This document shows positions 1 to 64,000 of a DNA stretch of 64,000 bases, in pieces. The DNA comes from Antedon bifida (lineage: Eukaryota; Echinodermata; Crinoidea; Comatulida; Antedonidae). The DNA lies in contig OY727099.1 in assembly GCA_963402885.1 (NCBI GenBank), forward strand, positions 27,237,001 through 27,301,000. Direction: 5' to 3'. The translations under genes were made by a program, and so were the position numbers. The notes under the pieces were generated by a model that did not search any database, was not told where the DNA came from, and was given only the letters and a program-made list of their open reading frames with translations. Positions within the stretch are counted from its first letter, which is position 1; each line of letters opens with the position of its first letter.

Positions 1-225
1 GCCACTCTTAAACTAATTTAAAGACAAAATTCTGTCTAAAGTGAAATACATATATAGTCTAACAATATACACATTTCAAGGGAGGATCCAGCACTAACAT
101 AATAATATAAATAGTGTCAAAAATAGATATCATCATTTTACTTATCGTCCCCAGTGTACCCCAATTAAGTCTTTAGGCTACCTTCCCGGAGTCTGACTCA
201 GGAGAGACTAATAGCCCAATTTTGA

Positions 226-3200
226 TTATTTGCTGCTTTCTGGAATGTCAGTGTCACTCTTAGGCTCCAACTTAATTACACATGTTGTATTTACACTATC
301 ATTTGTATTTTGTAGATTTAAGTCATCAATATATTTAACATCTTCTCTTTCATGTCCTCTTTCGGCATTCAGACTTTTACTCATTCCTTGGGCATTATCT
401 TGTCCAATCATCCTCATTTGTTCGTTCATGCATACACTACTTTCTGCCATTTCTTCAATATCACTTTCATCGCCATGCTCTTCATCTTCGCTTACAACTC
501 CCTTTTCAACTTCACCAGCGAGGTCGCTATTTTTTTTCGACTTGTTGTTCCTGTATGTCAAAGCCAACTCTTGTGGATCTTGTAAAAACCTGCAAATGGA
601 GAAGTAAATATTCTTTTCAGAATGTGCAATGTCTAGTCACTACTGACATGTTGTACATCCTTGATGGAGATAAATGTTCTATTAATGATTTTTTTTCCTA
701 AAAAAATGTATTACCATGACCCATATATTTAGCCAGTCATGTGTTTAATAATTTGAAACCTGAGCTGCACTGACGAGATCTGATAAGATCGAAAACAGTA
801 CTGTCTGCAGATATCAAAATAGCATCACATTTTTACTTGCTTACTTAACCAAATTTAAACGTTACCCGAAAGCTCTGAAATTTCTTTCTTGCTGTTTTAA
901 ATGATTGTTTCGATCTAGCTTTTTGTTTATTTTATTTGTATTTCCATTGAGACAATGATACCCACAGCATTTTTCAATAATTTGACCTTTGATTGGTAAT
1001 TTTCCATCATGTAATTGACATGTGATCTTACCTGTAGGTTAACTTCTGTCCAGGCTCCTTTCTAATAATATTCATCTTGTAGTAATAACGCAGCGCCCTC
1101 GATAGCTTCTCATAAGTCATATTTGTGCGGTTCTTTTGTCGCCCCCACAGGTTAGCAATGGCAACAGGATCTAGGATGCGGAATATTCGCAACTGTTCAT
1201 CTTCCCAGCGGATATATGGCTGGTATTTGCGATCAAGAAGAAGTTGCCCAAGGAAGTCCCAAAGCAAACGACCATCTAATAGATAAAAAAACAAAATTAC
1301 CATTTTGTTTTTATATACTAAAATCTATCATATTGTTCAGCTACGACCAGCTGAAAACTGTTATTTTTTACTTTAAATCAACTGACAGAGATAAAAACTT
1401 GTTCTGCTCACTGCTCTCAAAATCTATGTAAATTTTTAATCTTAAAATGATAGAAATCTTTCTATAGTGTAGTTTTTTGAACGAGTTTTTATTCCATAAT
1501 AAAAATGCTACAGTACATTTATAAACATCAAACTGTGGCCGTAGTACATACACATTACTGAATAAAACAAAAGAGATTTTACGTTACCTGTTGGTTTTGA
1601 ATTGTCTGAACACTTCTCAGTTACAGTTGTAGTGAAGCCAGGTATGACTCCAAAGTTTGACCCTTGACATGCCTGTCTGCTCTGCATTATGGAACTTGTT
1701 CCAGGAAAAACTGGAATCGCCAAGTCTGGCTTAAACTGGAACTGTGGAACCGGAATTGGGAATCTGTCACCCATTTCCAAATGGATTGGACTTTTTTGTC
1801 TGGACTCTTGACCAGGTATTTTATGATGGTCACTTCCTTTGTATTTGTACAATGTAGAGTCATGCTTTCGATGAGCTTCTTTGACCATGTTGTCTTGTAA
1901 CTGTGAGTGGTATGTTGGGGAGACAATAACTCGACGTTTAAATGAGGAACGATCAACCACTACATTATCAGAGGTGTCGTAAGGAGTCTTCAAATGATGG
2001 TGGCGGCTTCTCTTAGCATGTTTGCGAATCTTTTCTTCAATAATCTCACTCGGAGAACTTGTTCCAGAATCACTACTTGGAGTTTCTGTCTTATCTGCAA
2101 TTGAGAAATGGTAAGATAAGAATGTTACGCTCAATTATGTAGAGTAAGGCTAGCTAAGTGATACAATTTTATTAGTTTTCCATATTTTCCAACATAAAAA
2201 AACAAAATATTTACCAGTATGAGAAACTGACAAATTAAGAGGAAATGCTGTTGCACTGAAGGCTAGCGTTGTCCTAGCAACATCAGATGATGTTGCATTT
2301 GTCCTAGTAACACCAGGTGGCGTAGTAGATATTGACCTCCGTCGATCCGCCGTGTCATAACAAAATTGCTTCCTAATATGTAGAGGACTCAGGAGTGTCG
2401 GGCTTCTTTGAACGACTTGTCCAGGGCTCTGTCGTGATTGAAATGATGACAAATGTTGATATCTTTCAGTATTGCAGGGACTTGTGCAATGACGTTGATC
2501 CGGTTGGTAAGAATAATGACTGTGTACATGCATAGAGGGCGGTGTATTCGATGGTTGCCTGTGCGGACTTCTGTGGTGTCTTTCATCTACAAAGTAGAAC
2601 AAATTATAGAAAATAAATTTAGTAGTAGAAAATCCTAGAAGTAGAAAAAAATATGAATTGACGCTCATTCACATGATTCAGAAAATATTTATTTTGTTTA
2701 TTTATTTTTATTCATCCTTATTTATAGAGGGTGACCCTACAGCATATGCTGACAATCAAGGGGCCTTCATGATGAGTTATGATAACTGTCTGGTTTTAAT
2801 ATTTAGGAAGTAGTTTTTATATTTAGGAAGTAGTTTTTATATTTAGGAAGTAGTTTTTATATTTAGGAAGTAGGTTTTATATTTAGGAAGTACTTTTTAT
2901 ATTCAGGAAGTAGGTTTTATATTTAGGAAGTACTTTTTATATTCAGGAAGTAGGTCTTTAAATTTTTTCACATAAGAAGAAGCTTTTGCTGCATGCACAC
3001 AACGGAGCCTTCAATAAAGTAAGGCTCAAATTTATGTGACAACAAATGTGATTTGCCCATATATGGACATGATGATGTCATATCACTACCATATTTGGGT
3101 ACATCACACTGATTTTGTCAATCTAGTTTGATAGTGTAGACATAGCTTTAATATCATGCCTGTAAATGTTGTGAAATAGTACCTGATGCTTGCATGTGTG

Positions 3201-6200
3201 ACGCTTGGCATTGCCTGCCTTCTGCTGGAATATTTGAGCATTTCTGTAAAGAGTTTGCTTGCTGATCATGGTTATCTGTAAAAGATACGTTTTAAAAATT
3301 TAATTTAATTAAAAATAATATAATAATAAATAACTTGTATCATTTCTTTTCAAATTGAATGATGCACATATATACCAATATTTTAATTGTGAATTTTATA
3401 CTACGGAAAATGTATATAATTACTTTTCTCTTTGCTATATTTTAATTTACTTGTTTTTACTTGTTTACGTATGATTTTGTTTATGTGATCTACCAACCAG
3501 TGATATCAGTACTACGATACTGAAGGTGTCTTCACAATAAAGACAGAAATAAATAAAATAAATAAATATAAAAAACATTACTTTGAAACTAGATAAATAA
3601 AAAATTATAAAAATAAAAACATTTTACACTACAGACTGTTTCATAGTGGAGCTAACATTCTATCTTTTAGATCTATAAGACACAAGATATTACTTTATTA
3701 TCTCCAAAAGTAGAAAATAAAATGAGTAGAGATAGATATTTTAGTACAATTCACAGTAGAGACTATTCAAATGTATTGTTTTATTTATTTATTACTGTAC
3801 CATATATACTGTATTGAGGGTTGCTTATTTCATGGGGTTATTAAATCTCATTTGCATAATTTATTCAATTTATTTAATCTTGTCTTTCATGTGTGCAGCT
3901 TATCACTGTTATTTCAAATAATAATCAAATCTGTTTCAGAGAATTTCCAGGGTAGCCTGTCGTACACTGTTTAATAATTGTCCTTTGTGGGTTCATCCCA
4001 CGCTATTTCAATCTAGACAGAAATATGATATTGTTTTACTTAATAATTTTAAATATAAATATTTAATTATATAACAACTATATTTCCCTCCCACGTAACT
4101 CTGTAATACATTTGTGGTTTTGCTTCTTTCATTTTTCTTTTCTTTTTAAAAAATTAACTTTGTCTTTAAATTATTTTTATTATTTGTTAATGTTCTCTAC
4201 TGAACCACTTTTGAAATCAATGCTTTAGCACTGAAAGTGTAAAGTATAAGACAGAATAAATAAATAATAAACAGAATTGAGTGATAACATTATAACATTA
4301 GAAATATATCAATCTAATCTTACTTGGATAAGATTCACATCTTTCTAAACTTAATACTACCTGGATGAATGAGAATATTCATATCTATATAACAATAACA
4401 TTATAACATCATAAGAAATATGAATTACAAGTAAAATAAATATTACATTACAAAAGCTATATAAAAAAAACCAATTAAGTGTCAATTGATTAATAAATAC
4501 ACTAGTACACACAAAATTATCTTAACAAATTATAAAAAAAATATGCAAGCAGGGACTAATGATTTTCCATCTAATTGTTTTGATTTTCCTTTGTCTGTCA
4601 TTATGTTTACTTTTATCAAATTTATTGTGCAGAGGGTGAGCAAGATAACTACTATTACTATTGTCACTACTTTAGTTTATAATATTATCATTTTTGTCAT
4701 CTGGCTTCAATTGATATGCTTTTGCATGTATTACCAAGAAACAAAGTTAAAATTGGCATCAAACACAATATGCCTTGAATTCTTGGAAGAGTTTATTGAT
4801 TTTGAGAATTGCAAATTCTGACTAAAGTCATTCAGATTGATCTTAAAATAAACTTGGGGGAATAAAAGCATATGAATTGCGACATAGCTTATACTTTTGA
4901 TGTGAACCAGGTAACTTTTTGGAGTATCAAACAACGTCAAGCCAAATTAAAAATCTAACAAACCATACTGTTTACAATAAAAGGGTGCGTTACATCTGCA
5001 TAAATATTATTGCCAAGAGAGAGGCGATGACCAGAGTTTCTTTCATTATCATTCATACCTTACATTTAATTTCAAGAAGTTCACATTCACACAACAAATT
5101 TAACTCCATAAAACTTTCTGTAAAACATTTGAAAAGATTGCAAGAGAGGTTGATGGAGTTTTGGCTTTGCAATGACCTATAACATTGCGCCATTACGTCA
5201 TTTGATCCAAGTCGTCATTCACTAAAATCGATTTGGACTTTTTTCATGACGATTATCCACCAATAAAGGTTGGAATTGAGCATATCTGTGACACAGAATG
5301 ATACAACTTGCCAACCCAACCTCAAATGCAAAAAAACAAATAAACATGACGTCATAGGTCCTACCAAATCAAAAGCTACCCTATCATTAATCAACACATA
5401 ATTGTTTGTAAAAATGACGAGGGAGGTTGGATATGTTAGCCGAGCACTTTGGCATTATGCCAAATCAACATAACTACAAATAAGACTATGTACAATGATC
5501 TTATAAACTTCCTGGTAATAAAGTACTTTTGCTTTCAATATCCCATTTTAATTGCATTATATATGATGACGGTAAACAAACATACTTAAGTGTTTACTCA
5601 AAGGTGTGGTTGGTTGACGGAAATACCAGATCCAGCAAAGTCATAAACATATTCACACAACTTACAGTACTTCAACCTAATTAATGTTATATGTATTTAT
5701 TTCCATAATTTTAGTACATTTTATATATACAGTATTTAGTATACCAATATTCTTGACGGAACACATCATATTGGAAACGTTTTATTTGGAGTTTTCTTTG
5801 TTTCAGTATTATATTTCAGATTAATGTAATTTCAAATTCGCTAATTACAAAATGTATAAACTATGTTTTATTTGATGCTTAGGGAGTGGAGTAGAAAAAG
5901 TTGTCCAGGCACTAGATAAGGATTGAACCCTGGACGTTCGGATTGGAAGGCAAGCATGTAAACCATCAAGCCACAGCAACACTATGTTAACCACCAAGCT
6001 ACAGCTTCACTACTAACCCAAACAAAATAAAACAAGCTGCATCTAAAGAAAATAAATGTCATTTAAATGAATTGAAACAGAAAAAGAAATGATAATTTAA
6101 AGAGCCAAGAATAAAGAAAACAAAGCATGTTTTTTAAGATTTGTCAAACTCATCGTTTTGACTTCAAATATCAATCTTTCATTTATTATGGAAAAAAGGG

Positions 6201-9200
6201 GAAAGTACCTAAAAAATACAAAGTTATAATTACATATCTCGCAGGTAATGTTGAATACCTTAAATGTCAATAATGACGTAACTACGATGGATGCAATCAT
6301 GACCTTATAAGAATGTTACAAACCTTATTCCCTCCAATCATACTTAAGTATTACTAAGGCCCTATTGTATACCGGTAGTACAGTTTACAACCTCATTCCC
6401 TCCAATCACACTTAAGTATTCCTAAGACCCTATTGTATACCGGTAGTAAAGTTTCAGGGAATTATTTTTCATGATCTAATCCTTCATCAAATTTAGGTCA
6501 TGCATGATTTAAACCATTAATAAACATCATTGTTGTTTTCTAACAATTAATTCTTTTGTTAATTTAATCTTTTTAGAATAAGTTCCTGGTGGTAACATAA
6601 ATATAAATCCAAAAGAATGCACCAACCTTCCAAAATTTCTAAATGCACTTTTCACTTTTTTTCATTCCAATTTCAGTAATAATTAAATTCAACAAACTTC
6701 TTTAATTTAAAATATATTAAAGAAAATCTTACTACTTGGATTGTGTGAAAATAAAGGAATGTACTGTACTGAACATCAAGAAGTATAACCTAAAGAAATG
6801 AAGCATTATCTCAATCTACCATTTAACTTACTCAGACTTTTGCGGGACTTTCCCTTCTGTCTTCCAATATCGTAATCTTCCTTAACATGCCCCACCTTAG
6901 TATGTATATACTGTACTAACTACTAAAATAGCAAACTTTTCAAAGGGAAGTTTAGCATCCGTAAATAAATGATGATATTATAAGCTTTTGATAACATACT
7001 CGGAAAGACTTTTTGGAAATTTAACATTCATGAGTTTGCATAATTTAATATAAACCTTTTCATTTACTTTCGCTTTATAAAAAGGGCAAATTATCTGTTT
7101 AAATTTTGCTACTGCTTTGAAAATAAATCCTATCATTGGATCCTTTTTTGTGGACCTCCACTTTAAGGGAACATTTGTTGGGTCCCAAATGTGTTCCCTT
7201 AGGGTTGAAATTATTTTCAATTTATCTTGTATGTGATTAGCAGCAGTGTTATGCAATACTAAAGTAAACTAATCCTCGTACAATTATTATTTACAAATAA
7301 AGCACATTATATTCAGTTACATCAGCAGAAAGTTAGTCCTATGTAAGGATACATGAAAGATTTCATCTTATCGTCCTACAATATGGATATATTATGTGGA
7401 AACCCAAATCAGCTCTAGCAATGCAAACTTTATGAACACAATAAAATGATGATCTTAATTTAGGCGTTTTAACGTCATAAAAAGATAAATTCACAATTAA
7501 TATCTATGTTATCCCAACTGATGTATCTTTTAGCAAGAAAAGTTAGAGATATCTATGAGAAAAGCAAATATCTGGCAGATATATTACAATATCTGGCAGA
7601 TATATTACAATATCTGTTGACTTGATACGTATTATGGTTGTCATTGTTTACACTTGGTACAAGACAAACATTTATATTAGCTGCAAAATATCTAGGTTAT
7701 TATTATTAACTGATCATCTTTAAATATTTACACTGAAAATATGGTAAACTTTTGAATCAAAATAACCACCAGTAAACTAATAATTAGAGCAAGGATACTG
7801 AATTTAAAATGACAAAGAAAACTATCAATCAAAAAACAAATGAAAAGCTACAATACTGACTAAAATGTGAAGACACCGAGTCTAACAATATTGATAATTG
7901 TCGTATTCGACTGGGAACATAAATATTCGTTGAGTACTTTTTGTATTCGAATTGTAAATTTTAAACGGATTGTGCTCAACAGAAAATCATCCGAATACAA
8001 AACGTTAACGGAAAAAATGTACTCACCGGTAAAAATCCAAATCGAAAACGACAATTATCATGTTTTAAAACTGATTTTTTTTGGTAAAAAAACACTTACT
8101 TTTAAGTTGTAAAAGAGTTTGAAGATGTTCATATAAAACATCACCAGTGTAGGGAACACGGTCGTTGAAGCCATCCTTACGCAACAGACACAAAGCTTTA
8201 CCATTCATCGAAAATCTATCAACATCAATCTCATTTAGTGAAAATTCTTCAACGCACCATTTGAGCCAAATCTTTACATCTTCTTTTGTCCATAAATGTG
8301 GATATTTAGCTGCAAAAAATGTTTTGTTTAAAAAAAATGTAAAATGAATATTTGATTCATCTTACATACAAAAGATTTCTTGGAGTAGGTAATTTTTATG
8401 TGGTTTCAACAATATTGGGGATTAAATTCAGGAAACAAAACTAAGCTACTGTGCATATTAGAGATTTTGGCTATTATTATTCAAAGTATGTTGGCATGTT
8501 CACCAATCACAGGGAAACACCCTTACAGTTAAAAATTCTCATATCTAATTAAGTACTACATTAGGGAAATCCTTAAAAACTTATTTAACTTAAGTGAAAA
8601 AAGTGATTGACGGCCACTAAAGATTTAGGTTTAGGTTAAAAACAGACGAGGTAAAGATGCTTTAAATATAATTATTAATATCAAATATGACGATCTGTAC
8701 TGGGGAATTGGGGTAGGTGGTGAAAATTGAAAAATTCAGACGAGGCGAGCACCTTGTCTGCCTCATGCTGGCTACGGCCATGGGTACTGGGTGGTGGTGC
8801 CTCATGCTGGCTATGACCATGGGTACTCATAATAAAGCAGTTACAAACTAAAAAGTATTGAATTGAATTCAATAAATAAAAGATGTCTGTTACTTACATA
8901 TCGGAAAAACTGAATATGGTGAAGTTGAAGGGATTGCAACCGGTTTAGCAACTGCTGAGCCGTAGCCAATCATAGCGGACGAATGCTGATTGCCAGTAGG
9001 GCTACAGAGAGATGGATAGTCAAATGAGATGTAAGGGGGTACCACTACTGTCTGGCTTAAGGGCCGTACGGTTGAGGGTAATGCTTCATCAGACGTCATA
9101 TCGGCATATACTAAAAAAGATAGCAAATTATGTTATTATAAAGCTAATTCATCTAGTATGATTTGCTTTTTTGGTATCCAGAATACAGAGTACTGATGAA

Positions 9201-9781
9201 ATTACATAATTATTAGACACCTGTACTGATGAAATTACATAATTATTAGACAGCTGTACTGATGAAATTACATAATTATTAGACACCTGTACTGATAAAA
9301 GTACATATTATTAGACAGCTGTACTGATGAAATTACATAATTATTAGACACCTGTACTGATAAAAGTACATATTATTAGACAGCTGTACTGATGAAATTA
9401 CATAATATTAGACACCTGTACTGGTGAAATTACATATTAGTAGACACCTGTACTGATGAAACTAAATGTTATTATTATTGATTAATTAAATATCCAAGTA
9501 AAAATTATTCAATAAAAGGTCTAGATTTGATTATGCGTTATGGTCTTTGAAGAAAATATAAATAAAATCGTTCAATTTTCTGAAGGTAGACCATACAATA
9601 GAAGATATGAAAATATTTGTTAAAGTATAAAAACAATTTAATTGACATAAGAATAAACAAAAAACAATTAGTGTAATAAGAAAAATAACATAAATGACAT
9701 GAAAGTGAACATTGAATTGAACATGAATTGATGTTTCTTACTTTGAGCCTGCATATATGGTGGTGGTAAAGATGATAGCAT
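226..9781 (-). CDS. ETV6: ETV6/Yan-type ETS transcription factor (PNT + ETS domains), nine coding exons
   Basis: Sequence-specific nuclear repressor of the TEL/Yan branch. Exons read on the minus strand: 9781-9742, 9110-8898, 8309-8100, 6915-6832, 3275-3183, 2586-2215, 2094-1588, 1275-1032, 589-226 (about 708 aa). Exon 3 is the PNT/SAM domain ([17 protein letters not shown], then MNGKALCLL and GDVLYEHLQ). Exon 8 is the ETS domain ([45 protein letters not shown]), closest to human ETV6. The linker (exons 4-7) is long and holds about twelve SP/TP sites, as expected for a MAPK-controlled Yan-like repressor. The C-terminal tail is acidic and contains IKLE, a SUMO consensus. Splice phases agree throughout. 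Exon 4 is the least certain: acceptor 6915 was chosen because it keeps phase 1, whereas the nearer acceptor at 6895 would shift the frame. The start at 9781 is provisional because the frame stays open upstream, so a further 5' exon is possible. Confidence 0.92.
2796..2957. repeat. 20 bp minisatellite, about 8 copies
   Basis: The unit is ATATTTAGGAAGTAGTTTTT with small variants. It lies in the ETV6 intron between the exons at 3183-3275 and 2215-2586. A 15-base match to the unit (ATATTTAGGAAGTAG) also occurs once inside the Mutator-like element near 15352. Confidence 0.9.
3021..3149. mobile_element. Foldback MITE, family A (CArG-bearing)
   Basis: First of ten copies in the window. A full copy is about 140 bp with ends AAGCTCTGTCTACACTATCA, flanking TA dinucleotides that suggest a Tc1/mariner-type mover, and a nearly palindromic body containing GTGATGTGCCCAAATATGG and its inverse. 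This copy has a worn left end and contains two exact CC(A/T)6GG boxes (CCATATATGG, CCATATTTGG). No coding capacity. Confidence 0.8.
5885..6018 (-). mobile_element. tRNA-derived SINE-like sequence
   Basis: On the minus strand the sequence reads GTGGCTTGATGGTTTACATG (A-box-like) and, about 35 nt on, CCAGGGTTCAATCC (B box of an RNA polymerase III promoter). A second partial copy of the A-box half (AGCTGTAGCTTGGTGGTTAA) follows at 5990-6018. It lies in an ETV6 intron. The 3' body and tail are not obvious. Confidence 0.6.
6316..6449. repeat. 68 bp tandem duplication
   Basis: Two diverged copies of a unit beginning ACAAACCTTATTCCCTCC and ending near TATACCGGTAGTA, located in an ETV6 intron. Confidence 0.85.
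9190..9461. repeat. About 33 bp minisatellite, about 8 copies
   Basis: The unit is close to GTACTGATGAAATTACATAA followed by TTATTAGACACCT, with some shorter variants. It lies in ETV6 intron 1, just upstream (in transcription) of the exon at 9110. Confidence 0.9.
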
Positions 9782-10580
9782 TGCAGCAGCACCAACTTGT
9801 ATTAGTGTTGTTTAATATTTGTCCCAGCAAAGCACTTATTAATACTCAAAAATGATTTACTACTGTACTGGTAAACTGAAAGATGTAGGCGGGACTATAA
9901 AAAGATAACCGGGCCTCTGGATTGGACTGCTATGGTATTGTAAACTTGTGTCAATACAATATTAACCATCCAATCAATATCTATGCTTTATTGCACTTGA
10001 ATTAACTTTTCGGAAAACAGAATTTATTTTAAGCACAAACAGACAGAATTCCTGGAAAAATAGGTGAAGCAGATAATATATTGAAGGCAGAACAAATAGC
10101 AAGGGAGTATTAGTTGAATGTAATCCTGTTTGCTGAGAACAAGTAACGTTAGGTAAATGTACATTGTGCAGAGCAGTGTAGATAGATTTGAAGGTACAGT
10201 ACATGTTCACTGTGTTATACTGTATATATTTTGGTAATTATTATTTATTCAACATATAAATATGGTACCCAAAAAAATTATGATTATTGCAGCCCAAAAA
10301 GATAAATTGCAATAATATTATCAAACTATACAACATCATCAAAGTTATGAAAACAAATACAGAAATTAAGTACAAATATTTCATAATTTTCATGATTGTA
10401 ATATTAAAAAACTAAAGTCCAAGGATGACAGATTTTGGAAGAGATGAAAGCGAGACATTGGACAAGTCCAAATGGTTTTTTGGGCAATTGGTATGGTACA
10501 TGTTGGTATATTTTTGAAGAGATAAAAATAAGATTAATTTCAGATCAGGGTCCAATGGGCTTGGAAGACATAGCAACCAT

Positions 10581-10821
10581 TTTGTTCAGTTTTGGTAGAG
10601 GTAAACACTTTATATTTTGTTCAATTTTGGTAGAGGTAAACACTTTATATTTTGTTCAATTTTGGTAGAGGTAAACACTTTATATTTTGTTCAATTTTGG
10701 TAGAGGTAAACACTTTATATTTTGTTCAGTTTTGGGAGAGGTAAACACTTTATATTTTGTTCAGTTTTGGGAGAGGTAAACACTTTATATTTTGTTCAGT
10801 TTTGGGAGAGGTAAACACTTT
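10581..10821. repeat. 35 bp minisatellite, 7 copies
   Basis: The unit is TTTTGGTAGAGGTAAACACT followed by TTATATTTTGTTCAA. The three distal copies share a GGTAGAG to GGGAGAG change, which orders the expansion. Confidence 0.92.
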
Positions 10822-10870
10822 GTACTTTAATTGGATTGTTAATCGTTTGATTGCTTAAGATGGAAAATGC

Positions 10871-11040
10871 ACAAAGCTGTAACAACAGGAAATGAATGGA
10901 CATTGCATGGAAGAAGAATAAAGGAAGAGAGAGATAACAGAAAAAAGATAACAAGGCTGGAACAACAGGAAATGAATGGACATTGCATGGAAGAAGAATA
11001 AAGGAAGAGAGAGATAACAGAAAAAAGATAACAAGGCTGG
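10871..11040. repeat. 80 bp tandem duplication
   Basis: Two almost identical copies begin AACAACAGGAAATGAATGGA at 10881 and 10961. The purine-rich strand bias is strong. Confidence 0.9.
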
Positions 11041-11541
11041 ATTGGTTATAGATTTCATGATATTAATAACCCTCAGAATAAAGGAAGGAAGTAGTAGAAG
11101 GAAGAAGCTATTAGGACACATTTAAATTTTAGAGCACTGCTTTTTTTTCTAGGTATTTTATTGCATTATTGACTACAGCTTTAACAATGAGAAACACTTT
11201 TCATATCTATAAAATATCATATCATTTTACAAAGTTTAAACCATTTTATTTTTTAAAAAAGGAGAAATTAGTAAAATGAAGAATATTTCATTCATTGTTT
11301 AGTTTTGTGTTCTGGTTTATATTCCTAGTTTTGGTACCAGATTTCTTGTTTATGTTAGCTTCTTTGAATTTTTCAAAAATACAAAAAATAATTATAGATG
11401 TATTGTCCCACCCTCTCCCCCCTCCCCCCCCCCCCCCTATAGAATGTTATACTGTAGAAAAATGATAGAAATAATGATTTTACTTATAAAAAGACAAAGG
11501 AAAAAAAGACAAAAACCATTGTCTGACAGACAATTTAGGTA

Positions 11542-11738
11542 TTTCTGCTTTAGATTGCATTTGTCAGGAAAATATTTCTTTTTCAATCGACTTTAAAAAA
11601 AAAAAAATGTTAGGGGGGACAATATATCTTTAAGCTTAAAGATATATTGTCCCCCTAACATTTTTTTTTTAATTTTTTTTTTTAAAGTCGATTGAAAAAA
11701 AAATATTTTCCTGACAAAAATGCAATCTAAAGCAGAAA
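11542..11738. mobile_element. 197 bp foldback MITE with TA target duplication
   Basis: The two arms are almost perfect inverse copies (TTTCTGCTTTAGATTGCA ... TGCAATCTAAAGCAGAAA) meeting at ATCTTTAAGCTTAAAGAT. Each end is flanked by TA (11540-11541 and 11739-11740), consistent with Tc1/mariner-type insertion. The small arm divergence implies a recent insertion. Confidence 0.8.
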
Positions 11739-11740
11739 TA

Positions 11741-14700
11741 AAGTCAACGTTGATGGTACTTACCAGAATATCCTATGCCAATTTAAGTATGTGGTCACAC
11801 TGCAATAAAAACAAATAATGTTCTAAATCAGTAAGCCGACTACATTTACATATAATTATTTACGTTGAATAAAGCGTCTACCGGTGGTTGCTATGAGAAA
11901 ACTAGAATATATTGATAAAACTTCCCAATGAAAGAGGAAACTAATGTGTAATATTTTTAAAGTATAATGAGAAACTTACAAGAACACTTGGCAGCTACAA
12001 ATGTAAAACAATAACCAAGATGTGGACAAAGGGCAGCAGAAAGCTGGACAAAGGAACGGTACTTAAAATGGCAATTACTTAATTACTTCCTCCCTTTAAG
12101 TTGTTAGATACATTTATTTTTACTACTCCCCCTGAACTCCCTTAATATAAGGAAACACATCTTTTACATAAAGCCATCATACAGCACATTAATGCCATCC
12201 TGAGATGAGTAGTAGAAATTAGTACAGTCTTGTTTATATTTTTATTAATGTAATTTTACTTTCTATGGACCAGAGATAATGAATGAATTACATTACAGTA
12301 AATATCATCAACTCATTCTATACACTTGGGGATCTCTCCTTGGACATGGCTCGCAAGGAGCTAACTGCTAAAAAAAACATTTAAAATTAATTAAGTTTAA
12401 AAAAGGGATAAATGTCCCTCCTATGGTCCCCCACCGCCAGATTCTATATCTGGCCAAGTGCCAAAGGGTACAATGATTTAATGCTATTTTTATTACAATT
12501 TTTTTATTTTTCTATCTTTATAAATTTTTATTTTGCAGTTTCAACAACAAAGTGATGAATTTCCAAAGGGTAAAACAGCTCAATACAAATTATTTTTAGT
12601 ATTTATTATTCAAAATGTATCTACTATATACAGGGCTGGGACAAAATGAATACAAAAGAAAATATATAAATAGACACAAGGTTATATTAAGTCATCTCTT
12701 TATCAAACAAGCGGAAAATAATAAAATTTAGACAGTATCTAGTTCTAGGAAAAAAAGCTTAAACTACACAAAAAGACTACTTGTACAAATAACCTATACA
12801 ATTTGTATCCGCTGTTTGCATTGAATTGCAACAAATGATAATCAGTTTTATTGTGAAGTCAAAAACTGTGTCAGTCTCAGGTCCTACAGTATCTATTATG
12901 TCTGTTATTGTGTTCCAAAAGTACACCCCAATCTGTAACCTAGTAATATAATTGTGATCATAGGCACAATTCATTTTTTTAATCATGTTTCTTTAGGATA
13001 AACAGTAATAACGGTACACAATTTTGATAAATTGTAAGAAAAACCGGCCTATAAACATACTAAATATTAAATTATTAAACAGAGTGACAAATTCCATGCA
13101 TTGTGAATTCATTGCAGTAACATTCGCAGAAACAAACTAATAATTTTAATTGTTGAAGATCGATATGGCATGATATCGATGGTGAGAGCCTGACTGGGAG
13201 GAGCCTTGCAATTGTAGTGTTGTTGTTTATACTGAAAACACTGATAACGCCTCCATTTTTGTAATGAAAACATTTCTAATAATCAAAACTATCTTTAATA
13301 ATCTTAACTCTGCTAAACGCTAATTAAGGTATGACCTTGCTTCAATACGAAACTCATTAGGTAGGAACGTACATAGGTCTGCCATGTTACTTAAGTACAA
13401 ACGGTAAGTAACACAAAGCATTGGCATACTAAATCAATAGGGTTGTGTAAGGGACTTCCCCTTGTTCGTTTACAGCTAACTATTACCAGGAACATTGTGT
13501 TCTACTTCCTATTGTAACAACAAGGCCTTTGTAACACGACAATCCATTGATTGAATGAAAACTTAGCGTTTCTACGTAAACAATTGATTGTACAGAAATA
13601 GATAAATAGAACATTCAATATTTATTACAATACAAAACCATATTTTAGTAGTTCCATTCATTCATAAAAAAAGAAATCTTCACAGTAAAATTGAATTGTG
13701 ATACATTTTAACATTCTAAAACAATGATTACAACAAAGATTTATAATACAAAAAAAACAAGAAAACACTGAGTTGCAATTTATAGTATGGGTAATTCCAG
13801 AGTAAAAGGCAATAAACTCAGGGTGGTTTACCGTTACCACAAAGGGAGTTCCCAAGTTAGGCCTACATTTTTTTAAACCATTTAATCCTGAAATCGACGA
13901 TCAAATCAAAGTCATTGATCATCATTTGAAATTCTAAAAAAAAAGCTAAAATTTATTTATTTATTTTCTGTGCTCTTGTTAGGATACAGAAAAGAAAAAT
14001 GCTGAGATGCTGACAATTCATTTCTTTAAATGCTCATTTATTATCATTTAAATAAAACTAATATTATGGTCTAATCAATTTACCTTTAGAGATTCATAAA
14101 TTTGGCAGAAAATAGAAAAATCACTGAATTGAATTATACATTAATATGATTTAAACTAGTGTTAAGGTATGTCAATTTTTTTCAGGTGTCTGTCAACACA
14201 CACACATCTTTTAATTAATACAGATACAGATCTTAGTTTTCCAAGTACTTGGTCAAGTTGGACAATTGATGATGTCAAATTAGAAAATCAAGTATCGTTA
14301 ATTGGAATAAATACGATACAGCCTGTGTCAATTTCTCTTGTTCTCAAAAGTATTCTTAAATAAAATGTATTTGTTCACTTTCGCAAAATATAAATCAACT
14401 TACTTAAAATTCATCAGACCTTCTAGATTTATCTACAGTACACCCTGCTTTTGGTATTAGTTGGTGATCTCGTGGTAGCCAAATGGAGTTGCAATAAGCC
14501 GAAAAACGTTCATAATTATTTACGGAATGAATGGTTTTAATAGAATAAAGACAGAAAGACCAGCATGAGGACCAGAACGACTCCCAGTCATTTATATTAA
14601 TTATTATTAATATTTATTCAAATGCATTTTTTCAAATCAAATGCTTTTTTTGTCAGTAAATAATATCTACATAATCAAATTCAATATAATAACAAGAACT

Positions 14701-15078
14701 AAGGCTAGGCCATATAGCCTATACGCCTATACTTTTTCACCCATTGCCACACAGGCAGCCATACTGCTGCCACTATAAATAATAAACAAATTACGTACCA
14801 AGTAAAAACAGTAGGCCTAGCAGAGAAACTTGATCATAAAAATAACTAATATGATGGATAACTTAACAAATCATTTGCGCACAAACGTCTTCACAGAGCT
14901 GATGTCATTAAAACGTCTTCATGACCCATTTATGCCATTATTTCTCGGAAATTGTGTACTTGGAAAAGGATCAAACTAGCCGCCGCCGTCACATTGTTTT
15001 GTTTTTTTTGCAAAGAAAAATAATAAAAACATAATGCAGCAGTCAGATAGAGGGCGTCTGCACCAGTTTTGGCACTGG
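11741..15078. other. Intergenic DNA between ETV6 and RNF25, left part
   Basis: No supported gene was found. It is AT-rich with scattered short open frames that show no splice context or recognisable protein. The stretch at 14880-15080 is slightly richer in CpG and could be promoter-like, but nothing decisive marks it. Confidence 0.4.
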
Positions 15079-15087
15079 TTCCCGGTC

Positions 15088-15464
15088 GCGTAATTTTTTT
15101 TTCCAGGACGAACGTGGGCAGAAATCATGAATAATTCATGAATAATTATGACATAATAGGGAACATTATAGAGGGCGCTATATAAGCATGCAGAGAGATT
15201 AAATAATTCGTGTAAACAGCATTTGCCAACCGAAATGTTTGGTCTAGTGGTAAAGGCTTTAACCTATTACGCTGGAGCCCTCAGTTCGAGTTCTTTCATG
15301 AACATGTTTTTTTTTAATAGTTGAGAGAGATTATTTAGAGGGTTAGGTTTAGTATATTTAGGAAGTAGATCAGCTATCTTGCAATTCTTTATAATAGAAA
15401 ATAATTAAGGTAATGAATGATTCATGAATTCTGCCCACGTTCGTCCTGGAAAAAAAAATTACGC
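15088..15464. mobile_element. Mutator-like non-autonomous element, 377 bp, with 9 bp target duplication
   Basis: The terminal inverted repeats are perfect for 36 bases, beginning GCGTAATTTTTTTTTCCAGG. Exact 9 bp direct repeats, TTCCCGGTC, lie immediately outside at 15079-15087 and 15465-15473. A 9 bp duplication with long inverted termini is the hallmark of the Mutator superfamily. There is no transposase frame. The interior contains a tRNA-like sequence. Confidence 0.85.
15236..15304 (+). pseudogene. Decayed tRNA-like sequence inside the Mutator-like element
   Basis: It contains GGTCTAGTGGTAAAGGC (A-box/D-arm-like, as in tRNA-Glu or tRNA-Gly) and, 35 nt later, AGTTCGAGTTC (B box/T-loop). 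The ends TGTTTG and CATGAACA can pair over six positions, including two wobbles. The T stem pairs poorly, so a working tRNA is unlikely. It could instead be a SINE head. Confidence 0.5.
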
Positions 15465-15473
15465 TTCCCGGTC

Positions 15474-15957
15474 TCTCTCTCTGTCCAATTTTGTATCACA
15501 AACCAATTCATATACTGTATCATTCAAATTATATTTTAAATTCAATATTTTCGGAGAATGTTAAGCATGTAATTTTAAACTTGTTTTTGGGCATACAGTA
15601 CGATACAGGTATCACATATGATACACAATTTGACATCTTTTGAGTCTAACCCTTACGGGACAAATACTGATATCAACCATCGGTATTTCTTTCAAACACA
15701 CTGAATTAAATATTATCAACAATTGATATCCTATTTCCACATTCCATTTAATTAAATTCACCTTAACATGATGTTCACAAACATTTTAAATTTCATATTA
15801 ATGAACCAGCGTATATATAGTGCACAACTGGTTTCCCTGAGAAAACTCTAAAATTTACTAGTTTAGAATAGAAGGCTAAACCACTATAGCTCTCACGATT
15901 AAGCCCACCTATAAGCCTATGTTCACAGATGGGCTTAAGCCCGAGACAATATGGTAA
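15474..15957. other. RNF25 3' flank
   Basis: About 480 bp of AT-rich sequence follow the RNF25 stop. It presumably holds the 3' UTR, but no AATAAA on the minus strand was seen close by. A short inverted repeat (GCCCACCTATAAGCC / GGGCTTAAGCCC) lies at 15902-15942. Confidence 0.4.
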
Positions 15958-18900
15958 TTAGAAACCAGGAGGAGGTAACACAGGACCTTTTGATTTAAAC
16001 CCTGGAGGTGGCCCAGAAGTTTTGTCTAAAAAGTTATCAGATGAAGCATTGTCTGTTTCTGATTTCTTCTCTATTATGCTATATGCTATGTCCTTTAGCC
16101 CACAACTTACTGGGCTTACTTTTGACTCACATTTTTGTTTATCTTGAGTAAACGATGTTAACATAGAATCATTTTTATCGCTTTTGGATGATTTCTTTTG
16201 TTCACAATCTGAATGTTGTCTTTGAAAATGATTCCTACTTTTGTAATTTTTCTGATCAGAATGTTTATCTTTGTTACTTTGTTTATTACTCCTCAATTGT
16301 TCATTATGTTTTAATTTATCATCATTACAATTGTTTTTTTCAACCTTGTCACTAGTACTGCTTATTTTATTTAGTAGATCACCGCTCTTAATCTCACTAG
16401 ATATACTAACAACATGATTCTGTCTTCCTGTTGTTTCAGTATTACTTGAAGTAAATTTAGTTCTTGTATCATTGTAACTAACATGATTTTCATTTGTAGC
16501 ACCTTTACCAATATGGTGTCGCTTTTCTGTTGTGGAACCACTGGATCTTTGCTGTTGACCTCTGGTACCTGATATATGATGTTGATTTCTGGTGCTTGGT
16601 CGATCATGATGTTGACCTCTGGTGCTTGGTCGATCATGATGTTGACCTCTGCTGCTTGGTCGATCATGATGTTGACCTCTGCTGCTTGGTCGATCATGAT
16701 GTTGACCTCTGCTGCTTGGTCGATCATGGTGTTGACCTCTGCTGCTTGGTCGATCATGATGTTGACCTTTTCTGCTTGGTTGATCATGATGTTGACCTCT
16801 GCTGCTTGGTCGATTATGATGTTGACCTCTGCTGCTTGGTCGATCATGATGTTGACCTCTACTGCTTGGTCGATCATGATGTTGACCTCTACTGCTTGGT
16901 TGATACTGTCGACTTCTGGTGTTTGCTGTTGAACTTTCATCTAATGTTTTTTTAGTTGAATCTTTGACCTCACAGGGATGCTCATTTTTAGTTTCATTTG
17001 ATTTGTGGCATATACTTACAGAATCAGCCTCACTATGTAGATCTCTAGCACTACTTGAATTCTGTTTGTCACCTGTTGTACTTTTATTTGCAGAAGGAGA
17101 ATCACATACATTTTGAAGTTTGTTTTTTGTCATGGAGCCACCAGATTTTGGATTAACGCTTCGAGTTGAGTTGCCACCTGAGTGAGCTTGTCGAGTTTGT
17201 TTACCATTAAAATAACTACGTTCATCTTTATTTCGCCAATGGCCTGTTTTACTGTCTTCAGTTCTATAGTGGTTATAACCTTTCTCATATTTTTTATCTG
17301 ATTGTTTAGTACGTGTTTCTTGCAAGTTCTTACTTTGTTCTGTATTTTCTTGTTTATTTCCCTCTTTTTCTAGTTTTGTATCACATTCACTTTTTTTTTC
17401 ATTATCTTTATCAGCATCACTGGCTTCTGTTTTTGACTGCTTCATATCTACTGTATTATTTTTAGGACATTCAGAGGGAATTTCAGCTTTTTTCTGATCA
17501 TTTTCATCAGAAAGCTGTCCGATTGGCAACATATCACTACCTATCACATTCTCCACATTTTCGTTTACGTTAGACTTAAACTCATTTGTTGTCTTGTTTA
17601 GATCTTCATCATTTCCTTCTTTTCTAAACCTTCGTTCTTCTTTTTGATTTGTTAGTTGTCTTTCTCTATATGTGTTGCCATGTTTGTTTCCTCTTCTTGA
17701 TTTTGTTGCTTTTGTATTTCTTTCGTCACTTTCTCTATATGCTGAAGTTTTCTTATCATCATGAAGTCTAAGGCTTGCTAAAGGAGCCGAGACGGTCTGA
17801 AGATAAATTGAACGTTTACATAATTATAAAATATAAATTGTATATAAATTAACTGACAGATTTTGGACTAAATGACTGTTGCTTATAATTACTAATATTG
17901 ATGACTAGCCAAAACAGTGGCGTAACTGCTATGGGCTAAACCCAGGGCCCCGGAGCTTATGAGGCCTCTGAGCAGTGCCCAGAAAAACAGGCATTAAAAT
18001 ATGTCAAAACAATCTGAAAATGCCGGCCTCCAGCATTGGAGGGCCACTTAGGGTTCCTAAACCAGGGGCCTCAGGCCTTTGCGTTACGCCACTAAGGCCA
18101 AATAAAGACAGAACCACACAGAAAGATTGCCAGTCATAAATGAGAAAGTTAAGAGCTTTCTAGGTTCAAGAACACTGATTAAATTATGAATATTGATTAT
18201 CAATAATGCTGGATAGTTAATCACTTACTGTTGAAATATCCAAAAGAAACTTATTGCTTTCTGCTTCCACGTCAATGATACCACCTTGATCAGCTTGTTT
18301 CTTGTACAATTCCTTCATCTTCTCCTGCCACTTTCTCATATCATCATTTGGTACAAACAATTCATCTTTATCAGATGTCAAACCAACCTTTTCAATGTTC
18401 TGTTCACTCTGATATGATATTGGTTCTCTGCAAACTGGACAGACAATCTCAAGTTGTTTTGGCGTTTGTTGTGGCATGCTTTGTTGAATCTCAGCAACTT
18501 CTTTCTCATAATCACTGGTGCAAACATCAATATACCTTTGAAGGCAACTTAGGTGAAAATAATGGTAACATTCTGTTTTTGTGAAAGAATCTTCCTCCTG
18601 TTTAAACAAAGCACACAGAAATTACTAACAATCAATCTCTATTTTCCATCATATCAAACACATTACAACATAATAAGATGAAGATTTAGGCTTACAGAGA
18701 AAACCTAAAACCATTTTATTGGCAACACATACAATAAACACTGAACCTAAATACCGTAACGATTCACACAATAGCTAGTATATGTATAATTTAAACAAAA
18801 GTGTTATTCTAAAGACTGTCAATATTGAATCTTATTTTGATTTTCACATACCTGGAAACCAGTGAGACAGACAGCACAATCACAGCTTGGTGTGTTGTTG

Positions 18901-20825
18901 TGTGTTAGACTATCATTAGCATGCTAAGAAATAAAATAACATTAATCACTTAATATATGGACATGGTGATGGCATATCACTACCATATTTGATAGTGTAG
19001 GCAGAGCTTAAGAGTTGAAGTTAAACTCTTGCTTATTTGGTCAAATTTCATATAAACCAAATTTAAAGCAACAATTGACTTAAACAACGAGAGTATATTT
19101 AAAGAAACCAATCAATAATGGTTATTGTTAAATCATACTTGTAAATCTAAACCTAATATTTTTACCTGTATGAGTGAAAAAAGGACTTGATTCCCACAAT
19201 TCTCTGTAGCATACTCCTCCAATGATTTCTTTAAGCTAAAAATAAAATGAATATTATACTTTTTACAATTACTGTGTAATTTGTTCCATTTTTATAGCTC
19301 CATTGTAACCATTGTTGCTCATGACACAGTCACAACAGAACAAGTTAGTTTTGAGTAATGAATTGATGATGAGTTCAATGTTTAAATGGTTCCAGAGCCT
19401 ACTGTAGCTTGTATTTTACTAACCAAAAATGGTGTGTGTATTTTTGTTTAATTATAATAGTCACTCCAGTCTATTTACTATTAGAATTTGTAAAATAAAC
19501 ATTCATACCTACCCATTTACAAACTCATCAGATATACCTCTTGGGTTCTTGATGGTAATTTTTGGTTCTACATGTGGATACTATAAACATAATAAGAGAT
19601 ATCAGTATTAGACACTGGGATGTTATAAGGTGTAAATATACTGTGGGTTATTTTAGCCTTATATAATGTTTATATAGCCAGTGTTAAGAACACTGTAAGT
19701 TGAAGTTTAAAAGATAATATGTTAATAATTTCACTATAAAATGCTGTTAATTATGCTCTGATGATCTAGGATTAGTTTAGGACTTAAAAGCTGGTCTTAT
19801 CATTTTTTTTAAGCTTTGGTATAGAGATGCGTCTTACTTTTTCTGGTATCTGTAAGATGAGTGTCAAGCACACATACTGTTGTTCTGCTTGGCCTGCTGT
19901 TGCAGGGTGAATCACAATTTCAAGAAATTCTGTGATTCCACTGAAATTAAGACAAATTCAAACCATTAAAATGTTATAGTTTAGTGGAATTAAAAACTGA
20001 TTTACATTTTTTATGATTGCATACACTAATTTAACTATTTTAATGCTACCTAATATTAATTTCTATCTATGAGAAAGAATAATAATTGAAATGCATTTAT
20101 GTTTATTTAATTACCTGTTATCTTTGGTTATTTTAAGTTCATCAATGTAAATTGAATTCAAGATGTCAATTTCTTCTTGTATTAATTGATGATCTTCTTC
20201 ACTAAAAAACAAAACAATTCACAAATCTTAAGTAAACTACAATCTTAATTAAGACTGTATGTAGCCTATATAATAATATTAATAATATCAATAAATATTA
20301 CTACCAAAACAACAAATATGCTTTATTTTAATTCATTCATTATTAAATAGGCCATAGGGCTGGCCTATGGTCCTACAGTACCATCTACGCATAGAGACTG
20401 CTACAGATTTACCACTTAATATAAAGCCTAGAGACCTAGCCTTCATACCATGTCATATGTAGCCTAACTAAAGGGTCTTTCACACCTGTTCCGGCACGGT
20501 TCCGGTGCGGCGCCGGCAAATCCAATCGAACGTCAATGTTTCGTTTTTACGCGGCTACGCGCATATCGATTGGCGCATAGCCGCGTGGACCGTCGTGAAA
20601 ACGTTCGGTTCGCCGGACCGGAACCGTGCCGGAACAGATGTGAAAGGCCCTTAAGCCTTCCTCGACCGTCCTCATCCTTCATTGTCGACTCAAAACTAGC
20701 ACCGAGGCTAGGCCTAGCTTTAAAACCTTTTAAAAGCCATTATTGTATATATTTTATAAACTATAACCAAATTTAATAACAAAAACTTACTAAACTACAA
20801 GACATTACCTTTCATAACTCGCCAT
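15958..20825 (-). CDS. RNF25: RNF25-type RWD-RING E3 ubiquitin ligase with expanded C-terminus
   Basis: Eight exons on the minus strand: 20825-20809, 20201-20115, 19940-19838, 19580-19513, 19235-19166, 18923-18852, 18597-18229, 17796-15958 (about 874 aa; human RNF25 is about 459). The N-terminus is an RWD domain (LIQEEIDILNSIYIDEL; ITEFLEIVIHPAT; YPHVEPKITIKNPRGI). The RING follows: CDCAVC, then TKTECYHYFHLSC, then CPVCREPI. The stretch KKQADQGGIIDVEAE matches human RNF25. RNF25 is a cytosolic ligase known from NF-kB signalling and from ubiquitination of stalled ribosomes with RNF14 and GCN1. The 612-codon last exon is low-complexity and charged, and includes eleven full copies of a ten-residue repeat (RGQHHDRPSS) and two terminal PPPGF motifs. 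Splice phases agree at every junction. Confidence 0.95.
16577..16912 (-). repeat. 30 bp coding minisatellite in RNF25 (RGQHHDRPSS repeats)
   Basis: Eleven full units and one degenerate unit encode a ten-residue His/Arg/Ser-rich repeat. Because 30 is a multiple of three, several frames stay open on both strands through the array, giving spurious open frames. Confidence 0.95.
17915..18094. mobile_element. hAT-like MITE in RNF25 intron 7
   Basis: The ends are CAGTGGCGTAAC and GTTACGCCACTA, inverse of each other except at the last base. CAGTGGCG termini are typical of hAT relatives. The flanks AGCCAAAA and AGGCCAAA could be an imperfect 8 bp duplication. The interior is GC-richer than its surroundings (CCAGGGCCCCGGAGC), with no coding frame. 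Confidence 0.6.
18955..19014. mobile_element. Family A MITE fragment
   Basis: Only the centre and right end survive (ATATCACTACCATATTTGAT, GTGTAGGCAGAGCTT). It lies in an RNF25 intron and has no intact CArG box. Confidence 0.7.
20472..20651. mobile_element. Harbinger-like MITE in RNF25 intron 1
   Basis: It is 180 bp, GC-rich, with inverted ends of about 40 bases beginning AGGGTCTTTCACACCTGTTC (left) and AGGGCCTTTCACATCTGTTC (right, inverse). TAA flanks both sides (20469-20471 and 20652-20654), matching the 3 bp TWA duplication of PIF/Harbinger. It lies 158 bp from RNF25 exon 1. Confidence 0.78.
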
Positions 20826-22550
20826 ATTTGGTTTTTAGTACTTTTTTATCTTTGATTGTTGAGAGCTGTTGTGCAATAATTAATTGACACATTTCAGTGG
20901 CGTGTATGGAACGCAATTTCGTGCATGGCACGCCACAAAGGACAAATTCAAGTACCCACAGACCAAATAGTATCATAGTAAGAAAGAAACTCCAAACATT
21001 TTGTTACCAATATTTTTTTAGTCATTTTTATTCACCAAATTTACCAAATAAATTGTAATTTATTTTAAAAGAAAGTTTTCTCTACATTTATTTTAACACA
21101 ACATAATTCATTATTGCACAATTGTGATATAAAGTAATTTTTTTAAGTGAAAAGCACTAAAATTAAACTTTCTTTTTGTTTAATAAATGGAAGACATTGA
21201 TAATTGATAAAATCCCAGTTATTTTATCAAAGTTTATATTTCAGATACATACAATGACTATTCGAATGTAGCTAGTAAGAAAAGGTAAAGAGATCCAATT
21301 GTTATACATAGCAGTGATAGCTTGCCACATATGCATACTATAGCAATAGCCTAGGGAATAAAACAGGTAGCATATAATACAATAATCCCAGCGTTTAAAT
21401 TCAGAATTTGTCATACAGGGGGGAATGCTAACATATAATATTAAGGCTGTAGCCACCAGTACAGTTGGTAAGGTTTGAACCTATGACCACTTTTTGACAG
21501 ACAGATGTCTTTGACAATCCAGTGGCTTCAGATATTGTTCCCTTTTCTTGTGGCTACATCACTGAATATTAATAGTAAAAAATAGGTACTGAAAAGTAGT
21601 AAATACTGTAATTACATTTTAGTTTTTAAAAAAGGGGATACGAACGTGAAGATCTGCCCCTGTTATAAAACCATCATTCATAATAATAAAATCTGGTTTT
21701 TGGCTGTTCCTTTAGAGATTCTGCTCCATGATACTATTACTATAATAATAATAGTGAATATTTTAAAGAGCAAACCATATGTTTAACATAATAAGTAAAA
21801 TAAATATATAGTGAAGATAACTTGTCTATATTTAATACTCAGTTTATGAGTACAAACCAATAGCTTAACCATATACCATGTAGTAATAGGACATATATAA
21901 AATATAAAGAATCTTTAGTCTCTATAAGAAATAATTTTGAAGCAGACAAAAACAGATGCAACCCAATTACAAAATACTTTGAACACCCATTTACAATTAG
22001 AAAAATATTTCTCCTAGAATACCTAGTACTTCAGAATAAATCTATTATATTTAAAAGATTTTCAATTTTTATAAATTCACTTATAATTTAGGCAACCACA
22101 TAGTGGTATCATCTTCAACATTCTTATATTCAAATAAGAATGGTCTTATTTTCAATCACATTAAATATGTTGTGCTTTGTAACATTCTGTATGTAACCTG
22201 TCAAAAACATTTCTCCTGACATCTCATACATTTTAAATGTGCATATTTCCTCGTCACATTCATCATGTAACCACAATGCCATTAGCAACATAATGTCCTT
22301 TTAGTATCCATACTTTAATCCTAATTGAATGTTGTTTATTCAAATGAAATCTAATTTGTTTAGACCACATGAAACACTAACAAAATTTCAACTAAAACAT
22401 CTTCACATATCTTCTCCTACAAATCCACTGTTAATAGACAATAGAGCTGTTTACCAGTATAGCAAAGAATCTTGTGTTATAGGTTCTTCGAGTATACAGT
22501 CATTCCAGTTATAATTTAAACTTGTTTGACTTTAACTTAATTAATTACCG
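20826..22550. other. Intergenic interval: RNF25 upstream region and KIAA0930 3' flank
   Basis: No gene is supported. On the minus strand, 21450-21535 carries a tRNA-like B box (ATAGGTTCAAACCTT), a possible SINE remnant. The stretch at 20894-20937 is a small imperfect foldback (AGTGGCGTG ... CACGCCACA). The rest is AT-rich. Confidence 0.45.
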
Positions 22551-22556
22551 TTTATT
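22551..22556 (-). other. Candidate poly(A) signal of KIAA0930
   Basis: AATAAA on the minus strand, about 170 nt beyond the KIAA0930 stop codon. Another AATAAA lies further on, near 22334, so the true end is uncertain. Confidence 0.5.
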
Positions 22557-22727
22557 TTATCAATAAACAGCAATTTGTGAAATTTTATTAAGTCTCTGGG
22601 TCAAGTTCTACAGGACTTCAACTTGCCAATTAAACAACTTTATTCAAAGTTGGAATGTTTACTGAAGAAAATATATTTTGTGATCACCAATCTTGTCCAG
22701 TGTTATTACATCTCCACCTACTGATAC

Positions 22728-25700
22728 TCAGCTTAGAACAGGTTCATGTCTAACTTCTAAAACATCTGAAAACAAAAACGGAAGAGTATTATGAAATGCT
22801 TAACATAACACCAAGTAAAATAGTTCTGAAGAAGGTAGCTAGCTGATTTTAGTAATACCCAGTGATGCTTTTGCATAGGCTTTTTATTTCTTTGTTATAT
22901 TGTATGTTATTTATTGTATTGATATTATGCAGATCGAATAAATAAACGAAAAGAAACAGGGAGAATACAAATAAATGATAAAAAAACAGCATTTTATGTA
23001 TTACCAGCTATGATCCGATGCCAAGGTAGTGTGACATAGGTCAAATGAGCATTCAATATATGTTCTTTGGATGTCTTACCTGCTATGATCCGATGCCAAG
23101 GTAGTGTGACGTAGGTCAAATGAGCATTCAATATATGTTCTTTGGATGTCTTACCTGCTATGATCCGATGCCAAGGTAGTGTGACGTAGGTCAAATGAGC
23201 ATTCAATATATGTTCTTTGGATGTTCTTCGTTTTAACCACTGCAATGCGTCTGAGCCTTGACGTGTCAATTTTACATTAGGATCTGAATTTTTTTTTAAA
23301 GTATATGAAAGCAACAATCAGTGTAGGCTGATATATTTCAAGATATAAATGTTATTTTCTACAAAATATAATGGATGTTTTGTGTGGAATGGGAGAATAT
23401 TCTTTCCATTCAATGGACATTATGATATTTATTTGTTTTTATAACACAATGTCATTTTTTCAGTAATTTGCTTTTAGATTAATATATATAATGATATATA
23501 ATTCAAATATAATAAAAATCAAAATTCTTACTTGAAAGTTTTCGTTGTCGTTCTGGTAAATCGTTGGATTCTCTAGTGAGCTCAAACAACATGCCGCTAT
23601 CTGAACTGGACTTCTTTAAACCATTCCTCGGTTGAGGAACGGGAGACGAGTTGCAAGAGCTTGAATAACGAATCTTCTATTAAAAAAAAAGAACTTAAAT
23701 GTTACAAAAAAGCAAGAATATATTAAAAATTGATTTGCCAATGTAATAAATTGTTGATAAAACGCATCAGATATTAACTGCATTGTTTTATTTATGTACA
23801 GACAGTAGTGTTCATTATTCATTACCTTATCTTAAACCTGACAAATCAATACTGTGATACAAACTTGACATTTCTTCAATTCAATGCTTCATAAATCACA
23901 TTGTAAAGGCTACCTTTAGAAGGCTGAGTATTTTGCAGCAAAATAAAACTAATTTGACTGTTTGACTGAGTTGTACATTTAAGTAAATTATAATACTACA
24001 TTTTTCAAGTATCAGAGTTCTAAAATATTCAATTACATATGTGTATTTAAACACAATTTATTTTGTAAATTTATATTCATATTTATAACAATCACTAAAT
24101 AAGTAACTTTTTCTGGTTTTTTTTATGGCAAAAACCCCAAAAATGATTACCTCTGGTGAATTTGTAACACTATTACATCCACTACCTTCGCTGCCCGTAC
24201 TATAATCGTCATAGCTACCATCTTTGGACAACCTCCTTCTATACCGACTGACCGCCATCTCTGCATGACCTTTACCCTCTGGTCCCTTCATTCGTATAAA
24301 CTCAATTCTACCATGCGCCCCTTGAAAGAATCTCATAGGTACCTTCTCAACCATCTTAGACGTCATTGTTGCCTAAAAATGAAGAAAACATAGACAGTAA
24401 AAGAAATTGAATGAAATGATTATCGGTTCTTTGCTCTTTGTTAATGTTAATGCAAGGATTTTTTTTTTCACAAAACCACATTACCAAACATTAAAAATGA
24501 AACAACCATAGTAATTGGAAATACATTTAAAATATTGTATGTTAAATTAAAATTGAGGCTGAAAGGCAGATTGAAAATAGTTACTTGATTATAATGATTG
24601 AAATAGACTTCACCTGCTTTATAATTAAGTACATGCTTAATATGAAGTAATCTTACTTTACGTAAGCCATAACATACAGTAAGGAACAGAACGAATATTG
24701 ATAATACTAAAGATTACAATGAACTTGTTGAAAGACCCAATGCCAAATTAAATGTAATTTTATTATTTTAAATTCATTGCAACTTGATTTGGAGAGAAAG
24801 TCTGGTACATGAATCAGAACCGTGATGTCTTAACTTAAGTTACTGATACTCTCAAAGGAATATGATATGTTAAGTCAATAAGTTTTTACATGAAACGTTG
24901 TACCAGAGGCAGAATCAATAAAGAACTTAATAAATTAAAGACATTGCACATGAATCACGACCACCTGCAAGCTTGTGGATTTCCTAATGTCATTACAGTT
25001 TTTAACAACTTTACAATAATAGAAATGAACTGGAACCGTCACAGAGACATCGTCAGCCATGTTGATTTGTACAAACTACAAAGTTGTCTGTTAAGTTATG
25101 TTTACACTATCAAACTAGTTTGACAAAAAAAGTGTGATGTGCCCAAATATGGTAGTGATATGCCCAAATATGGTAGTGATATGACATCATTTTGTCCACA
25201 TTTTTTTGTCACATACAGTTTGATAGTGTACAGTAGACAGTAACTATAGTACAGTAACCATGTCACCCAATTGAGATTAAAACTCAGATTCATCTACTCA
25301 GATACCAGTTTCAGAGCCGCGTTAATAATTAAGTGTGAGGGCAGTGTTGCCATTAGATCACTGAGGACTTTCACAGACGATTAGAGCCAAATTGGTTAAA
25401 AAAAGAAACATTTTTACTTTTAAAACTATACTTACCCGATTCTCATATACGCGTTTGAGTGCTTCATATCTAACACAACCAAGGAAGACAACACTACGAA
25501 AGGATCCGTGACGTTCGTTAGCAACTAGTTCCACACAAACCATCTGAGTGGCTTGTACCTTCATTCCACTAAACACCTGTTAAATTTAACATTAGTAAGT
25601 TTTGTTAAGAAATCAAATGTGTTAACATTAGTATGAACATACCTCCATGGTCTGAACAATAGTATGGTAGTTCCATGACAAAGATACAGTAATTGAGCCA

Positions 25701-28700
25701 ATGACCGATAAACAATGACCGAATTGACTGTTCCAATATTGCACTGCAATAGATTTAGTCTTATTACACCAGAATACAAATTGACACTGCAAATTTAATT
25801 GCACAAGGATTTATCAACAGAGGAAGAAATTTAATTTGTAAACTACAAATCCTTTTAGGAGAACAGGATTACAAAGCACATAGTTGTGGAAAAAGAATTA
25901 AACAAATTACACGATAGTAAAATAAATGATGAGAGTTCCAGCAACACAGCTTCAGCTTATCAAATATTATTATATAAAATCCGGTACTAAAGCTCTGTCT
26001 ACACTAACTAGTTTGACAAAAATAGTGGAGATATGCCCAAATATGGTAGTGATATGACATCATTGTGTCCATATTTGTGCACATCACATTTTTTTATCAC
26101 ATAAAGTTTGATAGTGTAGACAGAGCTTTAGCCAACCCACAACATTTTAGTACCCAAACTTGACCCAAATTCTGTTTGCAATTTTATGGTACAATGTTAT
26201 ATTATAATTGGTTTTCTGGTTGGTGACTTTAACAACGCTATAAAAATACAGAAATGTAGAAATGCAATTTGATATGTTTACATTCTGAATTCAATGTTGT
26301 AATTGGTTTAGGGATGTTGACGATACATCTTGATATGTTATCAATCTCATCTCAAGATATCAACTCATATCTAAATAGCCAACAAACCAATTATCCAGAC
26401 ATAAGCACATGCTTAACAGTTGTCATCGAAATTCAAAAACCTTTACATTTCAAAAATGTAATGAGTCCCGTAAGACGCAACCACTAGTAAATTCAAGTAA
26501 ACGTAATAATTTAGTTTTTAAAGTACTATGTAAAAGGCATTTCAAAACATTGCTTTTTTAAGTACCTACTTTTATGATTTCTTGAACCACTTAATAGAAA
26601 AGTTTTCTTACTAAAATATTTAATCTATATTAAGGTATTTATACGTTTGTTAAAATGGTACTGTCAGATTTAAGAACTATTACCTACATAATTCAATAAT
26701 TTTGTTATTTTAACAACTTTTATTAGAATATTTTAATGTTTTTCTGTAAGATTGTATTGAAGTTATTACTTGATACTGTACTCTGGTGTATTCAATCTTC
26801 ACAAAGTGTGAAATGGCGGAAAAGCAATTTGTAATCTAGTTTTCACGAACTGAAAGACATTTCACAAAGTTGTGAAAACCAATTTAAGATGAAACTTAAA
26901 TGTTAAGGGATGTATGAACAATTGTGAAATGGTTCTAAAAATATTGGAGATAAATAAATAAATGACTAAAAATAAAATGTCAACGTTTTATTGCAAAGAC
27001 TATTCATGAAAGAGATAAATATATACCTCGGGCTGATTCTAAAAAAAGAGGCTTATGAGAATAATGGATTGGAATGGATGGCTGTACTTTTACAAGATTA
27101 TATAAAGTAGAAAGATCAAGCTGTAATTGTAGTGTTATGCCTTAAGAAATGAAACAATATCAATATGGTTTATATATACTTTTATATATAATTTAAACAA
27201 CGTAAACTAATATAACTCACCTCATCATAATTATCAATTAGAAAAAAAATGTTTGGATAGGAAACTTGAGGCTCGACGCCTTTGCGATCCATCCTGCGTT
27301 TTGACGGCGAGGCAAAGACTTGTTTGTTGGAACTATGAAAAACTTGAAGTTTACCGTCATTTTTGGTACAAACAGCACAAGTTAAGATGTAATCAAACTG
27401 AAAGTAATAACATAACAATTAGTGCTTGATTAAAAAAAATTATAATTTATACAGGATGAATTTTATTTAATAACTGTTTGCTTTAATCATGTTTCAATCA
27501 ACTGGCCACATAATGATTTCATAATTTATTTATTCATTGTCATTCAAAATTTAGATAATAATGCACTATTACGTATTATTTATGCTACAGGAAAGAATGT
27601 TTTTGCTACTGCAGGTACAGTATCAAAATGATTGGAATATACTGGGAAGGTTCTAAACTACATTATTAAAACCACAAACCATGTTACACTTTAGTCACTA
27701 TTGGGACAATTTTACTTAACTATCTAAAATTCTACTTAAAAGGGTCACACAGTTATCTATTGATTGACTGAAATACTTACCTGATGTAGAATTAAATTGA
27801 GGTAAACTGTTTCTTCCCAGTCTACTGATGGATCACCTGAAATACTTACCTGATGTAGAATTAAATTGAGGTAAACTGTTTCTTCCCAGTCTACCGATGG
27901 ATCACCTGAAATACTTACCTGATGTAGAATTAAATTGAGGTAAACTGTTTCTTCCCAGTCTACCGATGGATCACCTGAAATACTTACCTGATGTAGAATT
28001 AAATTGAGGTAAACTGTTTCTTCCCAGTCTACCGATGGATCACCTGAAATACTTACCTGATGTAGAATTAAATTGAGGTAAACTGTTTCTTCCCAGTCTA
28101 CCGATGGATCACCTGAAATACTTACCTGATGTAGAATTAAATTGAGGTAAACTGTTTCTTCCCAGTCTACCGATGGATCACCTGAAATACTTACCTGATG
28201 TAGAATTAAATTGAGGTAAACTGTTTCTTCCCAGTCTACCGATGGATCACCTGAAATACTTACCTGATGTAGAATTAAATTGAGGTAAACTGTTTCTTCC
28301 CAGTCTACCGATGGATCACCTGAAATACTTACCTGATGTAGAATTAAATTGAGGTAAACTGTTTCTTCCCAGTCTACCGATGGATCACCAAGGCTGGGCA
28401 AGTTCTTAGCATCATGCTTACGGAATACTTCAATAGATGCCTAAACAAAAAAAAGTCACTTAAGAAAACAAACGATTCACATGTTCAAAAACTGTTTTCA
28501 TCTGGTTTTTTAAACGTTGCACACGTATGTATTTATTACTGGTTTAACGTAAAGAATTTTATTCACATACGTTGCACACGTAAGTATTTATTACTGGTTT
28601 AACGTAAAGAATTTTATTCACATAGATTCACATATGAAAATACAAAACAAAGATTTATTAGAATTATACTGTCAGACAATTAAGTCTGATCTAAGTTTTA

Positions 28701-31700
28701 TTTATTTTTTACTATAAATTACCAACTTGAAGAAACCAAATTATAACTTAGCATCAACTTATTAGGTACATTGGTTTCATTCAATTTAGTTTGAACTAAA
28801 GAAGAGCCTGTGAACCACCAGTTAATATAACCATGAAGGAAATATCTGTATATTTCCTCCATGATATAACAATAGTATTATATAAAGTAAAGTACCAATG
28901 AGGTTTATATCAGATATGTATGGAAATAAGTATAATATGTTTATACCTCCATGGTTATATTAAACAATAAAAAATACTCTCAGTTTTAAAATACTGTAGG
29001 TATTAACAACAACTACAACAACTTTAAATTGAGATTGTAAACAAAACTACTGTATTGTATAACATAAAATACTATTTATATCAGGTCCTACCAATGAGAA
29101 TGGCCACATTTATACAGTATATTTTATTGACTTTGATAGTAAACATATTATAAATTTATTGTTTCACTGGCAACACTGTTGGCAACATTGCATGTATAAT
29201 AAAACGTATTCAGATAATGCTACTGTAGATAAAATGTTTTTGCTGGTAGGAATTCTATTTAGGATAGTAGGATAACAGTAGGGCTATTGGATTGCTGGCT
29301 TTCAACCATATTTTACTATTAATCGCTGGTATAATACTATGTGTGTCTCTGCTTTGTATTCGTGCTTAATTTAAGCCATTTCAGGGGCAGATCCAGAATT
29401 TGTATAAGAGCGGGGAACATTAGACAATTTCATTTTTAATTTATTGATTTCAGTGCAAAGATTGTGTAGATACTGTTGGAAATTAATTAATGAGCGAAAC
29501 TTAATGAAGTGTAAATAAAAACATCTATCCCATCCATTATTCATCCTACTCATTCATTCCATTCCATGAATCTCATTCCATTCACCGCATCCATATATTC
29601 ATCCTATTCATTCAACCCCTTACATTCATTCCTTCAATTTATCCCATCCATAAATTCATCCTCATGAATCTCATGTTCTATTCAACACATTCATCCAATT
29701 CCTTCCTATCAAACTTTATTATATTAAATCCATACTTTTAATGCAAGTAAACTGTCTAACAAGTTTGACAAAAAAAGTGTGATGTGCCCAAATATGGTAG
29801 TGATATGCACAAATATGGTAGTAATATGACATCACATTTTTTTGATAGTGTAGACAGAGCTTCAGATGCAATGATTGTTTTCTTTGAAAAATTGAGGAAG
29901 TTTGTTACTGTCAATATTTTTACATCATTAAAGTAGAATAAAGCAAGTGGCATAACTAAATAACCTGGATACTAGATTAAATTGAATGAGCATTGGAGAT
30001 CAATATTTAATTACAAAACTTGACATGTTACTGAACTCAGCTGTTAATGAACTTTAACGCTATAGTAAACAAGATATTCTGTCAATCTACTAATACTGCA
30101 CAGTAGATTAAGATGACTACTCCAACTCTGACTCCTTTCTAAATTAATTCTAATAAGTCATTTCGTTTTCATTTCTTTATTAGCAATAACATGAAATGTA
30201 AAAATACATTTCTAAGAAGAATAACCGCAATTTAAAACTTGACCCCTCAGGCCAGTCATTGCATCACAAACAATTATTAGGTTTGCGAACATGTTTCCAA
30301 ATTTTCTATAAAATAGGTTGTTGAGTTACAACAGTCTTCTGTAGAAAATGTTACAAGTCTTCTGTAGCATGTGCTCAATGAATTAACATGATCTAACAAT
30401 GGAGCAAATCTAATGTTATAGCTCCATGATCTAACTAAATGTTCCTATTTACAGATGGAATCAGATACAATTTGATTCTTAAATTTTGTTGGGTAGACAC
30501 ACATATTTAACACTAAAGTGTAATATGTAATTTACTATTCCATAGAAAGCAATGATAAATGACAACATAGAATCCATGACCATTTTGGCCCTAAGAAAGC
30601 ATTGTGCTATAACATAGGCCATTAAGTATACTCCCTAAAGGTAATGTTATACACTAAGTAAATTACAACACAGTCTAAAAAGGTGAATATATTATAAAGA
30701 AATCAGTCAATTAGATAATTAATGATAATAAAAGTGTATCTATTAGAAATATTAAAATAAATAACTTTTTAAATAATACCATTTTTATTTCACTGATTTT
30801 CACCACATTTATCTTAACAATAAAAGAAATTTGGTAAAAGTGAAATATTAAATAAAAATTGTGAATGTGCGATACTGATTTAACCACCACCAAAATTAAA
30901 TAGATTGTACAGATTGTGAAACAAACATCTATATAATAATGCCAAAATTAATGAAATGAAAAAGTATTTCACCAAAAAATATTAAAAACCCAATATAAAA
31001 AGATTTGAAAAACCTTACCTGTACACACTTAGTGTTGGTAAAAAAGAAGAAAAAAACAAAACAAAAATAAAATAATAAACCATGAATTTAAAAAATTATA
31101 AAATTAAAGTCATTTCTTGACATTCATCATTTACTTCACTGTATGTTTGTACTATCTTAAAAATCAATATAAAAAAAATCAAAATTGATGTGTTTAATAT
31201 TCCAGTTGAATAATTAATGTTTATTTAACGTTTAACACGCTTATTTGATTTTAGAATTTAAGATTAATTTTCATTTGACGTTATACATTTCTAGCCTAGG
31301 TACAGATTTTTGATAAAGAACACATTTAAATCATATAAACTTCAAAATATTCCCTGGCCTTCCAAATTATTTTGGGACAAATATTGAAAAATATTGTATG
31401 GGTATTAAAAGGAGTATGGAACTGGCTAAAAAGAAACACACAAACAAGATCATTAAAAGACAAACAATTTGCTGAGAATAAATAAATGAGGTTTAGATAT
31501 TTTTTCCAGAATATGCTCATTTAAAGTAGGTACAGTAGTTGTACAGTTACTATAATAATATCCCATCCTACACTCTTACTAGAATAATCAATGATTGTAC
31601 AGATACAATAGACGCATCAATGACTCTTTCCACGGCCGTAAAAGGAACCCTGAGGCATCATCAATTTTAATATTTCCTACTCTAGAATAATTTTTATTGA

Positions 31701-32733
31701 CGTTTCATATTGAACAAACAGTACACAAATCAACAATTGTCAACGTATTACAAAAGATATGGATTTATAATTTTCTATTCAAGTTAACTGGAAGGTTTTT
31801 CAGTATGATGACATAACACTGTGATAAAGTTCAACGAACAAGGAATAAGCGAAATTTGTAATTTCATAGTACTTTTCTGGTGGCATTGGAATAAGCGGTT
31901 ATACAACAACGAAGAGTTAAGACCAAACTGACGAGTGGTAATGTGTCTATCCCGACCGGAAACCACCCGTCCGCTACGTGTTGCGTGTAAAAATGATCAT
32001 AAGGAAAACATAGATTCTATATTTATATTACCGTTACCCTTCGTCTGTGTAAATTGGCCTTCAAATAGCTATTACTATGTTGATGACAAAAAAGACAATG
32101 ATAATACAATCAAATTAAGTAATCAAATTAATAATAAATATTTATGTTTGTACCTGAGCTTCGTTACGAGTTTTGAATTCTTTCCTCCTCACAAAAAATA
32201 ACATATCGTCTCCTTGATCATCAACCTTCTCCAAAAAATGTTCTGCAAAGATTTTTGTCCAGAAGCAGTTTACATCCATTAACACATAACCACCTGGAAT
32301 GCAAATTATTATCCATAAACATAATATATTCAAATTAATCGAACATGCTTACATTCTGATTAGTTGCTCATTTTTTTGTAAAAAAATGTATGAATTTTAT
32401 TGTAACCACTTTTATTCAATAAAAAAAGTGGTTTGTAAAATTATGCAGTTTTTGACGAAAATGGCGCGCCATGAATTTAGGTGTTCCACAACCGGCGGCC
32501 GAAAGGACTAGCAGCCGAAAACCTCCTGGACACCGCTCGGACCAACCGGCCAGGTGAGGTACTGTAGTTCACAACACAACACAGGTGGTAGGCCAAGCAG
32601 AAGAGAAGGATGTTTACCTACCCAACTCATCGCATGTTGCGCCTTGTTTATCTTTTTTCCGTTCAGATATAATGTCAGAAATCATTTGATGAAAAGAACT
32701 TTGTCTTCGTGGCTTACGCCCTGTAGCTGCCAT
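22728..32733 (-). CDS. KIAA0930: KIAA0930 orthologue (uncharacterised conserved animal protein)
   Basis: Nine exons on the minus strand: 32733-32622, 32293-32154, 28440-28333, 27397-27221, 25576-25436, 24372-24151, 23676-23532, 23283-23155, 22765-22728. They join in phase to about 403 aa, essentially the length of human KIAA0930 (about 404). Matching blocks include CFWTKIFAEHFLEK, DDMLFFVRRK, GDPSVDWEETVYLNLILHQ, TCAVCTKNDG, QVFASPSKRRMD, SYPNIFFLIDN, MVCVELVANE, RYEALKRVYENR, RMKGPEGKGHAEMAVSR, AHLTYVTLPWHRI and the C-terminal DVLEVRHEPVLS. Molecular function is unknown; I recall the family as DUF2045. No signal peptide or membrane segment is evident. Exons 3 and 8 each run into a tandem array that copies the exon end and its donor site. 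The exon ends given use the first donor, because that restores the family length. Confidence 0.96.
22996..23231 (-). repeat. 75 bp tandem array copying KIAA0930 exon 8 end and its splice donor, 3 copies
   Basis: In the transcript sense the unit runs from ACATCCAAAGAACATA to ATAGCAGGTAAG: 70 nt of exon plus the first five intron bases. Donors follow 23155, 23080 and 23005. The first two read GCAG|GTAAGA; the last is weaker (GCTG|GTAATA). The array is open in the coding frame and would encode repeated EHILNAHLTYVTLPWHRIIA blocks joined by GKTSK. Confidence 0.93.
25096..25241. mobile_element. Family A MITE in KIAA0930 intron
   Basis: Nearly complete. The internal 20-mer CCAAATATGGTAGTGATATG is present twice in tandem, giving two exact CArG boxes. 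Confidence 0.8.
25990..26128. mobile_element. Family A MITE, complete copy
   Basis: The best reference copy: 139 bp from AAGCTCTG to CAGAGCTT, flanked by TA on both sides (25988-25989 and 26129-26130). One exact CArG box. In a KIAA0930 intron. Confidence 0.88.
27769..28389 (-). repeat. 69 bp tandem array copying KIAA0930 exon 3 end and its splice donor, 9 copies
   Basis: Each unit holds 57 nt of exon (19 codons, GDPSVDWEETVYLNLILHQ) followed by GTAAGTATTTCA, the first 12 intron bases. Nine perfect CAG|GTAAGT donors therefore recur at 69 nt spacing, from 28333 to 27781. The copies are nearly identical; the copy farthest downstream has one substitution (ACTGATGG for ACCGATGG). The array is open in the exon's own frame and adds VSIS between copies. 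Confidence 0.96.
28515..28623. repeat. 55 bp tandem duplication
   Basis: Two copies begin CGTTGCACACGTATGTATTT and CGTTGCACACGTAAGTATTT. In KIAA0930 intron 2, just before exon 3. Confidence 0.9.
29525..29700. repeat. Degenerate CATTC/CATCC-rich repeat
   Basis: Irregular ATTC and CATCC motifs repeat without a clean period (for example TTCATTCCATTCCATGAATC). In KIAA0930 intron 2. Confidence 0.7.
29755..29863. mobile_element. Family A MITE, partly deleted
   Basis: The left end is worn (ACTGTCTAACAAGTTTGAC). The internal 20-mer is doubled, but the second CArG box is changed to CACAAATATGG. The right end GTGTAGACAGAGCTT is intact. Confidence 0.75.
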
Positions 32734-34059
32734 GTTTCACGTCAAAATTAAAACCTGTTTTGTTTTGGCTAACTTTCCCTTCCGAAATGTTGTTTTCCAC
32801 ATCCACCACAACTCCGCTCCGCCTCTTTTTTTTTCACCACCAGCTAGGCAGAGGTTAAAGGTTAAGTTAGAACTTAATCGATCGTCCAGTAAAGTTTGAG
32901 TCGTTGGGGGCGATATTACGGTTTCTGTTTCAAGCCAGACCATGATAAATACAATGACTCTTTTTCATATACTGTACTTTAATAGTAGTTTAGTATTCAT
33001 AACATCATTATATCATAAACGGAACCATAGCCTAGGTATACGACTTGGTTCTAGTTTTTATACCGTCGATATTGTAAACTCCCACTCAAAAAAGCAAAAA
33101 GAAAATTAAAATACAAATTAAAAATCAACAAAAAATCAAGTTAAAGAGTAAACTAATATTTAATCATCTAACGAATATGAATACATTGTATTTAATAAAC
33201 AGTGTCCTGTATGTGTAACCTATTGCACTATTAAAAGTATTATTACAAATATATCAAATTAATTTTGGTAAATTTGGAATGGATAAGTTAAAGCTAAGAT
33301 TGTCAGAAAACCAAACTGAATTGTTTTCTTCTTTTACTTAGTGTTTTACTAAGCGTCGACAACTACAATATTATTTGCATATTTTTATCATTGATTATGT
33401 TTCTGCGATCACTGCATCTGCATTATCTAAAATATATTCTATTTTATTATTATTATAGACTATATGTAATTTATTATTTTATTTAATTTCAAGTACAAAT
33501 GTAATCAATTAAAAATATTATTTCAAAGAATTGGTTTTTTTGTGCAAATAACACAATCTAAGATAGAAATATATCCATAATCTAAAAGTTTAAAAAAAAA
33601 ACCCGTAAAATTTCAGTCAATATCAATGCACTGGTTCAGTGTAAAACGTAGAATCCCTGCTTCCAACCTTAAGTTAAGGGGACACTTCCCATAAATAGAT
33701 GAGGGCAAATAAATGTTTTAACTCTACTACTCCTATACTATAGATGAGGGCAAATAGATGTTTTAACTCTACTACTCCTATACTATAGATGAGGGCAAAT
33801 AGATGTTTTAACTCTACTACTCCTATACTATAGATGAGGGCAAATAGATGTTTTAACTCTACTACTCCTATACTTTGCTGTCTACTGTAAAAAAAGAGGC
33901 AATATCAAGATGCCAAAAAGTGCAATGCCACGTTGGTGAGAAACACCTTAATAAATATTTATGTCAAGCATTCCTAATGCCAATCTTGAACTAACCAGAT
34001 GCATACAACTCTTTGTGCAAATATAAACTTAAATTGAATTAAGTGAATACATTAATGTT
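32734..34059. other. Intergenic: KIAA0930 promoter side and 3' flank of the PRR13-like gene
   Basis: No gene is supported. The 32740-32940 stretch is the likely KIAA0930 promoter or 5' UTR and is less AT-rich than average, with a few CpGs. A 45 bp minisatellite lies at 33694-33873. Confidence 0.45.
33694..33873. repeat. 45 bp minisatellite, 4 copies
   Basis: The unit begins ATAGATGAGGGCAAATAGAT and ends CTACTCCTATACT. The copies are almost identical. Confidence 0.93.
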
Positions 34060-34882
34060 TTAGAACTTCAATTTATGTTTCTTGTGTTTTTTTACTTTAT
34101 GTTTTTTTCCGCCATGATAACCATAGTCACTATCAGATGAGCTACTACTGCTGCTGCTGCTACTTGAACTTGAGCTGCTACTACTGCTATGTTTTTTCTT
34201 CTTCTTTTTGATTTTCTTTACCTGAAAAATAATCAAATATCACATCAAAGTATTTATTCTCTAATTTTTAAAAATGTCTTAAAAAATTAAATATTATCTG
34301 TTGTTTTTACCTTGTGAACTGTAATACCACCTGGATGAGCAGGGTAACCAGTCTGAAAAAAAAAGCATGCATTAGAAACATCCAGTTCAACTTCTTGTAT
34401 AGTTGGTAAAAGATAAATAAGAAGATTAATACCAAGAACTATTTTTAAGGGCAAATTTTGTGCTGGGTCAGTCATAGAGAATTTCCAAAAATATAAACTA
34501 CAAAGCACTCTTATCTTATACTTACCCCAACATGTTGAGGATACTGGTTTGGTACTTGAGGATATACCCCTGCTGGGGGTGGGGCATAACCAGCAGGTGC
34601 AGGAGGGTAAGCCCCTGGGACTGATGGAGAATAGGCCCCTGGAGCTGGTGGAGGGTAGGCCCCTGGAGCTGGTGGAGGGTAGGCTCCTGGAGCTGGTAGG
34701 GGGTAAGCATCTGAGGCTGGTGGAGGGTAGGCCCCTACTGGGGGGTAAACCCCTGGGGCTGGAGGATAACCAGTTTGTTGCTGTGGGTAACTGCCTGGTT
34801 GCTGTGGGTAACTGCCTGGTTGCTGTGGGTAACTACCTGGTTGCTGTGGGTAACCACCTGGTTGCTGTGGGTAACCACTCAT
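34060..34882 (-). CDS. Proline-rich XYPPX-repeat protein with Lys/Ser-rich tail (PRR13-like)
   Basis: Three exons on the minus strand: 34882-34526, 34352-34311, 34221-34060, all phase 0, giving about 186 aa. The first exon starts at the ATG giving MSGYPQQPGG and is almost wholly Tyr-Pro repeat: five YPQQPG(S) units, then YPPxAPGA units. Exon 2 encodes TGYPAHPGGITVHK. The last exon is basic, then carries 16 serines, then SDSDYGYHGG and a Lys/His-rich end. Human PRR13 also combines a PYPP-rich half with a Lys/His-rich stretch and a poly-Ser-DSD segment, so similarity is likely, but low-complexity sequence makes orthology unsafe. Function is unknown; the tail could be a nuclear or RNA-binding segment. 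The 21 bp repeat in exon 1 is an expanding coding minisatellite. Confidence 0.65.
34770..34876 (-). repeat. 21 bp coding minisatellite (YPQQPGS)
   Basis: Five consecutive copies of a 21 bp unit (plus-strand TTGCTGTGGGTAACTGCCTGG) in exon 1 of the proline-rich gene, right after the start codon. Confidence 0.9.
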
Positions 34883-36513
34883 CTGAAATTAAATTGTATA
34901 GATAGTTAAATAAGCAATTTTTAAAACTACATCACATTCACACTCAGTTTTTTTAATTACATATCCATCAATAGAAACAATTTTTGTCAGTAATTTAAAT
35001 CAACTTTAAATGTATGTGAGAAATTAATATATATGTTTAAATTTATTGTAAGTCTGCCCTTTTTCATTTTATAGGCCTAGCAAGTTGTTTTTATGAGTTT
35101 CACTCCTAAATGCTGCCACACCCACTTAACTTCCTATCCTACATTTTGTAAACTAGCTCCCTCTAGCCTACTACTACAAGGTGATACGGCTAGATAGATA
35201 GAGGAGCCGTGCCCTGATGACATTATATTTCCACACATGGTGTAGTACTTCGGGTAGGCTAGAGTAATAACCATTTTGTATGTAGTGTACATGAAGCCTA
35301 ATTATTATCTAAACAATAATAGACCACCCAGCCATACCTTATATCAGCCGCAATATTACTTTGTGAGAAAGAATTCCCTGTTTTACTTTAATTAATTAAT
35401 ATTGCTGTGCTACTAATATCTTTTTATTTGGTGGTGTTTGTGTGTTACGGAATTGAACGCCCTCAATATGAGCAGCCTCACAGATGACATATGAAACGTC
35501 ATAGGTGCCTTCAGTGGAATATCTCCGTCCAATGTTTATCTTGCGCAGCTTCACCATCCTTGCCCGAGGCTCATCAGCCCGAGAATTCACGAGATTAATT
35601 ATCGCATAAGCTAGGACATATGGGGCGGAAACGACATAATTTCCCCTTCAATTTCACCATTCTGTGTTCTTCATCCTTCTCTCGGACATCTCTTCTTCCT
35701 CAGCATTTTCGTCCGAGCTATCATCGTTATTTAACATCGTCATCATCTTCGGTTACTTTTGGCAAATCATGTTCGTCGTACGAAACAAAACAAAAACAAA
35801 ACGAAATATAATCTGTTGTTTAAGTTTAATGCTCAATGTTTTCAAAAAATTAAAATGTACAGTTACAGATTCAATATATATAAAAGATTAACAATTTTTG
35901 CAAATAAAAATAAAATATTATGTTTAGAATTCCCAGCATTATAAACATAAAATATCAGGATTTAATAGTTTTACGAATTATACAATATTATTTCACCCAG
36001 TTATTGTGATAAAAAAACTGCGCAAATCGATCAAAAAAACACTTTGGAATTTGGAATTATCGATTATCATGTATGCACCATGAGGGCGCACCTTATCCAA
36101 AATCTAACAGCTTAGAGGTTCTCTCATATTTCTGACTAAAACTTAAATATGTACAAATCATATTAGTTGCGTTAAGTATCTTGTACAAGGTGAAATCAGC
36201 AAGTTAAGGCACATATCTCTATTATTATACAACATTTCGTTTAAATAGTACTATTAAACAATCAAATTGATCAAAAAAGACGAAACATAATACAGTACAC
36301 ACGACGACATATACTTCAAATATCTGGTTTTCCCAACAATAATCAAACTCAATAAACTAGTATACAGTGCACCATAAAAAGATGTCGGCTCAGAATAATG
36401 CCGAGAAGAAGATATTATAATACAAATTTAATTGTGTACAATTATTTTACCAGGTAACATATTTTTGCTTTCAAAGTGGAAAAGTGATTTAAATTATGCT
36501 CTTTTACAAACTT
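34883..36513. other. Intergenic: upstream of the PRR13-like gene and 3' flank of the Notch ligand
   Basis: No gene is firmly supported. A minus-strand frame at 35590-35396 (ARMVKLRKINIGRRYSTEG) looks less random than most, but no splice partner or known family was found. No plus-strand TTTATT (minus-strand AATAAA) was found near the ligand stop. Confidence 0.4.
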
Positions 36514-39500
36514 TTAATCAACGAAATATAAATTTGGTGCAGCTTTAGATGCGACTGGATAAATGTTTGTTTCTGATGGTGACGTCATCTCTACATACGG
36601 GTTCTCATTTTCTGGGTCTTTGAAATCACATTCTGCATACATGTGGTGTTCTGCTTGAGATGCGTGTCTGGCTTGTAAGTCTTCAGGAGTCAACATGTAT
36701 ACAGGGTTTTGGAATGAACCAAACTCCTCCTCTTCAAATGGAATCTTCTTTGTCGGTAGTGACGTTTCATAACATGCGACACCACTAGCCTGATCGCCAA
36801 GTTGTGGTTGAGAAATAACAGCTATTTGAGGATAAGGCGTTTCCATTATTCCAAGTTCCCCCTGCTTTTCTTTACGCCGTCTTCTAAAAAACAACCATTA
36901 TATTATATTAATTTCAGAAGGCTTAACTTAATACTTAAAGACGTTTTAGATCATGATGTCTTGAGTGAGATTTAACCAAAACAATAAATTAACTTACCTG
37001 ATCAACAATATCAATAAGATGAACACGATTAGTAGAAGACCAAGAACAACCACTGGATATAACACTGCGTCTGATAAACCATCATCTTCATCCTGTATTA
37101 CAAAACAATAATACACGTTACACATTGAAACAGGAAAGTAAACGCACACACATTGACACCGTAAAGTATACGCACACACATTGACACCGCAAAGTATACG
37201 CACACACATTGACACCGCAAAGTATACGCATACATCAACATCACAAAGTAAACGCACAGTAGGCCTACCTATCCACACCGCAAGTCGCACACATCGACAT
37301 CACAAAGTAAACGCACCGTACATAAGTACATATCGACACAAGGTTGCACACATCGACATCACAAAGTAAACGCACAGTACATATCGACACCGCAAAGTCG
37401 CACAAATCGACATCACAAAGTAAACGCACAGTACATATCGACACCGCCAAATAAACGCAAGCGTACATAAACCGTGCGCTTTCAACCGTGGTTGATAGGG
37501 GCTATTTTTTTTCAGAATCAGTTAGGCCTATTTGCAAAGGATACAGAAGTGTCTAAATAGTTAATGTTACATATTTTAGCGTCATGAACATCAATCTAGG
37601 ATTAGTCGAATATTAACTTGATAACTTTTGTTGAATCACTTTAATCTATATTTAGTGACGGTAATAACGGGAAATGGCATGACATACCACCAGATGATAA
37701 TATAATAATAATTACCGTTTGAGTTTGTTTTCCTCCTTCTTTTGGAGTAAGAAGGTCATTGTTATTTGTTTTTGAATGATCTTCAATCGGGTTACTCTGT
37801 GTTGTCTGTTCGTCCTCCATTGTCGTTTCGTAAATCATCGTTGTCTCATCCAGTATCGTTGTCTCATCCAGTATCGTTGTTTCATCAATTATCGTTGTTT
37901 CATCCAGTATCGTTGTCTCATCCAGTATCGTTGTTTCATCAATTATCGTTGTTAATACTGTTTCACACATAGAACCTATTGTACCATTTTTACAAATACA
38001 ATTATAATCGTCGATAAGATCTTGACAAACACCGTCGTTTAAACAAGGTGATGATCCACACTCATATATTTCATCAGAGCATCCCTCTCCTTCCCATCCT
38101 GGTGCGCATGTGCACGTGTGATTAGACGTACCATCTTCAAGTAAGTCCGATTCACACGTTGCGTTGTTTGCGCATGGGTTACTAATACACGCGTCCTGTA
38201 GTAGATGACATCGCGATCCTCCCCAGTTAGGCAAGCAGGTACAAACGTACGAGTCAATACCGTGTTCACACGTACCACCATTTAAACAAGGCATGTCTTT
38301 GCATTCATTAATGTCGTGGTCACACGAGGAACCTGTCCATCCAGCATCGCATATTTTGTTCCCAGAATCATCACACGTATAATGACCTTGTTCGCTATCT
38401 GTGTTCACACAATATGTTGAACATGAATCGCCATAATAGCCCTGTTGACATTTAACCCTGTACTTCCATTGTATCCTTTGTAATCAAAATGAAAGTAAAT
38501 GTTACAAACAGTGAATGTATAAATGTCGATCGATCGATATGCAAAGGAAGCCATTTCAATTATTTACATCCCTTACAACATTAGATGTATGGATGAATGG
38601 GAAGAATGGTAGTTATGGACATAAATCATGTAAAGTTTAGAAAATTAAAATAAATTGGCTTTATAAAGGTTCCCACAAGGACACAACGCAAGGACGTAAG
38701 TGCACAACGCAAGCGAATTGACCAATCACAGGCGATAGTTTAAATAATCCATCGCTTGTGATTGATCAAATTCCTCGCGTTGCGCGTACGTCCTTGCGTT
38801 TGCGTCCTAGTGGGAACCAAGCTTTATAACATAAGTGTTTTTGGTATACCTTGCTCGCGTTCCCTGGAGGACCTTCGAGATCCACGGATGTGAGTTTGAT
38901 TGGAACGGTACGGGTGTTTCATATATATTGTAAAAAAGTTCATCCACTTTGTCATCACTGTTCGATGGGTCATAATCAAAAACTGAAATCTTTATTCGAA
39001 ATCCACCCTAAATAAAAAGACATCTTTTTAAAATTTTGTTGCAAAAAGTTTGACATAAACTGTAAAATAAGAAACAAAATCAATTGAAGTCAGACGGCAG
39101 ACAGACAAACAGACACGTTTCTGTCTTGTGTAGGCCTACTAACAATAAATGCTGCTTATCTAGGACGAAGGTGAAAATAGTTTACAAAAGGTTAGTTAGA
39201 AAAGGAGAGGATAAAGAGTGTATGCAGAATGAGTGAGGATAAAACAATTGTTTTAAGCTCTGTCTACACTATTAATCTTTATGTGACAAAAAAATGTGAT
39301 GTGCCCATGATGATGTCAAATCACTACCGTACCATATTTAGGCACAACACACTTTGTTGTCAAACTAGTTCAATAGTGTAAGTTAGACACAGCTTTAGAA
39401 AGAGAATGTAGAACGATTTACCTGCCAAGACGAATGCGTTTTTGTAAACGGATTGGACACTCCGCCAGGCAAGGATGACGGAAAGTTGAAGTCATCATTA

Positions 39501-42500
39501 TTTTCGTACACTCTAGTTGAAGTTTCACTGCCAATAGGACACGATGAGAATGACTGTGAACTGTAAACAAACAAATCAGTTTATTAAAAACAAGCCATTC
39601 AAAACATCCTAATATTAAAAAGATGATTAAACTCTCAAACTTTATGTGACAAAAAATATATGGACATGATGATGTCATATCACTACCATATTTGGGCACA
39701 TCACACTTTTTGTTGTCAAACTAGTTTGATAGTGTACACAGAGATTAACAGAGTAGGTCTATTAACTCAGAATTTGGTATATTGAAATCTGCATTGCCGG
39801 CCTCTCGTTCACAATACAGAGTGAAGTAACTTGCTGCTCATTTCATTTCACGACATACTTCTAAAACCAAGAAAAACAGGAAAATATGTTTAAACAATGT
39901 TTACCTTCCTGGATTATCTAGGCATATTTTGAATCTGTTATCGCATCGATTAATGCTGCATGCTCCGAATAAGACGTCACAACATTTACCATTCAGCTCC
40001 TTACTTGACGGATTTTGATAGTGATCTAGTTTGATCTCAATTTCCACTTCACTGAGCACAAGTACTACTGCCTATTATCATAAGAAAACGTTTTGTTTGT
40101 TTGGCCTATTTCTATGTATGGAGTCATTAAAAAACATAAGTCTACATACAAAACCGACAAACTTTGTCCAATTGGAAGATAAAAAACATACAAAATTGGG
40201 TTTTATCATTCAATATTATTATAATCAAAGTCCAATCGACATACATTATGTTGTCAATTTATTGAAAAGCGGAAGATATTATAAATATTACTTATTATTG
40301 CAAACAATATTTATGGTTATTAATGACTTGATAGGCTAATTGTAAATACTTATATATATTATTTAATACTATCGTCGTATTTGGTTACAACAGTTGAATA
40401 GTGGTCAAATTAAATAATAAAAGAACGTACGGTTGTACACCGTGCATTCAAAAAGTTCACGCGTATTTGTTGGAAACAATATGTGCTAAAGTAAATTTAA
40501 AACCAGATTAAAATGTTGTTCTGTTTGTTGTATTTTAACTATAATGAAGGTCGAGATCAAGGTCGATGAATGTAGAGACCACTTAACAAACAAAAACTCT
40601 GTCAGATATTAAGAACGTGTCAATCGAAATGAAACAAAAACCTATCTGGTAACTTGTCTTTTATCAAATATTTGGTTGTGAGATATGAAATAAAGAGACA
40701 TGCGACATTGTTTGCAAACAATCATGCCAGCTCTGTGAAGGAAGCCATTGAATTGTGTTTATAGTCAAATCTAAACATAACGTACGTAAAAACTAAACTA
40801 AGGTATTTGGCGCCATATATATATAAACTTTATTTAGACACGAGACTGATGTACAGCACAACTCGTTCAATCAACAATGATTGTTTTTACACAAGTTCGT
40901 GATACTGTATTACAAAAAAAAAAAAACACCATATAAATACGAAAGAAACGAAAAAATTGAAATTGAAAAGAAACAAAATTACAGCAGAATCCCCTTCATC
41001 TGACACCTCTATTTAGGGTACACCATACCGGTACTTCCCATTGTGTGTAGCGTCAAATCTAAACAACGTACGTAAAAACTAAACTATAGTATTTTAGAAA
41101 TTAGTTTCTTTGATGGTTAATGAGTAAATATAATTAAAATGTTGATAATGTGTGAACATAGGGAAAATAATCAGTAGGTGTTAAGTTGTATGTATATGAC
41201 TATGACATACGATAAGTAGGTACTTTAGTTTTGATACCAATAGGAGAATGGCGTCAACTTCCTGGTATGATCAAGTTACCTGTACTTTGGCAAAACACAT
41301 TCAAATCGCATTTAATATTTATTTTACTTAATAGTAGCTTACTCATTTTGTAACCAAGTTAGGACACTGAAATATTATATTACTATGCCTTTTAGATCCT
41401 TATACGGTAATGCGATACTAATCATTGGAACCCTAAAATATGGGAAGGTTCCAATAATTCTTTTGTGAACTAACCAAGTAAGCATTAAAAGACGGATTGA
41501 TTGTGTATAATAAGATTTATGATTCAGACGACAACAACTTCAATTGTGAATCACTCTTTCACGGCTCACTCACTTTGTTTTGTGTTTTTGTTATTTTTGG
41601 TAAAAAGAAAAACAATGCTTCGAAAAACGAAACTGAATTTCAATTGATAAAACAGATAATAACTATATTTGGTGAAAGCAAAGAGCTTTCGTTTCAGAGA
41701 ATTTAGATGCGGGTTCAATATTGGTCACAATAGAAGAGATTATCATTTGTAGGCTTTTTGTTAAGTTTTTAAAGTTCTTAATAGCATTTTTTTAAAGTAT
41801 TGTCTACTATGACAATTTTAGCAGACTTACTAATCGGTCGGTTTCAAACAATGTACATCTGTGAATATTAACCATCATCACGTACATCCTTTTCGCTAAT
41901 ATCTCTTGACCTCAATAATAGAAGAAGACATACTACAGTGTTGTCATGGCAATTTCTGTATAATCATGCACAGCGAAAAGCACTGTGGGTGAACCTGGTG
42001 TCGGATTCATCTATGATTTCGGGTCCATTTCGGGTCATGAAGGTACAATAGCAAAGGTGCCTGGTACAACATTAACGGGTCATGTTAGGTACAAAAGCAA
42101 AGGTGCCTGGTACAACATTAATACTATTTTGACCTATCTTAATCAAACGATATAGCGCATGTACACCAAGACTAACATACAGGAAAATAATATAGAATAT
42201 CATGTTTTGTCAAAGATACAACTACAATATAGTCGATGTCTGTAGGCCCTAATAACGAAGATGGTGAAAACCATAGATTGTGGTAAAACCCCGAGGAAAC
42301 ACATCCATTGTGTTTTACCTATTTGAAGTCTAAGGTTTCTTTTGATTGCATTTCATAATTTACATATCAATGCAACAATAAAATTTTTAAGATATCGTAA
42401 ACAACCGTACAGTCCTTGCAGTATAAAAACAATTCACAATACACAGTACATAACCCTCAAACTATAATCCTAAAAGTAAATACAGATTTTGAACCGAAAA

Positions 42501-43007
42501 CTGCACAAAAATATGATGATATGATATGAATGTACTGGTAAATGGTATGTCACGTCACAATTCCTATCATTAGGATTGTATATTGTAGGCATATAATACT
42601 TTATATATCGATGAATCTTTTATTATAATTAGTATTAATTGTATCGATCGTACGTCGACGTTAATCCGGACGACAACTAAAATGAAGTATTGTTGTCAAA
42701 CCGGTAGTTACAATATTTCCCAACGGACGATTACGACCACTTTTAATTTCGAATGTCAAATGGAAAATACGTAAGTAAAATAAAAGGAACGCATTTAAGT
42801 CTTAAGGCCATGTCCTTACTTATTATGGAACTCGCATACCAAAACAAAATGACAATCATTTTGTCTGAATATTTGTGTACGAATAAACTAGTATGTTACA
42901 TATAGTTTACCGTTTGTATGTAGCTTAAATAAATATAAACTTATTTAATCAAATATGTTTATTACCTGAAAACAAACGACAGCTTGTATTAACAACATAG
43001 TATCCAT
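36514..43007 (-). CDS. DSL-family Notch ligand (Delta-like), seven coding exons
   Basis: Single-pass membrane ligand for Notch. Exons on the minus strand: 43007-42966, 40071-39905, 39560-39422, 39007-38850, 38475-37716, 37092-36998, 36883-36514 (about 576 aa, phases consistent). Order: signal peptide (MDTMLLIQAVVCFQ, then AVVLVL), MNNL domain (VEIEIKLDHYQNPSSKELNG ... CCDVLFGAC), DSL domain (YRVKCQQGYYGDSC ... GHYTCDDSGNKICDAGWTG), three EGF repeats (the first with calcium-binding DINEC), a Thr-rich stalk of TTILDE hexapeptides, one membrane helix (VLYPVVVLGLLLIVFILLIL), then RRRRKEK and a cytoplasmic tail of about 120 aa. The EGF number is low compared with vertebrate Delta or Jagged. The tail carries QNPVY and ENPYV, NPxY-like motifs that could recruit PTB adaptors. 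No C-terminal ATEV PDZ motif is present. Confidence 0.93.
37125..37460. repeat. About 28-60 bp degenerate minisatellite in a Notch-ligand intron
   Basis: It repeats variants of CGCACACACATTGACACCGC followed by AAAGTATA or AAAGTAAA. It begins about 30 nt from the acceptor of the transmembrane exon (37092). Open frames through it are repeat artefacts. Confidence 0.85.
37838..37958 (-). repeat. 18 bp coding minisatellite (TTILDE stalk)
   Basis: Six to seven copies encode TTILDE/TTIIDE hexapeptides between the last EGF repeat and the membrane helix of the Notch ligand. Confidence 0.9.
38664..38824. mobile_element. Foldback MITE, family B (CCAAT-bearing)
   Basis: First of seven copies. The ends read TTGGTTCCCACTAG or its inverse CTAGTGGGAACCAA. 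The body is a palindrome rich in ACGCAAGGACGTA, with central GACCAATCAC and GTGATTGGTC. A TA flank is typical. This copy has one intact CCAAT box and lies in a Notch-ligand intron. Confidence 0.82.
39255..39395. mobile_element. Family A MITE in a Notch-ligand intron
   Basis: Both ends are present (AAGCTCTGTCTACACTAT ... GACACAGCTT). The CArG positions are mutated in this copy. Confidence 0.8.
39631..39752. mobile_element. Family A MITE, second copy in the same ligand gene
   Basis: The left end is worn (ACTCTCAAACTTTATGTGAC) and the right end is GTGTACACAGAGATT. One exact CArG box (CCATATTTGG). Located only about 235 bp from the previous copy, on the other side of an exon. Confidence 0.75.
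42020..42122. repeat. Short tandem duplication
   Basis: Two copies of TAGCAAAGGTGCCTGGTACA and flanking sequence with GGGTCAT; in intron 1 of the Notch ligand. Confidence 0.75.
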
Positions 43008-43834
43008 CCTCTCCAATTGCCCGTGTTACTACCAACACAATACACTGCAAACTGACAGGATTACTCAATGCTGGTGTAGAACCACTCAAGCTTAAAGTTA
43101 TTGTGTGACGTCACAGTTCTCATTTAAATAACACAAAACTTGGATTAAATTCATCATTTGTAATTAAGGCAAAGTCATGGAGTTATTGACACATATATTT
43201 CTTTTTTCGTAACCTAGTAACAACGTAACAGACATGAAAACACATAATTCAGAAACATACGAGTTTGAGCGCGACGAAAACAATGTATGCGAAGACTGAT
43301 TCTGACATTCTGAAAGTTGAATTTCTTATCCGACTAAATCAATGCACGATTTAGTCAGATTATAATAACAGTTAATAAAGGAAACATATTTGTTGTGTTT
43401 AATTAAGCATGCTTGTACATACCAAATTAATTTGCAACCTTGAGCAAACTCCTGGGGTTTTCCCAAGTTTGCTATAGTAGACCAGTTTTACAAACTTCAG
43501 CAAACTAAAGTTCTGTCTTTTTACAGTCTCGTTTTGATGAGGAATCAGCAACTCAACAAGACTGATTTTCAAATAGAGAGGACGCCCTCATTAATGAATA
43601 CCTCTCCACTTTTGTATCTTTTAGAAGGCTTTGTAATACGCATGTGCGAGTTTCTGTAATTATCGGCGGCATTGTAGGCTCGCTTTTGTTTGACCTTGGA
43701 GGGTCCATAGGCAAAAGAAGGCTATCAACACGGGAGAGAGAACACACGCAGCCTCCAGCCTCCACTACCATTTTACTTTGGATATTATTTAGCTTGCTAT
43801 TTTCTATTTGATATAAAGAATTTTGAATTTTAAA
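43008..43834. promoter_or_regulatory. Divergent promoter region between the Notch ligand and the tetraspanin
   Basis: The two start codons point away from each other, about 830 bp apart. A palindromic CRE lies close to the ligand start. The tetraspanin-proximal part (43560-43760) is less AT-rich and could be its 5' UTR. No TATA box was singled out. Confidence 0.5.
43106..43113. promoter_or_regulatory. Consensus CRE, TGACGTCA
   Basis: Perfect palindromic CREB/ATF site about 100 bp upstream of the Notch-ligand start codon, in the shared intergenic region. Confidence 0.5.
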
Positions 43835-46800
43835 ATGGGAGACGATAATACGATGATATGGTGTACGAAATATATCCTAATGGTGATATGTGTTGTCGCA
43901 ATAGCGGTGAGTTCACACTCTTTACATTATAATTTCAAATTCTCCACTCACTGACATCTCTAGGGATGAGAATGTTCCTCTTTAATGACATACTTATTAA
44001 CTTGCAAAGAATGTTATAGATAGTGGTGTCGTAGTTTATAATATTTTAGAGGGATGTATACTTATAAGCCGGAATATTGGACCTGGTTCATGTTATATAC
44101 TAAATAGGTAAAATAAAATTAAGTACTGTTTCTTAGATAGAATCTTTCTGTATCTTACGTAACGTAAAATTGTAATTTAATTGATTACAAGAAAAAAAAA
44201 CACTTGGTTTGCTTTTTTTAAAAACACAAATTGTGTAGACATTGTTGAAAAAATAGGCAACCAAAAATGTTCAATGCATTTGATAGGAGGCTAGCACAAA
44301 ACAGAGGGGTTCACAATGATTTTGAATAGTAAATAACGGTTTATTATGTGTACTACATCAGAGTGTTCGCAACTACAGAAAAATAATATAATAACCAGGC
44401 TGCTTGCTATTGTTACGACGACAGAAAGCTTTCATCGGCTGCCCGTTTTATTCCGCCTCAGGTTCTGTTTATGCTTTTTGTAACTACATAAACAGATAAG
44501 CCTGTGGTATTTGGACGAAATATTTTCACACTACGTTTGAAATATCTACACGCTTGGAAGAATTATTTGACAAACGCACTCAACACTCGTATAATATTAC
44601 AATTTATCAGTTTATATAGTATGTTGTTAAACACATTTTATTTTTGTACTATGTTGTTTTGTACAAATGTGTGACATTTTGTTTGTGTGACGTATCACCA
44701 TCCACATGTAAACAGATCGTAGAAAATGAAAAGAATCTTTCACAATTATTTGTTTTCTAAAATTTGAATTTCTCACTCTTATAATTTAAAGCTTAAAATT
44801 AAATGTTCTAAATTACGAGACGGTTTGAAAATTTAAAGTACAAAGAAATTTAAATTAAGCACGTGAACTCAGCCCTCCTGTCAATCTAAGTCTTCAATTG
44901 TCCCTAAATTACCCCTCGTTGAATCCTTCCTGTTCCGAGCTTTAAACAATAATTGATTTGTTTTGTCCTCTGGGTATATAAAAATATGAATAATTCGAAA
45001 TAAAATTGATATCGATTTTTAATGTACTAAATTACACACAAATTGCCGAATTAATTTTAATGGTATCGATTTTTATATTGTGAAGAGCGTCTCCGTGTAA
45101 AGAAAGTATAATGTTGATTTGAATTGAAACTGTTGGTATAATACTGACTTTTTAAGGCAAAATACCGTTTACGTTTGAACCTGGTGTAATGGAATTCAAG
45201 GTGAGAGATCTGAATGTATTTTAAAAGACATGAGAAATTTTAATTGATTACTAAAACCAACAACTAAAATTAGAATATGGGACGGATGTCTAAGGTGGTA
45301 ATAAAGTACGTGGGTACAATAGCACCACTACTAAAATGAAACGTACTTAGTCAGGCCATAAAACAAGACTATAATGCTCACCTTAAAATAGCAGTCATAC
45401 TCGAACGATTTGAATTGAATCGAAATTTATGTGGGTAGGTAATTCTAACTAACTGATAATTCATAATAAGGCTCGCATGAAAAGAAGTGATAGTCGGCGA
45501 GAAATCTTTAAGTACATACTTAAAATAGAATTCATGTACTGAATTGTGGTAAGCAATTCCAAATTGAACTCATTTTAATAGCAACCTTCTTTACTCAAAT
45601 TTCACGTGGGGAATCCCTGTCTCTTGCTGCGCTTGATGTACAAGGTCAACGTGTAAGGTCAATAGAGACCTGTCCAGTAATGGAGATACTCTAATTAACA
45701 CGTATTAATAATGCATAATCAAAGAGTATCTACGATTACATAAATCAAATATGGATTACAAAGCTTACACTAGTGTAAGTAACTCAGTAGATAAATGTAA
45801 TACTAACTGTGTATATACAGTATATATTCATTGTATCTGTACCTTGACGAATGACAAATTTATGAGTAAATAATTTATACTATAACTATACTACGAAATA
45901 ATTATTAAATTAGAATTTGTGAATATATTTGTGACTTTTTAAATTCATAATTAATTAATACAGTAATGCACAAATAATACAAAATGGTTACCATAGTTAT
46001 CAATGTCATTTTGAAATATAAAAACGACTCTGAGTCGCAAAATCTAGGCGTTTCAATGAAAGAGGGACAGATCAAATAATCTATTTACTTTGCCTAATAA
46101 TGGTATGTATGGACGATGTCAAATCACCTTATCTCATGATGATCGCATTATCATTTTGGCATATTCAACTGTGGTATATGTCATTGATGTAATCTGCTGT
46201 AAACCAGCAAGGCCTACTGCGGAATTTGTCAACTGCCAAAAGTTAATGCGTTTCTTATCTTCTCAAATCTCTCCGAGGATTTTTACATAATCTTTTAGTT
46301 AGAATTAATAGCTTTGAAATCAATAATAAGAAAGTACTGTATATACATGTCGTCGTATGGGTGCAGTCATAACGAAGTTAGTTCTCATGCCCAATAGGCC
46401 TGAAATAGAAATAGTTTAGTCTGTACAGCTCCTATACAATTCGGGGATTCAATGCCTTCTGGTCCGGAATGTGCCACGTCGAATCATTCCAAATGGGATT
46501 TCAAATTAATAACTTATTAACCAATATTATTATTATTAATTGATAAAAACATGAGTTATTTCGTTAGGATTACCAATAAATTGTATGTGTATTTTTCAAG
46601 TTTGAGTATTTCAATATCGTCTTACAGATTACAATGATCCACATACATTATATGTATGCCCTAGTGGATGATGAGATTGCAGTAATCAGATGTGCATATT
46701 GAGAATAAGACGACGTATGTTTACGTGAAATATGTCACACATGAAAATGATTGTATCTAATTACTTTAATATTCGTTCTTGTTGGTTTTCAAATCTTTCC

Positions 46801-49800
46801 TTCCAAAAACTCATTCCAAAAAATTCAAGTAATTAATAAACACAACAATTTACGTACAATCGATACGTACATTCTATCTTTTCTTTTTGAAAAAAAATAT
46901 TTTTAAGCAATAATTTTAAATTTATACTGCATATACGACAATTATCATTCATTTAGTAGATCAGGGGTTAATAATAAACGCGTAAATGATTAATTAACCC
47001 TTGACTGACCGTTATGAATGAATAATTCTGGTAAATGGAACACAAATGTTTACCACCTGTTTAGGCATTAGATTCCTACACAGTTGGAATCATAATGCAA
47101 TCAAATTAATTCTTAAAGCGTGGGTCCCACTAGAGACACAACGCAATGGCGTACGCGCAACGCAAGCAAGTTCACCAATGATAATCCATCGCTTATTGTT
47201 CAAATCACTTAAGCTTGGTTCCCACTAGAACGTAACGCAAGGACGTAAACGCAACGCAAGCGTTTTAACCAATGACAAGCGAAGTTATAGACAGTTAGCA
47301 ATCACAAGCGAATAAGCCATCGCTTGTGATTGGTCAATTCACTTGCGTTGCGTTACGTCCTTGTGTTGCGTCGCTAGTGGGAACCACGCTTTACATTGCG
47401 TTAGTCCCTGCGTTGCGTCGCTAGTGTGAACCAAGCAGCTTAAGCCGATACGCGATCGATCATCTGGTCCTTCCATGGAGGAGAGATCATATAGTTTCTT
47501 CCTTACGGTCTTTACAACGTAATGTGAGGTCGTTACGGTTATTACATTGTCATGTTCGTTTCCATGTTCTTGTGGTTTTGTTATGACAGGCCAAAATATT
47601 AAAGTTGCGTACTGGAATGTATAGCCTACTGTTGTAGGTCTAAATGTGTTTTTTAAACAACAACACCTGCTGCAGCTTGTTACATCTAAAAATATAAACA
47701 ATACTTTGGCTTGTTACTTAACATAACACGACTTGCTGCTACAACTAGTGCTAAATTACGTGTGTAATTCAGAGAGGTTTGTCCTTGGCAGATCTTCATG
47801 TCTGTTGAACTTGATTGTGTCAATGAATGATATAGATCGTTATCTATCTTATTGTATCCCCCTTTGTTTCATTTACAGTCAATGTATTCAATCGCGTCTT
47901 TAGAACAAAGGATGAGAGATTATATCACATAAAGATAACACGTGACTGAATGCCAGCTGAACATTCATCTCATTCATACCCTGTACTCGATTCAGTCATA
48001 AATAAAAAACACATTAGCCCAAGCATAATTATGATGAACAAAATTATTTATTTTGGCCGAATTTGAGTTGGTATAGGCCTAATCGCGCAAAACAAACTAT
48101 AATATTGATGTATTGAGATAAAAATCGTTCTTTGTCGACAGACGTTATCAGAATATAATTCATCCGTTAAAGCTCTGTCTACTATAAAACTTTATGTGAC
48201 AAAACAAATGTGATGTGCCCATATATGGACATGATGATGTCATAATCACTACTATATTTGGACATATCACTACCATATTTTGGCATATCACACTTGATAG
48301 TGTAGACAGAGCTTTATATTACGTTTTCCCGTGACACATCTATGGTATGTACATGGAATCGCAGACGGTATATTTTTTGCAGTAACCCTTCATTTTGACA
48401 TTTATTGATATATCGCCAAGACTGGGTGCGACCGGCGATTATAATATCTGATAACATATATCATATACATTGACTTTTAAAATTGCATTTCGAAAGTTGT
48501 ATCGAGTTAATATGCCGTTTAATAGCAGATCCTCGTACAGTACAATAGTAATAATTGATTCCGACAAGTTAATTATTAACGCATACTGAAAACGTACATA
48601 CATACGTACGTACACATAGTAAGTCAATATTTTAATATTGATACAATTATTTATCGTTGATTGTTGATTAATACAAAAAAATGTCCCCAATTCCAATTTA
48701 TTGTAATTGCTATAAGGATATTTATTTTCCTATTCGACTTGTGTTTTATTTGTAAATGTAATGTTGAAATAGGCATATAGGGCCTATACTGAGATGTGTG
48801 TTATAATTAAATGATGAATTATGAATATAATTAAGTGATTGTGTACAGTATGATTGAATAGGCCTACTGAATGGTGAAATATATACACCGAGATATGCGT
48901 GTAATAATTGAATTCAAAGATAATAATTAGCAAAGTCTGTTTTGTGTATGATAATTCATAACTTCGATATATCAGAGAATATTCAGCTTACAGCGGATTG
49001 TATGTTTTCCATAAATTAATAATTACATTCATTTTGTTCGATTGAACATGAAATGAATGCATTTTTTTTTTAAATCCATTATTTCTATTTCGTTTTATGC
49101 TAAATAGTATAGGCCTCATATTAGTAGGAGGGATGATGTTAAAAGCGACAAAACAACATAAATCACAAAGCCTGTCACACATGCTTGACAAATGTCGCAT
49201 TCCAAATTAAAATGAAATGCCTAATCTCGCTTAAAATTTTTTCTGAATTTGAAATATTTCGAAGATTGGTTAGCGTAGATTGTAATGTCAGAGGTTAAAG
49301 TTTGTTTAATGTATTCATATTGATTTCTATTTTTATACTGGAAAAATAGACAGTAATTAATTTGTTAATGGATTATTTGTCGTGTGCTCACATTTTTGAA
49401 CCCGGACTGTTAGTATGATTAATATTTCATCATCATAATATATCATCATCATTCAATAACAATGTCATCAGTAAACAGCATTGCGCATGTTGTTACCTTA
49501 AATGTTAATTCAATTTATTCATAAATTTTTAGCATAATTGATTATGTAAATGAGCTTATTTTGATGATTAGAATGATATGCCTCAGTGACTTCAAATACA
49601 GTACATTACCAACCCTCTCATTTTTCATAAAATAATACAATATGTGGATTTCCAGAGTTAATGTTTGGATTTTGTTTTACCGGTCGTGTCACATGTCACT
49701 CGCATCAATAGCCCAGACATGATGATCCTGATTATGATTTTAACTAAAGGCTAATTTATATTAAGACTAATTGTTTTAATTTAACGTCCCTGGATGCCAC

Positions 49801-52800
49801 ACGAGTATCGTGTGTGTTCTTAAAATTGAGGGCGCTAAACATAAAATGTACGAGATCAAATAAAGGTGGTGTAAAAATATATTGTGCTCCCCTAGCCTAC
49901 AGCCCTACCACGGCATTGGGTCGGTTCCACGACATCAGATGCCTTGATGTTGCCGCCTCATGATGTGTAGTGGAATATGGGTGAACCCCAAACACAGAAG
50001 TTCGCATAGCTTTAACTTCTTTCACCGGGCTTCAATGTTACGTTCCGATCGGCATGGGATTCGAACCCATGACATCAAAAGTAGTGTTTATTTTAACTTC
50101 AGAAGGTAATCCATCTGCTGGTAATAATGTCAGTTGATATTCAGGGACCTTCTTAAATTTCAAGAAAATGAAGAAGATCACGGTTTATTATTTATTACTC
50201 TTCATGTCTGTGATCCAGCAGATTCATATTTGATGAATTTCCTCCGGATTGCATTCAGCCATCTGCTAATAATTATTAAATTACTAAACGAGAATAGGAG
50301 TTTCTAATAACATTATACCGACTTTGTTTCTTGCTAAGCATTAAGCACTCACTCAATGGTACTAAATGGAATTACATTTGCATTATATAACAATTACACG
50401 TCATTATTATTATTATTATTATTATTATTCATATTTATTGTTATGAGGCATATACACAGCATAATAATGTAATAATAACTAATACGTATTGAGAGGATAT
50501 ATTGGGGTGTAGAAATTAAGAGAAAATCAACAAAGGTTGTACTGTATTAGACAAGATCGTCGTGAAATTAGATATTTGAGAGCACGATCTACCATCGAAC
50601 ATTTGGCAGTTTCTCTCTCGATCCGTGATAATAGAAATTTCGCATTGGTGGGTTACGCCTTCAAAAAATGTATAGAATTGAGATCTATATTCAAGACATT
50701 TTTATAATCATAAAGTACATTTTATCGTAAGTTAATTATTATGAAGTTAAGCGATAATAATGCCGCTGAATTTTGTATTTATTTATTTTTTTTTTATTTA
50801 ACAACATATTTATACAGGATTACACACAATCAAGTAGAAATAAACTTGTTTTGCATTGTGGCAATCATTCGCAGGTGGTAATACGAGGCATTTTGAAACA
50901 ATTATTTAAATGTCATTGATTTTTCATAATTGTTTTTATTTTTGTTATTATGTTCTATTTGATCCTAACGGAAGCCGTCACAAAGCGTATACCGCCCCCA
51001 AGAGTGGCACCGTTTCCTGCGATTCTCACATACAACACAAAGGCAATTATTATGAGTCATATTGCGATAATCGACGCAAATATTAATCATTGTTTTAATG
51101 TATTTCACGGCGTATTATTCACGCATTTGTCGTCTTGGTAACCAACATTATTAGAACATTAATCAAATATATCGTACCTCATAAAGTGTGCATGAACCTA
51201 CTGTAATCCGACGGTAAGTCTACGACGCGTACTTAAGCTTGGTTCCCACTAGGACGTAACGCAATGACATAGACGCAACGCAAGCGAGTTGACCAATCAC
51301 ACGCGACTGTTCAAATAATCCATCGCCGTAGATTGGTCAAATCACTTTACGTTGAGTTACGTCCTAGTGAGAACCAAGCTTAAAGACCCCTTCCCTGCAA
51401 TTTTGGACGTTTTTTGGAAAATAATACATATATATCACTTTAAAAACATTAAACCATGTCATTCCTTGTCTTAAATGTACGTTTTATGGTAAATTATGAT
51501 AAAAAGTGAGAAACAATGCACTACCTAAGTAGCTCGCGGCGATCGACCTCTCGTGGACGGTCTTAGGCCTAGCCTAGCTAGGCTTAGTTTTGTAGGCCTA
51601 GCTGGTAAACATCGGTAACGTACGAACATCGTACGCTAGCTATATACCTAGCCTGACGTTGTATAGTTGCTGCATTAATTGTCTTTCTATTTTTGACAGA
51701 CTCCGTTGATACAAATTGGGGAAAACCCGGTATTTTCGCTGAAAAGTTAGGAGTCTTCCATTTGTTTTGGCCTCACGATCGATCGAAAAGTGGGCGAATT
51801 ACAGGTGAAAAACAAAAATATCAATCCGCGCGCAATGCATTTTGGGATTTATAGCGGGCCGCTATAATTATTAGAATCGACTTATTTTTCACATTTTTAA
51901 CCGTTTAAAGACGAAAAAAGTTATCGCAATAGGACCATATAGTATTATTTTTACATTAAATATAGTTTGTGATCTTAAATTAGATCTAAAAAACGTAGGG
52001 AAGGGTTTAAAGGGCAACGCACGCGCACATAAACACGCACCAACATACAATTCCCTTCAATTGTTTACGTTCATGACGACTATGACATGAACATTATTTA
52101 AATTTAAAATGGAAAAAATAAGTAGGCTTAGAATAATACTTTTTTTAGACTGTACGTTGTTTGGATGTTACAGTTTAGGTACTCGGATAAGACCGAGTAC
52201 ATGTACAGTATGTATTGAACAGCGCCCGCTCTAGGTGGTGCGTGTATCTAAAAGGTGACTAACTTAAGTGTATAGCATTGACTCTTAATTATACTTAACG
52301 TACCCTCTAATAATATTTCACTGTACTACACTAGTATACCATGTGGGATGAAGGTTGCTGTCAGAAGACAAGATACTGAAGGACGTTTAACGCCCGCTAG
52401 ACGTGATACCGTACGGGAATCGGCTGTAATTCGTTCCTACAGTGATCTGTACCGAAGCTCGGTTTATCAAAGATGATATTATTATTATTAAAATATTATA
52501 CCTATAACTAATTATTATTACTATATGCTGTTGGGTCATAAAATGACAAAATGGATCGCCTTCAATTAATCTGTAAACAAACAAAAAACAATTCGCTAAT
52601 GACGTACATTGAGAACTTCCTATACGCACACGAGCCGAAAATTGATAAACAAAACCTAGATTATAAAAATACTATTAATACATATTTTAACTTTCTGTTG
52701 TGCGAGTTATATTTCTATGTTTTTCTTATAGATATTTCTCATTATGCAGAATTATGTACAGTATGTGTTTATGTCTTGTTTGTAGAACTGTTATATTTAA

Positions 52801-55800
52801 GGAAATGATTGTCGCACTACTATATTTAGAAACCCCCTATAAGGAAAGTGTAGGAGTCCATGGGATAAGATACGGGAAGTATTCGAAACAGACTCATAAG
52901 ATCACAACCAGTCTACTTAAACTTTGTCTCATTTACTTTGTATAAACAAGAATTCAAAATGGCTTTATCCGACTGTATGACATGTGTGAAATATATGATG
53001 TTTGCTTTTAACTTTTTATTTTGGGTAAGTTGAACAATGTATGTGATTAGATTTAGGCCTAAACATTGACGAAGTTAGAAGTGATAGGCTGTCACAGCTT
53101 TGACTCTGTGACCTATTGGACAAGGTTAGACCGCTAAGCTAAACAGCGTGAATAGTAATAATGTTTAAAACAGAAAAGTGTCGGTCTTTTTTTCTAAACT
53201 GAACATGAAGTTAAGTTGTTTAAAAAAACTCGTTTGTATGTTGATGTTTATAAACTATATTTTGAATGAATATTAAAAGATATTCGACACCAAAATTGAC
53301 AAAATGCACTCGTACAAGTGACTTTACTGACTGTACACAGAAACCATGCATGAACAATTGGATTTACAGTTAGAACCCCATTAAGGGGGAACACCTTAAC
53401 AGAGGCTTTGTCACAGGAAAGTTCACACTGAAAATATCAGCAACAAACATTATCTTAAAAATAAATTATGTAACTGTTATTTTTGCTCACGTGACTAAGC
53501 ATTACAGACGATATTCATTTCATCCGTCACTATTTCCTGATGTTCCATCTTCTACTCCCAGTTATCATCTATTCCATTTAAAGTAAAGTGTGTTTTAAAT
53601 TGTCTCTCAGTGCCATGATTATAAAATATAAAATGTTAGGCCTATTTACTTACATTTTAAAATGTCGGCATTTTAGTAATGCTTAAATGACGTTTAGAGA
53701 AGACTACAAAAGAAGGAAGAGATGGATTGACATGGTTTGTCAATTACTTCCTGCTGGATTCTTTGCATTGTAAGCGCGTGTTCCCTTGGCTATTTTTAAA
53801 TGTTTTCCCATGCATTTTTTTTATCTCAGATAAATCACTACTACCGGTACTATCTCTACCCAGCAGACATCTTTGTTACAGTTAATAATGTAACATCAAC
53901 ACCACTTAGCAATGAAGTGGTGGTTAGGACAATGCTGAATGTTGTGCCCCTATTCTAAGACAAACATAATAAACAAGATGCTCTACATAGAAAAAGTCTT
54001 ATTACAAGTTTTTAAGAGGGATGTTCTCTCTTGAAAAACAAAATCTCCTGGATTTGAACCCAAGGCCATTGGGATTGGTAGCCGAACATCTAAACCACCA
54101 AGCTACAGCTTTACATTACATTCCTTTTTTTGGAGAGTGATGATGTGGCGCGTTCCATCATTTCGAGTTACCACAGTAAACATCAACAAAGTTTGTATAA
54201 TTGGAATTTGATGGTACAGTTTCCTTAATAAAGAAACTGACCTTTGTATACTGGTAATGTGTTATTTCATTATTAATTACTAAAACAATGTGAAGGTCTC
54301 CATTTCACGGCAATTAAGTATTACATTAGACCTAGACCATGCCTAGACACTACCGAACAATATTGTAAATATTTACTCAATCGGAAAAATGGGTATGTTG
54401 CGTTTGTGGAATTTTATGCGTTAAATATGGAACCTGTGTTAGGCCTATAGTAAGGTCAATAAAATTCCCAAACAGATACGGACCATCGTCCATTAATAAA
54501 ACTAAATCGAGTATATTGCAAAAAAATTCAAATTTATAGTTAATGTGATCGAATTTAAACATTTAAAAATAGTTTACTCAAATCAGTCAAATTTATAAGT
54601 TCAGACGTTGTTGCTATTAATTTCCTAGATTGATCATTTTATATTCATGCTTGAACGAAGTATGTCTGCAGTTTGGTTGACTCACTAATTTACTGACGGG
54701 ATCCTAGCCGTAATTCCTTATGTCCTAATTTCGTTGGTCAGTGACCCGTATTATGTCTATCATGTTTATAATTGCGCAATAAATTTAAGAATTCTTAACT
54801 TTTTAAATAATAATTTTGAACATCTCTGATATGATGCGTCAACAAACGCGTCATATCCAGGTTCGGCTACCATGGTAACATACTCCTCTTGTCCATCTAC
54901 AACACAGAGTAGCAACAGTCTTGTTGAACATGGGGACCACTCTTAAAATAACAGACATTATGCCTAATAGAAACCAACACTTTGCGATTAGCTTAATAAT
55001 GACAGTTTCTCTGTTGTCTATGGAATGAAGGAAGAGAGCCAAGAGATAAACTATACCGACCCTCCTTTCACTATAAAATAGTCGATTAATATTGGGGACG
55101 GCCTTTGACACGAATGTACAGTAAACAAGTCTATAAATATCGTAAAGTTGCCGATTACAGTACTTTTGATTTTCAACTCTTTTGGGCTTTTAGTTGTGCC
55201 AATGATTTAAACTCTTGGGCTTGGCGAAAAGAACAATAAAATCTTACTTTATGAGGCCTATTTATTCTAATTGGTATCAAAACAAATCCCTTCTTGCAAA
55301 ATTTAAGGAAAAGAAAAGTTGTTCTAGTTTTCAATTATGGGAATCGAATAGGGAACCACTCGACATAACAATAGCAATACCACACCTATCATGTGAAACG
55401 ACTAGGAACACTAGACTATCACAACATGTATACTGAACTCGATCGAGAGTTGATTCGGAGGAAATTACTAAGAATTGAAGTACGTCAGTCAATTAACAAG
55501 TCCTTCAATTCTGTGTTTAGAAAGGAAAGACTGACCATAAACTACAGGACTACGTTTCCTTCCTTGTTTTGATAATAGACCATTCTATACCAACATGGCG
55601 GCTCACTGATCACATTCTGCGCACTCGAAAACACAAAAACTTGTGTGATCACATTCTGCGCACTTGAAAACACAACTCGTGTGATCACATTCTGCGCACT
55701 TGAAAACACAACTCGTGTGATCACATTCTGCGCACTCGAAAACACAACAACTCGTATGAAAACTTTGTGAAAGCAAAGGTTGAAGCTAGCTTGGTACAGT

Positions 55801-58800
55801 AATTCCCAGTCCGACTAAACGCAAAGACATGCGCAAAATAATTTGACCAATCACAACATGATGGATCGTCCGAATTGTCGCTTTTGATTGATCAACTCAT
55901 TGCGTTGTGCTTTCTTGCGTTAAGTGAGAATCAAGCTGTATTTAACCAACCATGACGCGATGCGTTGCGTCCTCCTAGTGGAATACACTGTACAGCTAAA
56001 CACATTTGGCGACTGTAGTAGCAAATTGATTAAACACATGATCTTTTGACTCACGCTTTGGTTATTTCTGTCATATTTTACCGATTTATTTTTGGCATAA
56101 ATGTATTTTCCATATTTTCACAGTAGGCTATGGTCGATTAGGCCTACCATAACCACCGCATGTAGATATTTCAATACGCCGCCTCCTCCGATGTCCACTG
56201 CTCGCCATGAGCAATTCGTTGGAATGGCGCTACAAATGGAAACATGCCGCTACCCGTCCCGCTACCATTATCATAGAAAGCATTTGTTCAAATTTTAATT
56301 GCGACGATGAAAGTATTTCTTTTTCTCTGTTTCTTCCCAGTAGCATAATAGGCCTACATATTATTCTATTTTTAAATTCTAAAATTAATTCTTATCAACA
56401 GTATTTTAAAGGTTATCAAATCTTGCACTTTTAATCAATCTGATAGCGGCACTTGTCACTTTCGTTCTTGGCCTATGCAAAGGGAATGGACAGTTATCAG
56501 TCGATGATATTAGTTACCCCTGATTTAAAGAGTTTGATTTACTCGTTATTTAAATTCGACAATATTGCTATATTCTCGAGGTACATGACTTTTAACATTA
56601 TGGTCTCCTCCACGCGATCCAATTACCATACCCCAGATTACTATGGAACGTACCATTATGTAATAGGGGATCGTTCATCAACAATTCTTATATTGCACAC
56701 ACATCAATTTAATTTGGCTCAATCAAATATTTTGGATTACATGCCGCTAGAAACTTTTTAGATCGGTAGAGTTGTGTTTTTATTATTGTTGAAGAAAGTT
56801 TTACATTTGAGAACGAAATAGAGAAAACATAAAACGTTCAATCTTTTTATATTTTATCTGTAGTTATGTGGATGTGCACTGCTGTGTGTGGGTCTATGGC
56901 TGTGTTTCGATCCCACAATGCGTGAGTACACGTACGCGGCAGAGGAGTTAGAAGAGTACTACATAGCAGTGTACGTGTTAATTGGAATCGGTGGGTTAAT
57001 GATGCTTATTGGGTTCCTTGGATGTTGTGGATCTTGCCTTGAGAACACTTGTTTACTTGGCACCGTAAGTATATACTTATTTAGAAACCAAAGACTCCTT
57101 TAAAATCTTTAAATATTCATGTAAGCTAGATGGAAGAACAACAATATGTTAACGAATCGTATAGTAGAAAGAATCAATGATGAATATTATGAACAGCCTG
57201 GCCAGGCTTACTTTACTAATGTTTAAAAAAATTGTAATTTGTTTGTTGATATTTTCCAGTTCTTTTTCTTCTTAATGCTGATTTGCATTGCTGAAGTAGG
57301 AGGCGGGTTATTTGCATATTTCAAACAAGAAGAGATTGAAACACTTATTCAAACAAGTAAGTTAATTGTTATTAACTGTAAAATATAGTAGAAACTTTCC
57401 AAAATCTTTGGTTAGATCACTAACATATAGAGGGCGCAAAACTACGACAATGCTCGACTTCTTCTATATTCAGTATGGCTTTGGTTCTCGATCCACAAGT
57501 TATCATTGTGATATCTTTGGCTAAACGTTTGTCTACATAACAATAATTTGATTGCTTGCTATATTGGGACGTCAACTGAAATCGGTATATGAATAGTCAA
57601 TAGTTTACGATTCGCTCCCGTACGACAACTGAAAATTTAACTCTATTTAATATAATATTTTCCATAATTGGACATCTGATTAATTTCTTTTCATTTAAAA
57701 ATAGAAATGCCGACATCTCTAAATAAGTACGATTCTGATAAACAAGTCAAGGAAGCAATTGACAAAATTCAACTTGATGTGAGTATTATTATTAATTCAG
57801 ATTATGTAACATTATAATCATTAATTTAACTCAACAAAGCATTTTAATCGACTGTAATTTTTTTTTTTTTACAGTTTTCATGCTGTGGGGTAAACGGTCC
57901 TATCGACTGGAAAAATACTACTTTTTTCCAGGCCAATGATGTGCCAGAATCGTGTTGTATAAACCAACAGACCGGTGAACGATCCTGTACCATGAAGCTT
58001 CCAGACGTGAATACAGATACTGATTTTACATCACTAGGCATTTCTCCTGACGTAAGTTTTATATTGTGTTGAATTATTATTGTAATTAAAGATTTGATTA
58101 ATGAATGTTTTATTTACACAGTTCTACACCAACTAATGCTTGGTTCCCACTAGAGACGCAACACACTGGACGTTTTCGACTCGGTCATATCACTTGCGTT
58201 GCGTCTCTATTTTTTCGGACGCAACGCAACGACGACATAGGCACGTAACGTAAGTGAGTTGACCAATCACAAGCGATGCATTATTCGAACTGTCGATTAT
58301 CATTGGTCAACACGCTTGCGTTGCGTTTACGTCCTAGACTTGCCCCAAGTCTGTATTTATTTTTTTTTTTTTTTACTTATTTGTTTTTATTTCGACCGCG
58401 ATTTTTGTCCGAAAATATCAAAACTCAAGTAATACACGTATGAAACGCCATATGTGCAAAAATATTTATATTTTTACTAATATTAAGACAAAACTCCGTC
58501 TGGAGCCAGTTTACGTCCTTGTGTTGTTGCGTTTTAGTGGGAACCAAGCTTTAGCAACCGTGCTTAAACTTCATTCATTTAACATGATTTGAACTGGTTT
58601 TAGTTAGTTAACTTTTAAGTTTTAGTTTTTTAATTTTTTTTTCAATTTAAAAATTGTTTTTTTTTTAGGGGTGTGCAAATAGTTTGTATAAAGCACTGCA
58701 GAGCAACGTCACGCTGGTCGCTGGACTCGTCATTGGAATTGGTGCCGTTCAGGTAAGTGCCCGGATATTTACGGGATTACCACTGGTTTTTAAAAATAGT

Positions 58801-59099
58801 ATATCAACGAAGTCAAGTTACCAATCACGACGCGATGGCTCATCCGAGACGCAACGTAAGTGATTTGACCAATCACAAGCGATGGATTATTCAGACTGTC
58901 ATTGTGATTGGTCAACCCACTTGCGTTGCGTCTCTGTTGAGAACCAAACTTGATCTAAGTAATTATGCATGCGTGACGTCACACTGTTATGATTGATTCC
59001 GATTCTTCATTTATGTTGTTCCTGTAGGTGTTGGGTATGATATTTTCGATGTGCTTGTGCTGTGCCATCAGGAATTCGGACAAGAATTACCCTGTTTGA
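43835..59099 (+). CDS. CD9-like: CD9/TSPAN2-type tetraspanin, seven coding exons
   Basis: Four-helix membrane organiser. Exons: 43835-43906, 56864-57064, 57260-57356, 57705-57778, 57875-58051, 58669-58752, 59028-59099; phases agree and give about 258 aa. The small loop lies between helix 1 (YILMVICVVAIALCGCALL) and helix 2 (AVYVLIGIGGLMMLIGFLG). The family signature GFLGCCGSCLENTCLLGTFF follows, then helix 3. The large loop has CCG (FSCCGVNG), a second pair (PESCCINQQ), a single C (ERSCTM) and GC (PDGCANSL), so six loop cysteines. Helix 4 ends VLGMIFSMCLCCAIR, almost as in CD9. The tail is RNSDKNYPV. Membrane-proximal cysteines suit palmitoylation. Intron 1 is about 13 kb, unlike the compact rest. 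Orthology within the CD9/CD81/TSPAN2 group is not resolved. Confidence 0.95.
47115..47210. mobile_element. Family B MITE, shortened copy
   Basis: The left end is present (AAAGCGTGGGTCCCACTAGA); it contains CCAAT once and stops where the next copy begins. Confidence 0.7.
47211..47441. mobile_element. Family B MITE with doubled right end
   Basis: A complete palindrome (AAGCTTGGTTCCCACTAG ... GCTAGTGGGAACCACGCTT) followed by a second right terminus (GCTAGTGTGAACCAAGC), as if two copies were nested or slipped. Two CCAAT boxes. Confidence 0.78.
48170..48314. mobile_element. Family A MITE with TA flanks
   Basis: A complete copy, AAGCTCTG to CAGAGCTT, with TA on both sides. One exact CArG box (CCATATATGG); the 20-mer motif is partly duplicated on the other arm. 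Confidence 0.85.
49895..50075 (-). mobile_element. tRNA-type SINE fragment
   Basis: On the minus strand GATGTCATGGGTTCGAATCC is a clear polymerase III B box in T-loop context. The remaining body (CCGCCTCATGATG, GGTTCCACGACATCAG) resembles a SINE body. The A-box half is not recognisable, so the copy is probably truncated. Confidence 0.55.
50402..50430. repeat. (ATT)n microsatellite
   Basis: Nine to ten uninterrupted ATT units in tetraspanin intron 1. Confidence 0.9.
51236..51380. mobile_element. Family B MITE with TA flanks
   Basis: AGCTTGGTTCCCACTAGGAC to CCTAGTGAGAACCAAGCT, with TA on each side. Two CCAAT boxes in opposite orientation. Its right flank is shared with the adjoining TTAA element. 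Confidence 0.82.
51384..52006. mobile_element. TTAA-flanked element (piggyBac-type MITE candidate)
   Basis: TTAA lies at both ends (51380-51383 and 52007-52010). The termini are similar inverted repeats (left AGACCCCTTCCCTGC; right, inverse, ACCCTTCCCTACG). It is 623 bp with no transposase frame, contains TAGGCCTAG blocks, and is less AT-rich than its surroundings. Confidence 0.55.
54045..54112 (-). mobile_element. tRNA-derived SINE-like fragment
   Basis: On the minus strand it reads AAGCTGTAGCTTGGTGGTTT (A-box-like) and CCTTGGGTTCAAATCCAGG (B box in a pairing T-arm). Its head resembles the copy near 5990. Confidence 0.6.
55608..55747. repeat. 36-39 bp minisatellite, 4 copies
   Basis: The unit begins TGATCACATTCTGCGCACTC and continues GAAAACACAACTCGTG, with length variants. 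Confidence 0.9.
55793..55940. mobile_element. Family B MITE, old copy
   Basis: Degenerate ends (TTGGTACAGTAATTCCCAGT ... GTGAGAATCAAGCT). One CCAAT box is kept. A further half-copy follows at 55945-55990. Confidence 0.65.
58137..58551. mobile_element. Family B MITE with internal insertion
   Basis: Left end AATGCTTGGTTCCCACTAGA, right end TAGTGGGAACCAAGCTT. A T-rich stretch of about 160 bp (about 58345-58508) interrupts the right arm. Two CCAAT boxes. In tetraspanin intron 5. Confidence 0.75.
58813..58951. mobile_element. Family B MITE in tetraspanin intron 6
   Basis: A worn copy holding three CCAAT boxes (ACCAATCACG, GACCAATCAC, GTGATTGGTC) and the GCGTTGCGTCTC arm. Confidence 0.72.
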
Positions 59100-61273
59100 T
59101 CCTGTCGTTCAATCTAAGTAATCGTTCTAAGTATTCTTAAGTAAACGGACCACGCATTGTGTAAGCTTGTATTTCAATTCTCAATTTTTGTTATGAGCAG
59201 CGCGCGCAGTGTTTTCGTCCATGTCCATGAGCAATTTTAATAATAGTATTCCATACTACCAGTAATATACAAATAAAGATGTTTAACTAGCTATAGGTTT
59301 CGAAATATGACGTAATTATTGATTATAATTCTAGCTAAATAGACCCAATTCATTATTTTGATAAGACTGAAAGAAAACTAAAACGACGGTGAATATATCT
59401 TAAAGTTTAAAGAAAATGTGTACATTTCACAGTAGTCAAAATGTATATAGATTGGGGGCTGGGGGGCAACTCGCATTTATAAATCATGTTTGTATTTTTT
59501 ATATTGTGTGTAATAATGTTGGTAAGACAAATTCTTATAACAGGTTATTAAATATTTGATAATAGATGTTTGCACTACTATTGTCTTTGAACGAAAAATG
59601 TTGATATAAACAGAATAAACACACTGTCGGCCTCGGTAATTGGTTAAAACTATGTACACAATTATCTCTGTAGTGACTTTAAATGGCCAATGGAACTGTT
59701 GTTTTCATGGCGGGCGGCCTGGTGGTATTGAATGTGTTGGATGAAAGTGTTTTAACTGTTTTATTCCCGATATTCTTCCCGATCAATTATCTACGGAATG
59801 TAATTCAATTCCCAATTTTTATGCATGATTGTAAAATAATATTTTTGTAATAATATGTAGATATGCATTGATACGTGTTGTGTGTATATTATTGTATTAT
59901 GTTTTAGAAGACCAATATACTATTTTATTAGGCCTACTTCTTATGTATTTATTACATTGTTGGTATCAATTAAGTTATTCTAACAACGAATGAATAAAAC
60001 AACATTAATTACACGCGTCATCACAACCGATGTATCACTATTTACACGCGCATTGACGTCATCAAGTTTATAGTAGGTAATTGTTATTGATAATAAAATG
60101 TTATTATTTTATAGTTTGCTAGTTATGTGATCATTTCATACTTGTTAATCAACACAAGCTTGTGTATTTGTAAGGAATAATATATATTATAACCAACCTC
60201 AACGTATGGCCGACGTAAACGCATTTGCTCTCTCAAAGTGTACACTATTTGGTTACTCCTCCATGGTAGCAGGCCTCTTGTGTACGTCAACTGTAAACGC
60301 GTTTATGGTAGGCCTCTCGTGTACGTACACAAACGACGCGTCAAGTGCAAACGCGTTGAATTCCACAATCGAGGTGATTCTCAACCGATATATTGTACGT
60401 AATTTTTATATAAATAATGATATTAAAACTATGCTGCGTTTACATGAAACATGTTGCTTTGTATATCATATAAATAAGTTACTGTACAATAAAACAAACC
60501 GTTGTAAAAATACTGTCTTCTCAGAAGTGTATTTATGCTAGTATCAGTTCAGGATATTTAGTTTAAACCGCAACGGCGATGCTAATAAACTCAACAAGTA
60601 GGCCTACAGTGTACGTATATGGTAAGTTTTCAATCAAAAGAAGATGAAGCATTACTTTACCCTTTATCTTTCTTGCACTTCTTCTTGTAGGCCTCCTCGG
60701 CTAAACCATAACAAATGCAACCTAGAAGAAACGTACTTGTATAGCTGAGTTTTGCAATATTTATCTTGTGGGTAATAATTGTTGAGTAAATACTGTAGCT
60801 CCGGTGCTAATGAAACTATGCAAATTCCAACGTGAAATTTGAATAGTGTATTGATATCCAGATTACTGTACTATACGTACGTCACAATCATTCAGTCGGT
60901 TGACATGTGTTGACATGTGTCAATCAATCAGTGCAGTCTAGTGTCTGAGACACGTTCAGGTGTACTGTGTGACAGGTTCAATGTTATAGCTAGCTTTTCC
61001 CCGCCCCCTTTGATGTAAAGTTACGTAGAAACAAACGTCATAGCATTAATATTGCTGATTCGTTAATAGTTCGTATTGCCTCGTTGCTGATTGGTTGCTG
61101 CTTCCCGGCACGCGCGAAAGTATTGGAAAAAAAAGTTTTCAGACGATCATCATTATTCAGCGGTTAATGCACAACACACAGCAGCTCAGCAGAAGTAGTG
61201 CAGAGACATTATTATTTAGGCTATTATAAAGCTGATTTTTCTATTTTAAAAGTCTGTTTTATCTACATAAACC
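59100..61273. other. Tetraspanin 3' UTR and intergenic DNA
   Basis: The first 180 bp to AATAAA at 59272-59277 are the likely tetraspanin 3' UTR. The rest has no supported gene. The last 250 bp before 61274 contain a GC-richer stretch with CCCCGCCCCC near 61001 and CGCGCGAAAG near 61113, plausibly the promoter of the next gene. Confidence 0.5.
59272..59277 (+). other. Candidate tetraspanin poly(A) signal, AATAAA
   Basis: The canonical hexamer lies 173 nt after the tetraspanin stop codon. Confidence 0.6.
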
Positions 61274-62731
61274 ATGGCAAATAACAATTCATCAACGTAA
61301 GTTGTGTAAACCTACCCTAGGCTAGGCCTAGTAGACTAGGCTATAATCTATAAGAAGGAAGAAAGGAAGGGGGAGAAACACCGTCAGGCGGGACCTTTCC
61401 ATCCAATGTTGCGACATGAGTGTAGTGTGATCGACTGTGTGTGTGTGTGCAGGCTGGTGGTGGTGGTGTATCAGTAGGCTAGGCTGCCAGGCCTGCTGGG
61501 TAGGCCTATGTAGTGTAGGCTAGCCTATTTGTATACAATTTAGGCCTAGGATAGGCTAGTAGGCTAAGCCTATCAGTTCAAAACTATTATTGACTGCGTG
61601 CAATTATCTGTTTCAAATTTTATAAAAAATATTTGAATTAGGCCTATAGGTTAGGCCCTAGGCCCTTAGGCTTAGGTAGGCCTAGGTCTAGGCTATATGC
61701 CTATCCATAATTTTATTTTCATCTGACACTTTCAGAAAGCTTGGAGATGCAGTAACTGTAAGTGAATCAGCAGAAGTAGCAGAAAAGGTTAATATAGAAG
61801 CAAAACTGCCTACTGACTGTCCATCAGAAAACATACAAGACAAGGAACAAAATGTAGGTAGGCCTAGCTAGGGCCTAAAGGCTAGGCCAGGTAGCAAAGG
61901 AAATATTAATTTACACTACAAAACAAACAAAAAACACAAACAGTACTTAAACAAATGTATTTATGGTTGCTGATACTGGTAACATTTGAATTGCTATTTC
62001 ATTATTGGGGAGATTTTTAGATTCAATAAAAGAAAGAGAAATATCCAAGTTCTATCCAGCCAAAAAAAAAACATGTTACATAATAAGACTTTAGCATTCA
62101 GCCCATACATGAATAAAATTATGATATGTTATTGTCTTTTAACAGGATGTTCATAATGAGAGTATTGAAGATCAAAACACAGATGACACAGGTAAAGAAG
62201 AAACATTGCCCATTAACCATCTTTACTTGGTGATTCTATAGTTGAGACATTTTAAATTAAAGTATATTTACCATATATACATAAACATTAGTAAAGTAGT
62301 AAACATGGTAGTGATATGCCCAAATATGGTAGTGATATGCCCAAATATGGTAGTGATATGACATCACCATGTCCATATATGGGCACATCACATTTTGTTG
62401 TCACATAAAGTTGATAGTGTAGACAGAGCTTTACAACATTCATTCTTTTTCTAAATGTAAGCACATGATATAAAGCATGTTACTCTGTGCGTTTTCAGTT
62501 TCTCATTTAGTGTAAAAAATAATTTTTGTTACAGAATTGCTTCATGATGATGATGCAACCGAAGATGTGGCAGACAACAATGATGTAGCTGCAGATGTAG
62601 CTGCTGAATCCATTGAAACAACTGACAGCAACAAAAGAAAGCTGCAGGATGAAGAAGTTGTAGCAAGTAAAAAGCTTAAATCAGACTCCCAACAAGAAAC
62701 TGCTAATGTTGAGGTTGCATGTGAGGAGTAG
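61274..62731 (+). CDS. Small acidic nuclear protein, prothymosin-like
   Basis: Four exons, 61274-61296, 61736-61853, 62146-62191, 62535-62731, in phase, encode about 127 aa starting MANNNSSTKLGDAVTVSESA. The protein is Glu/Asp-rich, with HDDDATEDVADNNDVAADVA, and ends in a bipartite basic motif, NKRKLQDEEVVASKKLKSD, then ETANVEVACEE. The spacing of KR, an acidic stretch and KKLK recalls the C-terminus of prothymosin alpha (KR ... KKQKTD), a disordered nuclear protein that binds histones. The likeness rests on composition and one motif only. Two AATAAA hexamers lie at 62947 and 62966. Intron 1 is full of TAGGCCTA blocks and intron 3 holds a family A MITE. Alternative: another unrelated disordered nuclear protein. 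Confidence 0.7.
61300..61700. repeat. TAGGCCTA-rich block
   Basis: Overlapping AGGCCTA, GGCTAGG and CTAGGCC words dominate, for example TTAGGTAGGCCTAGGTCTAG. It covers most of intron 1 of the acidic protein gene, with a (GT)n run near 61436. Confidence 0.75.
62305..62431. mobile_element. Family A MITE with amplified internal motif
   Basis: The left end is lost. TGGTAGTGATATG occurs three times in a row, and three exact CArG boxes are present. The right end CAGAGCTT is followed by TA. Confidence 0.8.
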
Positions 62732-63516
62732 TTATAATCAGACAGCATGTCATTAATATGCAATTTGTATTACTGTTTACTCAATTTATTTAAATATGAT
62801 ATGTGTTGTTTATTTATTAGCACCCACTGAGTAGGTTTGCATAATCAAGTTGTATATTGGATGTAACACTTTTTATCATGTTCTATTATTTCATGTTTAC
62901 TTCCCATGTATGTTTATTGGAAGATTTCAATTTTACAAAATGTATTAATAAACTAAATCAACAGAAATAAAAATGTTCTGAAATTAGAATTTTCTCTGTA
63001 ATAATTTATTGAATATTGATAGTAAATGAAACTAAAATATGAAATCTAAGTGCTGCTGACACAAACTAAAAAGGGACACCCTGAAAATACCAACTGCTTC
63101 AGCAAGGCATGTTACCAGGACAGAATTCAATCTACTAGTGCAATTTAAATTATTTCCTACAAAAAAGTCATTACTACAGTATTTATATTATTTCTCTTAA
63201 ATTATTAAATTAAATGAATGATGAATTAACCAGCTTGCTAAATTCTTCAAGACTGTCCAAGCAACTAACGCCTGCCACGAAGAACCTTCATTTCCAAGCC
63301 CTCGATTTATCTTCTTGGAAAATAAATGACAATGATCCATCTTGCTTAATTATAGGCTTATACTGTAGCACTCTTTCAAAAGTTAAAACAATATTAAAAC
63401 TGTGTCGATACTAAGAAGGGGAAAAGTATAAATAAATACTTAAAAGTCAGGGTTGTATGTAGCAAGCCAGGAATACTAATGATGGCACTGCATCTGCTAC
63501 TTCAATATAAGTTTGC
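62732..63516. other. Interval between convergent acidic-protein genes
   Basis: Holds the 3' UTR of the plus-strand gene (AATAAA at 62947-62952 and 62966-62971) and presumably that of the minus-strand gene. The plus-strand open frame at 63214-63414 lacks any family or splice support. Confidence 0.5.
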
Positions 63517-64000
63517 TCACTCTTCTTCTTCCTCCTCTTCTTCTTCTTCCTCCTCTTCCTCCTCCTCCTCTTCAGCAGCTGAAATCAAACAATGTACAAA
63601 TAAGAAAAGCTTTACATGTTAGTACTTTTGCTAAAAGTGATAGTGGTTGATGAGGTAACCTTACTTTTATAGAGCACTTCTATCTAACTAAATTATTAGT
63701 GACATTTTCAATAAAAAAGAGGCTACATTTACGAAATAATGACATGTAATGAAGTGGTATACAACTCCTGTGGGTAGACGTATGATGTGATGTGCCCAAA
63801 TATGGCAGTGATATGACATCATCATGTTCATGGACACATCCCATTTTTTTGTCACATAAAGTTTGATAGTGTAGACAGGGCTTAATGCAAACATCCTCAA
63901 ACATCAAGATACTTTTTAAACACAGGAGGAATAGTGTTACCTTGAGCTGGTGGTTCAGACTCAACTTGTCCTCCTGCAGCCTCTTCCGCTTCTTGTCTTA
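63517..64000 (-). CDS. 3' end of a gene with a poly-glutamate C-terminus (partial)
   Basis: Two exons are visible on the minus strand: 64000-63941 (running off the window) and 63578-63517. Joined in phase they read RQEAEEAAGGQVESEPPAQ, then two alanines, eighteen glutamates and a stop. The acceptor (GATTTCAG) and donor (CAAG|GTAAC) are good. The product is a protein with a very acidic tail, as in many chromatin or chaperone proteins; the family cannot be named from this fragment. It is convergent with the prothymosin-like gene. Confidence 0.6.
63783..63883. mobile_element. Family A MITE in the last intron of the poly-Glu gene
   Basis: Truncated at the left; the body GATGTGCCCAAATATGGCAG has one CArG box. 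The right end is GTGTAGACAGGGCTT. Confidence 0.75.

Follow-up and report, generated by a model that had tools for sequence, protein, structure and literature searches.

A predicted DUF2045 gene on the minus strand

The window, which is the whole stretch of 64,000 nucleotides of Antedon bifida that was analysed, carries on its minus strand a predicted nine-exon gene of the DUF2045 family, whose model was assembled manually by following splice borders and reading frames. The coding exons lie between 32733 and 22728 and, with the first donors used, are separated by introns of 248 to 3713 nt. The predicted gene begins with the coding part of exon 1 (32622 to 32733), which is followed by exon 2 (32154 to 32293). 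Exon 3 has 108 nt and ends in phase 0 when its first donor is used (28333 to 28440), and it grows to 108 + 8 x 69 nt, with the frame kept, when its ninth donor is used (27781 to 28440). Exon 4 (27221 to 27397), which has the acceptor TTTCAG before it, exon 5 (25436 to 25576), exon 6 (24151 to 24372) and exon 7 (23532 to 23676) are followed by exon 8, which with its first donor has 129 nt and ends in phase 1 (23155 to 23283), and by the coding part of exon 9 with the stop codon (22728 to 22765). All these exons are predicted.

The product of the first donors is an intact protein of 403 residues, with start and stop present. It matches the Pfam family DUF2045 with 271.4 bits, the cut-off being 25 (E 7.3e-81), and the match is unbroken, going from residue 48 to residue 269 and from position 4 to position 230 of the 231 positions of the profile. 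A preliminary description of this DNA had assigned the gene to KIAA0930, and the Pfam match agrees with that family, to which human KIAA0930 presumably belongs. A degenerate pattern made for the end of exon 3 had no match in contigs of prokaryote genomes or in viral contigs, as expected for an animal gene.

Other open frames of the window carry known domains. On the minus strand, an Ets domain (1028 to 1324) and a SAM/Pointed domain (8065 to 8361) are perhaps parts of one ETS-family gene. The open frame at 37641 to 38483 has DSL and EGF domains, as in Delta/Serrate ligands, and the EGF repeats are followed by a tandem repeat of 18 bp that keeps the frame (ETTILD). An open frame of 621 residues, which had no Pfam match at E 0.001, contains at 16576 to 16904 an in-frame repeat of 30 bp in 11 copies (SSRGQHHDRP). 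Rfam had no match in the window at the gathering score, and ARAGORN found no genes in it.

Two arrays of repeated splice donors

The first array lies at the end of exon 3, at 27768 to 28389 on the minus strand, where TRF and direct reading find nine copies of a 69-bp unit. TRF gives a period of 69, 9.0 copies, a match of 99% and a score of 1237, which is the highest among its 47 rows. The copies, read directly on the minus strand, follow each other head to tail; the first eight are identical and the ninth has a single synonymous change, from TCG to TCA. Each unit is formed by 57 nt of the end of exon 3 and 12 nt of the start of intron 3, so the donor CAG/GTAAGT (the slash marks the exon-intron border) is found in all nine copies, at a spacing of 69 nt, with the first intron bases at 28332, 28263, 28194, 28125, 28056, 27987, 27918, 27849 and 27780. 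The length of the array and the identity of its copies are enough to exclude chance, and its borders share 1 bp of microhomology. The nine tandem copies of the exon end, each with a donor, as well as this division of the unit, had been recognized in the preliminary description, and its donor coordinates, from 28333 to 27781, match the last exon bases read here.

Because the unit contains the donor of the exon, the same in 9 of the 9 copies, the array has the structure of the donor-spanning VNTRs of the ABCA7 type. It is also a minisatellite at the exon-intron boundary of a coding gene, as boundary internal tandem repeats are, with the boundary taken from the predicted model. Tandem duplicated (mutually exclusive) exons were considered and rejected, since the unit begins within exon 3 and lacks the acceptor of this exon.

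Donor strength was taken as the pairing energy with the 5’ end of U1 for all GT sites on both strands of the window (n=7,411). The nine donors of the exon 3 array are the nine best of these sites, each with -14.0 kcal/mol and 11 of 11 positions paired. The six other donors of the gene, those outside both arrays, range from -13.3 to -4.5 kcal/mol, the last value being that of exon 7.

The second array, which is absent from the preliminary description, lies over the end of exon 8 and its donor, at 22996 to 23224 on the minus strand, and has three copies of a 75-bp unit according to TRF and reading. It is therefore a second donor-spanning array in the same DUF2045 gene, and it is also in frame. 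Its donors are, in order, CAG/GTAAGA, CAG/GTAAGA and CTG/GTAATA, with pairing energies of -11.0, -11.0 and -5.1 kcal/mol, so that two of the three are strong and the third is weakened. The last copy departs from the others at three positions, two of which fall within the donor motif (P 0.0217, in a test made after the fact). The simplest reading of the weakened last donor is that it is dispensable because an earlier donor is used; its -5.1 kcal/mol is still in the range of the other donors of the gene. The borders of this array share the 4-bp sequence ACAT, and the microhomology at the borders of both arrays would fit ordinary duplication or slippage. Copied borders were also sought at eight exon ends and at the seven starts of exons 2 to 8, and the shuffled controls were exceeded at two places only, the end of exon 3 and that of exon 8.

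The eight identical copies of the exon 3 array extend over 552 nt, which is beyond the resolution of short reads, and the true locus might have one or few copies, with the nine being an assembly artefact or a miscount. Such an error is quite improbable, as many other tandem arrays of different periods are found across the window. In addition, the ninth copy differs from the others and the exon 8 array has internal variants, which points to real multi-copy DNA, without proving the number of copies.

TRF returned 47 rows for the window, which were merged by hand to 30 loci with 4,030 bases (6.3%), and the window is generally rich in young-looking tandem arrays. Uniform arrays are also found at 33695 to 33874 (45 bp in 4 copies, 99%), in an open frame of 76 residues on the minus strand upstream of the DUF2045 gene, and at 10579 to 10828 (35 bp in 7.1 copies, 97%). 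The near-identity of the nine copies had been taken before as a mark of very recent expansion or homogenisation; the near-identity stands, but it is nothing unusual in this window, where several other arrays are 97-99% uniform. Some arrays lie inside coding-looking open frames (16576 to 16904, 34602 to 34878 and 37837 to 37953). The intron that precedes exon 3 holds a 55-bp tandem duplication of two copies, 98% alike, at 28514 to 28624, 74 bp from the first base of the exon. A 21-bp unit (GTGATATGCCCAAATATGGTA, counting close variants and both strands, as judged by eye) occurs in short tandem runs at 25134 to 25183, 29779 to 29828, 48245 to 48291 and 62301 to 62360, and this dispersed unit might represent a mobile element that carries a variable repeat inside it.

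Random placement of the arrays would put at least two of them on the eight donors of this gene with P 0.00055 for the five loci with units of at least 55 bp and P 0.00484 for the 25 loci with units of at least 18 bp, in a test that was devised after both arrays had been seen and that takes the donors of one gene only. When either a donor or an acceptor could be covered, the values were 0.00244 and 0.019, respectively. The test used 31 of the 47 TRF rows, 16 being removed manually because they gave alternative periods or sub-arrays that overlapped, and the rows with a unit of at least 55 bp that are not among the five loci are those at 9190 (65 bp), 34752 (63 bp), 37227 (59 bp) and 37228 (113 bp). 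These probabilities are a hint that arrays which cross a donor are tolerated because their extra copies fall into the intron.

Reading frame and use of the later donors

All 27 combinations of donors (9 x 3) are open to the normal stop. The open frame through the exon 3 array, read directly, and the insertion of (k-1) x 23 residues by donor k, which the gene model reproduces, are as the preliminary description had them. With a period divisible by three and with the ancestral phase, there are just two free codons in this array where a stop could fall, and the probability of an open frame is 0.856 at this base composition; the sequence of the exon 8 array has no free codon. The open frame is nearly automatic because the period is a multiple of three, so it says little by itself and is not evidence of use. 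Periods that are multiples of three are also found in 8 of the 19 arrays with units of at least 18 bp that were counted as non-coding, a label assigned from open frames, with a gene model for the DUF2045 gene only; the dispersed 21-bp family accounts for four of the eight. In this tally the period of the locus at 9190 was set to 65 bp, while TRF also gives 33 bp for it. That both donor arrays have such a period is an event of about 1 in 9.

The exonic differences between copies are synonymous in three of three cases, one in the exon 3 array and two in the exon 8 array, and in the extended frame all four copy differences fall on third positions. Among all possible single changes, 37 of 171 are synonymous in the 57 exonic nt of the first array, and 46 of 198 in the first 66 exonic nt of the second, a count that omits the last codon, itself the site of one difference. 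Two of the copy differences read as CpG transitions. Three synonymous differences out of three are unusual and might be a weak hint of coding constraint, but the counts are tiny and the copy under constraint is not specified, so they were not used as support.

A length-tunable splice switch would make use of several donors of the exon 3 array and produce proteins with 0 to 8 extra blocks of 23 residues, and with 0 to 2 extra blocks of 25 residues at the exon 8 array. The complete U1 pairing of nine donors that surpass every other GT site of the window speaks for it, as do the 27 open combinations, the two periods that are multiples of three and the synonymous exonic differences. Transcripts that keep the repeat are also common in human boundary cases, where they accompany 66% of the intron modifications (PMC2812944). 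We consider such a switch unlikely, because inclusion of the exon 3 array would split the DUF2045 match in two, an open frame is expected at about 0.86 with such a period, 8 of 19 arrays counted as non-coding share this kind of period, and the last donor of the exon 8 array is weakened.

A protein with all copies kept would have 637 residues, and its DUF2045 match is indeed divided in two stretches. Full inclusion of the exon 3 array would put 184 residues inside the match, while the insert of the exon 8 array would lie beyond it. This long protein scores 388.4 bits against DUF2045, which is above the 271.4 bits of the single-copy protein, because the repeated pieces score again. AlphaFold2 models the read-through array with strands only and no helix, with a mean pLDDT of 83.7 and a pTM of 0.78 (the five models go from 83.7 to 47.4). 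As AlphaFold2 is described in PMC11795689 to give confident models for random perfect repeats, the model was not used as evidence.

The arrays might go further and work as a dosage device, in which the choice of donor, the length of the protein (403 to 637 residues) or the inclusion of the exon would shift with copy number and with the supply of U1. Nine full-length U1 sites would crowd exon 3, and copy number would be a rapidly mutating dial in the population. This seems very improbable.

Splicing inside the exon 3 array can also be imagined, from the donor of one copy to an AG in a later copy, which would make a poison exon or be an intron gain in progress. Splicing to the AG created at the junction of two units would shift the frame and read VIHR, or VIHQ into the ninth copy, before a stop at the fifth codon, while splicing to the CAG of CAG/GTAAGT would be of the recursive type and keep the frame. 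The preliminary description, which proposed a self-limiting poison exon, is right about the frame shift and about the stop within five codons, which were computed here, but the proposal is weakened by the poor placement of the acceptor that it needs. The junction AG has another AG 8 nt upstream, whereas in the eight predicted acceptors of the gene such an AG is at least 17 nt away or absent from the 40 nt examined, and the nearest distance from donor to AG in the array is 13 nt. For the CAG of CAG/GTAAGT as acceptor, the nearest upstream AG is at 26 nt, and this objection does not apply to it. The pyrimidine fraction of the junction AG, 0.47, is low; it equals that of exon 5 and is above that of exon 8.

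A small and weak acceptor matrix, built from the eight predicted acceptors of the gene, places the junction AG in the top 9.6% and the CAG/GTAAGT site in the top 11.7% of the 3,275 AGs of the minus strand. In leave-one-out, both outscore the acceptors of exons 2 and 8, but the other six of the eight acceptors score better than the junction AG. Tandem duplication of segments with AGGT has been described as a way in which new introns arise (the Rogers model), as in the RdRp of potato (PMC4974935) and in Drosophila (PMC2891723), and 24-bp repeats in fission yeasts are cited in PMC4974935. The exon 3 array resembles the cases presented in these sources in having tandem copies of a segment with AG/GT. 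It differs from them in that the copies were added at the 5’ border of an intron that was already there, and the acceptors in the copies are only candidates. Both AGs are present in the copies and the stop after VIHR is real, and still a poison exon or an intron gain here is highly improbable, since the junction AG follows another AG at 8 nt, as no predicted acceptor of the gene does, and the intron is not new.

Known systems and the preferred interpretation

The arrays of exons 3 and 8 are best filed in a kind already in print, that of the ABCA7 VNTR and of human boundary repeats, in which the long exon part of each copy and the presence of two arrays in one gene are unusual. The VNTR of intron 18 of human ABCA7, as presented in PMC5954066, has a 25-bp unit with the exon 18 donor at its beginning, and its alleles reach 9,711 bp. 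In 2 +/- 1% of transcripts the donor of the next unit is used and one unit is retained; decay may lower this figure. In ABCA7, as here, the array lies at the end of an exon, the unit carries the donor and the donors are repeated. The ABCA7 unit starts at the GT of the donor and is out of frame, while the present unit of 69 bp has 57 nt of exon and is in frame, and there are two arrays in one gene.

Human segmental duplications contain boundary internal tandem repeats that are either kept or spliced out (De Grassi and Ciccarelli, PMC2812944), and in Table 2 of that source the coding “intron” cases with units over 60 bp are six in frame and one out of frame. The present arrays are likewise minisatellites at an exon-intron boundary that may be kept or spliced out. 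The human repeats in that source vary between recent paralogues and have transcript support, whereas here a single gene is considered. The SmPoMuc genes of Schistosoma mansoni repeat a 27-bp exon 2 together with its flanking introns in units of about 1 kb (PMC2576457). In both, in-frame exon sequence is multiplied by the number of genomic repeats, but only the end of the exon and the donor are repeated in the DUF2045 gene. In the literature on KIAA0930, no tandem array in the KIAA0930 gene was found among the matches listed.

The two donor-spanning minisatellites are probably spare intron sequence, with the first donor mainly used, the later copies leaving with the intron and a low level of in-frame leakage. 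A short duplication across the border of exon 3 and intron 3 of this KIAA0930-like gene would have grown by slippage to a minisatellite of nine copies, and a separate duplication would have produced the array at the border of exon 8. Each copy would restate the end of the exon and its donor, and the first donor would end the exon at its ancestral place. Most splicing would join the first donor to the usual acceptor downstream, and the array could grow without harm because the later copies would be removed as intron. A later donor used at a low level would add multiples of 23 (or 25) residues in frame. The arrays would then be young and, we infer, have no regulated function.

The first-donor model, with its intact protein and its DUF2045 match in one stretch, argues for this spare-intron reading, together with the weakened last donor of the exon 8 array, the repeat-rich window, the microhomology at the array borders, the restriction of copied borders to two exon ends and the precedent of ABCA7. 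Several observations go against it. The nine donors of the exon 3 array are equal in U1 pairing, and nothing local favours the first one. The last donor of the exon 8 array (-5.1 kcal/mol) is no weaker than that of exon 7 (-4.5 kcal/mol) and need not be dead. Two arrays on the donors of one gene are more than random placement gives, and their two periods in multiples of three are left to luck. The protein with all copies scores higher against DUF2045, the insert of the exon 8 array is outside the match, and the synonymous exonic differences are a weak hint of coding constraint. As to the human cases, the 66% with a transcript that keeps the repeat (PMC2812944) also weighs against it. The 2% isoform of ABCA7 is frame-shifting and rose when decay was blocked, so the true use of later donors there may be higher (PMC5954066).

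If transcripts use the first donor only, the gene would be a clean natural case of a splice border that was copied many times without harm. If several donors are used, one pre-mRNA would offer nine identical donors in competition, a natural ladder that would directly test how the spliceosome chooses between 5’ splice sites that are equal but lie at different distances. Two donor arrays in one gene also raise the question of whether minisatellites persist more readily at donors, with their additional copies becoming intron.
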